Below are positions 1-64,000 of a stretch of DNA of 64,000 nucleotides, one piece after another; the stretch's first letter is position 1, and every line of letters starts with the position of its first letter. Below the pieces are notes generated by a model. The model saw only the letters and a list, made by a program, of their open reading frames with translations, ran no database searches and was not told where the DNA came from. The stretch lies in contig CACPMF010000002.1 in NCBI GenBank assembly GCA_902634935.1, forward strand, positions 1 to 64,000, given 5' to 3'. The DNA comes from an uncultured Pelagibacteraceae bacterium (GTDB lineage Bacteria > Pseudomonadota > Alphaproteobacteria > Pelagibacterales > Pelagibacteraceae). The translations under genes and the position numbers were made by a program.

Positions 1-1278
1 ATTTTTTTAATCCTTTTGCTTTTACTGATTTTTTATTTTTCAACCTTCACGTTGGTTAGAGGAAAACTTTTAAAAAATAGTAAATCTATAGCCAATCAGG
101 AAATCTCACTTGTAAAACAAATTCAAGAGAGTTTTGGGGGTAAAAAAGAAATTATGATAAATAATCTTCAAGATTTTTATTTGAATAATTTTAAGGTTTC
201 AAACAAAGATCTCAGGAATTCGCAAGCTTCAAACGCATTTTTAAACATTTTGCCAAAATATATTATTGAGACAATTGCAATAGTATTGATTTCTTTTATA
301 ATTTTTCAACTTGTATTCAATGAAAGTTCTAATGAAGCAAATACAGATATTTTAGCCTTAATTGCACTATTAGGTTTTTCAGCTCAAAAACTTATGCCAT
401 TGATACAACAAATCTACGCATCAACTGCTAGAGTAGTTGGGTCATATGATTCACTAGTTAGTGTTGATAAAATTTTAAAACTAAAATCAGAATTAAAGTC
501 TTTAAAGAGAGCTAAAATTTCACACCTGGAATTTCAAAAATTTATATATTTGAAGAAAGTTTTCTTTTCCTACCAGAACAATAATAGAGCATATGATTTA
601 AGTAATATTAACATAAAAATTATTAAGGGACAAAAGATCGGAATAGCTGGCAAAACTGGATCAGGTAAAAGCACTTTGGTGGATATAATTAGTGGCGTTT
701 TAAATCCTAACAAGGGAAAAATTAAAATTGATAAAAATTATTTAAATAGTTCTAATTTAAAGTCTTGGCAAAAAAATATATCCATTGTACCACAAAATAT
801 TTTTTTAAATGATGATACCATATTAAATAATATCGCTTACTCAATTAATAAAAAAGAGATAGATTATAAACTAATAAATTATTCGATAAAAATTTCAGAT
901 TTAAAAAAATTAATAAATTCCAAAAAAAATAAAATTCATAGCAAGGTTGGAGAAAGAGGCATATCTTTATCAGGTGGACAGAGACAAAAAATTGCAATTG
1001 CTCGAGCATTTTACAAAAAAGCCAAATTAATAATTTTTGATGAGGCAACAAGTGCACTTGATCTAGAGACAGAGCGAAACTTAATTAAAACTTTAAAAAA
1101 ATTACCAAGTGATATTACGTTGATAATGATTAGTCACAGAATAGAAACATTAAAGTTTTGTGATAAAATTGTTGAAATGGAGAATGGTAGAGTTAAAAAT
1201 TATAATAGCTATAAAAAACTTGTTGCCAAAAGTAAAACATTTAGAGATCTAATCTACAAAAAAAATGAGAAAGATTAA
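1..1278 (+). CDS. ABC transporter, permease-ATPase (lipid-linked glycan flippase-like), 5' truncated
   Basis: The reading frame is open from base 1, so the gene runs off the left edge; the TTG at base 16 is probably not its real start. What remains is the last part of a membrane domain (hydrophobic stretch near nt 265-320) followed by a full ATPase domain. The Walker A motif GKTGSGKST lies near nt 649-675, the signature LSGGQRQ near nt 968-988, Walker B LIIFDEATSALD near nt 1024-1060, and an H-loop ISHR just after. Fusion of permease and ATPase in one chain is typical of the MsbA/PglK exporters. Next to glycan genes, flipping of a lipid-linked oligosaccharide is the likely role, but this is inferred from context. 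It overlaps the next gene by 14 bases. Confidence 0.85.
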   Translation: MFLILLLLLIFYFSTFTLVRGKLLKNSKSIANQEISLVKQIQESFGGKKEIMINNLQDFYLNNFKVSNKDLRNSQASNAFLNILPKYIIETIAIVLISFIIFQLVFNESSNEANTDILALIALLGFSAQKLMPLIQQIYASTARVVGSYDSLVSVDKILKLKSELKSLKRAKISHLEFQKFIYLKKVFFSYQNNNRAYDLSNINIKIIKGQKIGIAGKTGSGKSTLVDIISGVLNPNKGKIKIDKNYLNSSNLKSWQKNISIVPQNIFLNDDTILNNIAYSINKKEIDYKLINYSIKISDLKKLINSKKNKIHSKVGERGISLSGGQRQKIAIARAFYKKAKLIIFDEATSALDLETERNLIKTLKKLPSDITLIMISHRIETLKFCDKIVEMENGRVKNYNSYKKLVAKSKTFRDLIYKKNEKD

Positions 1279-2158
1279 TATTCTTTTAATAGGTGGATCA
1301 GGTTTTATTGGTTCAAATATACTGAATATTAAAAATAAAAAATTTAGTATTTATTCAGATAAATCTCATTTTAAATTAAAAAAAAATAATTTAAAATTTA
1401 AATTAAGTAACACAAATAAAATATTAAAAATAATTTTGAAATATAATATAAATGTAATTTTACACCTAGCCTCAAAAATTTATCCTTATTCAAAAATGTC
1501 AGATTATAAAAATGAAACTAAAAATGTAATAAAACCAACCATAGAATTATTAAAGCGATTAAATAAAAATTTAACATTCATTTTTGTTTCTTCTGGAGGG
1601 ACAGTATACGGTAATAGAAGATATGCTACAGAGAGAGATAAGCTAAAAGTGACAAATTATTTGTCAAAATCTAAAATTCAAATTGAAAAAAATATATTAA
1701 AATATTCAAAGCAAAACAAATTTAATTATATTATTTTAAGACCCTCCAATGTATATGGCTTTAAAAAAAAAATGACTAGCGAACACGGAATAATAGAAAA
1801 TACAATAAAAAAACATATGACTCAAAAAAGAATAATATTAAGAAATAATGGCCAAGATTTAAGGGATTATATTTACATAAGTGATTTTATAAAAATTGTC
1901 AGAACTTTGATTTATAAAGGAGTTAAAAACATAATTTTAAATATATCTAGTAATCAAATTTACAAAACTTTAGATGTGGTAAAGAAAATTGAATTTTTAT
2001 TATGCGATAAAATAAAAATAACATTGAAAAAAAAAACATCGAAAGATAAAATTTCAAATATTTCACTTTCAAATAAAAAATTAAGAAGTATGTTGAACAT
2101 TAAATTTACTATGTTTGATAAGGGGCTGAAAAAGACTATTAATTCTTATTTAAATTAA
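1265..2158 (+). CDS. NAD-dependent epimerase/dehydratase (extended SDR)
   Basis: A 297-residue protein with the SDR nucleotide-binding fingerprint GGSGFIG at residues 10-16 and a serine-rich SSGGTVYG segment typical of sugar-nucleotide epimerases and dehydratases. It probably makes or modifies an NDP-sugar for the surface glycan. The catalytic Tyr-x3-Lys is not clean: Tyr132 is followed by Lys at +3 and +5 instead of +4. Substrate cannot be told. It starts inside the end of the ABC transporter gene, which suggests translational coupling, and its tail overlaps the convergent glf gene by 20 bases. Confidence 0.75.
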   Translation: MRKINILLIGGSGFIGSNILNIKNKKFSIYSDKSHFKLKKNNLKFKLSNTNKILKIILKYNINVILHLASKIYPYSKMSDYKNETKNVIKPTIELLKRLNKNLTFIFVSSGGTVYGNRRYATERDKLKVTNYLSKSKIQIEKNILKYSKQNKFNYIILRPSNVYGFKKKMTSEHGIIENTIKKHMTQKRIILRNNGQDLRDYIYISDFIKIVRTLIYKGVKNIILNISSNQIYKTLDVVKKIEFLLCDKIKITLKKKTSKDKISNISLSNKKLRSMLNIKFTMFDKGLKKTINSYLN

Positions 2159-3251
2159 ATTTTTTTGCTAATTTAATACTTTTATATATTACATCATCCA
2201 TATCTAAATATTGATAAGTCCCAAGTCTTCCTATAAAGGTCATATTAGTTATTTTTTTTGCCTCTTGAATATATTTTTCTAATTTGACCTTATCTTCTTT
2301 TAATCTTTTTGGATAAAATGGTTCATCATTTCCAAGCGTTTCTCTACTGTACTCATAAAATATGATTGACCATTTATGTTTTTCGTTTGGCAGAAAATGC
2401 TTGTGTTCATAAATTCTTGTGTGTTTTACATTAATATCAGGATAATTCACTCCTGTAACACCTTGAAAGTCCCCATTATAATATTTTTTTTTCCAGAACA
2501 CTGTCCTGTAAGATAGTCTTCCATGTTTAAATTTAAAAAACTTATCTATTTCTCCTGAGTAAAATATGTGGTCAAACTTACTTAACATACTAATTTTTAA
2601 ATTACTTTTTAATCTTACTTTTATATTTTTATGATTAAGAATTTTTTTAATTATATTCGTATACCCGCTTAATGGTATGCCTGTATAAGTTGCCTTATTA
2701 TAATTATCATCATAGTTAAATCTCATTGGTATTCTTTTTGCTACCGATGCAGGTAAACTTTTGGGATCAACTCCCCATTGTTTTTTTGTATAACCATAAA
2801 AAAATTCTTTATAGAGTTCTTCACCAAACATTGATAAGGCCTGCTCCTCAAAATTTTTTGGATTTTTGATTTTTAATCTTTTTTTTTCTATAAATTTTTT
2901 TGCCTCTAATGGTGAAAATTTTTTTTCAAAAAATTGATTAATAGTATGTAGATTAATTGGGAAAGAAAATATACCTTTCTTGGTATTAGCTTTAATTCTG
3001 TTTGTAAAATTACTAAACTCACCAAAAGAATTCACGTAATTCCAAATTTTCTTATATTTGGTGTTGAAAATATGAGGTCCATAGACATGTTCCATAATTC
3101 CTGTCTTTTTGTCTCTCTTTGTATGGCAATTACCACCCACATGATCTCTTTTATCAATAACTTTTACTTTAATATTTTTTTTTGCAAGTTCTCTTGCTAA
3201 AACTGATCCAGAAAAACCAGCTCCAACAATTAAAGCATTTTTAATTTTCAT
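2139..3251 (-). CDS. glf: UDP-galactopyranose mutase
   Basis: A 370-residue flavoprotein that interconverts UDP-galactopyranose and UDP-galactofuranose in the cytoplasm, supplying galactofuranose for surface glycans. The FAD-binding motif GAGFSGS is at residues 10-16, followed by the family-typical KRDHVGGNCHT segment and VYGPHIFNT. Length is normal for Glf (about 370-390). The ATG start overlaps the stop of the upstream minus-strand gene by 11 bases, so the two are probably one transcript. The presence of glf implies galactofuranose in the polymer, and one of the neighbouring glycosyltransferases would then use it. Confidence 0.92.
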   Translation of the reverse strand: MKIKNALIVGAGFSGSVLARELAKKNIKVKVIDKRDHVGGNCHTKRDKKTGIMEHVYGPHIFNTKYKKIWNYVNSFGEFSNFTNRIKANTKKGIFSFPINLHTINQFFEKKFSPLEAKKFIEKKRLKIKNPKNFEEQALSMFGEELYKEFFYGYTKKQWGVDPKSLPASVAKRIPMRFNYDDNYNKATYTGIPLSGYTNIIKKILNHKNIKVRLKSNLKISMLSKFDHIFYSGEIDKFFKFKHGRLSYRTVFWKKKYYNGDFQGVTGVNYPDINVKHTRIYEHKHFLPNEKHKWSIIFYEYSRETLGNDEPFYPKRLKEDKVKLEKYIQEAKKITNMTFIGRLGTYQYLDMDDVIYKSIKLAKKFNLNKN

Positions 3252-4254
3252 AATTAATTATTTTCATAAAGCGTATTATTTGTTTTGTCATTTTGATTTT
3301 ATCTTTAACAATTTTTTTTCTGTAATTATTAAATTTGAATTTTTTATTAATTAATAGGATATTTTGTAAAATTTTAAAATGCGTAAAAAAATTTACTTCA
3401 TCAAATTTATATTTTTTTTTTATAGGTAGATCCTTAAAAAAAGCTGCAGCCCCTTTATTTAAAATCAAAATATTGGTTTTTGATGTCACGGTTTCTCTTG
3501 GCATTCTGTCTCTACCTGGGTGATTTCCAAAATCTACAAAAATTTTAGACTTTGAAAGCATTTCTTGTGACTCTTTGAGATTAAGGTCCTTTAAGAGTTT
3601 AAATTTTAGAATATCACTATAATTTTTTATAAACTCATTATTAAATTTTTCACCTTTGTGATAATTTAAAGCAACATCGTATTTTTTGTTTTTTACTTTT
3701 TTGTTATTTATCCTGTTATGTATATAGTCACACAAATAATAAATTCTTTTAAATTTTCTTTTTTTTAAAAAATTAAATGCGTATTGTGACTGACAAAGAT
3801 TAAAGATATTTTTATCTTTTATATCATTTAATTCTAACTGATATTCATAGTGGAAGTCTTTTCCACTAATAAGATTATTAAAAATGAAGTTTATTAGTCT
3901 TTTTAAAAATAATTTTTCACTTTTTTTTTTTTTAAAGTAATTATCTACACTTAGCCACCAGATAGCCAATTTACTTTTCTTGAAATAATTAACATATCCA
4001 GTAAATGTCTCAGGAATTATTGTTAATATATTCTCTTCATCCAAAATCTCTTTTGATAAATTAATTGAGTAATTATTTAGGTTATTGTTTTTTTTAAAAT
4101 TGTTGTCAAACCCTAATCTGTTATTAACTGGCACATAAATCACTTTAGAATTAAATTTATTTTTTTTTAGTAAATGTGCTAGCTGGTGTAAGCTTTCTAT
4201 GCCACCATAGAAACCACCACCAGGAATCAAAATTTGTATTTTATTTATTTTCAA
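3241..4254 (-). CDS. Putative glycosyltransferase, family not recognised
   Basis: A 337-residue protein starting at a TTG. The N-terminus (ILIPGGGFYGGIESLHQLA) resembles the first Rossmann strand and glycine-rich loop of GT-B glycosyltransferases. Near the C-terminus is DFGNHPGRDRMPRE, a conserved-looking acidic/basic motif placed where GT-B enzymes bind the donor. No transmembrane segment is evident. Position directly upstream of glf on the same strand suggests a sugar transferase, perhaps for galactofuranose, but that is inference. A run of 13 T (13 A on the coding strand) at about 3921-3933 encodes a lysine string. Confidence 0.6.
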   Translation of the reverse strand: MKINKIQILIPGGGFYGGIESLHQLAHLLKKNKFNSKVIYVPVNNRLGFDNNFKKNNNLNNYSINLSKEILDEENILTIIPETFTGYVNYFKKSKLAIWWLSVDNYFKKKKSEKLFLKRLINFIFNNLISGKDFHYEYQLELNDIKDKNIFNLCQSQYAFNFLKKRKFKRIYYLCDYIHNRINNKKVKNKKYDVALNYHKGEKFNNEFIKNYSDILKFKLLKDLNLKESQEMLSKSKIFVDFGNHPGRDRMPRETVTSKTNILILNKGAAAFFKDLPIKKKYKFDEVNFFTHFKILQNILLINKKFKFNNYRKKIVKDKIKMTKQIIRFMKIINYEN

Positions 4255-4270
4255 ATTATAAAATATTTTT

Positions 4271-5206
4271 ATGAGTAATTTTCAAAAACTAACTATAGTA
4301 ATTTTAAGTTATAATAGACCATACAATTTATCAAAGCTTATTTTTAAAATTTATCCACTAGTTAAAAAGTACAAGATTCGACTAATAATATTAGATGATG
4401 CATCATCTTTTAAAATAAAAAGTATAATGAGAATTTTTTCGAAAAATTACAAATATTTTCAATATATAAGAAATAAAAAAAATATAGGTCATGATAAAAA
4501 TTTTTTAAAAGCATTGAATTTGTGTAAAACAGATTATTTATGGGTAGTTAGTGATTCATTGAATTTCAATAAAAATAATTTCATAGGTTTAGAAAAATAT
4601 TTAAATGGTAAAAACGACCTAATTATAATCAAATCAAAAGAAAGAGATTTAAATATATCCCAAGAACAAAAGAAATTTGATAAAAATCTGTTTTTAGAAA
4701 GTCTTGCATGGCATTGTTGCCTTTTAGGATCATCATTAATTTCAAAAAAACTATTTAAAAATAAAACATACTCTAATTTAAAATCTTTTAAGAACTTTCC
4801 TCACATTGGTTTAATTTTTTCATTTGCAGCGGAAAATAAATTAAATTTTAAAATTTACTCAAAAAAAATCTTATCATCATTTAATAAAGAAAGTTACTGG
4901 GTAAGGTCGATATTTGATGTCTTTTTAAATGACTGGTCAAATTCAATTATGCAATTAAAAAATTATGACTCTTATAGCAAAAGAAAAGCAATTATAAATC
5001 ATGACAAATTTGTTAGACTTTTTAGCTTTAAAAACTTAATTATATTAAAAGCTAAAAATATATTAACAATTAAATCCTTCATCAAAAATTTTCAAAAATT
5101 AAGAAAATACACACAAGCGAATTTAATTTTAGTATTTTTCATAGTATTAATGCCTCAAATTTTATTATCTCAATTTATTAAAATTTATTACAGATATATT
5201 AGATAA
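4271..5206 (+). CDS. Family 2 glycosyltransferase
   Basis: A 311-residue GT-A type enzyme. The N-terminus LTIVILSYNRPYNL followed by RLIILDDASS is the classic GT2 nucleotide-sugar binding start. The middle contains a WVVSDS segment in place of a clear DxD metal motif, so donor binding is less typical. A hydrophobic stretch (ANLILVFFIVLMPQILLSQF) near the C-terminus probably anchors it to the inner membrane. It is followed after 3 bases by a second GT2 gene. Acceptor and donor sugars are unknown. Confidence 0.75.
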   Translation: MSNFQKLTIVILSYNRPYNLSKLIFKIYPLVKKYKIRLIILDDASSFKIKSIMRIFSKNYKYFQYIRNKKNIGHDKNFLKALNLCKTDYLWVVSDSLNFNKNNFIGLEKYLNGKNDLIIIKSKERDLNISQEQKKFDKNLFLESLAWHCCLLGSSLISKKLFKNKTYSNLKSFKNFPHIGLIFSFAAENKLNFKIYSKKILSSFNKESYWVRSIFDVFLNDWSNSIMQLKNYDSYSKRKAIINHDKFVRLFSFKNLIILKAKNILTIKSFIKNFQKLRKYTQANLILVFFIVLMPQILLSQFIKIYYRYIR

Positions 5207-5209
5207 ACC

Positions 5210-6118
5210 ATGGAAACACTTGATGTAGTAATTGTTAATTGGAATACGGGTAAATATTTAGAAGATTGTATAAAATCTATTTTAAACCAAAATATAAATT
5301 TAATTGGGAATATAATTATTGTTGATAATAATTCAGATGATAACTCAGCTAATAACTTGCAATATTTGAGCCCAAAAATTAAAATAATCTTCGAAAAAAA
5401 AAATAATGGTTTCGCTCGTGGTTGTAATATTGGGTCTAAATTTTCAAAAAATAAATATTTATTATTTCTCAACCCTGACTGTCAAATACTAGAAAACACA
5501 TTAGAAAATGTAGTTAAATTCATTACAAAAAACGAAAACCAAAATATTGGAATTTGTGGAACAAAAATGGTTGATAACCTTGGACGCACGGTCGCTAGTG
5601 TATCAAGATTTCCAACATTGAAAAATCTCCTGTTTAAAATTTCAGGTTTTGATTTTTTATTTAAGAAACAAGGAATGTTAATGAGAGATTTTGACCATGA
5701 AAAATCTGGTTATGTAGATCAAATTATAGGAGCCTTTTTTCTAATTAAAAGGGAATTATTTCTTAAGTTAGATGGATTTGATGAAGACTTTTTTTTATAT
5801 ATGGATGAGGTTGATTTATCATTACGAGTAAAAAAACTTGGGTATAAATCATATTATTATGCAGATGGAAAATGTTTTCATGAGGGTGGCGTTTCATCAA
5901 AAAAGAATATGGTACAAAGAAATATAAATGTTTTAAAAAGTAGGATTATTTATGCAAGAAAACATTTTAGTAAAACTGATATTCTAGTTTTGATTTTTGC
6001 TTCGGTATTTTTTGAACCTTTATTTAGAGTTATGTTTTATATTTTTAAGTTATCACCTTCTAATATAAAAATTACTATAGCTTCATATCTATATTTTATA
6101 AAATGGTTAATCAAGTGA
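5210..6118 (+). CDS. Family 2 glycosyltransferase, WbbL/rhamnosyltransferase-like
   Basis: A 302-residue GT2 enzyme with all the usual landmarks: VVIVNWNTGKYL at the N-terminus, IIVDNNSDDNS for nucleotide binding, NNGFARGCNIG, FLNPDCQ as the DxD-equivalent, and DEVDLSLRVKKLGYK as the catalytic acidic segment. This arrangement is the one seen in WbbL-type rhamnosyltransferases acting on undecaprenyl-linked acceptors. The rfb genes at 24176-27796 could supply a dTDP-6-deoxyhexose donor. Specificity is inferred from family resemblance only. Confidence 0.82.
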   Translation: METLDVVIVNWNTGKYLEDCIKSILNQNINLIGNIIIVDNNSDDNSANNLQYLSPKIKIIFEKKNNGFARGCNIGSKFSKNKYLLFLNPDCQILENTLENVVKFITKNENQNIGICGTKMVDNLGRTVASVSRFPTLKNLLFKISGFDFLFKKQGMLMRDFDHEKSGYVDQIIGAFFLIKRELFLKLDGFDEDFFLYMDEVDLSLRVKKLGYKSYYYADGKCFHEGGVSSKKNMVQRNINVLKSRIIYARKHFSKTDILVLIFASVFFEPLFRVMFYIFKLSPSNIKITIASYLYFIKWLIK

Positions 6119-6137
6119 TATCAATATAAAAAAATAA

Positions 6138-7121
6138 ATGGACAAAAAAATTACTTTAATTTTATCATACGTTATTTTGTCAATTTGCTTATTGGCAATA
6201 ATGCATGAATATTCCAGAGATATTGATTCATATAAAGTATTGTATGATCAATCGAATCTATACAATTTTAGTTTTATTCATGAAAAATTTTATTATGAAT
6301 ATGTATTTCTTTTTCTTTTTTTTATTTTTTCAAAACTTTTTGGTTTTTTACAATTCTTAAATTTCTACGATCTATTCTTTATACTTGGATCAATTTTAAT
6401 ATTTTTAAAATTAAAAATATTCAGCCAGTATCACTATTTTAAGATCGCAATATTTTTATATTTAGCTCTTCAACTAATTTCTATGCATGAAGGGAGCCAA
6501 TTAAGATCAGCTATAATAACTTTTTTTTTGCTATATGCTATTTCAATAGAAAATAATAAAATTTTGAAAGTTCTTATTTTATCGGTTATTTCAATATTTT
6601 TTCACAAAGTTGGTATTATTTTATTAGTAACGATATCATTTAAATTTTTTTTATTTTTTTCAATTAGTTTGATAGTTTTTTTCTTTCTTAAGGATACTTT
6701 TATTTTAGCGGTTTTGAATTTTTATGACTTTACGGAGTATTTATCGGCTAAAGCTTATGCTGATTATTATAAACTAGAAAATGTAGTGCAAAATCCTTCT
6801 TCAATTACAAATTCTATATTTTGGGCTCAATTGATAATTTCTGTTATTGGTTTTTTTAATTATAGAAACTTATCAAACATTCAAAAAAGTGCACTATATG
6901 TTGTTACTTTTTCAGTTATATCTTATTTGATTTTCCTTTATACACCAAATATATCCTCTAGAATTATTGAGCTATCTTTAGTGGGTTTAATTCCTCTTTT
7001 TTGCTCTAGTAAAATTAAATTGAATATTTTCTGGTATACTAAATCAATTTTTTTATTTTATATTTTGTTTTACCAATCTACATTATATACAATTCTTTTT
7101 TATTCAAATTACTCAAAATAA
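6138..7121 (+). CDS. EpsG-like polysaccharide polymerase (multi-pass membrane protein)
   Basis: A 327-residue, strongly hydrophobic protein with roughly eight to ten predicted membrane passes. It has the EpsG/Wzy-like pattern: an early YSRDIDSYKVLY loop, then EGSQLRSAIITFFLLYA (the G-x-R-x2 loop) and a later SIFFHKVGIIL helix with the conserved histidine. Such proteins polymerise lipid-linked repeat units on the periplasmic face of the inner membrane. It lies 20 bases after a glycosyltransferase and 21 bases before asnB, inside a plus-strand run. Confidence 0.7.
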   Translation: MDKKITLILSYVILSICLLAIMHEYSRDIDSYKVLYDQSNLYNFSFIHEKFYYEYVFLFLFFIFSKLFGFLQFLNFYDLFFILGSILIFLKLKIFSQYHYFKIAIFLYLALQLISMHEGSQLRSAIITFFLLYAISIENNKILKVLILSVISIFFHKVGIILLVTISFKFFLFFSISLIVFFFLKDTFILAVLNFYDFTEYLSAKAYADYYKLENVVQNPSSITNSIFWAQLIISVIGFFNYRNLSNIQKSALYVVTFSVISYLIFLYTPNISSRIIELSLVGLIPLFCSSKIKLNIFWYTKSIFLFYILFYQSTLYTILFYSNYSK

Positions 7122-7142
7122 ATTTTATATGAAAAAACAAAA

Positions 7143-9065
7143 ATGTGTGGAATAGCAGGCATTATATACAAAAATTTAAGTGAACAGGACATTAAATTAA
7201 ATATCTCCAAAATGATCTCACGTATAATTCATAGAGGACCTGACTCCAACGGCCACTGGATTGATAAAAATAATAGAATTATTTTGTGCAGTACTCGTTT
7301 AGCCATCCAAGATTTATCTAAGAATGGGGAGCAACCTATGTCTTCAAAATCTGAACGGTATAAAATAGTTTTTAATGGTGAAATTTATAATTTTAAGGAT
7401 TTAAAAACTCAGTATCTTCAAAAATTTGACTTTATAGGAAATTCTGACACTGAAGTATTCTTAGAATTAATAGAAAAATTTGGTATTCACAAAACTTTAA
7501 GTTTAATTGATGGAATGTTTGCTTTTGCATTGTGGGATAAACTTAATCAGAAACTTTATCTATGCAGGGACAGATTTGGTGAAAAACCTTTGTACTATGG
7601 AAAGGTATCAGGCAATTTTGTTTTTGCTTCTGAATTGAACTCTATTAGCTCTCTCAACTTTTTTAACAAAAGTATTTCTAAAAAGTCAATTGATCTATTT
7701 TTAAAATATTCATTTGTACCAGCCCCTGCTTCTATTTTTGAAGATATATACAAGCTTGAGCCAGCAAAATTACTTACATTTGATATTAAAAATTCGGAAA
7801 TTCAAAAAAGTGAGTATTGGTCTGCAATTAAAAGTCATAATGTTAATGCAACAAAAAAGCTTACTGAAAAAGAGTCTATCCAAGAATTAGATAATGTGCT
7901 GAATAATACTATTTCTAATCAAATAATCTCTGATGCACCTATAGGCACATTTTTATCAAGCGGTGTTGACTCTGGCCTGATATCAGCAATAATGTCTAAT
8001 CAATCAAAAAGAAAGATTAATACTTTTACAGTTGGATTTGATGAGGATTATGATGAAACATTAGATGCTAGAAAAATATCTAAAATTATTGGATCGGAAC
8101 ACCATGAGATTAATATAAAAAAATCATCCTTGTTAGATACTGCAAAATCAATTTCAAAATACTATGATGAGCCATTCTCTGACTCTTCACAAATACCAAC
8201 ATATTTTATATCAAAATTTGCAAGCAAAAAAGTTAAGGTAATTTTATCAGGCGATGGTGCTGACGAATTGTTTGGAGGTTATAATAGATATTTGTTAAGT
8301 AAAAAATATTATAAATATTTGAGACTTATTCCACAAAATATAAAAAAATATTTACAAAATTTTATATTCACTAATAAATATATTATTAGCAAAATTACAG
8401 ATCAAAATAATGGATTATTAGGTAGAAAAGTAAATATAAATTCCAAAACTCTTGATAAGATAAAGCAAATTTTATTATCAAAAGATTTTTTAGAATATTA
8501 TGATAGGTGCGTTTCAACTGTTTATTACCCTGATAAGTTTGATATGAGTAGAAAACATTTAGAAAAATGTAATGAAGAATTACCAAATCAAGATCCACTC
8601 ATCAAAATGATGTTATTAGATATAATTTTCTTTTTACCTTCAGATATGCTTTGTAAAGTAGACAGGGCTTCGATGGCCAATTCTTTAGAAGTAAGATGCC
8701 CATATTTGAGTAAAAATGTTTATGATCTATCGTGTGCGATACCTCAAAATCAAAAAGTTGATCGAAATTACAATAGCAAGGTTATATTAAAGCAATTAAT
8801 AAAAAAATATATACCAGGTATTGACTATAATAAAAAAAAAAAAGGATTTGGAGTTCCAATAGAAAAATGGTTAAGGAGCGATCTGCTCAATGAAGTTGAA
8901 GAAACATTTAATGATAATAATATATCTAAAGATCTTGAAATAGATAAATTTAATCTTCATAAATTATGGACAGATTTTAAATTATCTAAAAATAATTATT
9001 CGGACAAAATTTGGTCATTTTATGTATTATTTAATTGGTATGAAAATTTTAGAAATAGAGATTAA
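7143..9065 (+). CDS. asnB: Asparagine synthase (glutamine-hydrolysing)
   Basis: A 640-residue two-domain amidotransferase. Cys2 of MCGIAG is the glutaminase nucleophile, followed by HRGPDSNGHW and FNGEIYN of the class II glutaminase domain. The synthetase domain carries the PP-loop SSGVDSG and SGDGADELFGGYNRY. All key residues appear intact. In sugar islands AsnB-type enzymes often amidate a uronic acid or aminoacyl group on the glycan instead of making free asparagine; which applies here cannot be decided. A 12-base A run at 8832-8843 encodes lysines. The next gene starts on the base after its stop. Confidence 0.9.
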   Translation: MCGIAGIIYKNLSEQDIKLNISKMISRIIHRGPDSNGHWIDKNNRIILCSTRLAIQDLSKNGEQPMSSKSERYKIVFNGEIYNFKDLKTQYLQKFDFIGNSDTEVFLELIEKFGIHKTLSLIDGMFAFALWDKLNQKLYLCRDRFGEKPLYYGKVSGNFVFASELNSISSLNFFNKSISKKSIDLFLKYSFVPAPASIFEDIYKLEPAKLLTFDIKNSEIQKSEYWSAIKSHNVNATKKLTEKESIQELDNVLNNTISNQIISDAPIGTFLSSGVDSGLISAIMSNQSKRKINTFTVGFDEDYDETLDARKISKIIGSEHHEINIKKSSLLDTAKSISKYYDEPFSDSSQIPTYFISKFASKKVKVILSGDGADELFGGYNRYLLSKKYYKYLRLIPQNIKKYLQNFIFTNKYIISKITDQNNGLLGRKVNINSKTLDKIKQILLSKDFLEYYDRCVSTVYYPDKFDMSRKHLEKCNEELPNQDPLIKMMLLDIIFFLPSDMLCKVDRASMANSLEVRCPYLSKNVYDLSCAIPQNQKVDRNYNSKVILKQLIKKYIPGIDYNKKKKGFGVPIEKWLRSDLLNEVEETFNDNNISKDLEIDKFNLHKLWTDFKLSKNNYSDKIWSFYVLFNWYENFRNRD

Positions 9066-9980
9066 ATGTCTAGTATAATATTTAATAATGAAGGTATTAA
9101 ATTAAAATATAAGCTTAAAAAAAATTTGCGTTTGAATAACATTTCGTCGATTAAAAACCCAAAAAACAACTCTTTAATTTTTCTTCTTAAATCAGAGTAT
9201 AAAAATATTCATAAATTAAAAGCTATAAATAAATCATTAATTATTATTGAGGACTTTAAGATTTTACCAAGCAACATAAAAAAAAATAACTTTTTAGTAA
9301 AAAGTAGAAATCCTAAAATGGAATTTATGAAAATATTAAAAGATTTCGAGCTAATTCAAAGTACAGATAAAATTTTAAATCCAATTAATTCAAAAATTCC
9401 AAAATCTGTTAAAATAGAACCCTTTGTTTTTATCGATCATAATGTAGAGATTGGGAAAAATTGTGTAATAAAATCTGGGGTTAAAATTTATCAGAATGTA
9501 AAAATAGGCAATAACACAACAGTTGGTCCAAATTCTGTAATTGGTTACAAGGGGTTTGGAATAGATAGGGATAAAGAAAATATGCACAAAAAAATCCCTC
9601 TACATGGAAAACCACTTAAAATGAAACACTATGGAGGAGTGCAAATTGGCAAAAATGTTGATATTGGTGCTTTCAATACAATTGCGAGTGGCACTATATC
9701 AAAAACAGTTTTATCAGATTACGTGGTAACTGATGATCATGTACACATAGCTCACAATTGTAATATTAAAAAAGGTGTTGCAATAACCGCATCTGCGCAA
9801 TTAAGTGGGGGTGTTGAAATTGGAGAAAACTCTTGGATAGGACCAAATTCATCAATAATGCAAAAAGTTAAAATTGGAAAAAAAAATATCGTAGGTCTTT
9901 CAACAGTAATTTTTAGAGATACTGAAAACAATACGACATGGCTTGGAAACCCTGCTAGAAAAGTTTTTAAAGGAAAATGA
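9066..9980 (+). CDS. LpxD-like hexapeptide-repeat acyltransferase
   Basis: A 304-residue protein whose second half is a left-handed beta-helix of hexapeptide repeats (for example VEIGKN, VKIGNN, VQIGKN, VDIGAF, VEIGEN, VKIGKK). A HVHIAHN segment carries the histidine expected at the active site of LpxD/LpxA-type acyltransferases. The N-terminal 100 residues are a separate small domain, as in LpxD. Within the island it more likely acylates an amino sugar of the surface glycan than lipid A, since core lpxD normally sits elsewhere; that is inference. It overlaps the next gene by 4 bases. Confidence 0.75.
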   Translation: MSSIIFNNEGIKLKYKLKKNLRLNNISSIKNPKNNSLIFLLKSEYKNIHKLKAINKSLIIIEDFKILPSNIKKNNFLVKSRNPKMEFMKILKDFELIQSTDKILNPINSKIPKSVKIEPFVFIDHNVEIGKNCVIKSGVKIYQNVKIGNNTTVGPNSVIGYKGFGIDRDKENMHKKIPLHGKPLKMKHYGGVQIGKNVDIGAFNTIASGTISKTVLSDYVVTDDHVHIAHNCNIKKGVAITASAQLSGGVEIGENSWIGPNSSIMQKVKIGKKNIVGLSTVIFRDTENNTTWLGNPARKVFKGK

Positions 9981-10708
9981 AACATAAAATGTTCTCTTAC
10001 AGAGAATATATTAATATAATCAAACATTTTAAATTTCTTATTAAAGATTTTAAAAATGTTAACAAAAAAACTAAACAATTCTGTATAATTAGACATGATG
10101 TAGAATTTTCGTTAGATAGAGCTCTTATGATTGCTCGGTTGGATTATAATCTAGGTATTAAATCATCTTTTTTCATTCAAGTTAAAAACGATTGTTATAA
10201 CGGAATTTCAGATAGAGGCATTTTAATAATCAAAGAAATCTTAAAATTAAAACATTTTATTGGGCTTCATTTTTATTTTTCGAAAACACAAAAAAATTTA
10301 AAAGTATTAAAATTTGAGTTTAAAAAACAAACAAAAATTTTAGAAACAGCAATTGGAAAAAAAATAGATAGATTTTCAATTCATAGACCATCAAAATGGA
10401 TATTGAAACAAGATAGTAAAATATTTAAACCTTATATCAATACTTACTCTAAATTATATTTTGAATTCAGAGAAGATCCAAAAAATATTAAATATTATTC
10501 TGACAGTAATCATAACTGGAAATATGGATATCCCAAATTAATCAACAAATTTCAAAAGTATCAAATTTTATTGCATCCTGATGAGTGGTCAAAGGAAGGT
10601 GGTGGTCAAAAAGAAAACCTTAAGAAATTAATTCAAGAAAATAAACAACGTTTCATTAAAAATATGGATGGTGAATATAAAACTTTTAAAAGGTATTTTA
10701 AAATTTAA
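9977..10708 (+). CDS. Polysaccharide-deacetylase-like protein (NodB-like fold)
   Basis: A 243-residue protein with an ordered set of metal-site-like motifs: CIIRHDVEFS near residue 35, GLHFYF in the middle, SIHRPS, and LLHPDEWS near the C-terminus. This is the pattern of divergent carbohydrate esterase 4/NodB-like deacetylases found in glycan islands, which remove acyl groups from amino sugars. No signal peptide is visible, so a cytoplasmic role on a precursor is likely. Coupled by ATGA overlap to the acyltransferase gene before it. Confidence 0.65.
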   Translation: MKHKMFSYREYINIIKHFKFLIKDFKNVNKKTKQFCIIRHDVEFSLDRALMIARLDYNLGIKSSFFIQVKNDCYNGISDRGILIIKEILKLKHFIGLHFYFSKTQKNLKVLKFEFKKQTKILETAIGKKIDRFSIHRPSKWILKQDSKIFKPYINTYSKLYFEFREDPKNIKYYSDSNHNWKYGYPKLINKFQKYQILLHPDEWSKEGGGQKENLKKLIQENKQRFIKNMDGEYKTFKRYFKI

Positions 10709-10710
10709 AA

Positions 10711-11814
10711 GTGAAAAAAATTTTGTTTTTAAGCTTATCGGGCGAAGGTTTTTATTCTCATAGATTAAGTTACGTAAAACATTTAATTAAAAAAGGCAAT
10801 GAAGTAGTATTAATTTCAGAAATTAAAAAATTCAAAAAAAAGTTTAACAATGTGGGAATTAAAACAATAAATTTACCTATAAAAAAAAGATACGACTTTA
10901 ATCCAATAAGAATAATAAAATTAATATTTAAACTTAACAAAATAATTAAAAATATTAAACCGGATATTTTAAATAATATAGGAATTCTTCCAGTTTTAAT
11001 TGGATCTATTGCGAGCTATGGTATTAATTTAAAAATATTAAATTCTTTAACAGGCTTAGGCTCTTTAATAATTAATAAAAGTATAAAATATTCATTTTTA
11101 AAAGTAATTTTAAAAATATCTTTTTTTGTATTTATAAGAAAAACATTAATAATTGTACAAAATAAGTTTGATAAAAAATTTTGTCAAAAGATTGGTATTG
11201 ATGAGAACAAAATTTTTTTAATACCTGGATATGGCATACAATTACGTAATTATAAAAAGTCAAAACAAACTAATAAAATTCCAAGGGTAATACTTCATTC
11301 TAGAATGTTAAAAGTCAAAGGTATTTTAGATTATTATTATGCAGCAAAATATTTAAAAAAAAAAAAAGTTAAAGTAAAATTATTTCTTTATGGACCTTTG
11401 GATTATAACAATCCGAACAAATTAACTTTTAAAGATATTTATAATTTAAATATTAAGGGTTATTTAAAGTATATGGGAAATTCAAAAAGTATAAGGTTCT
11501 CACTTAACAAATTTGATATTGGATGTTTGCCATCTTATAGGGAGGGATTGCCAAGATCTGTATTGGAATGTATGGCTTCAAAATTGCCAATTATTACAAC
11601 AAAAGTGCCTGGAAATTCTGAAACGGTAATAAATAAATACAATGGTCTTATAATTAAGAAAAATAATCCAAAAGAATTAGCTTTAGCCATAAATAAACTG
11701 GCTAGTGACAAGGCACTTAGATTAAGAATGGGTACAAATAGTCTTAAATATTGTAATAAAAAATTTTCAACAAAAACTATTTTTAATAAATTAGATAAAT
11801 TATTTATTTTATGA
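10711..11814 (+). CDS. Family 4 glycosyltransferase
   Basis: A 367-residue GT-B enzyme starting at GTG. The N-terminal domain begins MKKILFLSLSGEGFYSHR and contains LNSLTGLGSL, typical of the PglA/CapM-like GT4 subgroup. The C-terminal domain has PSYREGLPRSVLECMASKLP, the E-x7-E donor-binding motif, then PGNSETVINKYNGLII. It would transfer a sugar from an NDP donor to a growing lipid-linked chain at the cytoplasmic face. A 13-base A run at about 11355-11367 encodes lysines. Overlaps the next gene by 4 bases. Confidence 0.85.
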   Translation: MKKILFLSLSGEGFYSHRLSYVKHLIKKGNEVVLISEIKKFKKKFNNVGIKTINLPIKKRYDFNPIRIIKLIFKLNKIIKNIKPDILNNIGILPVLIGSIASYGINLKILNSLTGLGSLIINKSIKYSFLKVILKISFFVFIRKTLIIVQNKFDKKFCQKIGIDENKIFLIPGYGIQLRNYKKSKQTNKIPRVILHSRMLKVKGILDYYYAAKYLKKKKVKVKLFLYGPLDYNNPNKLTFKDIYNLNIKGYLKYMGNSKSIRFSLNKFDIGCLPSYREGLPRSVLECMASKLPIITTKVPGNSETVINKYNGLIIKKNNPKELALAINKLASDKALRLRMGTNSLKYCNKKFSTKTIFNKLDKLFIL

Positions 11815-12908
11815 ACGATAACAAACTTTTTTTTACGTATAGAGGGAGATCTGCACTTCAAATTATCCTGAGAGCTATGGGAATTAAAAAAAATGATTAT
11901 GTTGCACTACAAGGTTTTACATGTTCGGCAGTTATTGAGGCAATAATGTCCTTAGAGGCGAAACCTGTCTTTATAGATATATTAAAAAAAAACTTAATGA
12001 TCGATATAAATGATTTAATACAAAAATCTAATATAAAAAAACCCAAAGTTGTTATAATACAATATACTTTTGGTTTATATACCAGCCAATGTATTGAAAA
12101 AATAAAAGATTACTGTGATAAAAATAAAATTTACTTAATAGAGGACTGTTGTCATATTAATCCAGTAGAAACATTTAATAATAAAGTAGGAAATTACGGC
12201 GATGCATCATTTTTTTCATTTGAGTGGGGTAAGCCCGTTGTTGGTGGTATCGGTGGAGCTTATAAAATAAATAATAAAAAAATTTTTTTATCGTCAGAAA
12301 ATATATATGAAGGATTAAAAAAACCAAGTTTACTTAAAGAGATAATTATCCTATTACAATATTTAACATATAAATTTTTTTATAATCCATCGAGATATTG
12401 GATATTAAAAGACCTTTTCAATATGTTGTCAAAGAATAAAATAATTATTGGTAATTTTAGTAGCATAAATTTCAAAAAAAATGGTTCGAACAGTTTTCAA
12501 TTGAAAAGTTTAAAAATAACAGAAAATATTGTAAAAAAAAAAATCTATAATGAAACGTATGATTACAAAAAAGTAGAAAATATTCTTAATTTAATAAGGG
12601 AAGGGAATGATTTTTTTAATTTAATTGAGTATCACAAAAAAAATATAAAATTTTTAAGAATACCTTTGCTTGTACGAAATAAAGAAAAAATTCTAAATTT
12701 AGCTAGAAAGAACAATATTGAGCTTGCAGGATGGTATACATCAGTAATTCACCCCTATAATGAAAATTTATTAATTAATTTTGGTTACAAAAATGGCTCT
12801 TGTCCGAATGCGGAAGATTTATCATTGCAAGTTGTTTCAATACCTATTTCAATAAATTTGTTAAAGCTTAAAAAATTGCTAGATATAATAAAGCAGAATG
12901 ACTCTTAA
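11811..12908 (+). CDS. DegT/DnrJ/EryC1-type PLP aminotransferase (divergent)
   Basis: A 365-residue protein of the sugar aminotransferase fold. RSALQIILRAMGI and LQGFTCSAVIEAIMSLEAKPVFIDI match the start of the family, YLIEDCCH supplies the PLP-ring aspartate, and FSFEWGKPVVGGIGG has the lysine in the position of the Schiff-base residue. The surroundings of that lysine differ from canonical DegT enzymes, so this is a divergent member and the substrate is unknown. It overlaps the GNAT gene by 11 bases, suggesting amino-sugar formation followed by N-acylation. Confidence 0.72.
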   Translation: MNDNKLFFTYRGRSALQIILRAMGIKKNDYVALQGFTCSAVIEAIMSLEAKPVFIDILKKNLMIDINDLIQKSNIKKPKVVIIQYTFGLYTSQCIEKIKDYCDKNKIYLIEDCCHINPVETFNNKVGNYGDASFFSFEWGKPVVGGIGGAYKINNKKIFLSSENIYEGLKKPSLLKEIIILLQYLTYKFFYNPSRYWILKDLFNMLSKNKIIIGNFSSINFKKNGSNSFQLKSLKITENIVKKKIYNETYDYKKVENILNLIREGNDFFNLIEYHKKNIKFLRIPLLVRNKEKILNLARKNNIELAGWYTSVIHPYNENLLINFGYKNGSCPNAEDLSLQVVSIPISINLLKLKKLLDIIKQNDS

Positions 12909-13503
12909 TATAGAATTGAATACTCAAAATATATCTAGAGACGATATTAAAGAATGTGTTAAAATTCACCGTAAGGAGATTAAAGGGGGATTATTAAATA
13001 CTTTTGGAGATAAATTTTTAATCAAAATTTACAATTATATATTGATAAATGATTCATCATTTTTGATCGTTGCAAAAAAAGATGGTGTCGTTATTGGTTT
13101 TTTTGCAGGCTGCATTAATCAGTCTAACTTTTTTTTAAATTTTATATTTAAAAACTTTTTTTTTATGATTCCTTACATTTGGAAAATCGTTAAACAAAAT
13201 TTGTATAACAAAATTCTTAAAATAAAAAATTTTTTTTTAAGTAACAAATATTTATTACCTAATGCATCAATTCTTAACTTTTGTGTCAAAAATGATTTTC
13301 AAAGTATGGGAATTGGTAAGCTTTTGTTTAACAAAGCTATTGAAACTTTTAAAAAAAACAATATTAAATCAATAAAAATTTCAACAGGCAAAAATCAAGA
13401 AAAAGCAAAAAAAATGTATTTGTCTTATGGAGCAAAATTAATAAATAATAATTTAAATTCAAATAACAATAATCTTGAAGTTATATTTATTTTAAATATC
13501 TAA
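12898..13503 (+). CDS. GNAT-family N-acetyltransferase
   Basis: A 201-residue protein with a C-terminal GNAT core. The sequence NFCVKNDFQSMGIGKLLFNKAIE includes the acetyl-CoA pyrophosphate loop Q-x2-G-x-G, followed by a lysine-rich helix and an AKKMYLSYGA segment. A hydrophobic insertion in the middle (around residues 75-95) may contact the membrane. Its placement between two aminotransferase genes suggests acetylation of an amino sugar, as PglD does in bacillosamine synthesis, though PglD itself is a different fold. Confidence 0.75.
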   Translation: MTLNIELNTQNISRDDIKECVKIHRKEIKGGLLNTFGDKFLIKIYNYILINDSSFLIVAKKDGVVIGFFAGCINQSNFFLNFIFKNFFFMIPYIWKIVKQNLYNKILKIKNFFLSNKYLLPNASILNFCVKNDFQSMGIGKLLFNKAIETFKKNNIKSIKISTGKNQEKAKKMYLSYGAKLINNNLNSNNNNLEVIFILNI

Positions 13504-13505
13504 TT

Positions 13506-14615
13506 ATGAAAAAAAAAATACCCTTTTTTGATTACACATATAATTATAAAAAAAATTCAAAAAAGCTGAAAAAAATTTTTCATAATGTTTGTTCAAAAGG
13601 TGCATATATCTTACAAAATGAATTAAAAATTTTTGAGGATCAAATTAAAAGGTACACTAGATCTAAATATGTGATTGGAGTAGCAAATGCTACAGACGCG
13701 ATGCAAATGTTTTTAATGGCTTCAAACCTAAAAAAAAACTCAGAAATAATAATTTCTTCACACACCATGGTAGCAACAGCGTCTGCAATTTACTTCTCTG
13801 GCCATATTCCTGTGCCAGTCGATTTCGGTGAAGATTTGTTAATTGATGCTGACTCAATTGAAAAATCTATAACTTCTAAAACAAGCGCTATACTAATTAC
13901 TCACTTAAATGGCAGAACTTGTGATATGGATAAAATTAAAAAAATCTGTAAAAAACATAAATTAGAACTATTTGAAGACGCAGCTCAAGCACTAGGCTCA
14001 AAATTTAAAGGAAGGTTTGCTGGTACTTTCGGTAAAGCTTCCACTATAAGCTTGTATCCAGCAAAAATATTAGGCTGTTTTGGTGACGGCGGATTAATTC
14101 TTTGTAATGATAAAAATTTATTTACTCGATTAAAAAAAATAAGAAGCCATGGAATAAATGAGAAAAATTTTAATATTGATCATTGGGGATTTAATTCAAG
14201 ACTAGACAATCTTCAAGCCGCGTTCTTAAGTTATTTTTTTAAAAACCACAATAAAAATATTTATAAACGAAGATATTTAGCAAAATTATATAATCAAGAA
14301 TTACAAGGTATTAAACAAATTAAGCTTCCACCATCTCCCTCTGAAGGTAAAAATTTTGACATATATCAAAATTATGAAATTGACTGTTTAAATAGAGATG
14401 GATTAAGAAATTATCTTAATAAAAAAAAAATTGGAACATTAATTCAGTGGAATGGAATAAGTACAAATAATTTAAACTTACCAGGTATAAAAAAATTTAG
14501 CCTTGTTTCAGATAAAAAATTTAAAAGATTATTACTTTTACCTATGAACGTGTCTTTGAGTAAAAGTGATATAAAAACAATTTGTGTTGAAATTAAAAAG
14601 TTTTACAAATTTTAA
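13506..14615 (+). CDS. DegT/DnrJ/EryC1/StrS aminotransferase
   Basis: A 369-residue PLP-dependent sugar aminotransferase. Landmarks are ANATDAMQMFLMA for the phosphate-binding loop, FEDAAQALGSKF for the aspartate contacting the pyridine ring, SLYPAKILGCFGDGG with the Schiff-base lysine, and RSHGINEK. These enzymes aminate 3- or 4-keto sugar nucleotides using glutamate. The WbpM-like dehydratase at 17039 would provide a suitable 4-keto substrate. The next gene, a transketolase half, starts one base after the stop, which suggests a joint pathway. Confidence 0.87.
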   Translation: MKKKIPFFDYTYNYKKNSKKLKKIFHNVCSKGAYILQNELKIFEDQIKRYTRSKYVIGVANATDAMQMFLMASNLKKNSEIIISSHTMVATASAIYFSGHIPVPVDFGEDLLIDADSIEKSITSKTSAILITHLNGRTCDMDKIKKICKKHKLELFEDAAQALGSKFKGRFAGTFGKASTISLYPAKILGCFGDGGLILCNDKNLFTRLKKIRSHGINEKNFNIDHWGFNSRLDNLQAAFLSYFFKNHNKNIYKRRYLAKLYNQELQGIKQIKLPPSPSEGKNFDIYQNYEIDCLNRDGLRNYLNKKKIGTLIQWNGISTNNLNLPGIKKFSLVSDKKFKRLLLLPMNVSLSKSDIKTICVEIKKFYKF

Positions 14616-15419
14616 ATGATAAGTAGAAAATTTGCTAAGAAATTACGAATAGAAACTTTGAAAATGACTCATCATGGCAGGAGCTCACATATAGGATCTA
14701 TTCTTTCAATAATAGATATTGTAGCAGTTTTATACTGCAGAATATTAAAATTGAGACCTGGAAATTTAAAAAACAACGATAGAAATAGATTTATCCTAAG
14801 CAAAGGTCACGCGGGTGCTGCTGTTTATGCAGCGTTGGCATTTTTAGGTTTTTTTTCCAAAAAAAAATTGATGTCACACTGTAAAAATGGATCGAATTTA
14901 TCTGGACATATTTCTCACATAAACTTACCTGGTGTTGAATTTTCAACTGGTTCATTAGGACATGGCTTATCAGTGGGGTGTGGGTTTGCTTTTGCTTCTA
15001 AGTTAAAAAAAGAAAAATCAAAAACCTTTGTGCTTTTAAGTGATGGTGAGTGTAATGAAGGCTCAACATGGGAAGCAGCTATGTTTGCAGGACATCATAA
15101 GCTTAAAAATCTAGTTGCTATAATCGATTATAATAAACTTCAAAGCCTAACAACAACAACTAAAACCCTTAATTTAGAGCCATTTAAAAAGAAATGGGAA
15201 AGTTTTGGATGGGATTGTAAATTGATCGATGGTCATAATCATAAAATTTTGGAAAAAAACTTTTCAACAAAATCTAAAAACAAACCAAAGTGTTTTATTG
15301 CTAGCACAATAAAAGGGAAGGGAGTTTCTTTCATGGAAAATAAAGTGTTATGGCATTACAGATCACCAAACATCCTGGAGCTTAAAAAAGCTTTAGAAGA
15401 GGTAAAAAATGCGAGATAA
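14616..15419 (+). CDS. Transketolase, N-terminal (TPP-binding) subunit
   Basis: A 267-residue protein equal to the N-terminal third of transketolase. SKGHAGAAVYAALAFLG, GSLGHGLSVGCGFAFASK and the thiamine-diphosphate motif SDGECNEGSTWEAA through IDYNK are all present. It lacks the pyrimidine-binding and C-terminal domains, which are encoded by the next gene; the two overlap by 11 bases and must form one enzyme. Split transketolases are known in secondary and glycan pathways, where they move a two-carbon unit. The general tkt is separate, at 43342-45309. Confidence 0.88.
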   Translation: MISRKFAKKLRIETLKMTHHGRSSHIGSILSIIDIVAVLYCRILKLRPGNLKNNDRNRFILSKGHAGAAVYAALAFLGFFSKKKLMSHCKNGSNLSGHISHINLPGVEFSTGSLGHGLSVGCGFAFASKLKKEKSKTFVLLSDGECNEGSTWEAAMFAGHHKLKNLVAIIDYNKLQSLTTTTKTLNLEPFKKKWESFGWDCKLIDGHNHKILEKNFSTKSKNKPKCFIASTIKGKGVSFMENKVLWHYRSPNILELKKALEEVKNAR

Positions 15420-16338
15420 TTTTTTGAAAGCACTTTTAGAAGTTACAAAAAAAGATCAAAATATTTTTCTAATAACTGGAGACTTAGGTTTTAAAATTTT
15501 TGATAATTATATTAAAAAATTTAAAAATCGTTTTTTAAATGTTGGTGTTGCTGAGCAGAATATGATTGGTATTGCATCCGCAATGTCTTTAAGAGGATAT
15601 AAAGTAATCGTTTATTCTATTGCAAATTTTGGAACATTAAGATGCTTAGAACAAATTAGAAATGATGCCGCATACCATAATTCAAATATTACAATAGTTG
15701 CTTCAGGTGGTGGCTATACTTATGGCTCTTTAGGAGTATCGCATCATGCCACTGAGGATATTGGAATTTTAAGATCACTACCAAATATTAAGGTATTTGT
15801 ACCAAGCTCTGGTGTTGAAAGCTATCTCACAACAAAAAAAATTATTAATTTAAAAGGTGTTAAATATTTAAGAATTGAAAAAACATCAAATATAAAACCA
15901 TTAAACAAAAAAATCGATGTACTTAAACCCATCATCTACAGAAAAGGAAATGATGGAATAATTTTAACATCAGGAGGAATTTTAAGTGAATGCATTGACT
16001 CAGCTGATAAACTATTCAAGAATAAAAAAATAAATTTAAGCATTTATTCTTTAAACTGCATTAAGCCATTTAATAAAAATTTTTTTAAAAAATTATTAAA
16101 AGTAAAATATATTATTTCAGTAGAGGAACACAATTATTCGTGTGGAATAGGTTCTTCAATTCTAGAAAATTTAAATAAATTAAATATAAAAAAAAACATC
16201 AAGATTATTGCGATCAAAGATCGATATTCGAGTATAGTAGGCGATCAAAACTATATGAGAAGAAGCAATAACTTAAATTCTAAATCAATTCAAAATGAAA
16301 TTTTAAAATTTTTTAATGATGCTAAAAAACACTTTTGA
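15409..16338 (+). CDS. Transketolase, C-terminal subunit
   Basis: A 309-residue protein covering the pyrimidine-binding and C-terminal domains of transketolase. RFLNVGVAEQNMIGIASAM contains the glutamate that activates thiamine diphosphate, and the later ISVEEHNYSCGIGSSI belongs to the C-terminal domain. It complements the preceding gene to make a heteromeric enzyme of about 576 residues in total. Position between an aminotransferase and an initiating sugar transferase points to synthesis of an unusual glycan sugar, inferred from context. Its end overlaps the next gene by 23 bases. Confidence 0.88.
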   Translation: MRDNFLKALLEVTKKDQNIFLITGDLGFKIFDNYIKKFKNRFLNVGVAEQNMIGIASAMSLRGYKVIVYSIANFGTLRCLEQIRNDAAYHNSNITIVASGGGYTYGSLGVSHHATEDIGILRSLPNIKVFVPSSGVESYLTTKKIINLKGVKYLRIEKTSNIKPLNKKIDVLKPIIYRKGNDGIILTSGGILSECIDSADKLFKNKKINLSIYSLNCIKPFNKNFFKKLLKVKYIISVEEHNYSCGIGSSILENLNKLNIKKNIKIIAIKDRYSSIVGDQNYMRRSNNLNSKSIQNEILKFFNDAKKHF

Positions 16339-17035
16339 TTTTTTACTATCATTACTAATGATTATTATTTTTTTACCAGTGATGTTGTTTTTCTTAATTT
16401 TAATTTTTCTGCAAGATTATTCTAATCCAATATACTTTGGCAGCAGAATAGGAAAAAATGGCAAAAAATTTAATTGTTATAAAATGAGAAGTATGATTAA
16501 AAATGCAGAAAAAAGCGGCGTTTTTTCAACAAGTTCTGCTGATGAAAGAATTACAAAATTAGGAAAGTTTTTAAGATCTACTAAACTGGATGAATTACCT
16601 CAAATTTTTAATGTCCTAATGATGGATATGAGTTTTGTAGGGCCAAGACCAAATGTTGAAAAAGATGTTAAATTATATACTGAAGAGGAAATGAAACTTT
16701 TAAATGTAAAACCCGGTATAACAGATTTAGCGTCTATAGTATTTTCAGATGAGGGTAATATTTTGAAAAATTCAATAAATCCAGATAAAGATTATAATGA
16801 ACTTATTAGACCATGGAAGAGTAGACTTGGAATTATTTATATAAATGAAAAAAATTTTTTTTTTGACGTTTGGATAATTATTTTAACAATTATAAATTTC
16901 GTGAAAAGAGACATAGCTTTAAAACTTATAAAAAAAAAAATTGAAAAAATAAATAATGTAGATCAAAATCTTTTAAAAATAGTTTTAAGAAATACGCAAC
17001 TATTTTCATATAGCCCACCAGGAAAAAAAAAATAA
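16316..17035 (+). CDS. Initiating phosphosugar transferase (PglC/WbaP-type)
   Basis: A 239-residue bacterial sugar transferase that would start the repeat unit by moving a sugar-1-phosphate onto undecaprenyl phosphate. One N-terminal membrane segment (residues about 5-30) is followed by the conserved FNCYKMRSMIKNAE, the catalytic pair in TKLDELPQIFNVL, and MSFVGPRPN. Size matches the minimal monotopic PglC class, not the long WbaP class. A WbpM/PglF-like dehydratase follows after 3 bases, the same pairing as in bacillosamine and QuiNAc pathways. Confidence 0.9.
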   Translation: MMLKNTFDFLLSLLMIIIFLPVMLFFLILIFLQDYSNPIYFGSRIGKNGKKFNCYKMRSMIKNAEKSGVFSTSSADERITKLGKFLRSTKLDELPQIFNVLMMDMSFVGPRPNVEKDVKLYTEEEMKLLNVKPGITDLASIVFSDEGNILKNSINPDKDYNELIRPWKSRLGIIYINEKNFFFDVWIIILTIINFVKRDIALKLIKKKIEKINNVDQNLLKIVLRNTQLFSYSPPGKKK

Positions 17036-17038
17036 AGA

Positions 17039-18880
17039 ATGTTCAAAAAATTAGTTTTACTGCCTAGAAAAACGAAAATAGTTTTATTAGTAATAATTGA
17101 TATTTTTCTATCGTTTGTGGCACACTATATGTCTGTTTTTTTAAGATATGAGAAACTATTTCTACTTAACTTTGAGCAGATAAAACCTTTTTTACTTGCC
17201 TTGTCTTTATATTTAATCATTTTTTTTTATTCTGGTATTTATGGAAATATTAATAGAGTAAATAATTCAAAGTATTTCTCAAAGTTAATAAGTATTTTCT
17301 TAATTTATGGAGTGATTTACTTTACATTGTTATTTATTATAAAATTTGAAAATTTTCCGAGGTCCTCTGGTATTATACAACCAATTATATTTTTTGTTTT
17401 CACTGTAATAACTAGAATCTTTTATTTATTTCTCATATCTGAAAACTTAAAAAATACCAATTCGAATTCTACAATAATAATTTTTACTAATTTAGATTTT
17501 ATAATTAATAATAATTATTCCTCCAGTTTATCATCTAATAACATATGTGCATATATTGATTTTACCAATAAAAATATAGACAGAAGAATTAACAATATTA
17601 AGATAGTCGGCTTATCTGAATTGGAACAAATTATAGGCAGATATGATATTTCAAACCTAATTATTCAAGATGAAAGTTTAAACGAAAAAGATAAAATTAA
17701 AATATTTAATAAAATAAAAGATAAACATATTAGATTCAAATTTATAAAAAAATTGAAAAATTTTAGTGAACAAGATGAAACATCTAAATTAGATATTAAT
17801 TTATTTTTAAAACGAAACATAAATACAAAAACAGGCGAGGTTAATACTCAAATAGTTAATAAAAATATACTAGTAACAGGTGCTGGAGGTAGTATAGGTC
17901 AGGAACTTTGTAATCAACTAGCACTTTTCAATCCAAGTAACTTAATATTATTAGACCATAGTGAATATAATTTATACAATGTAATAAAAAAATTAAAAAA
18001 AATACAAATTAAAGAAAATTTTAAAACAAAAATAATACCGATACTAGGGTGCATTAAAGATATAAGTGTGCTTAATGATATATTCAAAAAATATTCACCA
18101 GAAAAAGTATTTCACTCTGCAGCTTATAAACATGTTAATATTGTTGAAAAAAACCACATTGAAGCATTAAAAAATAATTTTTTTGGGACAATCAATCTGC
18201 TCGAATTATGTGAAAAATTTAAAACAAAAAACTTTGTACTTATTTCTACAGATAAATCTGTTAACCCAAGAAGCTTTATGGGTGCAACAAAAAGATTAGC
18301 TGAAATGGCTTTAGAATGCTATGCGGGTTTTACAAATCATACTATTTATAGTGCAGTAAGATTTGGAAATGTAATAGACTCATCAGGATCTGTTATTCCT
18401 CTTTTTAGAGAACAAATTAAATACGGAGGTCCAATCACAGTTACTCATCCTGACGTAAAAAGATATTTCATGCTGATCTCAGAGGCGGTCTCATTAGTTT
18501 TAAATGCTGACTATTTGTCAAAAGGGGGTGAAATATTTACTCTTAATATGGGTGATCAACATAAAATTTTAGATCTTGCAAAATTAATGATACGTAGTAG
18601 CGGACTACTTTTAAAGGATAACAACTATCCCGATGGAGATATTGAAATAAAGTATATTGGATTAAGTAAAGGAGAAAAGCTTGAGGAGGAACTAAACTAC
18701 GAGTCCAACAAATTAATGCAAACTGATAATCCAAATATCTATAAAACTAAAACAAATCCGATAAATATCAACGAATTTAAAAAAATTCAAAAAAAAATAG
18801 AAATGTTTTGTGATGAGGGTAAAGAAGGCCAAATTATTGATATTTATAAAAAAAATATTGAAGGGTTTAATATAAATTAA
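17039..18880 (+). CDS. Membrane NDP-sugar 4,6-dehydratase (WbpM/PglF/CapD family)
   Basis: A 613-residue protein with an N-terminal block of four membrane segments (about residues 10-145), a degenerate Rossmann domain, and a C-terminal SDR domain starting VTGAGGSIGQEL. The active-site signature STDKSVNPRSFMGATKRLAE has methionine where most SDRs have tyrosine, the hallmark of PglF/WbpM/FlaA1 UDP-GlcNAc 4,6-dehydratases. It would make the 4-keto-6-deoxy sugar that the nearby aminotransferases use. The gene ends on a TTAA that also gives the stop of the convergent gene. Confidence 0.92.
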   Translation: MFKKLVLLPRKTKIVLLVIIDIFLSFVAHYMSVFLRYEKLFLLNFEQIKPFLLALSLYLIIFFYSGIYGNINRVNNSKYFSKLISIFLIYGVIYFTLLFIIKFENFPRSSGIIQPIIFFVFTVITRIFYLFLISENLKNTNSNSTIIIFTNLDFIINNNYSSSLSSNNICAYIDFTNKNIDRRINNIKIVGLSELEQIIGRYDISNLIIQDESLNEKDKIKIFNKIKDKHIRFKFIKKLKNFSEQDETSKLDINLFLKRNINTKTGEVNTQIVNKNILVTGAGGSIGQELCNQLALFNPSNLILLDHSEYNLYNVIKKLKKIQIKENFKTKIIPILGCIKDISVLNDIFKKYSPEKVFHSAAYKHVNIVEKNHIEALKNNFFGTINLLELCEKFKTKNFVLISTDKSVNPRSFMGATKRLAEMALECYAGFTNHTIYSAVRFGNVIDSSGSVIPLFREQIKYGGPITVTHPDVKRYFMLISEAVSLVLNADYLSKGGEIFTLNMGDQHKILDLAKLMIRSSGLLLKDNNYPDGDIEIKYIGLSKGEKLEEELNYESNKLMQTDNPNIYKTKTNPININEFKKIQKKIEMFCDEGKEGQIIDIYKKNIEGFNIN

Positions 18881-19974
18881 TTTACTCTAAAAAATTTTAA
18901 TAGACTTTTTTTTATTAAATTCATATTTTCTGGTGTACTTATTGATATCCGAACATAATCATTCATGAATTTAAGATGGCCAAGATCTCTAATGTAAATG
19001 CCTTTTTGCTCCATATACCGCAAAAGTCTCACTTTTTTTTTAGTTTTCAATAAAACAAAATTTGCTGGTGTGTTGATTACATTTATTTTTTTTTTATTCA
19101 AATCACTTACAAATTTATATTTAGTTTTCTGAATTATTTTAATTTTTTTAATGTAATAAGATAAATTTTTGAGTGTTTCTATTCCAGCTATTTGCGCAAT
19201 CGAATTAATAGATTTATGATTTTTGTATTTATTTAAAGTATTAATAATTTGTTTTGAGGAAATACAATATCCTAATCTTAATGATGCTAGTCCAAAACAT
19301 TTAGAAAATGTTTTCATAATAATAAGATTTTGTACCTTATTGAGTGTATATTTATTTGCTAAACTTTCTTCTCCTGAATATTCAGAGTAAGCTTCATCTA
19401 CTATAAACAACGTTCTAGGAAATAATTTCAATATTTTAATAATTTCATCTCTTTTAAAATGATTACCAGTAGGATTATTAGGATTGCATATGTAAAAAAT
19501 TGCTGGTTTTATAATTTTTAATTCATAAATTAATTCTTCTATTTTAAAGCTAAAAATATTTTTAGGAAAAACTAACTTAAGATTTGCATCATTTAGAACA
19601 CACTCAATTCTAAATTGATCATACGTAGGTGACAAAATTCCAACTTTATTTTTGCTTTTTATGAAAGTTTTTGCAATTTGATCAAGACCAGAGTCTGATC
19701 CTGCAAATAAACAAATATTTAATTCACTTACTTTTATATATTTACTAATTTTGTTGATAAGTTCTCTTGGATAGGTATTTGGGTACCAATTTAAGTTGTA
19801 AGTATCTGAACTTATTGATTTTCGAATTTTATTAAGAACATTTTTACAAGGTTTGTATGGAAATTCATTCCAGTCAACTTTAATAAATTTTTTTTTGTTC
19901 TTTTTGTTATAAATTGCTTGCGAAGTTAATGGATATGGTTTGTCCACAATTTTTTTTTTAAAAAAATTTTTCAT
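18877..19974 (-). CDS. HisC-like class I/II PLP aminotransferase
   Basis: A protein of about 365 residues resembling histidinol-phosphate aminotransferase and CobD-type enzymes. CNPNNPTGNHF, VDEAYSEYSG and MKTFSKCFGLASLRLGY mark the fold-type I active site, the last one with the Schiff-base lysine (TFSK). The ATG at 19974 is chosen; an in-frame TTG at 20007 would lengthen the overlap with the HAD gene to 50 bases. Core hisC is not expected here, and the neighbours (HAD phosphatase and Asn-synthase-like gene) suggest a small dedicated pathway whose product is unknown. Confidence 0.8.
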   Translation of the reverse strand: MKNFFKKKIVDKPYPLTSQAIYNKKNKKKFIKVDWNEFPYKPCKNVLNKIRKSISSDTYNLNWYPNTYPRELINKISKYIKVSELNICLFAGSDSGLDQIAKTFIKSKNKVGILSPTYDQFRIECVLNDANLKLVFPKNIFSFKIEELIYELKIIKPAIFYICNPNNPTGNHFKRDEIIKILKLFPRTLFIVDEAYSEYSGEESLANKYTLNKVQNLIIMKTFSKCFGLASLRLGYCISSKQIINTLNKYKNHKSINSIAQIAGIETLKNLSYYIKKIKIIQKTKYKFVSDLNKKKINVINTPANFVLLKTKKKVRLLRYMEQKGIYIRDLGHLKFMNDYVRISISTPENMNLIKKSLLKFFRVN

Positions 19975-20431
19975 ATATGTTGATAGCTTTTTTCCAATTT
20001 CCATCAAATAAAATAAACTTAATTTTAAGTCTTTTTAGTTTTTGAATAAATCTTGTCATCTTTTTTGGAGCATTGTTGAAGTAGTCATATTTCATATCAT
20101 CTATAAAAAGTCCAACATCATTTGATTTCAAAATTCTGATTTTTTTTTCATGAGAATCAACAAGATAGAGCCTCTCATTAGGCAATTTTTTTTTTTTCAG
20201 CCAAGCTTTTGTCACATCAAATAATTTTTTTGGTCTGGCTGATAACCAATTAATTTCATATTTTTTAGATATTAGCTTAATTGCCTCTCTTGAGTGATTA
20301 ATTATTCTGTCATTTAAAATTAATTTCTCGTTATTTAAAATCTTATGCATATTTTTACCATTAAAGTGTTTTCTTATTCTTAAATATTGGTCAGCTACAG
20401 TATTATCAATATCGCAAAAAACTTTTTTCAT
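19958..20431 (-). CDS. HAD-superfamily phosphatase-like protein
   Basis: A 157-residue HAD protein. Motif I is DIDNTVADQY at residues 6-15 with both catalytic aspartates, motif II is the serine in INWLSARPKK, a lysine lies in the middle, and motif IV is GLFIDDMKYD. There is almost no cap domain, so it should act on an accessible phosphate. It lies between the HisC-like aminotransferase (17-base overlap at least) and the Asn-synthase-like gene, so a role in the same pathway is likely. Substrate unknown. Confidence 0.75.
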   Translation of the reverse strand: MKKVFCDIDNTVADQYLRIRKHFNGKNMHKILNNEKLILNDRIINHSREAIKLISKKYEINWLSARPKKLFDVTKAWLKKKKLPNERLYLVDSHEKKIRILKSNDVGLFIDDMKYDYFNNAPKKMTRFIQKLKRLKIKFILFDGNWKKAINIYEKFF

Positions 20432-20434
20432 GAA

Positions 20435-21928
20435 TTAAATTTTTAAGTTATTCTCGTTTTTGAAAATAATAAAATTTAAAAATCTCAAATAAAACCAGTG
20501 GTGATTTTTTTTAATTTTTTTTATCTTTAGGAAATAAATAATTTTTTTAATATTAAATAATTTATCTATTTCACCATTAAGTTCCTTCTTTAATACTTTG
20601 ATAAAAAAAAGTCTATATTTTAGACAAAAATTTTCATAAATAAATGGAAGATTTTTGTGTTTATATTTCTTCGTTTTATTCATCTCATCTAAATAAAATT
20701 TATCATTTTTTACTAATTTTTTGTAAATTTCCCAAAATGGAAAATTTTTATTTTTTTTGAGATAATTAAAATTGTAATTCAAGATATTTGAATTGTGAAT
20801 AATTGCAATCTTACTCATTTTGTGGTCATTTAAAAAAACTGATTTGTAAAATTGGTTTTTAACTGCCCTATCATATAAATAAAATTTTTCGATCATGTAT
20901 CTTCCGTAAACCTTATCTAATCTAGCTAAACTTTGATTTAAAACTAAATTACTTAAAGGAATATTCTTAAAATATTCATTAACTACATTTGGTGGTGTAG
21001 TATATTTTTTTTTTAAATCTTTTTTGTTTTTAATTTTTTTTCTTAGAAATTCAAATAAAGAAAAATCAAAAAAAAACTCTTTATTTTTCTTTGCCATGGA
21101 TGAATGAAATTTATACTGTGGAAAGCATGCAATCGTACTAAGTCCACTTAACCTATCACTGATTTTCTTTATCTCTTCAATACTTGGGTATATCTTACTT
21201 TCTTTTAATACAAAGTTAATTTTACTGAAAATTTTTATACTTCTAGCATTTGCCCTTTTTACTTCGTTAGAGTTAATATTCCCAAAAGTTGCAGTAAAAA
21301 ATTTATGTTTTTTTAGTGATTTTTTAATTAATAATGATCCCAAAAGTGAGTCGTTCCCAGAGGTTAGTCCAATATACAATTTATCAGCTTGAATAAATTT
21401 GCCTATTTTTTTAATTTCTTTATCAAATAAATTTAAATAGTTTGAATCACTAAATTTTCCTTTTTTAATATAAAATATTTCATAATTGTGTTTGTAAATT
21501 TTTAATTTATTTTTAATAATTTTAATTTTAGAATTTGGATTAATTGTCTTGATGTCTTTATAAATACTTTCTTTAGTGCATGGTAAATACCCCCACATAA
21601 AATATTCATAAAGCTTATCTAAATTAATCCTTACTGTATCAATTCGATTAATCCATTTTACAGAATTTGATATTACTATTTCGTTATTTTTATTTGTTTT
21701 AATAAAAAGTGGATAGGTACCAAATTTATCATTAATTATTTCAATAGAATTTTTTTTTTTATCAATTAATAAATATTCACCTTTTAATAACTTTTTATCT
21801 CTATATATGTAACCAAATATAAACTTTTTTAATTTATCAATTTTTTTAAATGATGATTTGGTATTTTTAACAAATAACTCAGTTTTCTCTTTTTTTATAG
21901 TTACTAGAAAGTCAGAAATTTGTTGCAT
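20435..21928 (-). CDS. Asparagine-synthase-like protein without glutaminase cysteine
   Basis: A 497-residue protein with the layout of AsnB but degenerate. The N-terminal third keeps remnants of a class II amidotransferase domain (NDKFGTYPLFIK, IVISNSVKWI), yet the protein begins MQQIS, without Cys2, so glutamine hydrolysis is unlikely. The PP-loop is LTSGNDS in place of SSGVDS, so adenylation chemistry is plausible. It probably forms an amide or other AMP-activated bond using another nitrogen donor. It heads a minus-strand trio with the HAD and HisC-like genes, 3 bases apart or overlapping. Confidence 0.72.
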   Translation of the reverse strand: MQQISDFLVTIKKEKTELFVKNTKSSFKKIDKLKKFIFGYIYRDKKLLKGEYLLIDKKKNSIEIINDKFGTYPLFIKTNKNNEIVISNSVKWINRIDTVRINLDKLYEYFMWGYLPCTKESIYKDIKTINPNSKIKIIKNKLKIYKHNYEIFYIKKGKFSDSNYLNLFDKEIKKIGKFIQADKLYIGLTSGNDSLLGSLLIKKSLKKHKFFTATFGNINSNEVKRANARSIKIFSKINFVLKESKIYPSIEEIKKISDRLSGLSTIACFPQYKFHSSMAKKNKEFFFDFSLFEFLRKKIKNKKDLKKKYTTPPNVVNEYFKNIPLSNLVLNQSLARLDKVYGRYMIEKFYLYDRAVKNQFYKSVFLNDHKMSKIAIIHNSNILNYNFNYLKKNKNFPFWEIYKKLVKNDKFYLDEMNKTKKYKHKNLPFIYENFCLKYRLFFIKVLKKELNGEIDKLFNIKKIIYFLKIKKIKKNHHWFYLRFLNFIIFKNENNLKI

Positions 21929-21995
21929 TTTAAAATAACAATTATCATAAGATCAGCTTATTGAAATACAAAAAAAATATAATTTAGGTTTGCTT

Positions 21996-23075
21996 ATGAC
22001 AAAAATTGCATATGTGGGTATGTCATCTAAATTGAATGCACCAGGTGATAGACGAAGATTTTCTGGTTATGCAAAATCAAGACTTATAAAGATTGAGAAA
22101 TTTAACGAAAAAAAAAAATATGATTTAATAGTTTTATCCCAGATGGCAGATTTAAGTTTTTTCTTAAATTATAACAAAAAAAATTCCAAAATAATTTTCG
22201 ATTTTGTAGATGCGTACTTAAATGAAGAATTCTCTTTTAAAAAAATTTTTAGGGGCATTGTAAAGTATTTAACTTTTCAAAATAGGTTTCTTTATCTTAA
22301 TTATTCAAGTTTATTAAAAAGAATATGCAGTAAATCAGATTACGTAATATGCACGACAAATTCTCAGAAAAAAGAAATTCTTAAATATTCAAAAAATGTG
22401 GAAATAATATTAGATGCACAGGACGATGATTTTATAAAAGATTATAAATTTGAACACACATTAGGTAAAAAAAATAAAAAATTAAATATTTTGTGGGAAG
22501 GACAACCAGGAAATATAAAATCCCTCAAAGCAATTTCAGATTTATTCAAATTCTATTTAAATAGGAATTTAATAAATCTTCATTTATTAACAGATTTTAA
22601 ATATAATTTATTATCTGGGACAAATTTAAAAGGTAATACAAAAAAGCTAACATATTCAATTTTGGGAACAAAAAAAAATATTTATTTTCATAAATGGAAT
22701 AAAAATAATTTGAATAAAATGAGTAAAATATGTGATATTGGTATATTACCGATTGTTAATTTCAAAAAAGGGATATACGCAAACAAGCCAGCAAATAAAA
22801 TACATTTAATGTGGAAACTTGGATTGCCAGTGTTATCAAGTCCAAGCGCAGCTAATAAATTTTCGATTTTATCATCAAAGATAAACCTTGTTTGTAAAAA
22901 TAAATACGAATGGAAAAATAAAATAGATTTTTTTATTAAGAAAAAGAATGAAAATAAAATATTAATTAAAAAAATTGGTAAAAAATTGAGAAATTATGCT
23001 TATGCAAATTATTCAAATAATATTATTTTTAACAAATGGGATAAAGTTTTAAAAAATTTAAATATTAAATTTTGA
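21996..23075 (+). CDS. Putative family 4-like glycosyltransferase
   Basis: About 359 residues from the ATG at 21996; a TTG two codons earlier is also in frame. The N-terminus (MTKIAYVGMSSKLNAPGDRR) and the later ILWEGQPGNIKSLKAISDLF with DIGILPI and KPANKIHLMWKLGLPVLSS follow the GT-B plan: acceptor domain, then a donor domain with the loop where GT4 enzymes bind the nucleotide sugar. The canonical E-x7-E is not obvious, so family membership is tentative. Its 3' end overlaps the convergent Wzz-like gene by 18 bases. Confidence 0.62.
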   Translation: MTKIAYVGMSSKLNAPGDRRRFSGYAKSRLIKIEKFNEKKKYDLIVLSQMADLSFFLNYNKKNSKIIFDFVDAYLNEEFSFKKIFRGIVKYLTFQNRFLYLNYSSLLKRICSKSDYVICTTNSQKKEILKYSKNVEIILDAQDDDFIKDYKFEHTLGKKNKKLNILWEGQPGNIKSLKAISDLFKFYLNRNLINLHLLTDFKYNLLSGTNLKGNTKKLTYSILGTKKNIYFHKWNKNNLNKMSKICDIGILPIVNFKKGIYANKPANKIHLMWKLGLPVLSSPSAANKFSILSSKINLVCKNKYEWKNKIDFFIKKKNENKILIKKIGKKLRNYAYANYSNNIIFNKWDKVLKNLNIKF

Positions 23076-24104
23076 ATATTGTCTTAAAAACAAAATTACT
23101 AAATAAGTACTTAAAACCGAAAAAAAACAAGATAAAAAAAACTTTAGTGTTTTTGAAATTGACTTGTCTTTTATTTTCGTGTCTTCAACTGTCCAAAAGT
23201 TCTCAAAATTATTCATATCTAAATCATTTTTACTTGAAAGGAGGTTTGTATTACTAATTTTTTTTAAATTATTTTCAGAGTAAAGTAAAATTTTATTTAT
23301 TATTTGGTTAAACTTTGTTATTTCAAATAGTCTTTTATGTTCTTCATTTTTTAAAAAACTATAACTTAGAAATGGCAAATTTACTCCTGTCAAATTTTCT
23401 AACTCCTCCATTTTTTCACTGAATAAATTAATTAATTTTAAATAATTTGTCATTTGAGAAATTTCATTATTACCAATCAAAAGTGATATTTCTTTTTTTA
23501 AATTTTCAAGCTCATTAAGAATTTCAAATATCTTAAGAGACCGCTCATCTATATTTTTAGATTTTAAATCTAATTCAAATAAATAATTATAGTTTAATCT
23601 ATTGAGATCTTTTGTAAGCAATATAGGAAAAAATAAAACATTTTCATTATAATTATCTTGTAATATATTATACTTATCATTATTAAAAATTAGCCATAAA
23701 AGACTTACTGGTTGATATTGATACTTTTCTTTAATTTTTTTTAAAATTTTACCTTCGAGGTATTTTGATTTTGTATTCATTAGGTTCTTTACTTGTATAT
23801 TTACTTCCTCAGCAGATAATTTGTTTGAAAAATAAATAAAATTTAAATATGTGTTGTAATTATAGACTTCATAATCAATTTCACTTATTTTATCACTTTG
23901 AAAACTTGAAAAGATAGCTTCAAAAATAAATGTTTCAAGTTCATCGTTGACAGCAATATTTATTTCATCGTTAATTTTAACATTTGTTGAATAAAAATTG
24001 CGTGTTGGGATTATATTATCTAAAATGATAAAAAATATTATTAAATGAATTATAAATAAGACAATAATGAAAAATTTACTAATATAATTATTTATTTTTA
24101 TCAT
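23058..24104 (-). CDS. Wzz-like chain-length determinant candidate
   Basis: A 348-residue protein with one membrane segment near residues 9-31 (FFIIVLFIIHLIIFFIILD) and a second near 323-343 (FFLSCFFSVLSTYLVILFL), enclosing about 290 mostly helical, charged residues. Two flanking membrane helices with a large periplasmic part is the topology of Wzz polysaccharide co-polymerases, which set O-antigen length. The proline-rich motif usually seen before the second helix is not evident. The assignment rests on topology and neighbours, including the polymerase-like gene at 25180. Confidence 0.5.
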   Translation of the reverse strand: MIKINNYISKFFIIVLFIIHLIIFFIILDNIIPTRNFYSTNVKINDEINIAVNDELETFIFEAIFSSFQSDKISEIDYEVYNYNTYLNFIYFSNKLSAEEVNIQVKNLMNTKSKYLEGKILKKIKEKYQYQPVSLLWLIFNNDKYNILQDNYNENVLFFPILLTKDLNRLNYNYLFELDLKSKNIDERSLKIFEILNELENLKKEISLLIGNNEISQMTNYLKLINLFSEKMEELENLTGVNLPFLSYSFLKNEEHKRLFEITKFNQIINKILLYSENNLKKISNTNLLSSKNDLDMNNFENFWTVEDTKIKDKSISKTLKFFLSCFFSVLSTYLVILFLRQYSKFNI

Positions 24105-24175
24105 TAAATTAATTTAAAAATAATTTTTTTAGTGTATTACAATTAAGTTCTTATATTAATATTAAAAAAATTACT

Positions 24176-25174
24176 ATGTATCTAATTACTGGTGGACTAG
24201 GATTTATTGGTTTCAATTTTGTTAAATTGTGCTTAAAAAAAAAAATTAAATTTGTCGTTTTAGATGCAGGAACTTATGCCGCTAATGACAAAATAAAGTT
24301 TTTAAAAGCCTCAAGTGTTAAATTTTATAAGACTAGGATAGGAAATAAAGGAAAAGTAACAAAAATCCTTCAAAAATATCAAATAAAAGCAATTATCAAT
24401 TTTGCAGCTGAAACCCATGTTGACAATTCCATAAGTAATCCCTCAATTTTTATAAAAACAAATATAATTGAGTTTTACAACCTGCTACAAACATCAAAAA
24501 TATTTTTCAATAAACTAAGCAAAAATGATAAAAAAAATTTTAGATTTTTAAACATCAGCACTGATGAAACATTTGGATCCTTACGTTCGAATGAAAAAAA
24601 ATTTACTGAAAAATCAAAATTTTACCCAAATAATCCTTACTCGGCCTCAAAAAGTGCTGGAGATTTAATAGCAAGAGCTTGGTGTAAAACTTTTGATTTA
24701 CCAATTATAACTACTAACTGTAGTAACAATTATGGCAGATATCAAAATATAGAAAAATTAATTCCAAAAATAATCACAAACGCATTATCAAACTTAGCTA
24801 TTCCAATTTATGGCGATGGAAAAAATACTAGGGATTGGATACATGTTGAGGATCATTGTCTTGCAATTTATAAAATTGTTAGATCTGGAAAAGTTGGACA
24901 AACATATAATATTGGTGGTTCCAATGAAATACAAAATATTAAGTTAGCAAAATTAATCTGTAAAATTTTAGATAATATTTATCCAAAAAAAGACAAATCT
25001 TCTTACACTACACAAATTAAATTTGTATCAGATAGAAAAGCACACGATCATAGATATGCTATCAATTCAAAAAAAATAAAAACAGAGCTTAATTGGCGAA
25101 CAAAAATAAAATTTAATGAAGGAATTAAAGATACAGTTCAGTTCTATATGAATCATTTAATTAAAAAAATTTAA
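24176..25174 (+). CDS. rfbB: dTDP-glucose 4,6-dehydratase
   Basis: A 332-residue SDR enzyme that converts dTDP-glucose to dTDP-4-keto-6-deoxyglucose. GGLGFIGFNF binds NAD, FAAETHVDNSI is the RfbB-specific segment, NISTDETFGSL contains the Thr-Asp-Glu catalytic triad, and NPYSASKSAGD supplies the Tyr-x3-Lys pair. Length is normal (about 330-360). Together with rfbA and rfbC downstream it forms most of the dTDP-rhamnose pathway, but rfbD is not seen. About 70 bases separate it from the divergent Wzz-like gene. Confidence 0.93.
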   Translation: MYLITGGLGFIGFNFVKLCLKKKIKFVVLDAGTYAANDKIKFLKASSVKFYKTRIGNKGKVTKILQKYQIKAIINFAAETHVDNSISNPSIFIKTNIIEFYNLLQTSKIFFNKLSKNDKKNFRFLNISTDETFGSLRSNEKKFTEKSKFYPNNPYSASKSAGDLIARAWCKTFDLPIITTNCSNNYGRYQNIEKLIPKIITNALSNLAIPIYGDGKNTRDWIHVEDHCLAIYKIVRSGKVGQTYNIGGSNEIQNIKLAKLICKILDNIYPKKDKSSYTTQIKFVSDRKAHDHRYAINSKKIKTELNWRTKIKFNEGIKDTVQFYMNHLIKKI

Positions 25175-25179
25175 GTTTG

Positions 25180-26400
25180 ATGAAATCATACGCTAAATTA
25201 TTGAGTCCCTTTATATATCTGTTACCTGTAGCTTTGATTAGTGGTCCATTTTTTTCTGATCTTTTTATTTCAATTATAACTCTAGCAATATTGCCAATAA
25301 TTATTAAAAATTATAGAGTCTATATTCTTTCAAATGTTTCAAAACTATTTTTTATATTTTTTATTTTACTATGTGTATCAGCTATATTTTCAGATTTTTT
25401 AAACGAAACATATAAAAGCTCTTTTTTTTATTTTAGATTTTTTATCTATTCTTTGGCTATAGTTTATATTCTGGAAAATAACCAAGATTTTATAAAAGTA
25501 ATTACATATATAATTTTAGCTACACTTTTTGTTTTGACTACAGACGCTTTACTTCAGTTCATCTTTCAGAAAAATTATTTAACAGGTGAAAAATTATTAG
25601 ATTATAAAAGAATAACAGGCCTTTTTGGTGATGAAAAAATTTTAGGAAGTTACGTTATACGTATTTTGCCTCTTACAATTTATTTGATGTTAAAAAATAA
25701 TTTTAAAAATACAACAATCTTTTTTTTATCACTTTATTTTTCTACATGCATATTCGTATCAGGCGAAAGAACTTCAGTTTTACTATTTACAATTTTTCTA
25801 TTTATTTTATTTTTCGCTTTTAAAATTGAAATCAAACATAAATTAGTATTTGTAACATCTATGTTCCTAATATTTATTTTGACATTAATATATTCTCAAA
25901 ATTTATTTGATCGACTCTTTTATGAAACTTTTAGCGATATGATTGAGGTAGATGATAAAGGAAATCTTAATTTATATTTTTTTTCAAAAGGTCATACTTT
26001 AATGTATTTAACTTCACTGAATATTTTTTTTGAGAACCCCATGTTTGGAACTGGTCCAAAATCATTTAGATTTTTGTGTATGGATGAATTTTATAATATT
26101 TCACAAAGCTATTTAGCTTGCAGTACTCATCCACATAATTATTATTTTCAGCTCTTGGCTGAAACGGGTATATTAGGTTTTAGTTTTATCGTTTTTTGTT
26201 TAATCTTCTTAGTTTATTCTTTTATTAAACATTACAAAAATTCAAAAAATACCCCTCCACATCTATTATTATTAGTTGGATTAATTATTAATTTATTTCC
26301 ATTTGCTCCTACAGGTAATTTTTTTAACAATTGGATGAGTATAATTATTTATTTTCCTGTAGGATTTTTAATTTATGAGTTAAAACTTTTAAAAAAATGA
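25180..26400 (+). CDS. O-antigen ligase/polymerase family membrane protein (Wzy/WaaL-like)
   Basis: About 406 residues with roughly ten to twelve membrane segments. The large periplasmic loop near residues 255-320 contains NIFFENPMFGTGPKSFRF and STHPHNYYFQLLAETGILG, the HxxxxxxxxxGxxG-type Wzy_C signature with the conserved histidine. This family polymerises O-antigen or ligates it to lipid A core. The ATG at 25180 is preferred to the TTG at 25177. It overlaps rfbA by 4 bases. Which of the two functions applies cannot be read from sequence. Confidence 0.83.
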   Translation: MKSYAKLLSPFIYLLPVALISGPFFSDLFISIITLAILPIIIKNYRVYILSNVSKLFFIFFILLCVSAIFSDFLNETYKSSFFYFRFFIYSLAIVYILENNQDFIKVITYIILATLFVLTTDALLQFIFQKNYLTGEKLLDYKRITGLFGDEKILGSYVIRILPLTIYLMLKNNFKNTTIFFLSLYFSTCIFVSGERTSVLLFTIFLFILFFAFKIEIKHKLVFVTSMFLIFILTLIYSQNLFDRLFYETFSDMIEVDDKGNLNLYFFSKGHTLMYLTSLNIFFENPMFGTGPKSFRFLCMDEFYNISQSYLACSTHPHNYYFQLLAETGILGFSFIVFCLIFLVYSFIKHYKNSKNTPPHLLLLVGLIINLFPFAPTGNFFNNWMSIIIYFPVGFLIYELKLLKK

Positions 26401-27248
26401 TTAACAGAAAAGGAATTATTTTAGCAGGTGGTCTGGGCACAAGGATGTACCCCTTAAATATTACAACATCTAAACAGCTTCTTCCAGTTTACAATAAACC
26501 AATGATTTATTACCCAATGACTTTGCTTATTAATTCAGGAATAAAAGATATTTGTATTATATCAAGTATTGAATATATAAATTTATATAAAAAACTTTTC
26601 GCAAAAGGACAAGAATTAGGCGTAAAGGTAAGATACCTTATTCAGAAAAAGCCCAAAGGTATAGCAGAATCACTAATTATTGCTAAAAATTTTATTAAAA
26701 CTTCTCCAATATGTTTAGTCTTGGGGGATAATTTAATTTTTGGTAATAATAAAGAGATTGAGCGTAAACTTGTTGAAGCTAACAAAAATGAAAAAGCAAC
26801 AATATTTGTATCTAAAGTAAAAAATCCAAATCAATACGGTGTAATTAAAAAATATAATAATTCTAAGAGTCTTGTTGTTGAAAAACCAAAAAAATTTATT
26901 TCAAATAAAGCAGTTATTGGCATTTATTTTTACCCTAATAAAGCGATCTCATTTGCGAGAAAATTAAAACCATCGAAGAGAAATGAGCTTGAAATCACAG
27001 ATTTAAATAACATCTTTTTAAAATTGGGAGAAATGAACATAAAATTATTCTCTAAACAAGTTTTTTGGTATGATGCAGGAACTCATATTAATTATTTCCA
27101 AGTTTCTAAAAAAATATACGACTATGAGATTAATAAAGGTTTTAAAGTAGGCAATGTACATATGGCGGCTTTAAAAAAAGGTCTTATTAGCAAAAAAAAA
27201 TTTAATTATTTAGCAAGTAAATATAATAAGAGCAGTTATTTCAGTTAA
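26397..27248 (+). CDS. rfbA: Glucose-1-phosphate thymidylyltransferase
   Basis: A 283-residue nucleotidyltransferase that makes dTDP-glucose from dTTP and glucose-1-phosphate. The N-terminus GIILAGGLGTRMYPLNITTSKQLLPVYNKPMIYYP is the textbook RmlA start (signature G-G-x-G-T-R-x8-K). QKKPKGIAESLIIAKNF, LVLGDNLIFG and YDAGTHINYF complete the active site. Length is close to the usual 290. It is translationally coupled to the upstream polymerase gene and 5 bases from rfbC. Confidence 0.94.
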   Translation: MINRKGIILAGGLGTRMYPLNITTSKQLLPVYNKPMIYYPMTLLINSGIKDICIISSIEYINLYKKLFAKGQELGVKVRYLIQKKPKGIAESLIIAKNFIKTSPICLVLGDNLIFGNNKEIERKLVEANKNEKATIFVSKVKNPNQYGVIKKYNNSKSLVVEKPKKFISNKAVIGIYFYPNKAISFARKLKPSKRNELEITDLNNIFLKLGEMNIKLFSKQVFWYDAGTHINYFQVSKKIYDYEINKGFKVGNVHMAALKKGLISKKKFNYLASKYNKSSYFS

Positions 27249-27253
27249 TAAAT

Positions 27254-27796
27254 ATGCCTTTATTTAAAAAGTATCATGATTCTGTATATCTAATTCAACC
27301 CGAAAAATTTAAAGATAACAGGGGAGAATTTATGGAGCTTTTTAATATTAAAAATTTAAAACGTTTTGGATTGAAAAATATAGTTCAGATTAATTACGCA
27401 AAATCAAAAAAAAATGTTTTAAGAGGAATGCATATTCAAATAGGTAAATACTCTCAAGGTAAACTTTTGAGAGTAATAAATGGATCAATTTTTGATGTTA
27501 TAATAAATCTAGATAAGAACTCTAGATATTTTAAAAAAAAATTATATTTTAAAATAGATAAAAATAACAAATTATTATGGATACCAAGGAATTATGCCCA
27601 TGGCTATTTGACTTTGAAGAAAGGCACTGAAATTGAGTATATATGTGATAACAAGTATAATAAAATTTCAGAAAGAACTATAATTTGGAACGATGATAAA
27701 TTAAATATTAATTGGCCAAAAAAAAAAAATTTAATATTTTCTAAAAAAGATATAGACGGAATAAGTTTGAGAGAATATTTGACCCAACTACTGTAA
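27254..27796 (+). CDS. rfbC: dTDP-4-dehydrorhamnose 3,5-epimerase
   Basis: A 180-residue cupin-fold epimerase, normal length for RmlC. NVLRGMHIQIGKYSQGKLLRVINGSIFDVIINL carries the catalytic histidine region, and IPRNYAHGYLTLKKGTEIEYICD the conserved AHG segment. It acts after RfbB. A second, diverged member of the same family lies tail-to-tail with it, overlapping by 9 bases, but belongs to the CDP-sugar operon. No rfbD follows. Confidence 0.92.
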   Translation: MPLFKKYHDSVYLIQPEKFKDNRGEFMELFNIKNLKRFGLKNIVQINYAKSKKNVLRGMHIQIGKYSQGKLLRVINGSIFDVIINLDKNSRYFKKKLYFKIDKNNKLLWIPRNYAHGYLTLKKGTEIEYICDNKYNKISERTIIWNDDKLNINWPKKKNLIFSKKDIDGISLREYLTQLL

Positions 27797-28279
27797 TTTT
27801 TTGAAGGATTTATCTCGTTTTGATAAAAAAAAATTCTTCAAAGGCCACTTGATTTTTATTTTTTCATCATTCCAAAGAATCCCACCTTGCTTTTTATTTA
27901 TAAACTTTCCCTCAATTAAATACAAAATCGTTGAATTCGGCTCAAGTGTTTGGAAACCGTGCGCGAAACCTTTTTCAATTAATACAGCATTTTTTTTCTT
28001 GGAGTCTAAAATTTTTGATTTATAAAAAAGTCTTTTATTTTTGGTTTTTTTAAGATTCACGGCAACATCAAAAATTTTTCCAGATAAACAAATAACAATT
28101 TTTCTCTCAAAATTTGGAGAATTTTGAAAATGTAAGCCTCTTATTGTTCCAACTTTCTTAGTTAGTGAAATACAAACTTGATCAATATTAAATTTAAGGT
28201 TTTTTAAAAATTCACTATCATATACTTTTAAAAAATAACCTCTTTTATCTTTATTGATTTTTATATTTAGATTTTTCAT
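27788..28279 (-). CDS. RmlC-like NDP-sugar 3,5-epimerase (CDP branch)
   Basis: A 163-residue RmlC-family protein with TIRGLHFQNSPNFERKIVICLSGKIFDVAVNL and EKGFAHGFQTLEPNSTILYLIEG. It is distinct in sequence from rfbC just downstream on the other strand. It sits in an operon with rfbF, a C-methyltransferase and two SDRs, so it most likely epimerises a CDP-4-keto-6-deoxyhexose, perhaps after C-methylation. It overlaps the upstream SDR gene by 29 bases. Confidence 0.85.
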   Translation of the reverse strand: MKNLNIKINKDKRGYFLKVYDSEFLKNLKFNIDQVCISLTKKVGTIRGLHFQNSPNFERKIVICLSGKIFDVAVNLKKTKNKRLFYKSKILDSKKKNAVLIEKGFAHGFQTLEPNSTILYLIEGKFINKKQGGILWNDEKIKIKWPLKNFFLSKRDKSFKKLQ

Positions 28280-29198
28280 TCTTAAAATAATTAATCATCT
28301 CTAACAATCCTTGATCGATAGAGTATTTATATTTAAAATTAATATTATTTAAATAGTTTATATTTATTTTGTATCGATTAGTTTTTAAATTTTTCTTATT
28401 ATTAAAAACTACTTTTGAAGTATTATTTTTATAATATTGCAAGGTTTTATTTATTAAAGTTTTAATTGAATAATTCTTTTTATCAGCAATATGTACTACC
28501 TTATTTTTTTTTAAGCTTATCAATTTTGAGATTACTTTTGATACATCGTAAACATGTAGTATATTAACTATTTTATTTGGATCTTGAATAAAAATATTTT
28601 TGTTGTTATTTAATTTTTTAACAATTGTTGGGATTAATCTTTTAGAACTTTCGTTTGGACCATATAGCCAAAATACTCTTGCCCAAATTATTTTTTTATT
28701 AAAATAATTTGCTATTTTTTTTGCTTTTATATGAAACAAAATTTTAGTTATATTGTAAAAATTAAGATTTTTTTGATCACCTACTAACTGCATTTCCTCC
28801 TTCAAATTCTTTGAATTAAAATTTAATTCCAATCCAGATCCAATTAATATGGCTTTTTGACCACCGTATTTACAAAAAAAGTAAAATAAACTTAAACTCG
28901 AGTGTAGCCATTTTAAATTTTTTTTACTATTTAAATATTTTTTTGGTTCTGTTTCCCATGCTAGATGTACTAGTATTTCAGGCCGTTCTTTTTTAATGAG
29001 TTTTTCTATTTGAGGTTTATCAAACAAATTTATTTTTACAAATTTAGTATTTTTATATGAATTTTTATTTTTTGTAGATAAACAAATTTTTTTATATCTT
29101 CTTAAATCACTTAAATTGACTAAATTTTTTCCAATAAAACCATTTGCTCCAGTTATTAAAATTTTTTTTACTTTATAATTTTTAGCTTTGGAATGCAT
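28251..29198 (-). CDS. NAD(P)-dependent SDR, putative 4-ketoreductase
   Basis: A 315-residue SDR with ILITGANGFIGKNL at the nucleotide-binding site, VHLAWETEP, and FYNITKILFHIKAKK giving an intact Tyr-x3-Lys. ARVFWLYGPNESSKRLIP matches the substrate loop of sugar-nucleotide SDRs. As the last redox enzyme of the rfbF/methyltransferase/epimerase operon, reduction of the 4-keto group to finish a CDP-deoxyhexose is the simplest guess. Both ends overlap neighbours (31 and 29 bases), which is strong translational coupling. Confidence 0.78.
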   Translation of the reverse strand: MHSKAKNYKVKKILITGANGFIGKNLVNLSDLRRYKKICLSTKNKNSYKNTKFVKINLFDKPQIEKLIKKERPEILVHLAWETEPKKYLNSKKNLKWLHSSLSLFYFFCKYGGQKAILIGSGLELNFNSKNLKEEMQLVGDQKNLNFYNITKILFHIKAKKIANYFNKKIIWARVFWLYGPNESSKRLIPTIVKKLNNNKNIFIQDPNKIVNILHVYDVSKVISKLISLKKNKVVHIADKKNYSIKTLINKTLQYYKNNTSKVVFNNKKNLKTNRYKININYLNNINFKYKYSIDQGLLEMINYFKNEKSKYKNQ

Positions 29199-30406
29199 AC
29201 TACAAATTGAGTCTTAACTCCCATTTTTTTTAGTTGTTTAATAATTTCGTCTTTTAAGTTCCATGGAAGTATAATTAAATAATCTGGATTTGATTTAATT
29301 AATTTTTTTGGAGAAAAAATTGGAATTTTCGATCCAGGCAAAAATTTTCCAACCTTTGTATCAGCCTTATCAACAGTGTATTGGATAAGATTACGATCAA
29401 CCAAACAAAAATTAAGAAAAGTATTTCCTTTTGCTGGGGCTCCATATGCTGCAACTTTTTTATTTTCTAATTTTTTAAGAACTAAAAAGTTTAAAAAATC
29501 CTCTTTTATCTTATTTATATTTTTTTGTAATTTCTCAAAAGTACTAATGGAAAAAATTTTATATTTATTTTCCATTGTAATTATTTTTTTAATCTTTATT
29601 TTTTTAACTTTGATTTTATTGTTTTTTATTTTTTTAATATAAACTCTAACTGATCCACCATGAGTTGGAAGTTTTTCAATATCAAAAATTTCTAAGTTGA
29701 ATTTTTTTAACAAAAAATTTACGGTTTTAATTGATAGATAAGAAAAATGTTCGTGATAAATAGTGTCAAACTGTTTTTGATTTATAAGATTTAGGATGTG
29801 TGGAAATTCTAAAGTAATTATTCCATTACTTGATAAGAGTATCTCCATTCCTTTAGTGAAATCTTTTATGTTTGGTACATGTGCAAAAACATTATTACCA
29901 ATTATAAGATCAAAAGATCCTTTATTTTTTTTTATTTTTTTTGATAAATTCACTCCAAAAAACTTGCTTATAGTTGGTATCTTTTTTTTAATTGCTATCC
30001 GAGCTATATTTTTAGCAGGCTCAATTCCCAATATTTCAAATCTTTTTTTATCAAAATACTGAAGTAAATAACCATCGTTACTCGCAATCTCGCAAACTTT
30101 AATCTTTTTTTTTAAAAAACCTAACTTTCTTGAGATATGTTTTACGTATTTTTCTGAATGTTTAAGCCACGATAGACTTGGAGATGACAAATAGTCATAA
30201 TTTGAAAAAATTTTGTCAGGTTTTTCATGCTCAGGGAGTTGAACGAGCTTACATTTTTTGCAGAAATAAACTTTTAAAGGAAAATATTTTTCCTCCTTAA
30301 AATATTTTTTTTTATTAATATAAGAATTAGCCAAAGGTGAAAAACCAAGATCTAGAAACTGGTTGGTTAATCTTGTTTCGCAAATTCTGCAATTAATTTT
30401 TACCAT
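29168..30406 (-). CDS. SAM-dependent sugar C-methyltransferase
   Basis: A 412-residue protein of the TylCIII/NovU/TcaB9 type that puts a methyl group on carbon 3 of a 4-keto-6-deoxy sugar nucleotide. The N-terminus has zinc-ligand pairs CRIC and CKKC, the SAM site is VCEIASNDGYLLQYF, and TIYHEHFSYLS carries the glutamate-histidine pair thought to deprotonate the substrate. The C-terminal AAYGAPAKGNTFLNF is typical of the third domain. It overlaps rfbF by 7 bases. A branched-chain sugar in the surface polymer is inferred. Confidence 0.9.
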   Translation of the reverse strand: MVKINCRICETRLTNQFLDLGFSPLANSYINKKKYFKEEKYFPLKVYFCKKCKLVQLPEHEKPDKIFSNYDYLSSPSLSWLKHSEKYVKHISRKLGFLKKKIKVCEIASNDGYLLQYFDKKRFEILGIEPAKNIARIAIKKKIPTISKFFGVNLSKKIKKNKGSFDLIIGNNVFAHVPNIKDFTKGMEILLSSNGIITLEFPHILNLINQKQFDTIYHEHFSYLSIKTVNFLLKKFNLEIFDIEKLPTHGGSVRVYIKKIKNNKIKVKKIKIKKIITMENKYKIFSISTFEKLQKNINKIKEDFLNFLVLKKLENKKVAAYGAPAKGNTFLNFCLVDRNLIQYTVDKADTKVGKFLPGSKIPIFSPKKLIKSNPDYLIILPWNLKDEIIKQLKKMGVKTQFVVCIPKLKIIK

Positions 30407-31134
30407 TTAATCCATGGTGCTTTATTTAATTTTATAAGTTTTTCCAAGTCCTTTTTGTCTCTAACTGTGTCCATTGGCATCCAAAATTTTTCATGCTTAA
30501 AAACTGCTAGCTGCCTCTCTTTCGATAGTTTTTCTAGAGGTTTCCTTTCCCAAACTGTTTGATCATTAGTAAGATATTTGAATACTTTGTTTGAAAGTAT
30601 AAAAAATCCACCATTTATCCAGCCGGAGTCCGTGTTATTTAAAGGTTTTTCCTCGAATTTTATTGCAAGATTATTCCTGATTTTAATGGATCCGAATCTT
30701 GCTGGCGGATGAACACCTAAAACGGTAGCAATTTTCTTTTTTGTTTTATGGAAGTTTAATTGTCTATTCAAATTAACGTTTGATAAACCATCTCCATATG
30801 TAAGAAAAAAATTTTCCTCATTTTTTAATATATTCTCCACTCTTTTTAATCTTCCACCTGTCATAGTGTTTAAACCGGTGTATACAACATTAATCTTCCA
30901 TTTCTTTTTTTTGACAGAAGTAAAAATTTTTTTATTTTTTCTAAAGTATTTTTCTATAACTTTTGATTTATATCCAGATAATATAAGAAAATCGTTGTAT
31001 CCATAGTAAGAATAATATTTCATAATATGACAGATTATTGGCATTTTAAGTAACTTTATCATCGGCTTCGGTGTAGTTTCTGTAAGTCTCCCAAGTCTTG
31101 ACCCAAATCCTCCGGCAAAAATTACAACTTTCAT
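30400..31134 (-). CDS. rfbF: Glucose-1-phosphate cytidylyltransferase
   Basis: A 244-residue nucleotidyltransferase that makes CDP-glucose. VVIFAGGFGSRLGRLTETTPKPMIKL is the conserved start, FFLTYGDGLSNVNL contains the metal-binding aspartate, and PPARFGSI with NGGFFILSNKVF are RfbF-specific landmarks. It commits glucose-1-phosphate to a CDP-deoxyhexose branch. Normally a CDP-glucose 4,6-dehydratase (rfbG) is the next gene, but here an SDR of another type precedes it in the operon by one base. Confidence 0.92.
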   Translation of the reverse strand: MKVVIFAGGFGSRLGRLTETTPKPMIKLLKMPIICHIMKYYSYYGYNDFLILSGYKSKVIEKYFRKNKKIFTSVKKKKWKINVVYTGLNTMTGGRLKRVENILKNEENFFLTYGDGLSNVNLNRQLNFHKTKKKIATVLGVHPPARFGSIKIRNNLAIKFEEKPLNNTDSGWINGGFFILSNKVFKYLTNDQTVWERKPLEKLSKERQLAVFKHEKFWMPMDTVRDKKDLEKLIKLNKAPWIKW

Positions 31135-31135
31135 A

Positions 31136-32158
31136 TTAAGATATCCATCTCAAATCTTTATTGAGTTTTTTACTCTTAATCAAATCTTTCAAAACATTTA
31201 ATCTCATATAATTACTATCTCTAAAATTTATCACCTTAAAATTATTTTTAAGCAAATTATTATGTAAATCTCTTATAGACCTATCTAAATTAAAAATTGG
31301 TCTCAATTTTTTATTTAACGATTCGAATTTTGAAAAATTTACTTTATATGACCTTTTGTCAGGTAAAGCTTTTGAATTAATAGAAACTTTGGTTCCTTTT
31401 ATTAGCGACCCAACTCTATTTGCTAAGTCTTTGATTTGAAAGTTCATTCTATTACTACCTGTATTTACTGCTAAAAAATTCTTTACTTTTGCTTCTATAG
31501 CCCAGTTAATTGCACGGGCCATATCTTGAACATGAATTAAAGGTCTCCAAGGACTTCCATCGCTCAAAACAGTTATTTTTTTTGATGTTATGGCCGATGC
31601 AACAAAATCATTTAAAACTAAATCTAATCTAATATTGTCACTGTAGCCACATGCTGTTGCAAATCTTAAGCATATAACTTGAAATTTGCTGTTTGATATT
31701 TTTTTTAAGTCTTTTTCTGCCCTTACTTTGGATTTTGCATAAGCTGTTAAAGGGTTTAAATTAGATCTTTCGGATTTGAGCAAATTTTTTGTAAATCCAT
31801 ACATACTACAGCTAGATGCAAAAATGAATTTCTTAACACCTGCTTTTTTAGCCAATTTTGCAATTTTTAAAGATATTGAGTAGTTGATTGTTTTTGTAAT
31901 TTTTTTAAATTGATTTCCCATAGGATCATTAGATATAGCTGAAAGATAAATCACACAATCAATATCATCTAAATCATTTTTATTAATAGTTCTTACATCT
32001 TTAATTATGGTTTTAATGAGATTGTCATATTTATTTTTCAATTTTTTGTTTAAAAAATATCCTGTATCAATACCAATTAATTCATATTTAGTTTTTTGTA
32101 GCTGTTTTATAAGAACTGGTCCTACATAACCTAAATGTCCGATTATAAGAATTTTCAT
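31136..32158 (-). CDS. NAD-dependent epimerase/dehydratase (GHLGYVG-type SDR)
   Basis: A 340-residue SDR and the first gene of the CDP-sugar operon. MKILIIGHLGYVGPVL binds the cofactor, CVIYLSAISNDPMGNQF is characteristic of a subfamily often found beside sugar C-methyltransferases, SSCSMYG and TAYAKSKVRAE give the Ser and Tyr-x3-Lys. DGSPWRPLIHVQDMARAI is also family-typical. It could be the missing dehydratase of this branch or an epimerase; the sequence does not decide. A 105-base divergent gap separates it from the next plus-strand gene. Confidence 0.82.
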   Translation of the reverse strand: MKILIIGHLGYVGPVLIKQLQKTKYELIGIDTGYFLNKKLKNKYDNLIKTIIKDVRTINKNDLDDIDCVIYLSAISNDPMGNQFKKITKTINYSISLKIAKLAKKAGVKKFIFASSCSMYGFTKNLLKSERSNLNPLTAYAKSKVRAEKDLKKISNSKFQVICLRFATACGYSDNIRLDLVLNDFVASAITSKKITVLSDGSPWRPLIHVQDMARAINWAIEAKVKNFLAVNTGSNRMNFQIKDLANRVGSLIKGTKVSINSKALPDKRSYKVNFSKFESLNKKLRPIFNLDRSIRDLHNNLLKNNFKVINFRDSNYMRLNVLKDLIKSKKLNKDLRWIS

Positions 32159-32263
32159 AGATTTATTAATAACTTATATTTAATTATTTATAAAATCAAA
32201 ATGGTATTTAAAAAAAATCTTTTAATTTAAAAAAATTTGAGTTAGATAGATTTACACTTAATT

Positions 32264-33145
32264 ATGACATATTTAATTGTGACAGGTGGCGCTGGTTTTA
32301 TCGGGACACACTTAATTGAAAAATTACTAAAAGAGACAAATTATAAGTTGATCTCATTAGATAATTATTCATCAGGATCTAAATCAAATCATATTAAAAA
32401 TAGAAGGGTTAAATATTTAAAAGGAGATACAAAAAACATTCATAGGATTCTTAAAAGTTTAAAAAAAAAAATAAATACAATTTTTCATTTTGGGGAATTC
32501 TCAAGAATAGCGCATAGTTTTAAAGAACCTGAAAAATGTTTCTCCTCAAATATTTTAGGTAGTTTACAAGTAATAAATTTTTGTTTGAAAAATAAAATTA
32601 AAATTGTTTATTCAGCAACCTCCGCAAGCCTTGGTAATAATGAGAATGATAGACATCTCTCCCCATATGCTTACAGCAAATCATCAAATATGAATCTAAT
32701 ACTTAATTATGAAAGGTGGTTTGGACTAAAAAATGAAATAATTTATTTTTACAATGTTTATGGGCCGAAACAAATAAAAAATTCAAAAATGTCAGCTGTT
32801 TTTGGCATCTTTGAACAAAGTTACATTAAAAAAAAACCTATACCAGTTGTAATGCCTGGAAGTCAAACACGAAGATTTACTCATGTCGATGATACGGTAC
32901 AATCATGCTATAATGCATGGAAAAAAAACAAAAATAGACACTATGCCATCATAAACACAAAGTCATATTCTATCTTTGCTTTGGCAAGGTTGTTTAAAAA
33001 TGATTTGAAAATGATTCCAGAGAGACCTGGTGAAAGATTTGAATCAAAAATCATTAATTCCATTAGAGGAAAAAAAATTCATAATATTTATACAAGAGAT
33101 AAAGTACAAAAATACATTAAAAGCTTTAAACAGAGTTTAAAATAA
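32264..33145 (+). CDS. NAD-dependent UDP-sugar epimerase-like SDR
   Basis: A 293-residue SDR with VTGGAGFIGTHL at the N-terminus, SLDNYSSGSKSNH as in UDP-glucose/UDP-GlcNAc 4-epimerases, SATSASLG, and SPYAYSKSSNM giving the Tyr-x3-Lys. NVYGPKQIKNSKM and TRRFTHVDDTV match the substrate-binding region. It is somewhat short for GalE (usually 310-340). It is the last island gene before the 5S rRNA, 57 bases upstream of it. Confidence 0.82.
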   Translation: MTYLIVTGGAGFIGTHLIEKLLKETNYKLISLDNYSSGSKSNHIKNRRVKYLKGDTKNIHRILKSLKKKINTIFHFGEFSRIAHSFKEPEKCFSSNILGSLQVINFCLKNKIKIVYSATSASLGNNENDRHLSPYAYSKSSNMNLILNYERWFGLKNEIIYFYNVYGPKQIKNSKMSAVFGIFEQSYIKKKPIPVVMPGSQTRRFTHVDDTVQSCYNAWKKNKNRHYAIINTKSYSIFALARLFKNDLKMIPERPGERFESKIINSIRGKKIHNIYTRDKVQKYIKSFKQSLK

Positions 33146-33169
33146 TTAAATTCTTGATGTAATATCCTC

Positions 33170-33198
33170 TTTACATGATTAGCATTTTTGAATATAAG
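33170..33198 (+). promoter_or_regulatory. Sigma-70-type promoter of the 5S rRNA gene
   Basis: TTTACA at 33170-33175 and TATAAG at 33193-33198 each match the -35 and -10 consensus at five of six positions and are exactly 17 bases apart. A start 6-8 bases after the -10 falls at about 33205, the first bases of the 5S gene. This gives the detached 5S its own transcription. Read from sequence only. Confidence 0.6.
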
Positions 33199-33202
33199 AC
33201 GC

Positions 33203-33322
33203 ATGCCTGGTGATTATTGCGAAAGGGAAATACCCGATCCCATTCCGAACTCGGAAGTCAAGCCTTTCTGCGCCAATGGTACTTTGTCTTAAGACACGGA
33301 AGAGTAGGACGTTGCCAGGCTA
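33203..33322 (+). rRNA. rrf: 5S ribosomal RNA
   Basis: About 118 bases with the hallmarks of bacterial 5S. The terminal helix is formed by GCCTGG at 33205-33210 and CCAGGC at 33315-33320. Internally it has the conserved CCCGATCCCATTCCGAACTCGGAAG stretch (positions about 33233-33257) and the loop E/GGAAGAGTAGGAC region near 33298-33310. Neither 16S nor 23S rRNA is upstream; a polysaccharide island takes their place, the arrangement known from SAR11 hypervariable region 2. The exact ends may shift by 1-2 bases. rpmJ begins only about 10 bases downstream. Confidence 0.95.
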
Positions 33323-33330
33323 AACTATTT

Positions 33331-33456
33331 ATGAAAATTGCAAGTTCTCTAAAATCGCTCAAAAAAAGAGATTTAAATTCTAAATTAGTAAGAAGAAGAG
33401 GAAGAGTCTACATTATAAATAAAAAAAATCCTAAATTTAAAGCAAGACAAAAATAA
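33331..33456 (+). CDS. rpmJ: 50S ribosomal protein L36
   Basis: A 41-residue protein, [18 protein letters not shown] then [23 protein letters not shown], which is the alphaproteobacterial L36 form without the zinc-binding cysteines seen in other bacteria. The start is the ATG at 33331; any longer frame would run into the 5S gene and is not real. There is no Shine-Dalgarno-like sequence, as the upstream bases belong to the 5S 3' strand. It is followed after 4 bases by the small oxidase-subunit gene. Confidence 0.93.
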
Positions 33457-33460
33457 TATT

Positions 33461-33571
33461 ATGGATAACGATAGCCATAAATCTACTTGGCAAAATTTTA
33501 CCAAATTTGTTTTATGGGGGTCCATAGCAATTGTTGTAATATTAACTTTAATGGCAATTTTTCTTTTGTAA
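33461..33571 (+). CDS. aa3-type cytochrome c oxidase subunit IV (small)
   Basis: A 36-residue protein: a short polar N-terminus (MDNDSHKSTWQNFTKF) and one membrane helix (VLWGSIAIVVILTLMAIFLL). This matches the bacterial aa3-type cytochrome c oxidase subunit IV family, a one-helix accessory subunit, which in many alphaproteobacteria is encoded next to the transhydrogenase genes. The stop TAA shares its last base with the ATG of pntAA, so the two are coupled. Identification rests on size, topology and neighbourhood. Confidence 0.75.
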   Translation: MDNDSHKSTWQNFTKFVLWGSIAIVVILTLMAIFLL

Positions 33572-34660
33572 ATGAAAATAGGATCAATAAAAGAAAACTT
33601 AAAAATTGAACAGCGTATTGCCGTTACTCCAGAAATAATTAAAAAATATAAATCATTAGATTTCAATATAATCCTACCCAAAGGATATGGAGAACATTTG
33701 GGTATTTCTGATAAGCAATTTATAAATGAAGGAGCAGAAATATTAGATAACGAAGAAAAAATATTATCTGAGGCTGATGTAGTTTTACAAATGAATTTGA
33801 TTGGCGAAGAGAGCTTTAAAAAATTCAAAAATGAACAAATTTTAATAGGCGTTTTAAATCCTTATTCAAATAAAGATAAACTAAATAAACTTTTAGAAAA
33901 AAAAATAAATTGCTTTTCACTTGAGCTTTTGCCAAGAATTACCAGAGCACAATCAATGGATATACTTTCATCACAAGCAAATTTAGCGGGATATAAGGCA
34001 GTAGTTGACTCATTTGCTTTTTATCAAAAAGCTATACCTATGATGATGACTGCAGCAGGCACAATACCAGCGGCCAAAGTATTAATAGTAGGGGCAGGTG
34101 TTGCTGGTTTACAAGCTATTGCTACAGCAAAAAGAATGGGAGCAATAGTATTTGCGACAGATGTTAGATTAGCATCAAAAGAACAAGTTGAAAGTCTAGG
34201 TGGTAAATTTTTAGTTGTTGAGGGTGCAGAAAATTTAGAGACTGAAGGCGGATATGCAAAAGAAGCGTCAGACGAATTTAAACAAAAACAAGAAAATTTA
34301 CTAAAAGATACATTAAAAAAAATTGATATAGTCATATGCACCGCTTTAATTCCAGGAAAAAAAGCGCCTTTAATTATTAAAAAAGATATGATTGAAGTGA
34401 TGCAAAGTGGATCTGTAATTTATGATCTTGCAGCCTCTCAAGGAGGAAATTCTGAACTCACCAAAGTAAATGAAATTATAGATCATAATGGAGTAAAAAT
34501 AATGGGAGATAGTAATATTTTGAACAAACTTCCAAATTCAGCTTCAAATTTGTATGCAAAAAATATGTTCAATTTTGTAAGTAATTTATATGATAAAGAA
34601 AATAAAAAGATAAATATAAATCTAGAAGATGAAATTATAGAGAAAACTCAAATAAAATAA
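33572..34660 (+). CDS. pntAA: NAD(P) transhydrogenase subunit alpha part 1
   Basis: A 362-residue soluble NAD-binding domain of the proton-translocating transhydrogenase, which uses the proton gradient to make NADPH from NADH. It has the alanine dehydrogenase/PNT N-terminal domain (KIGSIKENLKIEQRIAVTPE), the RAQSMDILSSQANLAGYKAV segment, and the Rossmann motif VLIVGAGVAGLQAIATAKRMGA. The alpha chain is split in two genes, as is usual in alphaproteobacteria. pntAB starts 2 bases after the stop. Confidence 0.95.
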   Translation: MKIGSIKENLKIEQRIAVTPEIIKKYKSLDFNIILPKGYGEHLGISDKQFINEGAEILDNEEKILSEADVVLQMNLIGEESFKKFKNEQILIGVLNPYSNKDKLNKLLEKKINCFSLELLPRITRAQSMDILSSQANLAGYKAVVDSFAFYQKAIPMMMTAAGTIPAAKVLIVGAGVAGLQAIATAKRMGAIVFATDVRLASKEQVESLGGKFLVVEGAENLETEGGYAKEASDEFKQKQENLLKDTLKKIDIVICTALIPGKKAPLIIKKDMIEVMQSGSVIYDLAASQGGNSELTKVNEIIDHNGVKIMGDSNILNKLPNSASNLYAKNMFNFVSNLYDKENKKININLEDEIIEKTQIK

Positions 34661-34662
34661 TT

Positions 34663-34965
34663 ATGGAAATAGACCCTTTTATATTTAGAATTAGTATCTT
34701 TATATTGTCAATTTTTGTTGGTTATTATGTAGTATGGAGCGTAACACCTTCTCTCCATACACCTTTGATGTCTGTTACAAACGCAATTTCTTCAGTAATC
34801 ATTGTAGGTGCAATTGTTGCAGCATTAGCAAGTAATTCGGAAAAAATTTTTGAAACCCCAAGCATATTTGGATTTCTTGCAATTATCTTAGCAGCAGTGA
34901 ATATTTTTGGAGGATTTTTGGTAACTCAAAGAATGCTTCAAATGTATAAGAAAAAGAAAAAATAA
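34663..34965 (+). CDS. pntAB: NAD(P) transhydrogenase subunit alpha part 2 (membrane)
   Basis: A 100-residue membrane protein with three predicted helices, matching the C-terminal membrane part of the transhydrogenase alpha chain. SVTPSLHTPLMSVTNAISSVIIVGAI is the conserved core helix pair, and the end FGGFLVTQRMLQMYKKKKK is typical. With PntB it forms the proton channel in the inner membrane. It lies between pntAA and pntB with gaps of 2 and 9 bases. Confidence 0.95.
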   Translation: MEIDPFIFRISIFILSIFVGYYVVWSVTPSLHTPLMSVTNAISSVIIVGAIVAALASNSEKIFETPSIFGFLAIILAAVNIFGGFLVTQRMLQMYKKKKK

Positions 34966-34974
34966 AATAAATTT

Positions 34975-36369
34975 ATGTCAGCAAATCTTTCTGCAACCTT
35001 TTACTTAATTTCTGGAATTTTATTTATTTTAGCACTAAGGGGCCTATCTTCTCCAGAAACATCAAGACAAGGAAATTATTTTGGTATTGCAGGTATGGCG
35101 ATAGCAATAATTGTGACTTTCTTGTCAGTTGGAAATTTTGGCTCAGGCTTTATTTACGTTTTGATATTTTTAGTAATTGGAGGATCGATTGGTGCATTTA
35201 TAGCATTTAAAATCCCAATGACTGCAATGCCAGAACTTGTTGCAGGATTTCATAGTTTAGTTGGCTTAGCTGCAGTGTTTGTTGCAATTTCAGCATTTCT
35301 AAACCCAGAAGCTTTCAATCTTGGAAGTATAGGAAATATAAAACTCGCGAGTCTGATTGAAATGTCTTTAGGAGCTGCCATTGGAGCAATTACATTCTCT
35401 GGTTCAATTATAGCTTTCTTAAAACTTAGAGGGATAATGTCAGGAGCGCCTATAACCTTTAAAGGACAGCATTTTATTAATCTATTTATAGGTCTGACAA
35501 TTATTTTTTTAATTTATTATTTATGTAGAACCCAATCATCAAATATTTTTTGGACAATTGTAGCTATTTCCTTTTTAGTAGGAGTTTTGCTCATTATACC
35601 AATTGGAGGAGCAGATATGCCAGTAGTAATTTCTATGCTAAATTCCTATTCTGGTTGGGCTGCAGCCGGCATTGGGTTTACATTAGAAAATACAGCTTTA
35701 ATTATTACAGGAGCCTTAGTTGGGTCTTCTGGAGCTATTCTCTCATACATAATGTGCAAAGGAATGAATAGATCATTCTTTAATGTTATTCTTGGAGGAT
35801 GGGGTGCAACTGATCAAGCCTCATCTACCCTAAGCAAAGAACAAAAGCCTACAAAAAGTGGAAATGCAGATGATGCAGCTTTTTTAATGAAAAATGCATC
35901 TTCAGTAATTATTGTACCTGGTTACGGTATGGCTGTTGCCCAAGCACAACATGCATTAAGAGAAATGGTAGATGCGTTGAAAAAAAATGGTGTAAAAGTT
36001 TCTTATGCAATTCACCCAGTAGCTGGCAGAATGCCAGGACATATGAATGTATTATTGGCAGAGGCAAATGTACCTTATGATGAAGTATTTGAATTAGAGG
36101 AAATAAATAATGATTTTGCAAACTGTGATGTTGCCTATGTAATTGGAGCAAACGATGTTACAAATCCTGTTGCTAAGTCCGACCCGCAAAGCCCAATATA
36201 CGGCATGCCTGTTTTAGATGTTGAAAAAAGTAAATCAGTTTTATTTGTAAAAAGAAGTTTGTCACCAGGTTACGCTGGTATTGATAATGATCTTTTTTAT
36301 AGAGATAATACTTTGATGCTTTTTGCAGACGCAAAAAAAATGACAGAGGAAATAGTAAAGAGTTTGTAA
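34975..36369 (+). CDS. pntB: NAD(P) transhydrogenase subunit beta
   Basis: A 464-residue subunit with about nine N-terminal membrane helices and a C-terminal NADP-binding domain. GADMPVVISMLNSYSGWAAAGIGFTLEN is the diagnostic PntB segment, and VIIVPGYGMAVAQAQHALREM with GRMPGHMNVLLAEA is the NADP-binding domain start. Length equals the family norm (about 460). It closes the pnt operon; the transaldolase gene begins 1 base after its stop. Confidence 0.95.
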   Translation: MSANLSATFYLISGILFILALRGLSSPETSRQGNYFGIAGMAIAIIVTFLSVGNFGSGFIYVLIFLVIGGSIGAFIAFKIPMTAMPELVAGFHSLVGLAAVFVAISAFLNPEAFNLGSIGNIKLASLIEMSLGAAIGAITFSGSIIAFLKLRGIMSGAPITFKGQHFINLFIGLTIIFLIYYLCRTQSSNIFWTIVAISFLVGVLLIIPIGGADMPVVISMLNSYSGWAAAGIGFTLENTALIITGALVGSSGAILSYIMCKGMNRSFFNVILGGWGATDQASSTLSKEQKPTKSGNADDAAFLMKNASSVIIVPGYGMAVAQAQHALREMVDALKKNGVKVSYAIHPVAGRMPGHMNVLLAEANVPYDEVFELEEINNDFANCDVAYVIGANDVTNPVAKSDPQSPIYGMPVLDVEKSKSVLFVKRSLSPGYAGIDNDLFYRDNTLMLFADAKKMTEEIVKSL

Positions 36370-36370
36370 A

Positions 36371-37063
36371 TTGACTAAAATATTTTGTGATATTGCAGAT
36401 ATAAATCAAATCAAAAAGTTTAATAAAAAAAAAATAGTTAAAGGATTTACTACTAATCCAAGCCTTATGAGGAAAGCTGGAGCAAAAAACTATACAAAAT
36501 ATTCTAAAGATATACTTGCTATAACAAACAAACCTGTTTCTTGTGAAGTATTTGCTGACAATTCAAAGGAAATGATTTCGCAGGGTAAAAAAATAAATAA
36601 ATGGGGGAGAAACGTTTATGTGAAAGTTCCTGTTACTAATTCTAAAGGAAAATTTATGGGAGCAGCAATAAATTCTTTAAATAAAAACAAAGTGAAACTA
36701 AATATCACAGCTGTTTATAACGCTAAACAGACTAAAAAAATATTAAACAAAATAGATAAAAAAACTAAAGTGATAATATCAATATTTGGTGGAAGAATGG
36801 CTGATGCAGGAAAAGATCCAGTTCCAGAATTTAAAAAAAGTTTACAAATTTCAAAAAATTATAAAAACGTAGATATACTTTGGGCTAGCACGAGAGAGCC
36901 ATACAATTATACCCAAGCAAAACAGTTAGGATGTCAGATAATTACTGTGCCACCTTCAATAATTGAAAAAATTGAGAAGTTTGGTAAAAATTTTAAAAGT
37001 CTTACAACAGATACCGTTAAAGGTTTCTTAAAAGATTCAAAAAAATCTAAATTTAAGATTTAG
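36371..37063 (+). CDS. Transaldolase (TalC/FSA-like)
   Basis: A 230-residue small transaldolase-family protein starting at TTG. MTKIFCDIADINQIKKF and KGFTTNPSLMRKAG form the conserved start, KVPVTNSKGKFMG supplies the Schiff-base lysine region, and VISIFGGRMADAGKDP is the usual beta-strand signature. It transfers dihydroxyacetone between sugar phosphates in the pentose phosphate pathway, working with the transketolase at 43342. Its stop lies 3 bases from the encoded CCA of tRNA-fMet on the other strand. Confidence 0.82.
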   Translation: MTKIFCDIADINQIKKFNKKKIVKGFTTNPSLMRKAGAKNYTKYSKDILAITNKPVSCEVFADNSKEMISQGKKINKWGRNVYVKVPVTNSKGKFMGAAINSLNKNKVKLNITAVYNAKQTKKILNKIDKKTKVIISIFGGRMADAGKDPVPEFKKSLQISKNYKNVDILWASTREPYNYTQAKQLGCQIITVPPSIIEKIEKFGKNFKSLTTDTVKGFLKDSKKSKFKI

Positions 37064-37066
37064 AAT

Positions 37067-37143
37067 TGGTTGCGGGGGACGGATTTGAACCGCCGACCTC
37101 AAGGTTATGAGCCTTGCGAGCTACCAGGCTGCTCCACCCCGCG
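37067..37143 (-). tRNA. tRNA-fMet (initiator, anticodon CAT)
   Basis: On the minus strand the gene reads CGCGGGG at its 5' end and CCCCGCA-A-CCA at its 3' end, so CCA is encoded. The C1-A72 mismatch is the bacterial initiator feature. The anticodon loop CTCATAA sits on the stem GCAAGG/CCTTG-. The D-arm GAGC-AGCCTGGTA-GCTC and T-loop GGTTCAAATCC are normal. It begins 4 bases after the stop of rpsU on the same strand, so it may be cut from the rpsU transcript. Confidence 0.95.
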
Positions 37144-37147
37144 ATAA

Positions 37148-37342
37148 CTAAATCCTATTTTTGAGTTTGTTAAGCTTTTTTACTCTTTTAATGTTTTCTT
37201 GAAGAATTCTCTTTTTCTTCTCTGATGGTTTTTCATAAGTATTCTTTAGTTTTATTATTTTAAAAAAACCATCACGCTGAAGTTTTCTTTTTAAAACTCT
37301 CAGTGCTTGTTCAACATTATTATCTTTAACTTCTATTTTAAT
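37148..37342 (-). CDS. rpsU: 30S ribosomal protein S21
   Basis: Ribosomal protein S21, recognised by VKDNNVEQALRVLKRKLQRDG and YEKPSEKKKR followed by a basic tail. The start is unusual. The only common start codon in frame is a TTG at 37354, but a strong GGAGG (37348-37352) lies inside that version. An ATT at 37342 is 5 bases downstream of the GGAGG and gives six residues before DNN, as in other alphaproteobacterial S21 proteins as I recall them. I therefore place the start at the ATT. It lies directly upstream of tRNA-fMet. Confidence 0.85.
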   Translation of the reverse strand: MKIEVKDNNVEQALRVLKRKLQRDGFFKIIKLKNTYEKPSEKKKRILQENIKRVKKLNKLKNRI

Positions 37343-37347
37343 AACAA

Positions 37348-37352
37348 CCTCC
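37348..37352 (-). promoter_or_regulatory. Shine-Dalgarno of rpsU, deciding an ATT start
   Basis: GGAGG on the minus strand, the strongest ribosome binding site seen in this part of the window. It is spaced 5 bases from an in-frame ATT at 37342-37340, whereas the alternative TTG start at 37354 would place it inside the coding sequence. This supports a non-AUG start for S21. Confidence 0.55.
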
Positions 37353-37413
37353 AAAAAATGGGATTTGTTATCACTTTATAAATTATTTGTCTATTCTTAA
37401 TCATTTGATTATA

Positions 37414-37983
37414 TTATTTTAAGTTTTGTGCTTTTTCTTTCTGTTTTTTCTCTCTCTTAAGTCGTCTTTCAGCTTTTTCAATAGCATCTAAGAGTTCTTT
37501 TTGAGAAAATAACCCCATCGCCACTGGGTCTTTTGCATTAAGATTATTAAAGTTCCAATAACTTTTATTTCTGATAGCCGTCACTGAGTTTTTTGTAACC
37601 CCAACTAATCTCGCAACTTGAGAGTCCTTTAAGATACTATGTTGTTTTATCAACCATAGAGCAGAATCTGGTTTATCTTGACGTTTTGATAAAGGAACGT
37701 ATTTTTTTATTTTTTTCTCCGTATTTTCTATTTCAACATCATTAGTTTTCAAATTTAATGGTCTATTATTGTCCACAGATGATAAGTTAATTTCTTCCCT
37801 AGTAAGTTGACCAGACATTATTGGGTTATAACCAACTATACCTTTTGCTACTTCTCCATCAGCAATACCCTGTATTTCGACTTCATGAAGTTTACAAAAA
37901 TCAGCTATTTGTTTAAATGTAAGCGTAGTATTTTCAACTAACCAAACAGCAGTTGCCATTGGCATTAAAGGAGCGTTGGACAT
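37414..37983 (-). CDS. trcR: Cell cycle transcriptional regulator TrcR (DUF1013)
   Basis: A 189-residue alphaproteobacterial protein. [30 protein letters not shown] and HEVEIQGIADGEVAKGIVGYNP are the family landmarks. A second helix-turn-helix-like unit follows (ILKDSQVARLVGVTKNSVTAIRNKSYWN), so two HTH units are visible. It is named after the Caulobacter cell-cycle regulator; the role in a SAR11-like cell is not established. The C-terminus is a charged coiled tail. The ATG overlaps the last base of rpmE. Confidence 0.85.
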   Translation of the reverse strand: MSNAPLMPMATAVWLVENTTLTFKQIADFCKLHEVEIQGIADGEVAKGIVGYNPIMSGQLTREEINLSSVDNNRPLNLKTNDVEIENTEKKIKKYVPLSKRQDKPDSALWLIKQHSILKDSQVARLVGVTKNSVTAIRNKSYWNFNNLNAKDPVAMGLFSQKELLDAIEKAERRLKREKKQKEKAQNLK

Positions 37984-38213
37984 TAATTTTTTTTCTCTGA
38001 TCTAAAAATTTGGAATTTTTTATTGAATTTACTAATTCTCCCTTTATCTAATATTTTTTGTTTTCCACCTGTCCAAGCGGCATGCGAGTTAGGATCTATT
38101 TCTAACTTAAGAACTTCCCCCTCCGAACCCCATGTAGATTTAGTTTCAAATTGAGAGCCATCAGTCATTTCGACTTTAATAGTATGGTAATTAGGATGTA
38201 AATTCTTTTTCAT
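37983..38213 (-). CDS. rpmE: 50S ribosomal protein L31
   Basis: A 76-residue L31. [20 protein letters not shown] is the normal start, followed by [25 protein letters not shown] and the conserved [12 protein letters not shown]. The zinc-binding cysteines of the C+ form are absent, so it should not depend on zinc, as is usual in alphaproteobacteria. It shares one base with trcR, which follows on the same strand. Confidence 0.93.
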
Positions 38214-38250
38214 AAAGCACGGTTTATAGCAAAAGTAATTTTTAAAACAA

Positions 38251-38997
38251 TTAAAAGTTTTTTATTTTTTCAAGCATTTCTTGGTAAATGTTGCTGTTTG
38301 ATGCCTTGATATCTATTGCTTCATCCTCAAACGCACTAATATCACTAACTTTACCCCCGGCTTCTTCAACAATTAGAATACCGGCAGCAATATCCCAAAT
38401 ATTTATTTTGTTATTAAAAAAACCATCTAATCTTCCTGCTCCCACATATGCTAAATCAAGTGCTGCACATCCAGTATTTCTCATATTTAAATGAGGGGTT
38501 GCATGTTTTACACCATCACTGTTTGAAGAAAATAAACACTCTTCTAAATTAATTTTACTAGAGACTCTTACTCTATAATTATTAAAATAGGCTCCACTAT
38601 TTTTTTCAGCATAAAATATCTCATTTTTTATTGGATCAAAAATTAATCCTGATTTAAGGTTACCATTGATCCTCAGAGCTATAGATATTGCAAAGTGTGG
38701 GATCCCATGCATAAAATTAACTGTTCCATCTATTGGATCAATTATCCAACAAGCATCTTCATTTTTATTTTTGATTATCCCACTTTCCTCAGTAATAAAT
38801 GAATAATTTTTTTTTGCTTTTGAAAGTTCCTCAATAAGTATTTTTTCTACTTTTTTATCTGTCTTAGTTACGAAATCTTTTGGGCCTTTTTTGGATACTT
38901 GTAAATTTTCAATTTCACCAAAATCTCTTATAATTGCTTTAGAAGCTTTTTCACAAGCTTTGATCATAATATTTAAATTTGGAGAAATTGAATTCAT
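38251..38997 (-). CDS. suhB: Inositol monophosphatase family protein
   Basis: A 248-residue magnesium-dependent phosphatase. EESG in the first third, [22 protein letters not shown] in the centre and [15 protein letters not shown] near the C-terminus are the three metal and substrate motifs of the IMPase family. Substrate could be inositol-1-phosphate or another sugar phosphate; the SuhB name follows alphaproteobacterial practice. It begins 3 bases after efp ends, in the same minus-strand operon. Confidence 0.85.
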
Positions 38998-39000
38998 TAA

Positions 39001-39561
39001 TTAAACTTTTTTTACATATTCAATTGTTCTTGTATCAACAATTATTTCATCTCCGGTTTCTATAAATGGAGGAACTTGTATACTCAACCCATTATCAAGA
39101 GTTGCTGGTTTATAAGAAGAAGAAACGGTTTGACCTTTTAATGCAGCATCAGTGGTTTCAATCTTACTTTTTATTTGATTGGGTAGATTAACACTCAAAG
39201 GTGTCTCATCATGGAAATTGATTATAACCTCTAAATTTTCAGTTAACATTTTTCCTTTATCTCCAATAATCTCTTTTTTAATATTAATTTGCTCAAAATT
39301 TTCTGGATTCATAAAAAAATAATTTGCTTCATCATCATAAAGGTAATTAAATTTCAGCTCTTCCAAAGATGCTTTTTCTACAGTTTCACTCGATCTAAAT
39401 CTTTCATTAAGTTTTGTATTTTTATTTAAACTTTTCATTTCTACTTGTGCAAATGCACCACCCTTGCCAGGTTTTACATGTTGCGTTTTTAATACTTCCC
39501 ACAAATCATCTTTATGCTCTAATATCATTCCAACTCTTATTTCAGTTGCGTTTATTTTCAT
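39001..39561 (-). CDS. efp: Elongation factor P
   Basis: A 186-residue three-domain protein that rescues ribosomes stalled at proline runs. MKINATEIRVGMILEHKDDLW starts domain I, HVKPGKGGAFAQVEMKSL carries the loop lysine that is modified in many bacteria, and SSYKPATLDNGLSIQVPPFIETGDEIIVDTRT is the domain III signature. Length is normal. It overlaps thiE by 4 bases. Confidence 0.96.
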   Translation of the reverse strand: MKINATEIRVGMILEHKDDLWEVLKTQHVKPGKGGAFAQVEMKSLNKNTKLNERFRSSETVEKASLEELKFNYLYDDEANYFFMNPENFEQINIKKEIIGDKGKMLTENLEVIINFHDETPLSVNLPNQIKSKIETTDAALKGQTVSSSYKPATLDNGLSIQVPPFIETGDEIIVDTRTIEYVKKV

Positions 39562-40175
39562 TTTAATCTTTCTATTGCTTCGTAAGGTTTGTATTTATTA
39601 TTATTCCAAATGTAGCCTGAGATAGCCAAAAAGTTTGCTTTGTTCAACAAAAGTTTTTTATAGTTTTTTTCATTTATACCACCAATAGCAACAACAGGAT
39701 GGTCACTAAACTTTTTTATTTTTCTCAAAACACTTAGTTTTGCTCTAAATTTTACTTTTTTTGTTTTTGTTTTATAAAAAGCACCAACAGCAATATAGTT
39801 TGCCCCATTTATAAGCGCTTTCTTTGCTAATCTAATTGAATTATGGCAAGTAATACCAATTATTTTATTCTTTAAAATTTTTTTTGCTTTAATGATGCTC
39901 ATATCTTTTTGACCCAAATGACAACCATCTGCATTAACTTTTAAAGCAAGAATTGGATCATCATTTACTAAAAATTTAACTTTATATTTTCTGCAGATCT
40001 TGATTATTTTTTTTGAAATTATAATTTTTTTAGAAAGTTTTTCATTTTTTAATCTTAATTGAAAAAAACTTACCTTTTTTGATTTAAAGACGAGCTCTAG
40101 AGATTTAAAAAAATTATTATCAGATATTTTTGTGGGAGAGATTAAATAAACAAAATTTTTATTTTGAATTTTCAA
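39558..40175 (-). CDS. thiE: Thiamine-phosphate synthase
   Basis: A 205-residue TIM-barrel enzyme that joins HMP diphosphate and thiazole phosphate. VYLISPTKI, FFQLRLKN, KFLVNDDPILALKVNADGCHLGQKDM, GITCHNS, NYIAVGAFYKTKTKK and VVAIGGINEKNY follow the ThiE order. A thiD gene is at 59158 but no thiC is in the window; SAR11 is known to need an external HMP source, so this gene would work on imported precursor. It is embedded between fba and efp with overlaps on both sides. Confidence 0.85.
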   Translation of the reverse strand: MKIQNKNFVYLISPTKISDNNFFKSLELVFKSKKVSFFQLRLKNEKLSKKIIISKKIIKICRKYKVKFLVNDDPILALKVNADGCHLGQKDMSIIKAKKILKNKIIGITCHNSIRLAKKALINGANYIAVGAFYKTKTKKVKFRAKLSVLRKIKKFSDHPVVAIGGINEKNYKKLLLNKANFLAISGYIWNNNKYKPYEAIERLK

Positions 40176-41172
40176 GACTTTCTGACCACTTCCCTTGTGC
40201 TGCTAAAGTACACATTTTAGCTCTATGATCAAATACTTCTTGAGTTCCTTTGATATTGTTTATGTCTTTAGACCAAAATTTTAAGGCACCTTGTTGAAGA
40301 GCTCTTCCATATGAGTAGGTCATAATAAAACTTGAGTCATTTTTAATATTTATTTGATTCAGATTGTTTGTTGCTTGAACTTCTGTCTGTCCACCAGATA
40401 AAAATGCAATACCTGGAACTTCAGATGGTACATTATTTTTTAAACATTCTAACGTCATTTCAGCTACTTCGTTATTAGAAATTGTCTCATTTGAATCTGT
40501 TCCAGGAAGAATCATATTAGGTTTTAAAATTGTGCCTTTCAAATCAACTTTATTTATATCTAATTGTTCATAGCATCTTTTGATAACCTCAGTTGTTTTA
40601 TTAAAACAATCTTTAGCCGAGTGTTTCCCATCCATTAAAACTTCTGGTTCTACAATTGGCACCATGCCAGCTTCTTGTGCTAGTGCAGCGTATCTAGCTA
40701 AAGCATGAGCATTTGCTATCATTGATAACTTGCTAGGGTATGCTTCAGAGATAACATAAACACCTCTCCATTTTGTAAATCTAGCACCAAGTTGATAGTA
40801 ATCTTTTAATCTTTCTCTTAAACCATCTAATCCCTCAGTAATTTTTTCTTCTTTAGACCCTGCTAACGTTTTTGCACCTGTATCTACTTTTATTCCTGGT
40901 ACAGCTCCACTTTCAGAAATTAATTTTGGTATAGATTTATTTTGAAAAGTATTTTGTCTAATTGTTTCATCATACAATATTACACCACCAATACATTCTT
41001 TCATTGAGTTTGAAGAAAAAAGTGTTTCTCTGAAGATTAATCTGTTTTTTTCATTAGACTCTACATTTACTGAGTCTAATCTTTTTTTCATAGTCCCAGT
41101 GCTTTCATCAGCCGCAAGAATTCCTTTTCCGTTTTGAAGAATTTTGTTTGCTATTTTGTATAATTCAGACAT
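40159..41172 (-). CDS. fba: Class I fructose-bisphosphate aldolase
   Basis: A 337-residue Schiff-base aldolase interconverting fructose-1,6-bisphosphate with two triose phosphates. GKGILAADESTGTMKKRL is the class I start, WRGVYVIS and VEPEVLMDGKHSA are active-site strands, LKGTILKPNMILPG includes the Schiff-base lysine, and PGIAFLSGGQTE is conserved. The metal-dependent class II form is not seen. It is downstream of pgk with no gap, and its 3' end overlaps thiE by 17 bases. Confidence 0.94.
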   Translation of the reverse strand: MSELYKIANKILQNGKGILAADESTGTMKKRLDSVNVESNEKNRLIFRETLFSSNSMKECIGGVILYDETIRQNTFQNKSIPKLISESGAVPGIKVDTGAKTLAGSKEEKITEGLDGLRERLKDYYQLGARFTKWRGVYVISEAYPSKLSMIANAHALARYAALAQEAGMVPIVEPEVLMDGKHSAKDCFNKTTEVIKRCYEQLDINKVDLKGTILKPNMILPGTDSNETISNNEVAEMTLECLKNNVPSEVPGIAFLSGGQTEVQATNNLNQINIKNDSSFIMTYSYGRALQQGALKFWSKDINNIKGTQEVFDHRAKMCTLAAQGKWSESLENSK

Positions 41173-42345
41173 TTAATTAAGCGCCCTTATACCAGGAAGA
41201 ATTTTTCCTTCAAGATATTCTAAAAATGCTCCACCAGCAGTTGAGACAAAATTAAATTTGTTTTTAATTTTAATGGAGCTGATAACAGAAACTGTATCTC
41301 CACCACCAATAACAGAATAAATCTCTCCTTGTTTATTTCCTATGTATTTTGCTATTTCTAAACTACCTATTGAAAAATTAGGATTTTCAAAATATCCCAA
41401 TGGCCCATTCCATAATATGGTTGAGGAATTATCGATTACACTTTTTATATTTTGTATCGTTTTTGAGCCTACATCAAGTATCATATCGTCATTTTCTATT
41501 TGATGTAACGATTTTTGAATACAATCGTCTTCAAGGCTTTTTCCAACTTTAACATCCTCAGGGAAATATAATTTACAACTATTACTTTCTATTTCAGAAA
41601 AAATTTCTTCAATTATTTTTTCAGAATTTTTTTCGAATAATGAGGTTCCTATATTGTAACCTTTGTATTTTAAAATATTATTAGCCATAGCTCCAACGAT
41701 TATAATATTATCAAATTTAGGTATTAGGTTTTTTATAATGTCTATTTTTGTAGATATCTTTGATCCACCAATTATACAAGTAATTGGTTTTTTAATTTCT
41801 GTTGTAATTTTTTTAAGAGCTTCAACTTCAGAATTTATCTGAAGTCCACTATAGGAAGGTATAAATTTTGTAATACTTGTAACTGAAGCATGTTCTCTGT
41901 GTGAACATGAAAAAGCATCATTTACATAAATGTCCCCAAGTTTTGATAAATGTTCAGAAAATTTTTCATTGTTATTCTCTTCTTCTGGATAAAATCTAAT
42001 ATTTTCTAAAATTATAATTTTTTCATCAGCATCATTAAATAGTTCACTTTTTTTTAAATTAAAAATATTTGCCTTCTCTAGTTTGACATTTTCATTGACT
42101 TGTGAACTTAAGTTATCTCTTATTGGTTGAAGGGATAGCTCACTTCGAACTTTTCCTTTTGGTCTTCCGACATGGGAAATTATTATTATTTTTGCCTTTT
42201 TTGATAAGAGAAAATTAATTGTTGGAATAATTTTATCTATTCTATTTGTATCTGTTATTTTTCCATCCAAAATTGGAACGTTTAAATCTAATCTTAAAAG
42301 TACTATTTGATTATTTAAATTTTCTAAATCTTTTATGGATTTCAT
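41173..42345 (-). CDS. pgk: Phosphoglycerate kinase
   Basis: A 390-residue two-domain kinase, normal length. VLLRLDLNVPILDGKITDTNRI binds 3-phosphoglycerate, ISHVGRPKGK is the basic patch, YVNDAFSCSHREHASV and ILWNGPLGYFE are conserved, and GEIYSVIGGGDTVSVI is the nucleotide loop. Shares one base with gap upstream and abuts fba downstream, so the set is translated together. It works in both glycolytic and gluconeogenic directions. Confidence 0.96.
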   Translation of the reverse strand: MKSIKDLENLNNQIVLLRLDLNVPILDGKITDTNRIDKIIPTINFLLSKKAKIIIISHVGRPKGKVRSELSLQPIRDNLSSQVNENVKLEKANIFNLKKSELFNDADEKIIILENIRFYPEEENNNEKFSEHLSKLGDIYVNDAFSCSHREHASVTSITKFIPSYSGLQINSEVEALKKITTEIKKPITCIIGGSKISTKIDIIKNLIPKFDNIIIVGAMANNILKYKGYNIGTSLFEKNSEKIIEEIFSEIESNSCKLYFPEDVKVGKSLEDDCIQKSLHQIENDDMILDVGSKTIQNIKSVIDNSSTILWNGPLGYFENPNFSIGSLEIAKYIGNKQGEIYSVIGGGDTVSVISSIKIKNKFNFVSTAGGAFLEYLEGKILPGIRALN

Positions 42346-43352
42346 TAATTGATTTTGCTTAAATATCTTGCAATATCACACATCCTATTTGAAAAACCCC
42401 ATTCGTTATCATACCATGCAGAAATTTTTCCCATTTTTGTACCAACAACATTAGTTAAAGAACTATCTAGTATTGCTGACGCACTATTATGGTTGAAATC
42501 TATTGATACTAATTTTTCTTTTGTAACATTTAAGATATTTTTTAGATAAGCATTTGATGCTTTTGAAAATGAATTATTTAATTTTTCTTTGGAAATATTC
42601 TTTTTAACATTAAATACAAACTCAACCAATGATACATTTGGAGTTGGGACTCTCATAGCAATCCCCTCAAGCTTTCCTTTTAATGAAGGTATAATTTCGT
42701 CAATTGCCTTAGAAGCACCAGTTGATGTTGGCACGATTGATTGGCTTGCAGATCTTGCTCGTCTCAGATCCTTATGCGAATTATCTAATATTCTTTGATC
42801 TGTTGTAAAAGCATGAATGGTTGTCATAAAACCATTTTGGATTATAAAATTTTTATTTATTACATCTGCAATCGGTGCAAGGCAATTAGTAGTGCAAGAA
42901 GCCGCTGAAATAATATTATCATTCTTTCCAATTTTTCTATGATTAACGCCAAAAACAATTGTTTTGTCTGCATTTTTGCACGGAGCTGATACTATTACTT
43001 TTTTTGCTCCATTTTTTAAATGTGGTATTAGTTTTTCTTTAGAATTGAATTTACCTGTGCACTCAAATACATAATCGACATTGTATTTTTTCCAATTTAT
43101 GTCTTGAATATTTGAGAATTGTGAAAATGAAATTTTGTCTTTATTTATTTTTAAATGACTTGAATTAGATTTTATCTCAGCATTGAATTTACCATGCACT
43201 GAATCATATTTTAACAAGTTTGCACAAACCTCCGAATTTGATCTATTATTAATATGTTTAATTTGAATTTTGCCTTTATAATTTTCATAAATTGATCGAG
43301 CAACCATTCTTCCGATCCGACCCATACCATTTATCCCAATTTTAATTGGCAT
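42345..43352 (-). CDS. gap: Glyceraldehyde-3-phosphate dehydrogenase
   Basis: A 335-residue dehydrogenase. IGINGMGRIGRMVARS binds NAD, ISAASCTTNCLAPIADVI has the catalytic cysteine, STGASKAIDEIIPSLKGKLEGIAMRVPTPNVSLVE is the phosphate-binding region, and SAWYDNEWGFSNRM ends the catalytic domain. All key residues are intact. The 5' end overlaps tkt by 11 bases. Confidence 0.96.
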   Translation of the reverse strand: MPIKIGINGMGRIGRMVARSIYENYKGKIQIKHINNRSNSEVCANLLKYDSVHGKFNAEIKSNSSHLKINKDKISFSQFSNIQDINWKKYNVDYVFECTGKFNSKEKLIPHLKNGAKKVIVSAPCKNADKTIVFGVNHRKIGKNDNIISAASCTTNCLAPIADVINKNFIIQNGFMTTIHAFTTDQRILDNSHKDLRRARSASQSIVPTSTGASKAIDEIIPSLKGKLEGIAMRVPTPNVSLVEFVFNVKKNISKEKLNNSFSKASNAYLKNILNVTKEKLVSIDFNHNSASAILDSSLTNVVGTKMGKISAWYDNEWGFSNRMCDIARYLSKIN

Positions 43353-45309
43353 TTTTTTTGATGTTTAACTTTATTTTTTTATAAATTTTTTCAACATTGA
43401 GTCCAAAGTGATCGTATACTTTTTTGTAAGGAGCACTTTTTCCAAAATCATTAATTGAAAATGATAATCCTTTATTGTTGATATATTTTGACCATGATTG
43501 ATCTGATCCTGCTTCTATAGAAAATATTTTGCTTGTTTCATTTAAAATCTTGCTTTTGTATTTTTGACTTTGTTTATCAAAGATTTCTTGACAAGGCATA
43601 GATATAACTTTTGAGTACAATTTTTCTTTGGCTAATTTATGACTTATATTTAAAGCTAGATTTACCTCAGAGCCAGTAGCTAGTATGGTTATCTTTATTT
43701 GTTTATTTGTTCTCATTACCTCATAAGCTCCATAAGAACATTTATTCTTAGATGTGAAACGTTTTCTTATTGGATCTAAGTTTTGCCTAGTTAACGCAAG
43801 AACACTTGGGGTTTTTGAGTTTTTAAGGGCAATGTCCCAGCATTCAATGGTTTCTGTTTGATCAGCAGGTCTAAGTATATTTAAATTTGGTATAGATCTT
43901 AGGCCTGATAACTGTTCAATTGGTTGATGAGTTGGGCCATCTTCCCCTAATCCAATAGAGTCATGTGTCATTACATAAATTACTCTTTGTTTCATTAACG
44001 CAGAAAGTCTAATTGAAGGCTTACAATAATCTGAAAATATTAAAAAAGTTCCTCCATACGGAATTAAATTACTGTGCAATGCTAAACCATTCATAATTCC
44101 ACACATTGCATGCTCTCTCACTCCATAATGAATATAGTCACCATCGAAATTTTTAGCATTTATAACTTTGTTAAATTTAGATTTTGTATTGTTTGAGCCT
44201 GCTAGATCCGCAGACCCGCCAATTAAATTATTTTTTAATTTAAATAATGAGTTTAAAACAGCCTCTGAAGACTTCCTTGTTGCCAATGGTTTTAAATTTG
44301 TAATTACATCTTTCTTTTGTTTTATAATTGAATTAGAAAAATTATTATTAAAAAATTCTTTTAAGTTATTTTTGTTTCTTGAAAAATCTTTATTCCATTT
44401 CGCTTCTGTCTTAGAACCTTTAACTCCTATTTTTCTCCATTCTTTTAAAATATTTTTTGGTATTTCAAACGGTTTAAAAGGCCAGTTTAATATCTCTCTA
44501 ACTAACTCAATCTCTTTAGGCCCAAGAGGACTCCCATGAGAAGATGCTTTGCCACTTTTGTTAGGCGAGCCAAATCCAATTTTTGTTTTACAAGAGATAA
44601 CTGTTGGCTTATTCGCTTTTTGCGCCTTATTAATTGCGTTAAATATTTGTCTTTCATTGTGACCGTCAATATCAATATAATTCCAGCCATAGCTTTCAAA
44701 CCTTTTTTTATAGTTATCTGAGACAGCAAGACTTGTTGGTCCATCAATTGAAATAGAGTTGTTATCAAATAACATAATTAAATTTTTAAGTTTTAGATGG
44801 CCAGCTAAACTCATTGCCTCGTGACTTATGCCCTCCATTAAACATCCATCGCCTGCTAGAACATAAGTTTTATGATTAATTATTTTACTTCCTAATTTCT
44901 TTTTTAAAACTTCTTCAGCAATTGCAAAACCAACTGCGTTTGCTATCCCTTGCCCTAGTGGTCCAGTTGTTGTTTCTATTCCAGAGTTTTTTTCATACTC
45001 AGGATGTCCAGCACAAATAGAATTCAGTTGTCTAAAGTTTTTAATATCGGAAATGCTGATGCATTTATAACCTGTTAAATACAACAAAGAATATAATAAC
45101 ATCGATCCATGGCCAGCAGATAAAACAAACCTATCTCTATTGATCCAACTTGGATTGGATGAATTAAATTTTAGAAAGTTTTTAAAAAGGACAGTTGCAA
45201 CATCTGCCATTCCCATAGGCATCCCAGGGTGGCCTGAATTAGCTTTTTCAACAGCATCCATTGAAAGAACACGAATTGCGTTCGATAAATCTTTATTTTG
45301 TATTCTCAA
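43342..45309 (-). CDS. tkt: Transketolase
   Basis: A 655-residue full-length transketolase of the pentose phosphate pathway. SMDAVEKANSGHPGMPMGMAD is the canonical start region, AGDGCLMEGISHEAMSLAGHLKLKNLIMLFDNN is the thiamine diphosphate motif, YGVREHAMCGIMNG carries the activating glutamate, and MTHDSIGLGEDGPTHQPIEQL is conserved. It starts at TTG. It is the first gene of the minus-strand run tkt-gap-pgk-fba-thiE-efp-suhB, and is distinct from the two-gene transketolase in the polysaccharide island. Confidence 0.96.
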   Translation of the reverse strand: MRIQNKDLSNAIRVLSMDAVEKANSGHPGMPMGMADVATVLFKNFLKFNSSNPSWINRDRFVLSAGHGSMLLYSLLYLTGYKCISISDIKNFRQLNSICAGHPEYEKNSGIETTTGPLGQGIANAVGFAIAEEVLKKKLGSKIINHKTYVLAGDGCLMEGISHEAMSLAGHLKLKNLIMLFDNNSISIDGPTSLAVSDNYKKRFESYGWNYIDIDGHNERQIFNAINKAQKANKPTVISCKTKIGFGSPNKSGKASSHGSPLGPKEIELVREILNWPFKPFEIPKNILKEWRKIGVKGSKTEAKWNKDFSRNKNNLKEFFNNNFSNSIIKQKKDVITNLKPLATRKSSEAVLNSLFKLKNNLIGGSADLAGSNNTKSKFNKVINAKNFDGDYIHYGVREHAMCGIMNGLALHSNLIPYGGTFLIFSDYCKPSIRLSALMKQRVIYVMTHDSIGLGEDGPTHQPIEQLSGLRSIPNLNILRPADQTETIECWDIALKNSKTPSVLALTRQNLDPIRKRFTSKNKCSYGAYEVMRTNKQIKITILATGSEVNLALNISHKLAKEKLYSKVISMPCQEIFDKQSQKYKSKILNETSKIFSIEAGSDQSWSKYINNKGLSFSINDFGKSAPYKKVYDHFGLNVEKIYKKIKLNIKKNAN

Positions 45310-45363
45310 AAAATTATCCTGTATAGACTTAGATGACTCAATTTAATAGTATGTTTATATATA

Positions 45364-45687
45364 ATGAATTCTATAACTGAAAAAGAGAAAAAATTAAATC
45401 TAACACTCGAAAAACTTAAAAATTTAGATTTGGCTAAAAAAGATAATTCTCCAGAATTAGAAAATCTTAAAGAGCAAAAAAATCAATTAGAAATTGAATA
45501 TAAACAACTATTAGAAAATTATAATTTTTTAGAAAAAGAAAATCTTAAATTAAAGCAGGAGTTTGAGGATTTTAAGTCTAAGGATGAGGATGAAAAAAGA
45601 AGAGAGCAAAAATTTACAGAGAAAATAGATGAATTAAATCAAGAAACCGATAGTTTATTGGACGAAATTGAAAAATGGCAAATGTAA
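45364..45687 (+). CDS. Small coiled-coil protein upstream of zapA
   Basis: A 107-residue, highly charged protein that is almost entirely predicted coiled coil (repeated Glu/Lys with Leu spacing, for example LENLKEQKNQLEIEYKQLLENY). No enzyme motif or signal peptide. It overlaps zapA by 13 bases and is divergent from tkt. A similar small coiled-coil gene precedes zapA in other alphaproteobacteria, so a role with the division apparatus is plausible but not shown. Confidence 0.7.
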   Translation: MNSITEKEKKLNLTLEKLKNLDLAKKDNSPELENLKEQKNQLEIEYKQLLENYNFLEKENLKLKQEFEDFKSKDEDEKRREQKFTEKIDELNQETDSLLDEIEKWQM

Positions 45688-46121
45688 ATATCAAGTTTAA
45701 TGGTAAAGAATACTTGCTATCATGTGAAGATGGGCAAGAGGAACATTTAGAGGAACTATCATCACATCTAAGTCAAAAGTTCAGCAGTCTTAAAAATTCG
45801 CTTGGCAACATAGGTGAAAATAAGCTTCTACTAATTACTTCAATTACAACAATGGATGAATACTTTGAGACTAAAAAAAAATTGGAAAAACAAAAGACAG
45901 AAATTCAAAATTTAATTAGCAAATTTAAGGAATTAAAATCCTTAGTTTATAATTATAAAGATGAAAAAGAGAAAGAAATTTTAAAACTATCCGATAATCA
46001 AACTAAGCTTGAGTTTGAAATCCAAAATCAAAAAAATAATTATGAAGATTTGATAGACACAGCGACCAAAGAAATAGAAAATTTTATACATAAAAATAAT
46101 CCAGATACAAATATTCAGTAA
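45675..46121 (+). CDS. zapA: Cell division protein ZapA
   Basis: A 148-residue protein. The N-terminal half (VNIKFNGKEYLLSCEDGQEEHLEELSSHL) is the ZapA globular domain that bundles FtsZ filaments, and LLLITSITTMDEYFETKKKLE leads into a coiled coil. It is longer than the usual 100-110 residues through an extended C-terminal coil. The coiled-coil gene before it overlaps its start, suggesting the two products interact. The 5-formyl-THF cyclo-ligase gene follows after 2 bases. Confidence 0.83.
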   Translation: MANVNIKFNGKEYLLSCEDGQEEHLEELSSHLSQKFSSLKNSLGNIGENKLLLITSITTMDEYFETKKKLEKQKTEIQNLISKFKELKSLVYNYKDEKEKEILKLSDNQTKLEFEIQNQKNNYEDLIDTATKEIENFIHKNNPDTNIQ

Positions 46122-46123
46122 AA

Positions 46124-46666
46124 TTGTCAAAAAAATTATTAAGAAAAAAATTAATTTTTATAAGAAAAAAAAAGTTTAAGAAGTTTGAAAATATAGAAAC
46201 AAAAATTTTAGATTTAATAAAAAATATAAAATTTAAAATTAAAACCATTGGTGGTTACTATCCAATAAATTATGAATTTGATTGCTTGCCTGTATTAAAA
46301 AAATTTGCTGAAAAGAACTTCTTAATCTCACTACCTGTTGTTGGTGACTCTAATCAAATGAATTTTTTTAATTGGTCATCAGATACTCATTTAAAGGTAA
46401 ATAATATGGGAATTCCTGAACCTGCATCTAAAATAATTGTATATCCTGATCTTATATTGGTCCCTTTAGTTGGTTTCGATAAAAACAAGTTTCGATTAGG
46501 ATATGGGGGAGGGTATTACGATAGATATATAGAAAAAGTTGGTAAATTAAAAAAATTTAAGACAGTTGGATTATCGTTTTCTTTTCAAGAAATTAAAAAA
46601 TTGCCTCTGAACAAATTTGACAAAAAATTAGATTTCATCATAACAGAAAATAAAATCTATTCATGA
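46124..46666 (+). CDS. 5-formyltetrahydrofolate cyclo-ligase
   Basis: A 180-residue enzyme (FthC/YgfA) that converts 5-formyl-THF to methenyl-THF with ATP. SKKLLRKKLIFIRKKKF is the usual basic start, PDLILVPLVGFDKNKFRLGYGGGYYDRYIEK is the diagnostic ATP/folate-binding segment. It begins at TTG, 2 bases after zapA. In many proteobacteria 6S RNA lies between zapA and this gene; here there is no room for it. It overlaps the following ymdB-like gene by 4 bases (ATGA). Confidence 0.9.
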   Translation: MSKKLLRKKLIFIRKKKFKKFENIETKILDLIKNIKFKIKTIGGYYPINYEFDCLPVLKKFAEKNFLISLPVVGDSNQMNFFNWSSDTHLKVNNMGIPEPASKIIVYPDLILVPLVGFDKNKFRLGYGGGYYDRYIEKVGKLKKFKTVGLSFSFQEIKKLPLNKFDKKLDFIITENKIYS

Positions 46667-47470
46667 AAATTTTGTTTCTAGGCGATATAGTTGGTGATGC
46701 TGGATGCATTGCAGTAAAAAAAACATTTAAAAACAATTATAGAAAAAAATAAAATTGATTTTGTAATAGCTAATGGAGAAAATGCAGCTATAGAAGGTGT
46801 TGGAATAACTGAAAATAATGTAAAAGAATTAATTAACTCAGGAGTAGATGTTATCACAACTGGCAATCATGTTTGGGATCAGAAAGAAACTTTTGAATTT
46901 ATAAAAAAAGAGAAAAGATTATTAAGACCACAAAATTTACTTAATGATGTTCCAGGAAATGGCTATGAAGTTTATAAGTCAAAAAAAGGGTTGAGAGTTG
47001 GAGTTTTAAATTTGATGGGAAATATTTTTATGAAAAAGTGCAAAGATGTATTTGAAGTTACAAAAAATTTTATTGATAATCATAAATTAAAAAAAAATTA
47101 TGATTTTTTAGTTGTTGATTTTCATGGTGAGATTACCAGTGAAAAAATGGCTATTGGTCATTATCTTGATGGGAATGCAACCATTGTGGTTGGTACACAT
47201 ACACATGTACCAACAAATGATGCAAGAATATTAGAGAATGGAACAGCCTATTTAACAGACGCCGGAATGTGTGGGGATTATGACTCCGTAATTGGAATGA
47301 ATAAACAAAATTCAATAAATAGATTTTTTAAAAGAGACTCACAAAAACATTTTCCAGCAAAAGGAGAAGCAACACTTTGTGGTATGATAGTGGATGCTAA
47401 CGAGAATAATGGCTTGGCCAAAAGTGTATCTAGTTTTATATATGGTGGTAAATTAAATAATAATACTTAA
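46663..47470 (+). pseudogene. ymdB: YmdB-family metallophosphoesterase with frameshift in an A8 tract
   Basis: Reading from the ATG at 46663 gives MKILFLGDIVGDAGCIAVKK and then stops after 29 codons. In the +1 frame after the A8 run at 46716-46723, the protein continues HLKTIIEKNKIDFVIANGEN, TTGNHVWDQKE, FHGEITSEKM and VVGTHTHVPTND, the metal-binding motifs of the YmdB/TIGR00282 phosphodiesterase family. Removing one A restores a 268-residue protein, the usual family length. It may be a sequencing error, a young pseudogene, or a gene expressed by slippage on the A tract; everything downstream is intact, which argues against old decay. Confidence 0.8.
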
Positions 47471-47473
47471 ATC

Positions 47474-48196
47474 ATGGCTGGACACTCTCATTGGGCAGGA
47501 ATCAAGCATAAAAAAGGAAAAGCTGATAAACAAAGATCTAAAATTTTCTCTAAACTTTCTAAAGAAATAACAGTTGCAGCAAAACTAGGAGATAAAAATC
47601 CTGATATGAATGCTAGATTGCGATCAGCAATCCAATCTGCAAGATCAGCAAATATGCCAAAAGATAATATTGAGAGAGCTATAGATAAATCTAGCATAAG
47701 TGAAGACTCGAACTTTGAAAATCTTCGATATGAAGGTTTTGGTCCAAATAAAACAGCTGTAATAGTTGAAACTTTAACGGATAATAAAAATAGAACAGCT
47801 TCAAATATTAGAACCATTTTTCAAAAAAGTGGCGGTGGACTTGGAACTCAAGGGTCAGCATCACATAACTTTCAACAGTTAGGAGTTATAAAAATAAATA
47901 AAGACGAAATTGATGATGAAGGTATGCTTGAGCTAGCAATTGAAAGTGGTGCAAATGAGTGTTTTTCCCACGAGAATTTTCATGAAGTACATACTGCTAA
48001 TACTCAGATATATGAAGTCAAAAATAAATTAGAAAAAAAAATTGAAAACTTTTTGTCTACAGAAATTGAATGGGTCCCACTAAATACAGTAAATTTATCA
48101 GGAGAAAACAAAGATAACATGATTAAATTTTTAGAAACCTTAGATGATGATGAAGATGTACAAAACATTTTTACAAACGCAAAATTTGAGAATTAA
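47474..48196 (+). CDS. yebC: YebC/PmpR family protein
   Basis: A 240-residue protein of the YebC/TACO1 family. MAGHSHWAGIKHKKGKADKQRSKIFSKLSKEI is the invariant start, RSANMPKDNIERAI and YEGFGPNKTAVIVETLTDNKNRT are conserved, and the acidic C-terminus (ETLDDDEDVQNIFTNA) is typical. Members have been described as transcription factors and, more recently, as translation factors easing stalled ribosomes. It begins 3 bases after the ymdB-like gene. Confidence 0.94.
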   Translation: MAGHSHWAGIKHKKGKADKQRSKIFSKLSKEITVAAKLGDKNPDMNARLRSAIQSARSANMPKDNIERAIDKSSISEDSNFENLRYEGFGPNKTAVIVETLTDNKNRTASNIRTIFQKSGGGLGTQGSASHNFQQLGVIKINKDEIDDEGMLELAIESGANECFSHENFHEVHTANTQIYEVKNKLEKKIENFLSTEIEWVPLNTVNLSGENKDNMIKFLETLDDDEDVQNIFTNAKFEN

Positions 48197-48199
48197 TTT

Positions 48200-48679
48200 A
48201 TGAATTTGGTTGGAATAGATCCTGGGATTAGCGGTGCAATATCTATACTAAGAGATGGAAACATTTCTATGGTTGTTGACATGCCAACTATGGCAGAAGG
48301 CACAAAGTCAAAAAAACAAATTAATGCAGCTGAATTAGCAAATATCCTTACTAAAGAAAATATTTCGCATGAGGATAAAGTGATCCTCGAGAGCGTTAGC
48401 GCAATGCCAGGTCAAGGTGTAACAGGCATGTTTAGTTTTGGACAATCATTTGGTGTTATAAAAGGTGTTTGTGCAGCATTAAAATTACCAATAATTTTAG
48501 TTAGACCAGTAAAATGGAAAAAACATTTTAATTTACTTAATTCTGAGAAAGATGCTAGCAGAACTAAAGTGATTGAGACTTACCCATACATATCATCTGA
48601 ATTATCAAAAAAAAAAGATGCTAATAAAGCTGATGCAATATTAATTGCTAAATATTATTTTGAAACTTTAGGGAAATAA
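48200..48679 (+). CDS. ruvC: RuvC-like Holliday junction nuclease (phage-type)
   Basis: A 159-residue RNase H-fold protein. Candidate catalytic acids are Asp7 (GIDPGISGA), Glu64 (VILESVSAMPGQG), Asp140 and Asp145 (KKDANKADAILIA). The central segment SAMPGQGVTGMFSFGQSFGVIKG resembles RuvC-like proteins of phages more than cellular RuvC, which is also longer (about 170). It occupies the place of ruvC after yebC, but ruvA, ruvB and ybgC, which usually follow, are absent and tolQ comes next. It could still be the cell's resolvase. Confidence 0.75.
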   Translation: MNLVGIDPGISGAISILRDGNISMVVDMPTMAEGTKSKKQINAAELANILTKENISHEDKVILESVSAMPGQGVTGMFSFGQSFGVIKGVCAALKLPIILVRPVKWKKHFNLLNSEKDASRTKVIETYPYISSELSKKKDANKADAILIAKYYFETLGK

Positions 48680-48744
48680 TTTAATTCAGAAATATTACAA
48701 AATAAAAGCCAAATTAATGACACAATTGAGTGTGAGAAGAAACA

Positions 48745-49419
48745 ATGGAAACAGATATAGCCTCACAAGCTGTTGGACTTGCAAGTAACACAGACTTTTC
48801 TTTAGTTAGCTTATTTTTAAGAGCAGACATTATAGTAAAATCAGTGATGATAATTTTAGTAGTTTTTTCAATTTATTCTTGGGCTATCATTTTTGATAAA
48901 ATTAGACTATTTAGAAAAATTAATAAAAGTGCAGAGGAATTTGAAGAAAAATTTTGGAAGTCAAAATCTGCAGAAACCTTTTATAATAATTTACCTTCAA
49001 CCACCAATGATCCAATGGCTGAACTATTTAAAAGTTCAATGCAAATGGTGATGAAATCAAGATCAAGATCAAATTTATCCGAAAGATTAGCAGGTGTTTT
49101 GGAAGCAAATATTGAAAAGCAAATGACTAACGTAGACAAAAATTACACCTTTCTTGCAACAGTGGGATCAACAGCTCCATTTATAGGATTGTTTGGAACT
49201 GTATGGGGTATTATGAATTCATTTCAATCAATTGCCATTTCAAGAAATACAAGTTTAGCAATTGTTGCTCCAGGTATTGCAGAAGCATTATTCGCAACAG
49301 CTTTAGGTTTGTTGGCAGCAATTCCAGCAGTTATTGCGTACAATAAATTTAACAATGACTCTAAAAAATATTCTCAAAAACTAGAAAACTTTTCAAAGAG
49401 ATTTATTTCTATAATTTAG
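48745..49419 (+). CDS. tolQ: Tol-Pal system protein TolQ
   Basis: A 224-residue inner-membrane proton-channel protein of the TolQ/ExbB family with three membrane helices (about residues 28-50, 130-155 and 165-190). FLATVGSTAPFIGLFGTVWGIMNSFQ and IAPGIAEALFATALGLLAAIPAVIAYN are the diagnostic channel segments. With TolR and TolA it drives outer-membrane constriction at division. It starts 65 bases after the RuvC-like gene and opens the tol operon; tolR follows after 2 bases. Confidence 0.94.
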   Translation: METDIASQAVGLASNTDFSLVSLFLRADIIVKSVMIILVVFSIYSWAIIFDKIRLFRKINKSAEEFEEKFWKSKSAETFYNNLPSTTNDPMAELFKSSMQMVMKSRSRSNLSERLAGVLEANIEKQMTNVDKNYTFLATVGSTAPFIGLFGTVWGIMNSFQSIAISRNTSLAIVAPGIAEALFATALGLLAAIPAVIAYNKFNNDSKKYSQKLENFSKRFISII

Positions 49420-49421
49420 GA

Positions 49422-49838
49422 ATGGCATTTAATTTAAAACGTTCAAAAAAAGAACCAATGAGTGAAATTAATGTAACTCCTTTTGTCGATGTTATGCTCG
49501 TGCTGCTTATAATTTTTATGGTCACTGCTCCTTTATTAACTGTTGGTGTTCAAGTTGACTTGCCTGAGTCGTCTGCTGATACCTTGCCTGAAGAAACCGA
49601 GCCGTTAACATTAACTATTAATTCTAAAGGAGAGATTTTTATCCAAGAAACGAAGGTTGAGTATGAAAAAATAATTGCAAAAATTTTAGCAGTTTCAAAT
49701 AACAGAACTGATACAAGAATTTTTGTTAGAGGAGATAAAACCATTAACTACGGTAGAGTACTAGAAATAATGGGTATGCTCTCCGGTTCAGGATTTACCA
49801 AAGTAGCCTTGATATCTGAACCATATAAAGAGAGGTAA
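49422..49838 (+). CDS. tolR: Tol-Pal system protein TolR
   Basis: A 138-residue protein with one N-terminal membrane helix. SEINVTPFVDVMLVLLIIFMVTAP contains the conserved aspartate of the proton pathway, and the periplasmic domain ends with FVRGDKTINYGRVLEIMGML. Length and motifs match TolR/ExbD. It is spaced 2 bases from both tolQ and tolA, so it is made in a fixed ratio with them. Confidence 0.95.
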   Translation: MAFNLKRSKKEPMSEINVTPFVDVMLVLLIIFMVTAPLLTVGVQVDLPESSADTLPEETEPLTLTINSKGEIFIQETKVEYEKIIAKILAVSNNRTDTRIFVRGDKTINYGRVLEIMGMLSGSGFTKVALISEPYKER

Positions 49839-49840
49839 AC

Positions 49841-50812
49841 TTGTATAAAAGTTTATTTTTTTCATCTATCTTTCATACAGTTATAATTGTTCTAAGTATT
49901 TTTACATTACCTTTTATAGCTAAACAGCCATTGGATATACCTCCGCTTGTTTCAGTCGAGCTCATTCAGATTTCTGATAAAACAAACATACCTTTTGCCC
50001 CAAAGGCAAAAAAAATTATCGAGAAAGTAAAAAAAGATAAAGAAAAATTGGTTTCTGAACAAGCTCCACCAAAAAAAATAAAGAAAGATGAAAAAAAAGA
50101 GATTAGTCCAGAAAAAAACAAGGAAAACATCACAGAGTTGACCTCAAAAAAAACACCTACACCAGAGACAAAAAAAGAGATTGTTAAAAAAGAGAAATTA
50201 GATGCAATCCCACTACCTAATAAAAATAATGAAGAACTCTCAGTTGAGCAGGAAAAAAAACAAAAACCTTCTAAAGATTTAACAGAAGATGAAAATTTAA
50301 AAGAGATAATTAAACCAAAAAAACCAAAAACAGATGATACGAAAGTGAAACAAGCATCTGAGTTTGAAAAAAAGGAATTATTTGATCCAAATAATATTGC
50401 AGCTTTAATCGATAAATCTAAAGAGGATATTGGTGAAACAAACAAAATAATGGATAAAATTTCGCAATCTCAAGACGACACTATGGATATATCTTCATTA
50501 ACATTGAGCGAAGAAGATGCACTAAAAGCCCAAATTTTTGGTTGTTGGAGTATTCCCTTAGGTTTACCATACAATGAAAATTTGTTAGTTAGAATAAAAT
50601 TAAAATTAAAACCAGACGGAACACTTATCAAGTCTGAAATTTTGGATCATGCAAGAATGAATATGCCCGGACAAGGTTTCTATAAAGTGCTAGCCGAAAG
50701 TGCTCTTAGAGCAATTCAATTGTGTCAACCTCTAAAAGTACCTACTAGTGGTTATGAGAGGTGGAAAAATCTTCAACTCAACTTTGATGCTAGAGAAATG
50801 CTAGGGGGCTAA
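49841..50812 (+). CDS. tolA: Tol-Pal system protein TolA
   Basis: A 323-residue protein with an N-terminal membrane anchor ([22 protein letters not shown]), a long Lys/Glu/Pro-rich spanning region (about residues 50-215) and a C-terminal domain beginning near [23 protein letters not shown]. That is the normal TolA plan, linking TolQR in the inner membrane to TolB and Pal. It starts at TTG and shares one base with tolB. Confidence 0.9.
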
Positions 50813-52164
50813 TGAAAAAAATAAAATTAATTTTAAACACAATCTTAATATTATTTGTAAGTATCTCTAAGTCTTACTCACTTGTTGAGGTAGATATAAC
50901 TCGTGGAAATTTAAATCCACTTCCTATTGCTGTCTCACCATTATTTCAAGATAATAATTCTAATACGTTTTTTGAAAAAGAGTTGGAAATAAAAGATATA
51001 GGATCAGAAATTTCAAAAGTAATTGAAAATAATTTAAAACAATCAGGATTATTTAATCCTTTGAGCAAGGATGCGTTTCTTCAAAAACCTGACATTGCTC
51101 ATCTTAAACCTAGATTTGAGGATTGGGCATTAATTAAATCTCAAGCTTTGATAACTGGAAAAGTAACAGCTGTTAATGAAAAACTCAAAGTTGAGTTTAG
51201 ATTATGGGATGTGCTAGCAGGTAGAGAAATGCTTGCGCTTGCATTCACAACAGTGCCAAGCAATTGGAGAAGAGTAGGTCATATAATTACAGATAAAGTT
51301 TATCAAAGACTTACTGGGGAAAAAGGATATTTTGATACAAGAATAATTTATGTTTCAGAGGAAGGTCCAAAAATCAAACGAATAAAAAAACTCGCTATAA
51401 TGGATCAAGATGGATTTAATACAAAATATTTAACTCTTGGTAATGAGCTAGTACTCACGCCAAGATTTAATCCTACTAATCAAATGGTAACATACCTCTC
51501 GTATTTTAGAAATTTACCTAGAGTTTATTTATTAGATATTGAGACTGGGATACAAGAAGTTGTAGGTGATTTTCCAGGAATGACATTTGCACCAAGATTC
51601 TCACCTGATGGAAAAAAAATAATAATGAGTTTTGCCAAAGATGGCAATTCAGATATTTATACCATGGATATTGAAAATAGAATTGTTGAGAAAATTACCA
51701 ATCATCCATCAATAGATACATCCCCTTCTTACTCACCAGATGGTAAATTTATTACATTCAATTCTGATAGAAGTGGGTACCAACAGATTTATGTTATGAA
51801 AAGTGACGGCTCAGATGTAAAAAGAATTTCTTTTGGGAAAGGACTTTATGGTACACCAGTATGGTCTCCGAGAGGAGACTTAATTGCTTTTACCAAACTT
51901 CACAAAGGTAAGTTTTATATTGGAGTTATGCGTGTAGACGGTAAAGGCGAAAGGCTCCTAACAGAAAACTACTATCAAGAAGCACCTTCGTGGGCTCCAA
52001 ACGGAAGAGTTCTTATTTTCTATAGAGAGACAAAATCAAATGATAAAGGCGAGGGTTTTTCAGCAAAGCTCTGGTCTATTGACTTAACAGGATACAATGA
52101 AAGAATGGTTGTTACCGAGACAGATGCTTCAGACCCATCTTGGTCATCTTTATTAAGTAATTAG
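50812..52164 (+). CDS. tolB: Tol-Pal system protein TolB
   Basis: A 450-residue periplasmic beta-propeller protein. A signal peptide occupies about residues 1-24 ([19 protein letters not shown]). The N-terminal TolB domain ([21 protein letters not shown]) is followed by repeated propeller blades with the [11 protein letters not shown] and [15 protein letters not shown] motifs. It docks to Pal and TolA. Length is normal. A 96-base gap with a strong ribosome binding site separates it from pal. Confidence 0.95.
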
Positions 52165-52250
52165 TCCAAATTTTTTAAAAAAAACACAAATAATGTTGAT
52201 TTTTAGACTTGAAAGATCTAATTAGTTGTGAAAAAGTTCTAAAAAAATTA

Positions 52251-52255
52251 AGGAG
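52251..52255 (+). promoter_or_regulatory. Strong ribosome binding site of pal
   Basis: AGGAG five bases before the ATG of pal. Most genes in this window have no visible Shine-Dalgarno sequence, so this one stands out and fits high expression of an abundant lipoprotein. Confidence 0.7.
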
Positions 52256-52260
52256 CATTA

Positions 52261-52746
52261 ATGAATTTAAGCAAAATCCTAAAAAATACTTTTCTAGTAA
52301 TTTTATTAAGTATGGTTGTTTCTGCTTGTGCAACTAAAAAAACAGCAATAATAGATTCTCAAATTCAAGGGGATGTTTATACAGGGACAGATACAGTTGA
52401 GTATTTAGCTAAAGGTGTTCCAGATAGAGTATTCTTTGCTACAAACGAGTCTATACTCACGACAATGTCTAGAGACACATTAAGAAAACAAGCAGCATGG
52501 TTAAGAGATAATCCAAGCGTGAATGTAGTTTTAGAGGGACATGCGGATGAAAGAGGAACAAGAGAATACAATTTAGCATTGGGTGAAAGAAGAGCTAACG
52601 CAGCAAAAGACTACTTAATGACTTACGGAGTTTCGGCAGATAGAATATCAGTGATTAGTTACGGTAAAGAAAGACCTGTTGACTCAGGATCAAATCCTCT
52701 TTCTTGGTCTAAGAATAGAAGAGCAGTTACTGTAAAAGCTAATTAA
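52261..52746 (+). CDS. pal: Peptidoglycan-associated lipoprotein Pal
   Basis: A 161-residue outer-membrane lipoprotein. The signal peptide ends in a lipobox (MVVSAC, the cysteine near residue 22). The OmpA-like domain contains VVLEGHADERGTREYNLALGERRANAAKDYL, which binds peptidoglycan diaminopimelate, and ISYGKERPVDSGSN. It anchors the outer membrane to the wall and to TolB. It has its own strong ribosome binding site and is followed by a clear terminator, so it may be transcribed more than the upstream tol genes. Confidence 0.95.
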   Translation: MNLSKILKNTFLVILLSMVVSACATKKTAIIDSQIQGDVYTGTDTVEYLAKGVPDRVFFATNESILTTMSRDTLRKQAAWLRDNPSVNVVLEGHADERGTREYNLALGERRANAAKDYLMTYGVSADRISVISYGKERPVDSGSNPLSWSKNRRAVTVKAN

Positions 52747-52763
52747 TAAATAAAAAAAGTTTT

Positions 52764-52799
52764 TAAAAAAAGACCCCTTTAATATGGGGTCTTTTTTTT
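52764..52799 (+). terminator. Rho-independent terminator after pal
   Basis: The inverted repeat AGACCCC (52771-52777) and GGGGTCT (52786-52792) flanks an 8-base loop and is followed by a T-run. It is the clearest intrinsic terminator noticed in the window and ends the tol-pal transcript, 18 bases after the pal stop codon. Confidence 0.88.
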
Positions 52800-52827
52800 G
52801 CCATTTTTATACTTAAAGTTTTGTTAT

Positions 52828-53817
52828 ATGTTAAATATCAAAAAAAACAGTTGTTCTTTAATTATTTTTTTTTATTTACTTTCCCCAACAAGCTTGACTG
52901 CAGACACATCAGAAATAAAAGAAATGTTGCAATTAATTCAAAAAGATTTGAGGACATTAGAGAGAGCGGTTTATTCAGAGTCTTTTTCTCAATCCTCAAA
53001 TTCGAATTCAAATAATTCAGTTAAAGAAACTGAAGATGTACTCACAAGACATTTGTTAAAATTATCTGAAATAGAAAAACAGTTTCAACAATTAACAAAT
53101 AAGTATGAAGAAATTAATTTTAAAATTGATAAATTAAATTCTAGATTATCAAAAGTTCAAGCGGATAATCAACTAAGGTTTCAACAGCTAGAGACTGATA
53201 ATCTAGGATTTGATAGTAATTCTTTAACTAAGCTTCCTACAGACACTACCGCTGATAAAGAAAAAATTTTACCAGGTTCTAGTCAACCTCAAGATTTAGG
53301 AACAGTTTCTTATAAAGATATGACAAATGAAAGTGAAAGCCAATCTATTCAATCAATAGATGCAACAAAAACTGTTGTTACTGAAACTTTTCAAACAGAA
53401 GAAAAAATTTTACCAGAAGGTACGCCAGAAAATCAATATGAGTTTGCAACTAGTTTTCTAAAAGTTGGAGACTACAATATGGCAGAAAGAGCATTTAGAG
53501 AATTTGTTGATACTAATCCTAAACATAAATTATCTGGAAATGCCCAGTATTGGTACGCTGAAACTTTTAGGATTAGACAACTTTATACGGATGCAGCATC
53601 TGCATATTTAGAAGGTTATCAAAAATATCCTAAAAGTGAAAAAGCACCTATCAATCTATTAAAACTCGGAGTATCATTAGTACAAATTGGAGAAAAAGAT
53701 CAAGGTTGTCTTATGATTTCTGGTGTAAAGAAACAATATCCAGAAGCAACTCAATCTGTACTTCAAAAAGCAAAGTATGAAGAAAAAAAATTCGAGTGTA
53801 AACCGAACAATTCATAA
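52828..53817 (+). CDS. cpoB: Cell division coordinator CpoB (YbgF)
   Basis: About 329 residues from the ATG at 52828. A longer frame opening at a TTG in the terminator's T-run is rejected. The start gives a good signal peptide (SLIIFFYLLSPTSLTA, cleaved near residue 25). Then come a coiled coil (about residues 75-115), a low-complexity linker, and C-terminal TPR repeats (YEFATSFLKVGDYNMAERAFREF, YWYAETFRIRQLYTDAASAYLEGYQKYPKS). CpoB couples the Tol machine to septal wall synthesis. Its end overlaps tilS by 41 bases. Confidence 0.9.
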   Translation: MLNIKKNSCSLIIFFYLLSPTSLTADTSEIKEMLQLIQKDLRTLERAVYSESFSQSSNSNSNNSVKETEDVLTRHLLKLSEIEKQFQQLTNKYEEINFKIDKLNSRLSKVQADNQLRFQQLETDNLGFDSNSLTKLPTDTTADKEKILPGSSQPQDLGTVSYKDMTNESESQSIQSIDATKTVVTETFQTEEKILPEGTPENQYEFATSFLKVGDYNMAERAFREFVDTNPKHKLSGNAQYWYAETFRIRQLYTDAASAYLEGYQKYPKSEKAPINLLKLGVSLVQIGEKDQGCLMISGVKKQYPEATQSVLQKAKYEEKKFECKPNNS

Positions 53818-54817
53818 TTTTTATTTATCCAAACTTAAAAACCCGAAAATAAAAAAACTTTATTCGAGGTTTAAAAGAATAATTTCAAAAGATACTGATA
53901 AAAATTATTGTGTTGCTATTTCTGGTGGTCCAGACAGTATGGCATTGGCTTTTTTAACGAAATGTGTGTCTATAGAGAAGGGCACAAGTAATATTTATTT
54001 TCACATCGATCATAACTTAAGAAAAGAGTCAAAAAAAGAGGCTTTATTTATTAAAAAAATTCTAAAAAAATTTGATGTTAATTTAAATATTTTAAGATGG
54101 GTCAAAAATTACAAACTTAAAAATATACAAGAGCAAGCTCGATTAAAGAGATACGAACTATTATTTAAAAAATGTAAGAATTATAAATTAAATAAAATTT
54201 TAACAGCTCATCACAAAGAAGATTTGTATGAAAATTTTTTTATAAGATTGCTTCGTGGATCGGGTTTAAATGGGCTTGTATCCTTCAAAAAAAAATACTC
54301 AAAATTAAAAATAAATGAAAAAATTTTGATTTTTAGACCACTTTTGAATTTTTCTAAAAATGAGTTAATATATATCTCTGAAAATACATTTGGTAATTAT
54401 ATCCAAGATCCATCAAATTTTGATAATAAGTATTTAAGAGTTTACGTTAGAAATATTTTAAATAATTTTAAATTTAATAAAAAAAACAAAAATTTTGACA
54501 CATCTTTATCAAATCTTCATAAGAGCAATAAAGCTCTTGAGCATTATATACAAAAAAATATTGATCAAAATGTTATAAAAAATAAAGAAAAAGTAATTGT
54601 AAATAAAAATTTTTTTTCAGAGCCTGATGAAGTAGTATTTAGATCACTAAATATTGTTTTAAATTCATTTTCTAACAAAGCAAAACTATCCAGAGGTAGC
54701 AAAATAATGAGCTTAATAAAAAATTTCAAAAATTCGAATAATACTTATAAAACAACATTATCAGGGTGTATTTTTAAAAAAGTCAGCAATACAATGATTA
54801 TTTCAAGAGAAATTTAG
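53777..54817 (+). CDS. tilS: tRNA(Ile)-lysidine synthase
   Basis: A 346-residue ATP-pyrophosphatase that changes the wobble cytidine of the CAU-anticodon tRNA-Ile to lysidine. The PP-loop is YCVAISGGPDSMALAFL, followed by HIDHNLRKESKKEA, LTAHHKEDLYENFFIRLLRGSGLNGL and FGNYIQDPSNFDNKYLRVYVRN. It lacks much of the C-terminal domain of E. coli TilS (432), as short alphaproteobacterial forms do. The start codon lies 41 bases inside cpoB. Confidence 0.9.
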   Translation: MKKKNSSVNRTIHNFYLSKLKNPKIKKLYSRFKRIISKDTDKNYCVAISGGPDSMALAFLTKCVSIEKGTSNIYFHIDHNLRKESKKEALFIKKILKKFDVNLNILRWVKNYKLKNIQEQARLKRYELLFKKCKNYKLNKILTAHHKEDLYENFFIRLLRGSGLNGLVSFKKKYSKLKINEKILIFRPLLNFSKNELIYISENTFGNYIQDPSNFDNKYLRVYVRNILNNFKFNKKNKNFDTSLSNLHKSNKALEHYIQKNIDQNVIKNKEKVIVNKNFFSEPDEVVFRSLNIVLNSFSNKAKLSRGSKIMSLIKNFKNSNNTYKTTLSGCIFKKVSNTMIISREI

Positions 54818-54883
54818 TTATTTTACACAATATATGTACAAATTGACACTTGTTTATTCTTCAATAATTCTTACTTTATCACC

Positions 54884-56776
54884 ATGAACTTCAAAAATCT
54901 TGCAATGTGGGGAATTATAGTTCTCCTTACGATTGGTCTTTACAACATGTTTAAAAATCCACAGGGAGCTATGACTCAAAAAAATAATATTATTTTCTCT
55001 GAATTTTTGACAGAGGTGGATAATGGGAGAGTAGTTCAAGTTGAGATTTCAGGAAAAAATATAAAAGGTATTTTGTCAAATGGTCAACAATTTAATACTT
55101 ATGCACCAGACGATCCAAACTTAATTCAAAAATTAACTGATAAAGGCGTTAGTATATCTGCAAGTCCATTAGAGGAAAAAATGCCGTCACTCCTTGGCAT
55201 ATTGTTGTCTTGGTTTCCAATGTTACTTCTAATAGCTGTCTGGATATTTTTTATGAGACAAATGCAAGGTGGCAAAGGTGGAGCGATGGGTTTTGGAAGA
55301 TCTAAAGCTAAAATGATGAATGAAGTCAAAGGTAAGGTTACATTTAATGATGTTGCTGGAGTTGAGGAAGCAAAAGAAGAAGTAGAAGAGGTTGTAGAAT
55401 TTTTAAAAGACCCAAGAAAATTTAGTAGATTGGGTGGTAAAATTCCAAGAGGTTGTTTGTTAGTCGGGCCTCCTGGAACTGGAAAAACTTTATTAGCAAG
55501 AGCTATCGCAGGTGAAGCCGGAGTTCCTTTCTTTACAATATCAGGATCAGATTTTGTAGAAATGTTTGTTGGTGTTGGAGCATCAAGAGTTAGAGACATG
55601 TTTGAACAAGGGAAAAAACATTCGCCTTGTATAATTTTTATAGATGAAATAGATGCTGTTGGAAGAAGTAGAGGCGCAGGTCTAGGAGGTGGAAACGATG
55701 AAAGAGAGCAAACTCTTAACCAATTATTAGTTGAAATGGACGGTTTTGATACAAATGAAGGTGTAATAATTATAGCTGCAACTAACAGACCGGATGTTCT
55801 TGATCCCGCCCTTTTAAGACCAGGAAGATTTGATAGACAAGTTGTGGTTTCAAATCCAGATATTATAGGAAGAGAAAAGATCTTAAAAGTGCACGCAAAA
55901 AAAATATCTATGGCTCCAGATGTAAACTTGAGAACTATTGCTCGAGGAACACCAGGATTTTCAGGAGCAGATTTAGCAAACCTTGTAAATGAAGCTGCAT
56001 TGCTAGCTGCTCGAAAAAACAAAAGAATTGTAACCTATCAGGAGTTTGAAGAAGCAAAAGATAAAGTAATGATGGGAGCTGAAAGACGTTCAATGGTAAT
56101 GTCTGAGGAAGAGAAAAGACTTACTGCTTATCATGAGGCAGGTCACGCTATAGTTACAATTAATGAGAAAGCCGCTTATCCAATTCATAAAGCTACAATA
56201 ATTCCTAGAGGAAGGGCTTTAGGTATGGTTATGCAGCTTCCAGAAAGAGATGAAGTTTCTCAAACTAGAGAGCAATTACATGCCCAACTTGCTATAGCTA
56301 TGGGAGGAAGAGTCGCTGAAGAAATAATCTTTGGCGAGGATAAAGTTACTACAGGTGCCGCGAGTGATATTGAGCAAGCAACAAAAAGAGCGAGAGCTAT
56401 GGTTATGAGAGCTGGACTTAGTAAAGAGCTTGGACCAGTTGCGTATGGAGAAAATGAGGAGGAAGTTTTTTTAGGAAGATCTGTTGCGAGACAACAAAAT
56501 ATGTCAGAAGAAACAGCACGGAAAGTCGATAGCGAAATAAAAAAAATAGTTGATAAAGGATATGATAGAGCTAAAAAAGTACTTACAGAGAAAATTGATG
56601 ACCTTCATAAACTTGCTAAAGCATTGCTAACTTATGAAACATTAACTGGTGATGAAATTTTAGACATAATTGACAAAAATGTTTACCCTAAAAATAAAGA
56701 AGATTTAAAAGTTGAGGAAGACGACCAAGGTTCAGCACTTGGATCAATTGGTTTAAAACCTAAGATAGTCCATTAA
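54884..56776 (+). CDS. ftsH: ATP-dependent zinc metalloprotease FtsH
   Basis: A 630-residue inner-membrane AAA protease. Membrane helices are near residues 5-22 and 100-123. The AAA domain has [20 protein letters not shown] (Walker A), [15 protein letters not shown] (Walker B) and [20 protein letters not shown] (second region of homology). The zinc site is [11 protein letters not shown]. It degrades membrane and regulatory proteins, in E. coli including RpoH, whose gene is in this window. A TTGACA at 54843-54848 with AATAAT 15 bases on is a possible promoter. Confidence 0.97.
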
Positions 56777-56781
56777 ACTTA

Positions 56782-57825
56782 ATGGAAAAATATTACACAA
56801 GAGCGTGTAATTTTTTTTATACTTCAAAATCCAGTAAAATAAAAAAAAATCATTTACCTTTAAATGGAAACTCTGGAATTATATTTAGGTCTATTGAGGT
56901 TTTAACAAGGAAATCAGAAAAAATAATTAATTTAGAGGATATAAAAAAACTTCCATTTAGATTACGAAATAAAATAAAAAAAGATTTAAAAAACATATCA
57001 AAAAAAAAAAAATTTAAGGGTTTAAAATTTAATAATACCCCAATAATGATGGGTGTATTAAATTTAACACCTGATAGCTTTTCTGATGGTGGGAAATTCA
57101 TAAAATTTAAATCTGCAGAAAAACAAATAAATAATTTAATAAACTCTGGAGCAAATATAATAGATATTGGCGGTGAATCTACCCGCCCAGGTGCTAAAGA
57201 GATATCAGTTTCTGATGAGTGGAAAAGAATATCCAAAAAACTAAGGCTGATTAGAAAAAAAAAGGCGATCTTCTCACTGGATACAAGAAAAAGCCTGGTG
57301 ATGGAAAAAAGTTTTAATTATGGAATAAAAATTATAAATGATGTTTCAGGTTTTGAGTATGACAAAAAATCAACAAATTTTTTAAAAAAAACTAAAGTAC
57401 CATTTGTAATTCATCATATGAAAGGCTCACCTAAGACAATGCAAAATAGTCCAAAATATAAAAATGTTTTGCTAGATATCTATGATTATTTCGAGGCAAA
57501 AATCAAATATTTAAGATCAATTGGTATTAAACATAACAATATCATATTAGATCCAGGAATAGGCTTTGGTAAAAATTTGAAACATAATATTACATTAATT
57601 AATAAGATTTCTATTTTTCATACATTGGGTTTTCCAATATTACTTGGTTTATCAAGGAAAAGGTTTATTAAAGATATATCTAATGAAAATGATAGCAAAG
57701 ATAGGATAGGTGGAACAGTATCATCTTGTGTATTTGCTATGTTACAAGGTGTTCAGATTTTAAGAGTACATGATGTTAATGAAGTCAATCAATCAATTAA
57801 AGTTTATAAAAAGTTAAATTTCTAA
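56782..57825 (+). CDS. folP: Dihydropteroate synthase
   Basis: A 347-residue folate enzyme joining pABA to the pterin diphosphate. The catalytic barrel starts near residue 85 with IMMGVLNLTPDSFSDGGKF; then INSGANIIDIGGESTRPGA, FSLDTRK, IINDVSGF, IHHMKGSPKTMQ and ILDPGIGFGKNLKHN follow. The first 85 residues are a basic extension not found in E. coli FolP (282) but seen in many alphaproteobacteria. A 13-base A run at 57000-57012 encodes lysines in that extension. It shares one base with glmM. Confidence 0.93.
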   Translation: MEKYYTRACNFFYTSKSSKIKKNHLPLNGNSGIIFRSIEVLTRKSEKIINLEDIKKLPFRLRNKIKKDLKNISKKKKFKGLKFNNTPIMMGVLNLTPDSFSDGGKFIKFKSAEKQINNLINSGANIIDIGGESTRPGAKEISVSDEWKRISKKLRLIRKKKAIFSLDTRKSLVMEKSFNYGIKIINDVSGFEYDKKSTNFLKKTKVPFVIHHMKGSPKTMQNSPKYKNVLLDIYDYFEAKIKYLRSIGIKHNNIILDPGIGFGKNLKHNITLINKISIFHTLGFPILLGLSRKRFIKDISNENDSKDRIGGTVSSCVFAMLQGVQILRVHDVNEVNQSIKVYKKLNF

Positions 57826-59156
57826 TGGAAAAAAAATATTTTGGAACTGATGGAATAAGAGGAAAAGTTAATAATTCAAAAATTAATGGTGAAATGTTTT
57901 TTAAGTTTGGTTTAGCAGCAGGCACTTATTTTAAAAATTTAAAAAAAAAAAAACAAATGGCAATTATTGCAAAAGATACAAGATTATCTGGTTATACCTT
58001 AGAACCAGCATTGGTTTCTGGACTTGCCTCAGCAGGAATGCATGTCTTTACTCTTGGACCCTTACCAACAAATGGTTTAGCGATGCTTACAAAAAAAATG
58101 AGAGCTAATCTTGGTATAATGATTACTGCCTCACATAATCAGTTTACTGATAATGGAATGAAATTATTTGGACCTGATGGCATGAAATTATCTGACAAAA
58201 TTGAAAAAAAAATTGAGAAAATAATAGACTCAAATATTTCATCTAAGCTTACAAAACCTCTAAATCTTGGAAGGGTAAAAAGATTAGAGGATGCAAATGA
58301 AAATTACATAAATATTTTAAAAAGTAATTTTCCAAATAAATTCTCACTTAAAGGTCTAAAAATTGCAATTGATTGTGCTAATGGAGCGGCATACAAAAGT
58401 GCTCCAAAATTACTAAGATCTTTAGGTGCTAAAGTTTTTGAAGTTGGGACCAAGCCAAATGGAATAAATATTAACTATAAATGTGGCTCAACATATCCAG
58501 AAAAAATTAAATCATTAACGAAAAAATTTAAAACTGATTTAGGAATTTCTTTAGATGGAGATGCAGATAGAATAATTTTGACTGATGAAAAGGCAAATAT
58601 TGTAGATGGAGATAAAATTATAGCTGTTTTAGCCGAGAGATGGAAAAGAAAAAAAATACTAAGAGGAGGGGTAATTGGAACTTTAATGTCAAATTATGGT
58701 CTAGAGAAGTTTTTTAAAGAAAAAAAAATTAAATTTTTTCGATCAAATGTCGGAGATAGATATGTGAAAGAATTAATGCAAAACAAAAAATTTAATTTAG
58801 GTGGAGAGCAGTCTGGCCATATTATATTAGGAAACTTTGCAACTACAGGAGACGGATTGCTCGTAGCACTTGAAATACTTTTTTCTTTGAGAAAAGGCAA
58901 GAAAGCTAGTGAATTATTTTCTATTTTTAAGCCAACACCCCAAATACTAGAAAATATTTCGGTTAAGGATAAATCAGTAATTAGTTCTAAAAAATGTAGA
59001 CTAGCAATTAAAAAAGCAGAAAAAATTATTTTTGGAAAAGGAAGATTATTAGTAAGAAAATCTGGAACAGAACCTAAAATAAGAATAATGTGTGAATCAA
59101 AGGACGAAATTCTTTTAAAAAAGTGCACAAAAATAGTTTCTAACTCTCTAAGATAA
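57825..59156 (+). CDS. glmM: Phosphoglucosamine mutase
   Basis: A 443-residue mutase converting glucosamine-6-phosphate to glucosamine-1-phosphate for peptidoglycan and lipopolysaccharide. KKYFGTDGIRGKVN is the start, GIMITASHNQFTDNGMKLFG holds the phosphoserine, SLDGDADRIILTD binds magnesium, GGEQSGHIIL contacts the sugar and VRKSGTEPKIRIM the phosphate. Length is normal. A 13-base A run near 57941-57953 encodes lysines near residue 40. Confidence 0.96.
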   Translation: MEKKYFGTDGIRGKVNNSKINGEMFFKFGLAAGTYFKNLKKKKQMAIIAKDTRLSGYTLEPALVSGLASAGMHVFTLGPLPTNGLAMLTKKMRANLGIMITASHNQFTDNGMKLFGPDGMKLSDKIEKKIEKIIDSNISSKLTKPLNLGRVKRLEDANENYINILKSNFPNKFSLKGLKIAIDCANGAAYKSAPKLLRSLGAKVFEVGTKPNGININYKCGSTYPEKIKSLTKKFKTDLGISLDGDADRIILTDEKANIVDGDKIIAVLAERWKRKKILRGGVIGTLMSNYGLEKFFKEKKIKFFRSNVGDRYVKELMQNKKFNLGGEQSGHIILGNFATTGDGLLVALEILFSLRKGKKASELFSIFKPTPQILENISVKDKSVISSKKCRLAIKKAEKIIFGKGRLLVRKSGTEPKIRIMCESKDEILLKKCTKIVSNSLR

Positions 59157-59157
59157 T

Positions 59158-59970
59158 TTGAAACCGAAATCTAAAATTTTGATTATTGCTGGATCGGACT
59201 CGTCAGGTGGAGCAGGAATTCAAGCTGATATAAAAACTATAACTTCCCTAGGTGGATATGCAATGACTGCTATTACTGCTGTTACGTCACAAAATACTAC
59301 AGGAGTGAATTCTATTATGCCAGTACACTATAAAGAAATATCTAAACAAATTGAATTTACCTGTAAGGATATTCAACCAGATGCAATTAAAATTGGTATG
59401 CTTCATTCAAGAAAAGTTATTAATTCAGTTTTAAGTTCCCTAAAAAAGATAAAAGTCAATAAAATAGTATTAGATCCTGTAATGGTAGCAAAGGGAGGCA
59501 CAAGATTGATTGATAAAAATTCAATAGAAATGTTAAAAAAAAAATTGTTGAACAAAGTTTCATTAATTACTCCAAATATTCCTGAGGCTGAAATAATTAC
59601 TAAAACTAAAATCAATTCAAAAGAGGATATGATATTTGCAGCAAATAGCTTATTAAAAATTGGAGCAAAAAATGTTTTAATAAAAGGAGGTCATTTAAAC
59701 AAACAAAATATTATTGATGTTTTTGTTAACAAAAATGAAATATCAATTTTTAAAAATAAAAAAATTAACACCAAAAATACTCATGGCACAGGTTGTACAT
59801 TATCTAGTGCTATTACAGCTTACTTTGCATGTGGAAAAACATTAAAGAAATCTTGTGAAATGGCTATCAAATATGTTAACGAAGCAATAGCTGCTAGACC
59901 TAACTATGGAAAGGGCCACGGACCAATAAACCATTTAAATAGTATCGAAATAAAAAAAAGATTTTTATGA
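59158..59970 (+). CDS. thiD: Hydroxymethylpyrimidine/phosphomethylpyrimidine kinase
   Basis: A 270-residue ribokinase-fold enzyme phosphorylating HMP and HMP-phosphate for thiamine. [41 protein letters not shown] is the family signature, [11 protein letters not shown] and [10 protein letters not shown] follow, and [19 protein letters not shown] carries the catalytic aspartate-region anion hole. It starts at TTG one base after glmM and overlaps purA by 4 bases. Together with thiE it fits a salvage route for an HMP-requiring cell. Confidence 0.93.
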
Positions 59971-61259
59971 AAAATGTTGTTGTTGTAGGGTCTCAATGGG
60001 GAGATGAAGGCAAAGGTAAAATAGTTGATTGGTTATCAAGTGAAGCCGACGTTGTTGTAAGATTTCAAGGTGGTCATAACGCTGGACACACATTAGTAAT
60101 TGATGGAATTACATATAAACTGAGACTTCTTCCTTCGGGAATTGTTAGAAAAGATAAGATTTCTGTAATTGGTAATGGAGTTGTTATTGATCCATGGGCT
60201 CTTTTGGAGGAAATTGAGGAAATTAAATCCAAAGACGTAATTATTAATGAAAAAAATTTAATTATCTCTGAGTCAGCAACATTAATACTTCCATTCCATA
60301 AAGAAATGGACGAAATAAGAGAAGATGCAGCTGGAAATTCTAAAATAGGAACAACCAGAAGAGGTATTGGTCCAGCTTACGAAGATAAAGTTGGCAGAAG
60401 ATCAATTAGAGTAATGGATCTAATTTCTGAAACAAATTTAAACAGTAGATTAGATAACGTTTTGTCTCATCATAATGCAATAAGAAAAGGTTTAAATAAA
60501 CCACTCTTTAATAAGGAAAAATTATTAGAAGATTTGCTAAAATTAGCACCTCATATACTTCAGTTTTCTCAGCCTGTATGGAAAAAAATTGATCAATTCA
60601 AGTTATCTGGAAAAAAAATTTTATTTGAAGGTGCTCAAGGAATACTTTTAGATGTTGATCACGGCACCTATCCGTATGTTACCTCATCAAATACTGTTGC
60701 ATCTTCAGCAGCAACAGGTTCTGGATGTGGACCTAACTCAATAAATTATGTTTTAGGGATAACCAAGGCATATACTACAAGAGTTGGTGAAGGACCATTT
60801 CCAACTGAACTTACCGATGAGACCGGTGAGCTTTTAGGTACCAGAGGTAAGGAATTTGGTACTGTCACAAGTAGAAAAAGAAGATGTGGATGGTTTGACG
60901 GTGTATTAGTGAGGCAAACAATAAAAATTTCAGGAATTGATGGAATTGCATTAACAAAGTTAGATGTGTTAGATGAACTAGATCAAATAAAAATTTGTGT
61001 TGCATATGAAATCAATGGAAAAGAAATTGATTATTTACCTGCAGCGGTAACTGATCAATTAAAAGTTAAGCCTATTTATAAAACTTACCAAGGATGGAAA
61101 ACTTCAACAGTTGGATGCAAAAATTTCAATGATCTTCCTGAAAATGCAAAAATTTACATAAAAGACCTTGAAAAATTTATTGAAGCGAAAATTTCAAGTA
61201 TTTCTACAAGTCCAGAAAGAAACGATACAATACTAGTTTACGATCCTTTTAATAATTAA
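59967..61259 (+). CDS. purA: Adenylosuccinate synthase
   Basis: A 430-residue GTP-dependent enzyme joining aspartate to IMP in AMP synthesis. [21 protein letters not shown] holds the catalytic aspartate and P-loop, [12 protein letters not shown] binds [17 protein letters not shown] and [23 protein letters not shown] are invariant, and [13 protein letters not shown] is close to the C-terminus. Length is normal. Its stop codon overlaps the rpoH stop on a shared TTAA. Confidence 0.97.
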
Positions 61260-62146
61260 TTTGCTGGCAGAAGATTTTTTGACTTAGCACTGTTTAACAT
61301 GTGCTTTTGCAATTTTTCAAAAGCTTTGTTTTCTATTTGTCTTATTCTTTCTCTACTAATTTTAAATTTTTTACTCAAATCTTCTAAGGTTATCGGGTTG
61401 TCTGTAAGTCTTCTTGAGTAAAGAATTTCTTTTTCTCGGTCATTTAAGATTTTAATAGAATCTTGTAGAAGATCTTTTCTTTGCTCCATTTCTTCATTTT
61501 GTGCAAATTTCAATTCATGATCCATTTCATTATCTACAACCCAATCTTGCCACTCATCGCCATCTTCACCAATTGGAGTATTCAAAGATTGTTCTTTTCC
61601 AGACAACCTTCTGTTCATTGAAACAACTTCTTCCTCACTTACATCTAATCTGTTGGCAATATCTTTTACGTGCTCATCTCTTAAATCGCCCTCAGCTCTT
61701 GGTGCAATTTGGTTTTTAAGTTTTTTTAGATTAAAAAATAATTTTTTTTGAGCGGTGGTTGTCCCAATTTTTACCAAGCTCCATGATCTTAAAATATACT
61801 CTTGAATTGATGCTTTAATCCACCACATCGCGTAGGTTGCAAGTCTAAAGCCTTTTTCCGGTTCAAATTTTTTTACTGCTTGCATTAGTCCGACATTACC
61901 TTCTGATATCATTTCATTAAGAGGTAAACCATAACCCTTATATCCCATTGCAATCTTTGCAACTAATCTAAGGTGACTTGTCACAAGTTTTTCTGCGGAT
62001 TTTACATTTCCAGTAGTTTGCCAATTTTTTGCAAGCATATATTCTTCCTCTGCATCGAGCATAGGAAATTTTTTTATTTGCGCTAAGTAGGCTGCTAAAC
62101 CACCCTCATTAGACAAAGCTGGCAAATTATAAGACGTTGTACTCAT
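61256..62146 (-). CDS. rpoH: RNA polymerase sigma factor RpoH (sigma-32)
   Basis: A 296-residue group 3 heat-shock sigma factor. [43 protein letters not shown] is region 2, [28 protein letters not shown] binds the -10 element, and [14 protein letters not shown] is the RpoH box. [28 protein letters not shown] is the region 4 helix-turn-helix. It lies 48 bases downstream of rluD on the same strand and is convergent with purA. Confidence 0.95.
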
Positions 62147-62194
62147 CGAGGTATTTATTTAATAAAGAAAAAGAAATTTACAATATTTATATTT

Positions 62195-63169
62195 TCATGT
62201 TTTTCTTAGCTTTTTGAGAATATTTTCTAGTTCAGGAGGTAAATTTGATGAAAATTCTAATCTTCTTCCAGTTGAAGGATGATCAAAACCAAGAACTTTT
62301 GCATGCAAGAATTGTCTGTCAAGTTTTAATAAAAGATCTTCTAATTCAAAATCAATATTTTTTAATTTTTTAAATTTTTTTTTATATTTTTTATCTCCTA
62401 AAATATTATTTCCTTTAAAACTCATATGTACTCTTATTTGATGTGTTCTGCCTGTTTCAAGTTTACATTCTACTAAACTTAATGTTGGTACTTTAGAGTT
62501 TTCAAAAATTTCAATAGTTTTATAATTCGTTATTGCTTGTTTTCCTTTCGCAAAACCAACCTCCATTAATTGTCTATTCTTTGTGCTTCTGGTTATTAAA
62601 GTTTCGATTTTACCATTTTGTGGTCTCAGTTTTCCCCAGATCAGAGCTTGATATATTCTTGTAATTGTGTGTTTGGAAAATTGATTAGATAAATTTTCGT
62701 GTGATTTATTATTTTTTGCAACTACTACCAGTCCTGATGTATCCTTATCAATTCTATGGACTATACCTGGTCTTAGCTCATCCCCAATATTTGATAGATT
62801 GTTGTCATTTAAGTCCATTAAAGCATTCACAATCGTATTATCATAATTTCCTGCTCCAGGGTGCATCGAAATTCCTGCTGATTTATTAATAACTAATAAA
62901 TCTTCATCATTATAAATTATGTCTAATTTATATTTGAATGGTTTTAGAGACGCCTTTTTAGGAAGTGGAATTGTTAAAAAAACCTTATCATCTTTAAAAA
63001 TTTTTTTTGAGGGGTCATTTACAATTTTATTATTAATACTAAGATTTCCACTTATTATCAGGTTTTTGATCCTGGTTCTGCTAAGAGAATCATTTTTTTT
63101 AGCTATTACTACATCAATTCTTTTTCCGTGTAATTCTTCCTCCACAACTAAATTAATGATATTTTTCAT
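62195..63169 (-). CDS. rluD: RluD-type rRNA pseudouridine synthase
   Basis: A 324-residue RluA-family enzyme. An N-terminal S4 RNA-binding domain (GKRIDVVIAKKNDSLSRTRIKNLIISGNLSINNK) precedes the catalytic domain, with the aspartate in GIVHRIDKDTSGLVVVAKN and later LETGRTHQIRVHMSFKGNNILGD. The order and length (about 325) fit RluD, which modifies helix 69 of 23S rRNA. A tRNA-Arg gene is divergent from it 23 bases away. Confidence 0.92.
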   Translation of the reverse strand: MKNIINLVVEEELHGKRIDVVIAKKNDSLSRTRIKNLIISGNLSINNKIVNDPSKKIFKDDKVFLTIPLPKKASLKPFKYKLDIIYNDEDLLVINKSAGISMHPGAGNYDNTIVNALMDLNDNNLSNIGDELRPGIVHRIDKDTSGLVVVAKNNKSHENLSNQFSKHTITRIYQALIWGKLRPQNGKIETLITRSTKNRQLMEVGFAKGKQAITNYKTIEIFENSKVPTLSLVECKLETGRTHQIRVHMSFKGNNILGDKKYKKKFKKLKNIDFELEDLLLKLDRQFLHAKVLGFDHPSTGRRLEFSSNLPPELENILKKLRKT

Positions 63170-63176
63170 TTATTGA

Positions 63177-63182
63177 TATAAT
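63177..63182 (+). promoter_or_regulatory. Probable -10 element of tRNA-Arg
   Basis: A perfect TATAAT ending 10 bases before the tRNA-Arg gene, so transcription would start about 3-4 bases upstream of the mature 5' end. The -35 region (about 63153-63158, TTAATG) is weak and lies within the first codons of the divergent rluD. Confidence 0.5.
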
Positions 63183-63192
63183 AGTACATAAT

Positions 63193-63269
63193 GCGCTCGT
63201 AGCTCAACTGGATAGAGCGCCAGATTTCGGCTCTGGAGGTTCAGGGTTCGACTCCTTGCGGGCGCGCCA
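63193..63269 (+). tRNA. tRNA-Arg (anticodon TCG)
   Basis: A 77-base gene with GCGCTCG pairing to CGGGCGC (one G-T pair), D-arm GCTC/GAGC, anticodon stem CCAGA/TCTGG with the loop TTTCGGC giving anticodon TCG, T-arm CAGGG-TTCGACT-CCTTG, discriminator G, and CCA encoded in the DNA. It reads CGA and, by wobble, other CGN codons. Its last base touches the stop codon of the permease gene on the other strand. Confidence 0.95.
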
Positions 63270-64000
63270 TTATTCACCAATATTTATTAGTGTGCCTTTA
63301 TCTCGTGCTTTATTAAAGGAGTAAAAAAATAAAGTAATTGAAATAATGATATAAACCATATTTAACATATAAGCCTGTATTAAATTTGATATATCAACTG
63401 TATTATTTATTAATATGTTTCTCGTCTCTTCAAAAATATAAACAAGTGGTAACATATAAGCTATTTTTTGAAAAATCTCTGGAAGAATCTCAATTGGGTA
63501 ATATATACAACCAAATGGAGCTAATAAAAACATAGTTGACCAAGCAATATTTTCAAACGAAGGTCCGAATCTTAGAAGCCCTGCTGATACTAAAATTCCC
63601 AATGTAATCCCAAATATATAGAGACTTAAAAAAAGAAAAAATAGATAAATTCCAAGTTCTAAGATTGAAATTCCAAATAGTGGAGAAGTTAATAATACAG
63701 CAGGTATTAAACCAATTAATGCTCGCACCAAAGCAGTGAAAATTAGTGAGGTTAGAATTTCACTAATTTTCATTGGAGCTATAAAGAGATTTGTAAAGTT
63801 TCTGCTCCAAATTTCTTCAAGGAATAACATGTTAAAACCAATACTTGTTCTAAATAAAAAATCATAAAGTATTGCACATGTTAATATAACACCAACTGCA
63901 TTGTTGTAATAAGTAGTATGAGATGCAAAAAAATTTGAAATAAAACCCCACAATGTAATTTGAATTGATGGCCAGTAGATTAAATCCAGTATTCTTGGAA
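63270..64000 (-). CDS. ABC-2 type transporter permease, 5' truncated
   Basis: The frame stays open to the right edge, so the true start lies outside the window; the TTG at 63953 is internal. The visible 243 residues hold about six membrane helices. The upstream part reads PRILDLIYWPSIQITLWGFI, then FLEEIWSRNFTNLFIAPMKISEIL, the conserved cytoplasmic segment of ABC-2 permeases that contacts the ATPase, and GCIYYPIEILPEIFQKIAYMLPLVYIFEETR near the end. The matching ATPase gene should lie upstream, beyond 64000. Substrate unknown. Confidence 0.85.
   Translation of the reverse strand, partial: PRILDLIYWPSIQITLWGFISNFFASHTTYYNNAVGVILTCAILYDFLFRTSIGFNMLFLEEIWSRNFTNLFIAPMKISEILTSLIFTALVRALIGLIPAVLLTSPLFGISILELGIYLFFLFLSLYIFGITLGILVSAGLLRFGPSFENIAWSTMFLLAPFGCIYYPIEILPEIFQKIAYMLPLVYIFEETRNILINNTVDISNLIQAYMLNMVYIIISITLFFYSFNKARDKGTLINIGE

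Follow-up and report, generated by a model that had tools for sequence, protein, structure and literature searches.

The closest described system to the operon analysed here is the capsule of Campylobacter jejuni HS:2 and HS:19, for which published accounts describe a PLP aminotransferase, an ATP-dependent ligase and a HAD phosphatase that place serinol-phosphate on glucuronic acid and then trim it. Those accounts name as members of this glucuronamide pathway Cj1437 or Cj1436, Cj1438C/HS19.11C, Cj1435/HS19.09 and Cj1441. According to them Cj1436, a PLP enzyme, decarboxylates phosphoserine to give ethanolamine-phosphate; the ligase is a C-terminal domain, joined to a glycosyltransferase domain in one protein, and its product is ADP; Cj1435 is a 25.8 kDa protein; and the pathway also includes a UDP-glucose dehydrogenase and a pyranose/furanose mutase.

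The second group relevant here is the asparagine synthetase (AsnB) fold. This family makes AMP. β-lactam synthetase and carbapenam synthetase (CarA) have the AsnB fold without its glutaminase Cys, and in antibiotic pathways they catalyse ring closure within a single substrate; their C-terminal catalytic set is a Tyr-Glu dyad, a Lys and a metal Asp. AsnB-type proteins are also known in glycan loci, and uronamide formation has been proposed for those of the WbpS/WbmE type.

We examined three adjacent genes, here called HIS, HAD and ASN, in the window (the whole 64,000-nucleotide stretch of Pelagibacteraceae DNA that was analysed). The features considered are:

2139-3251, within the window: UDP-galactopyranose-mutase homologue
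7143-9065, plus strand: comparator, a canonical glutamine-dependent AsnB homologue that also lies in the glycan island (640 aa; starts MCG; PP-loop SSGVDS)
17039-18880, plus strand: convergent neighbour, a polysaccharide-biosynthesis nucleotide-sugar dehydratase, which we take to be WbpM-like
18877-20007, minus strand: HIS, HisC-like fold-type I PLP enzyme (376 aa from a TTG at 20007)
19958-20431, minus strand: HAD, capless HAD phosphatase (157 aa)
20435-21928, minus strand: ASN, AsnB homologue without the glutaminase Cys (497 aa)
20438-21085, minus strand: C-terminal part of ASN (residues 282-497, 216 residues)
21347-21367, minus strand: PP-loop of ASN, LTSGNDS (residues 188-194)
21990-23075, plus strand: divergent neighbour with a sub-threshold GT4-like match only

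An earlier note on this DNA had described the three genes as a self-contained minus-strand cassette in a glycan setting, and our analysis agrees: the three ORFs overlap or abut, and both flanking genes lie on the plus strand, one converging on HIS with a 4-nt overlap and the other diverging 61 nt upstream of ASN (among 101 genomes searched, this divergent gene was matched in its own genome only). HIS and HAD share 50 nt, or 17 nt if HIS begins at an in-frame ATG at 19974 (a further in-frame ATG is at 20004), and HAD and ASN are 3 nt apart; such tight spacing suggests a single transcript. No promoter or terminator signal exceeded those of shuffled sequences. The longest stop-free run among 500 Markov-1 resamples of the region measured 141 codons (mean 79); HIS and ASN therefore exceed chance by a wide margin and HAD, at 157 aa, by a narrow one. 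GC content is lower at codon position 2 than at position 1 throughout the trio; position 3 has the minimum in HIS and ASN but not in HAD. The trio is an isolated operon inside a surface-glycan gene island, which ends at a 5S rRNA gene and resembles the SAR11 hypervariable region HVR2.

The earlier note did not recognise a described pathway with these components. In terms of roles that statement fails, since the C. jejuni HS:2/HS:19 pathway has the same three. The trio can be likened to Cj1437, Cj1438C and Cj1435 by role, as these are known from published descriptions, and no homology is claimed. PLP and HAD enzyme classes in a surface-glycan locus are common to both, with ASN as the putative ligase. 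There are also differences: the C. jejuni ligase is a domain that yields ADP, whereas ASN would be a free-standing AsnB-fold protein, of a family that yields AMP, and HAD has 157 aa against the 25.8 kDa of Cj1435. As to the further C. jejuni enzymes, the window has the mutase homologue listed above, and no uronate-forming dehydrogenase was found among the window genes scanned. A nucleotide-sugar dehydrogenase is encoded on another contig of the assembly (TIGR03026, 436.9 bits, subfamily cut-off 189.8). Its best named match is the UDP-glucose 6-dehydrogenase TuaD (437.1 bits, under the equivalog cut-off of 700), and because a dehydrogenase nearest to this type adjoins a GalU-like gene (244.6 bits, cut-off 326.8), a supply of UDP-GlcA is plausible.

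ASN has, as the earlier note stated, lost the AsnB glutaminase: residue 2 is Q rather than Cys, and the glutamine-binding motifs RGPD, NGEIYN and SDTE are missing or deleted. What it shares with AsnB (TIGR01536) is the PP-loop and a homology that HMMER finds over residues 53-281, an amidotransferase-domain remnant plus the PP-loop ATPase core. It scores 88.2 bits against a profile of 17 AsnB homologues and 74.6 bits against one of 42 (hhalign probability 98.2); with hhalign the homology starts at residue 37, and a permissive path reaches residue 494 and recovers no motif. The full protein has no Pfam match above cut-off and about 31 bits with each of the NCBIfam models TIGR03108 and TIGR01536 (cut-offs 816.9 and 267.1). 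Its N-terminal part gives GATase_7 and DUF7145 in Pfam, both sub-threshold, and no sequence match in the PDB; its C-terminal part matches nothing in Pfam at E up to 1 and two PDB sequences at chance level (E 1.9 and 2.3). The PP-loop, T189-S-G-N-D-S194, has T and S in place of the commoner S and G of SGGxDS. This change had been taken as a sign of altered chemistry, a view we do not share, since the essential G, D and S, invariant across 28 aligned sequences, are retained and SSGxDS also occurs in two AsnBs that start with MCG (that of the window, with SSGVDS, and that of locus L216). The expectation that ASN should form an AMP-activated bond was likewise too firm. The second AsnB catalytic motif, GxGxDE, is the metal/pyrophosphate site; no such string occurs in ASN and alignment did not recover one, and HMMER finds no AsnB homology in the last 216 residues, beyond residue 281. 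For these two reasons ASN is no more than a putative ligase, and it may lack activity or have another function. Its K420 aligns with an invariant Lys, but it lies inside a Lys-rich stretch of a region that is not reliably alignable.

The predicted structure of ASN matches carbapenam synthetase (Z 17.9, 4.4 Å over 393 residues), AsnB (Z 16.8) and β-lactam synthetase (Z 15.4), matches that are partly built in because, ASN apart, the predictor's alignment consisted of AsnB homologues (27 sequences). Mean pLDDT is 64, and the C-terminal part is unreliable, with low confidence at 283-334 and 337-391. A viral fold search with ASN returned AsnB/amidotransferase-like matches and none closer. Thus β-lactam synthetase and CarA are among the best structural matches of the model, and ASN, at 497 aa, resembles them (503-513 aa in the PDB) in its lack of the Cys, its length of about 500 aa and, as far as an AsnB-based model tells, its fold; on the other hand, their C-terminal catalytic residues are not locatable in ASN.

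HIS is a HisC-like enzyme of the aminotransferase type, as had been proposed; it matches TIGR01141 and has the PLP-Lys and the other fold-type I catalytic residues. It retains N177, D204, Y207, K236, R244, R340 and R353 (roles that we assign from the HisC literature), and differs from the HisC of its relatives at E106, which is S, and at PFN 264-266, which is HKS. Its TIGR01141 score of 249.6 bits falls short of the curated cut-off of 276.55, which a housekeeping HisC from the same genus passes with 297.7 bits. HIS is 29–33% identical to 32 HisC rows that are at least 43% identical to each other (they comprise 26 distinct sequences, one gene being entered twice; 29 of their genomes belong to another family of the same order and two to its own genus). 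The two rows from its own genus are 66% identical to one another and at most 33% to HIS. From this identity and the score under the cut-off we conclude that HIS is not, by its sequence, an ordinary housekeeping HisC.

HAD fits the capless HAD phosphatase of the earlier note, with no cap-sized insert in its 157 aa and four motifs that can be read in the sequence, D7-I-D9, LSARP (S64), HEKK (K96/K97) and IDD (D111-D112), to which we assign the customary roles. In Pfam it resembles PNKP-type phosphatases and other HAD-like families only weakly, with every match under cut-off. Like the capless PNKP-type phosphatases it has the HAD motifs and no cap; unlike them it has no kinase domain. A single-sequence structure model (pLDDT 40) was too poor for use.

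As single queries, which reach close relatives only, ASN had matches in 7 of 200 genomes and HAD in 1 of 297, its own; a joined HAD and ASN query gave 12/398, 3/399 and 3/397 in three genome sets (all tallies include the own genome, and the sets overlap between searches). No ASN orthologue was found outside its own genome in the genomes, in phages and plasmids by tblastn, in viral contigs or in genome contigs, nor any HAD orthologue in the genomes, phages, plasmids or viral contigs; the link among the three genes therefore rests on their adjacency in one genome. The ASN matches in other genomes are 19 distinct AsnB-like genes, 16 of which have MCG at or near the start (one of them cut by a contig end). 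The remaining three are L005, L023 and L017; the last begins MCL, so that it may have kept its Cys. Their neighbourhoods (18–19 kb each) lack any HAD homologue, and their single HIS match (E 0.03) is due to chance, so AsnB homologues that lack the MCG start do not generally need a HIS or HAD partner. A HAD match in one further genome (G407) was rejected as a low-complexity stretch of a protein that is presumably GrpE-like.

HIS matched 64 loci in genome contigs (21–30% identity, mostly Acidobacteria by title), and at E up to 1 these loci contain no frame that matches ASN or HAD. Four of them match an AsnB profile: in L072, L121 and L125 the match is, from its start, presumably GlmS, and in L077 it is an AsnB homologue that starts MAG, about 2 kb from the HIS match and beside a lasso-peptide PqqD-like gene. 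These loci are therefore a poor test of co-occurrence. AsnB queries retrieved 82 loci from viral contigs; these contain no match to HIS or HAD and two weak matches to ASN (E 1.5e-6 and 1.7e-4), both MCG; HIS itself has no match in viral contigs. It matched 21 phage and 462 plasmid records, all below 60% identity, and those annotated among the best 20 phage and 15 plasmid rows are hisC or histidinol-phosphate/aromatic aminotransferases. A search of the literature in PMC, with most subscription papers beyond its scope, found no paper that combines an asparagine-synthetase-like ligase, a HisC-like enzyme and a HAD phosphatase.

The earlier note suggested that the trio could make an amino compound and attach it to the glycan, and this is the most economical reading. 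We tentatively favour, at rather less than even confidence, an accessory operon that would decorate a glycan carboxylate with a small amine, following the C. jejuni logic with an AsnB-fold ligase. From the gene layout, the families, the loss of the glutaminase, the PP-loop, PLP and HAD motifs and the dehydrogenase we infer the substrates and the order of steps. HIS would aminate a small ketone that carries a phosphate, for instance dihydroxyacetone phosphate, with glutamate as the amino donor; the product would be serinol-phosphate or a similar phospho-amino-alcohol. ASN, with its predicted AsnB/β-lactam-synthetase fold, would bind ATP, activate a uronic-acid carboxylate of the growing glycan and couple it to the phospho-amine in place of ammonia. 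HAD would then take off the phosphate, probably after coupling, an order favoured because capless HADs often act on large substrates. A more specific form of this proposal is somewhat doubtful: ASN would represent a new AsnB-fold branch, independent of Cj1438C in origin. It would be a free-standing ligase that needs no glutamine, has a rebuilt C-terminal domain, and adenylates the glycan uronate and couples it to the phospho-amino-alcohol from HIS before HAD trims the product.

In one alternative, which we think unlikely, HIS produces a phosphorylated amino acid, such as phosphoserine from phosphohydroxypyruvate, or acts as a decarboxylase on one in the manner of CobD (giving ethanolamine-phosphate or aminopropanol-phosphate), HAD acts first, and ASN attaches the free amine. 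CobD does rank second among the NCBIfam matches of HIS (170.8 bits, cut-off 290.55), and the phosphoserine decarboxylation by Cj1436 is a published precedent; but a true HisC likewise matches CobD (187.2 bits), so that this score says little, the hisC score of HIS is higher, R340 and R353 are retained with their presumed roles, and the large substrates on which capless HADs often act favour late phosphate removal. To much the same degree we find it improbable that ASN is no longer a ligase and is instead a degenerate AsnB homologue with a binding or regulatory role, or a gene in decay, with HIS and HAD supplying an amino alcohol or other precursor to another enzyme of the island. The missing GxGxDE, the end of HMMER homology at residue 281 and the want of an orthologue to reveal constraint fit this reading; an open frame of 497 codons with coding-type GC by position, the kept PP-loop and the tight operon spacing argue against it. 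There is only a slim chance that ASN is an ammonia-dependent synthetase of primary amides (uronamide) and that HIS and HAD are a separate small pathway lying beside it by chance: AsnB-type proteins in glycan loci and the second AsnB of this island lend it some weight, but that canonical AsnB could already do the job, and the spacing points to one transcript. It is very improbable that HIS is the genome's own histidinol-phosphate aminotransferase relocated to the island, even though HIS is the best match to a same-genus HisC in the assembly, which is 79% complete and has no better one (35% identity, E 7.8e-38), for the same-genus HisC rows resemble each other far more than HIS, HIS is under the hisC cut-off, and HisC sits between metX-like and tyrA-like genes in all four neighbourhoods read (that of L058 being profile-checked).

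Surface-glycan islands of this type have been suggested to be shaped by selection for escape from phages and predators (PMC4053759). Decoration with an amide takes a negative charge off the surface glycan. The favoured reading also yields a short, testable list of substrates for ASN, a protein that profile libraries hardly place. The logic of the roles is already known from C. jejuni, and what may be new is the different, AsnB-fold kind of ligase; if the reading is true, it would be a second kind of ligase for surface amides, one related to the synthetases that make antibiotics.

Three minus-strand genes that overlap or abut one another, flanked by one convergent and one divergent neighbour, have the coordinates and arrangement reported in the earlier note:

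18877-20007 (-), HIS, HisC-like PLP enzyme, 376 aa
19958-20431 (-), HAD, capless HAD phosphatase, 157 aa
20435-21928 (-), ASN, asparagine synthetase (AsnB) homologue without glutaminase, 497 aa

These reading frames exceed chance length (the longest stop-free run in 500 resamples was 141 codons). Of 101 genomes searched with the divergent neighbour, at 21990, its own alone gave a match.

The window is AT-rich (21–33% GC in 2-kb steps) and is part of contig C2 of a 1.06 Mb genome assembly (35 contigs, 79% complete). From its start to 33 kb the majority of the scanned genes are for glycan biosynthesis (mutase, glycosyltransferases, EpsG, AsnB, DegT-type aminotransferases, sugar-phosphate transferase, nucleotide-sugar dehydratase, Rml genes and C-methyltransferase), and beyond the 5S rRNA gene that follows they are mostly for central metabolism. 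This fits HVR2 of SAR11, the group to which the organism probably belongs; PMC4053759 describes HVR2 as an island of ~50 kb, located between the 5S rRNA gene and the 16S-23S rRNA genes, that carries lipopolysaccharide genes and in which gene order is poorly conserved. Other features of the window are:

14616-15419 (+), split transketolase, thiamine-binding half
15409-16338 (+), split transketolase, pyrimidine-binding/C-terminal half
27254-27796 (+), RmlC-type 3,5-epimerase homologue
27788-28279 (-), RmlC-type 3,5-epimerase homologue
29168-30406 (-), C-methyltransferase
30400-31134 (-), glucose-1-phosphate-cytidylyltransferase-like gene
33206-33320, 5S rRNA gene
43342-45309, full-length transketolase

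The two split transketolase genes belong to the glycan part of the window and come straight after a DegT-type aminotransferase gene, and their product may be a branched or unusual sugar. The RmlC-type homologues are convergent with a 9-nt overlap, the second ending the minus-strand run that includes the cytidylyltransferase-like and C-methyltransferase genes.

HIS is an aminotransferase class I/II protein whose closest family is hisC; it scores 249.6 bits, under the equivalog cut-off of 276.55, whereas a same-genus HisC used as control scores 297.7. HIS-like matches occur in 190 of 200 relatives. Against 32 HisC rows drawn from the best matches (26 distinct sequences, one gene included twice; 29 genomes from another family of the order and 2 from its own genus), HIS is 29–33% identical over the alignment, while those rows are at least 43% identical among themselves and the two same-genus rows 66%. 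It retains K236, D204, Y207, N177, R244, R340 and R353 in this alignment, and deviates at 45 of the 88 positions invariant in the HisC rows, including E106 to S and PFN to HKS at 264-266. The four neighbourhoods read in other genomes (L055-L058) are HisC loci flanked by metX-like and tyrA-like genes, assigned by profile in L058 and by likeness in the other three. In its own assembly (C1, C2, C6, C9), which is 79% complete, no orthologue of the housekeeping HisC turned up; the best match there to the same-genus HisC is HIS itself, at 35%. Our conclusion is that HIS represents a specialised paralogue.

HAD carries the motifs D7-D9, S64, K96/K97 and D111-D112 and has no cap; its profile matches, PNKP-type phosphatases included, are weak and all under Pfam cut-offs.

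ASN has a single, sub-threshold Pfam match (GATase_7, 15.8 bits, cut-off 25) and reaches ~31 bits with each of the NCBIfam models TIGR03108 and TIGR01536, far under their cut-offs. It scores 88.2 bits against a profile from 17 AsnB homologues and 74.6 against one from 42 (residues 53-281); hhalign gives a probability of 98.2 from residue 37, and a permissive path extends to 494 with no motif recovered on it. The glutaminase Cys, RGPD, NGEIYN and SDTE are all absent. The PP-loop, LTSGNDS (188-194), had been called changed, which is an overstatement, since the G, D and S common to all 28 sequences of an alignment are retained and the equivalent loop is SSGVDS in the canonical glutamine-dependent AsnB homologue of the window (7143-9065, +) and SSGIDS in L216, a locus of another genome. 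A predicted structure (mean pLDDT 64, pTM 0.68) is fair to good over the greater part of residues 1-280 and poor at 283-391. Its best PDB match is carbapenam synthetase (Z 17.9), followed by AsnB (16.8), human ASNS (16.5), TsnB9 (16.3) and beta-lactam synthetase (15.4). A Z difference within 1 counts as a tie, and other PP-loop ATPases come next, from Z 8.8. Because the model was built from an alignment of 27 AsnB homologues, it shows compatibility with the AsnB fold and is not independent proof of it.

Neither ASN nor HAD has an orthologue outside its own genome in overlapping sets of 200, 398, 399 and 397 genomes (ASN) and 297, 398, 399 and 397 (HAD), or in phages, plasmids and viral contigs; genome contigs searched with ASN also gave no orthologue. 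The remaining ASN matches are 19 AsnB-like genes, 16 of which have MCG. The same-genus locus L218 has an AsnB homologue without MCG (8980-10734, -; 584 aa, LSGGMDT loop) and NeuB/PseI- and PseF-like genes, and lacks HIS and HAD. AsnB homologues without MCG thus recur in glycan loci, but in the three loci read they are not accompanied by HIS or HAD. The L218 protein lacks the N-terminal Cys, has FNGHGFDYMF where SGDGGDE is usual, and is encoded directly upstream of an AsnB-like gene with an MCA start (7240-8979, -); the two are possibly a paired system. In other Pseudomonadota, AsnB homologues without an MCG start, one beginning MCL, lie in L219 (8818-10569, +) and L220 (8397-10139, +); both retain SGGLDS and GDGGDE, and the next gene after each encodes 314-319 aa, the one in L219 having a weak polysaccharide deacetylase match. 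In L077, from an Acidobacteriaceae MAG (features 8062-9984 (-) and 6068-6343 (-)), a HisC-like gene and an AsnB homologue with a MAG start are ~2 kb apart, and a lasso-peptide PqqD-like gene separates the two; this is possibly a lasso-peptide locus.

The earlier note proposed that the trio could make an amino compound and attach it to the glycan, and recognised no described pathway of this make-up. The interpretation is partly supported; where roles are concerned, the Campylobacter jejuni capsule provides a precedent. There, according to PMC11800397, PMC13276843 and PMC12096443, the transaminase Cj1437 converts dihydroxyacetone phosphate into (S)-serinol-P and Cj1436 acts as a phosphoserine decarboxylase; Cj1438C uses serinol-P to amidate glucuronate on the growing chain, forming ADP, and the HAD protein Cj1435 then removes the phosphate. 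PMC3222319 likewise describes the RtxA transaminase as forming serinol-P. When roles are compared, the trio lines up with Cj1437/Cj1436, Cj1438C and Cj1435. Contig C11 carries a nucleotide-sugar dehydrogenase of the right family, nearest to UDP-glucose 6-dehydrogenase, adjoining a GalU-like gene, so UDP-GlcA is plausibly available. Given this line-up and this plausible supply, the trio may follow the C. jejuni capsule logic with an AsnB-fold ligase in the ligase role; the ligase activity of ASN, the amine, the carboxylate and the order of steps are what we infer. The strongest point against such a ligase is that a sequence search found no second motif (GxGxDE) in ASN, which does retain the ATP loop, and we keep an inactive ASN as a less probable alternative. 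If ASN is active, the trio would be a variation on the known logic of C. jejuni-type capsule pathways.
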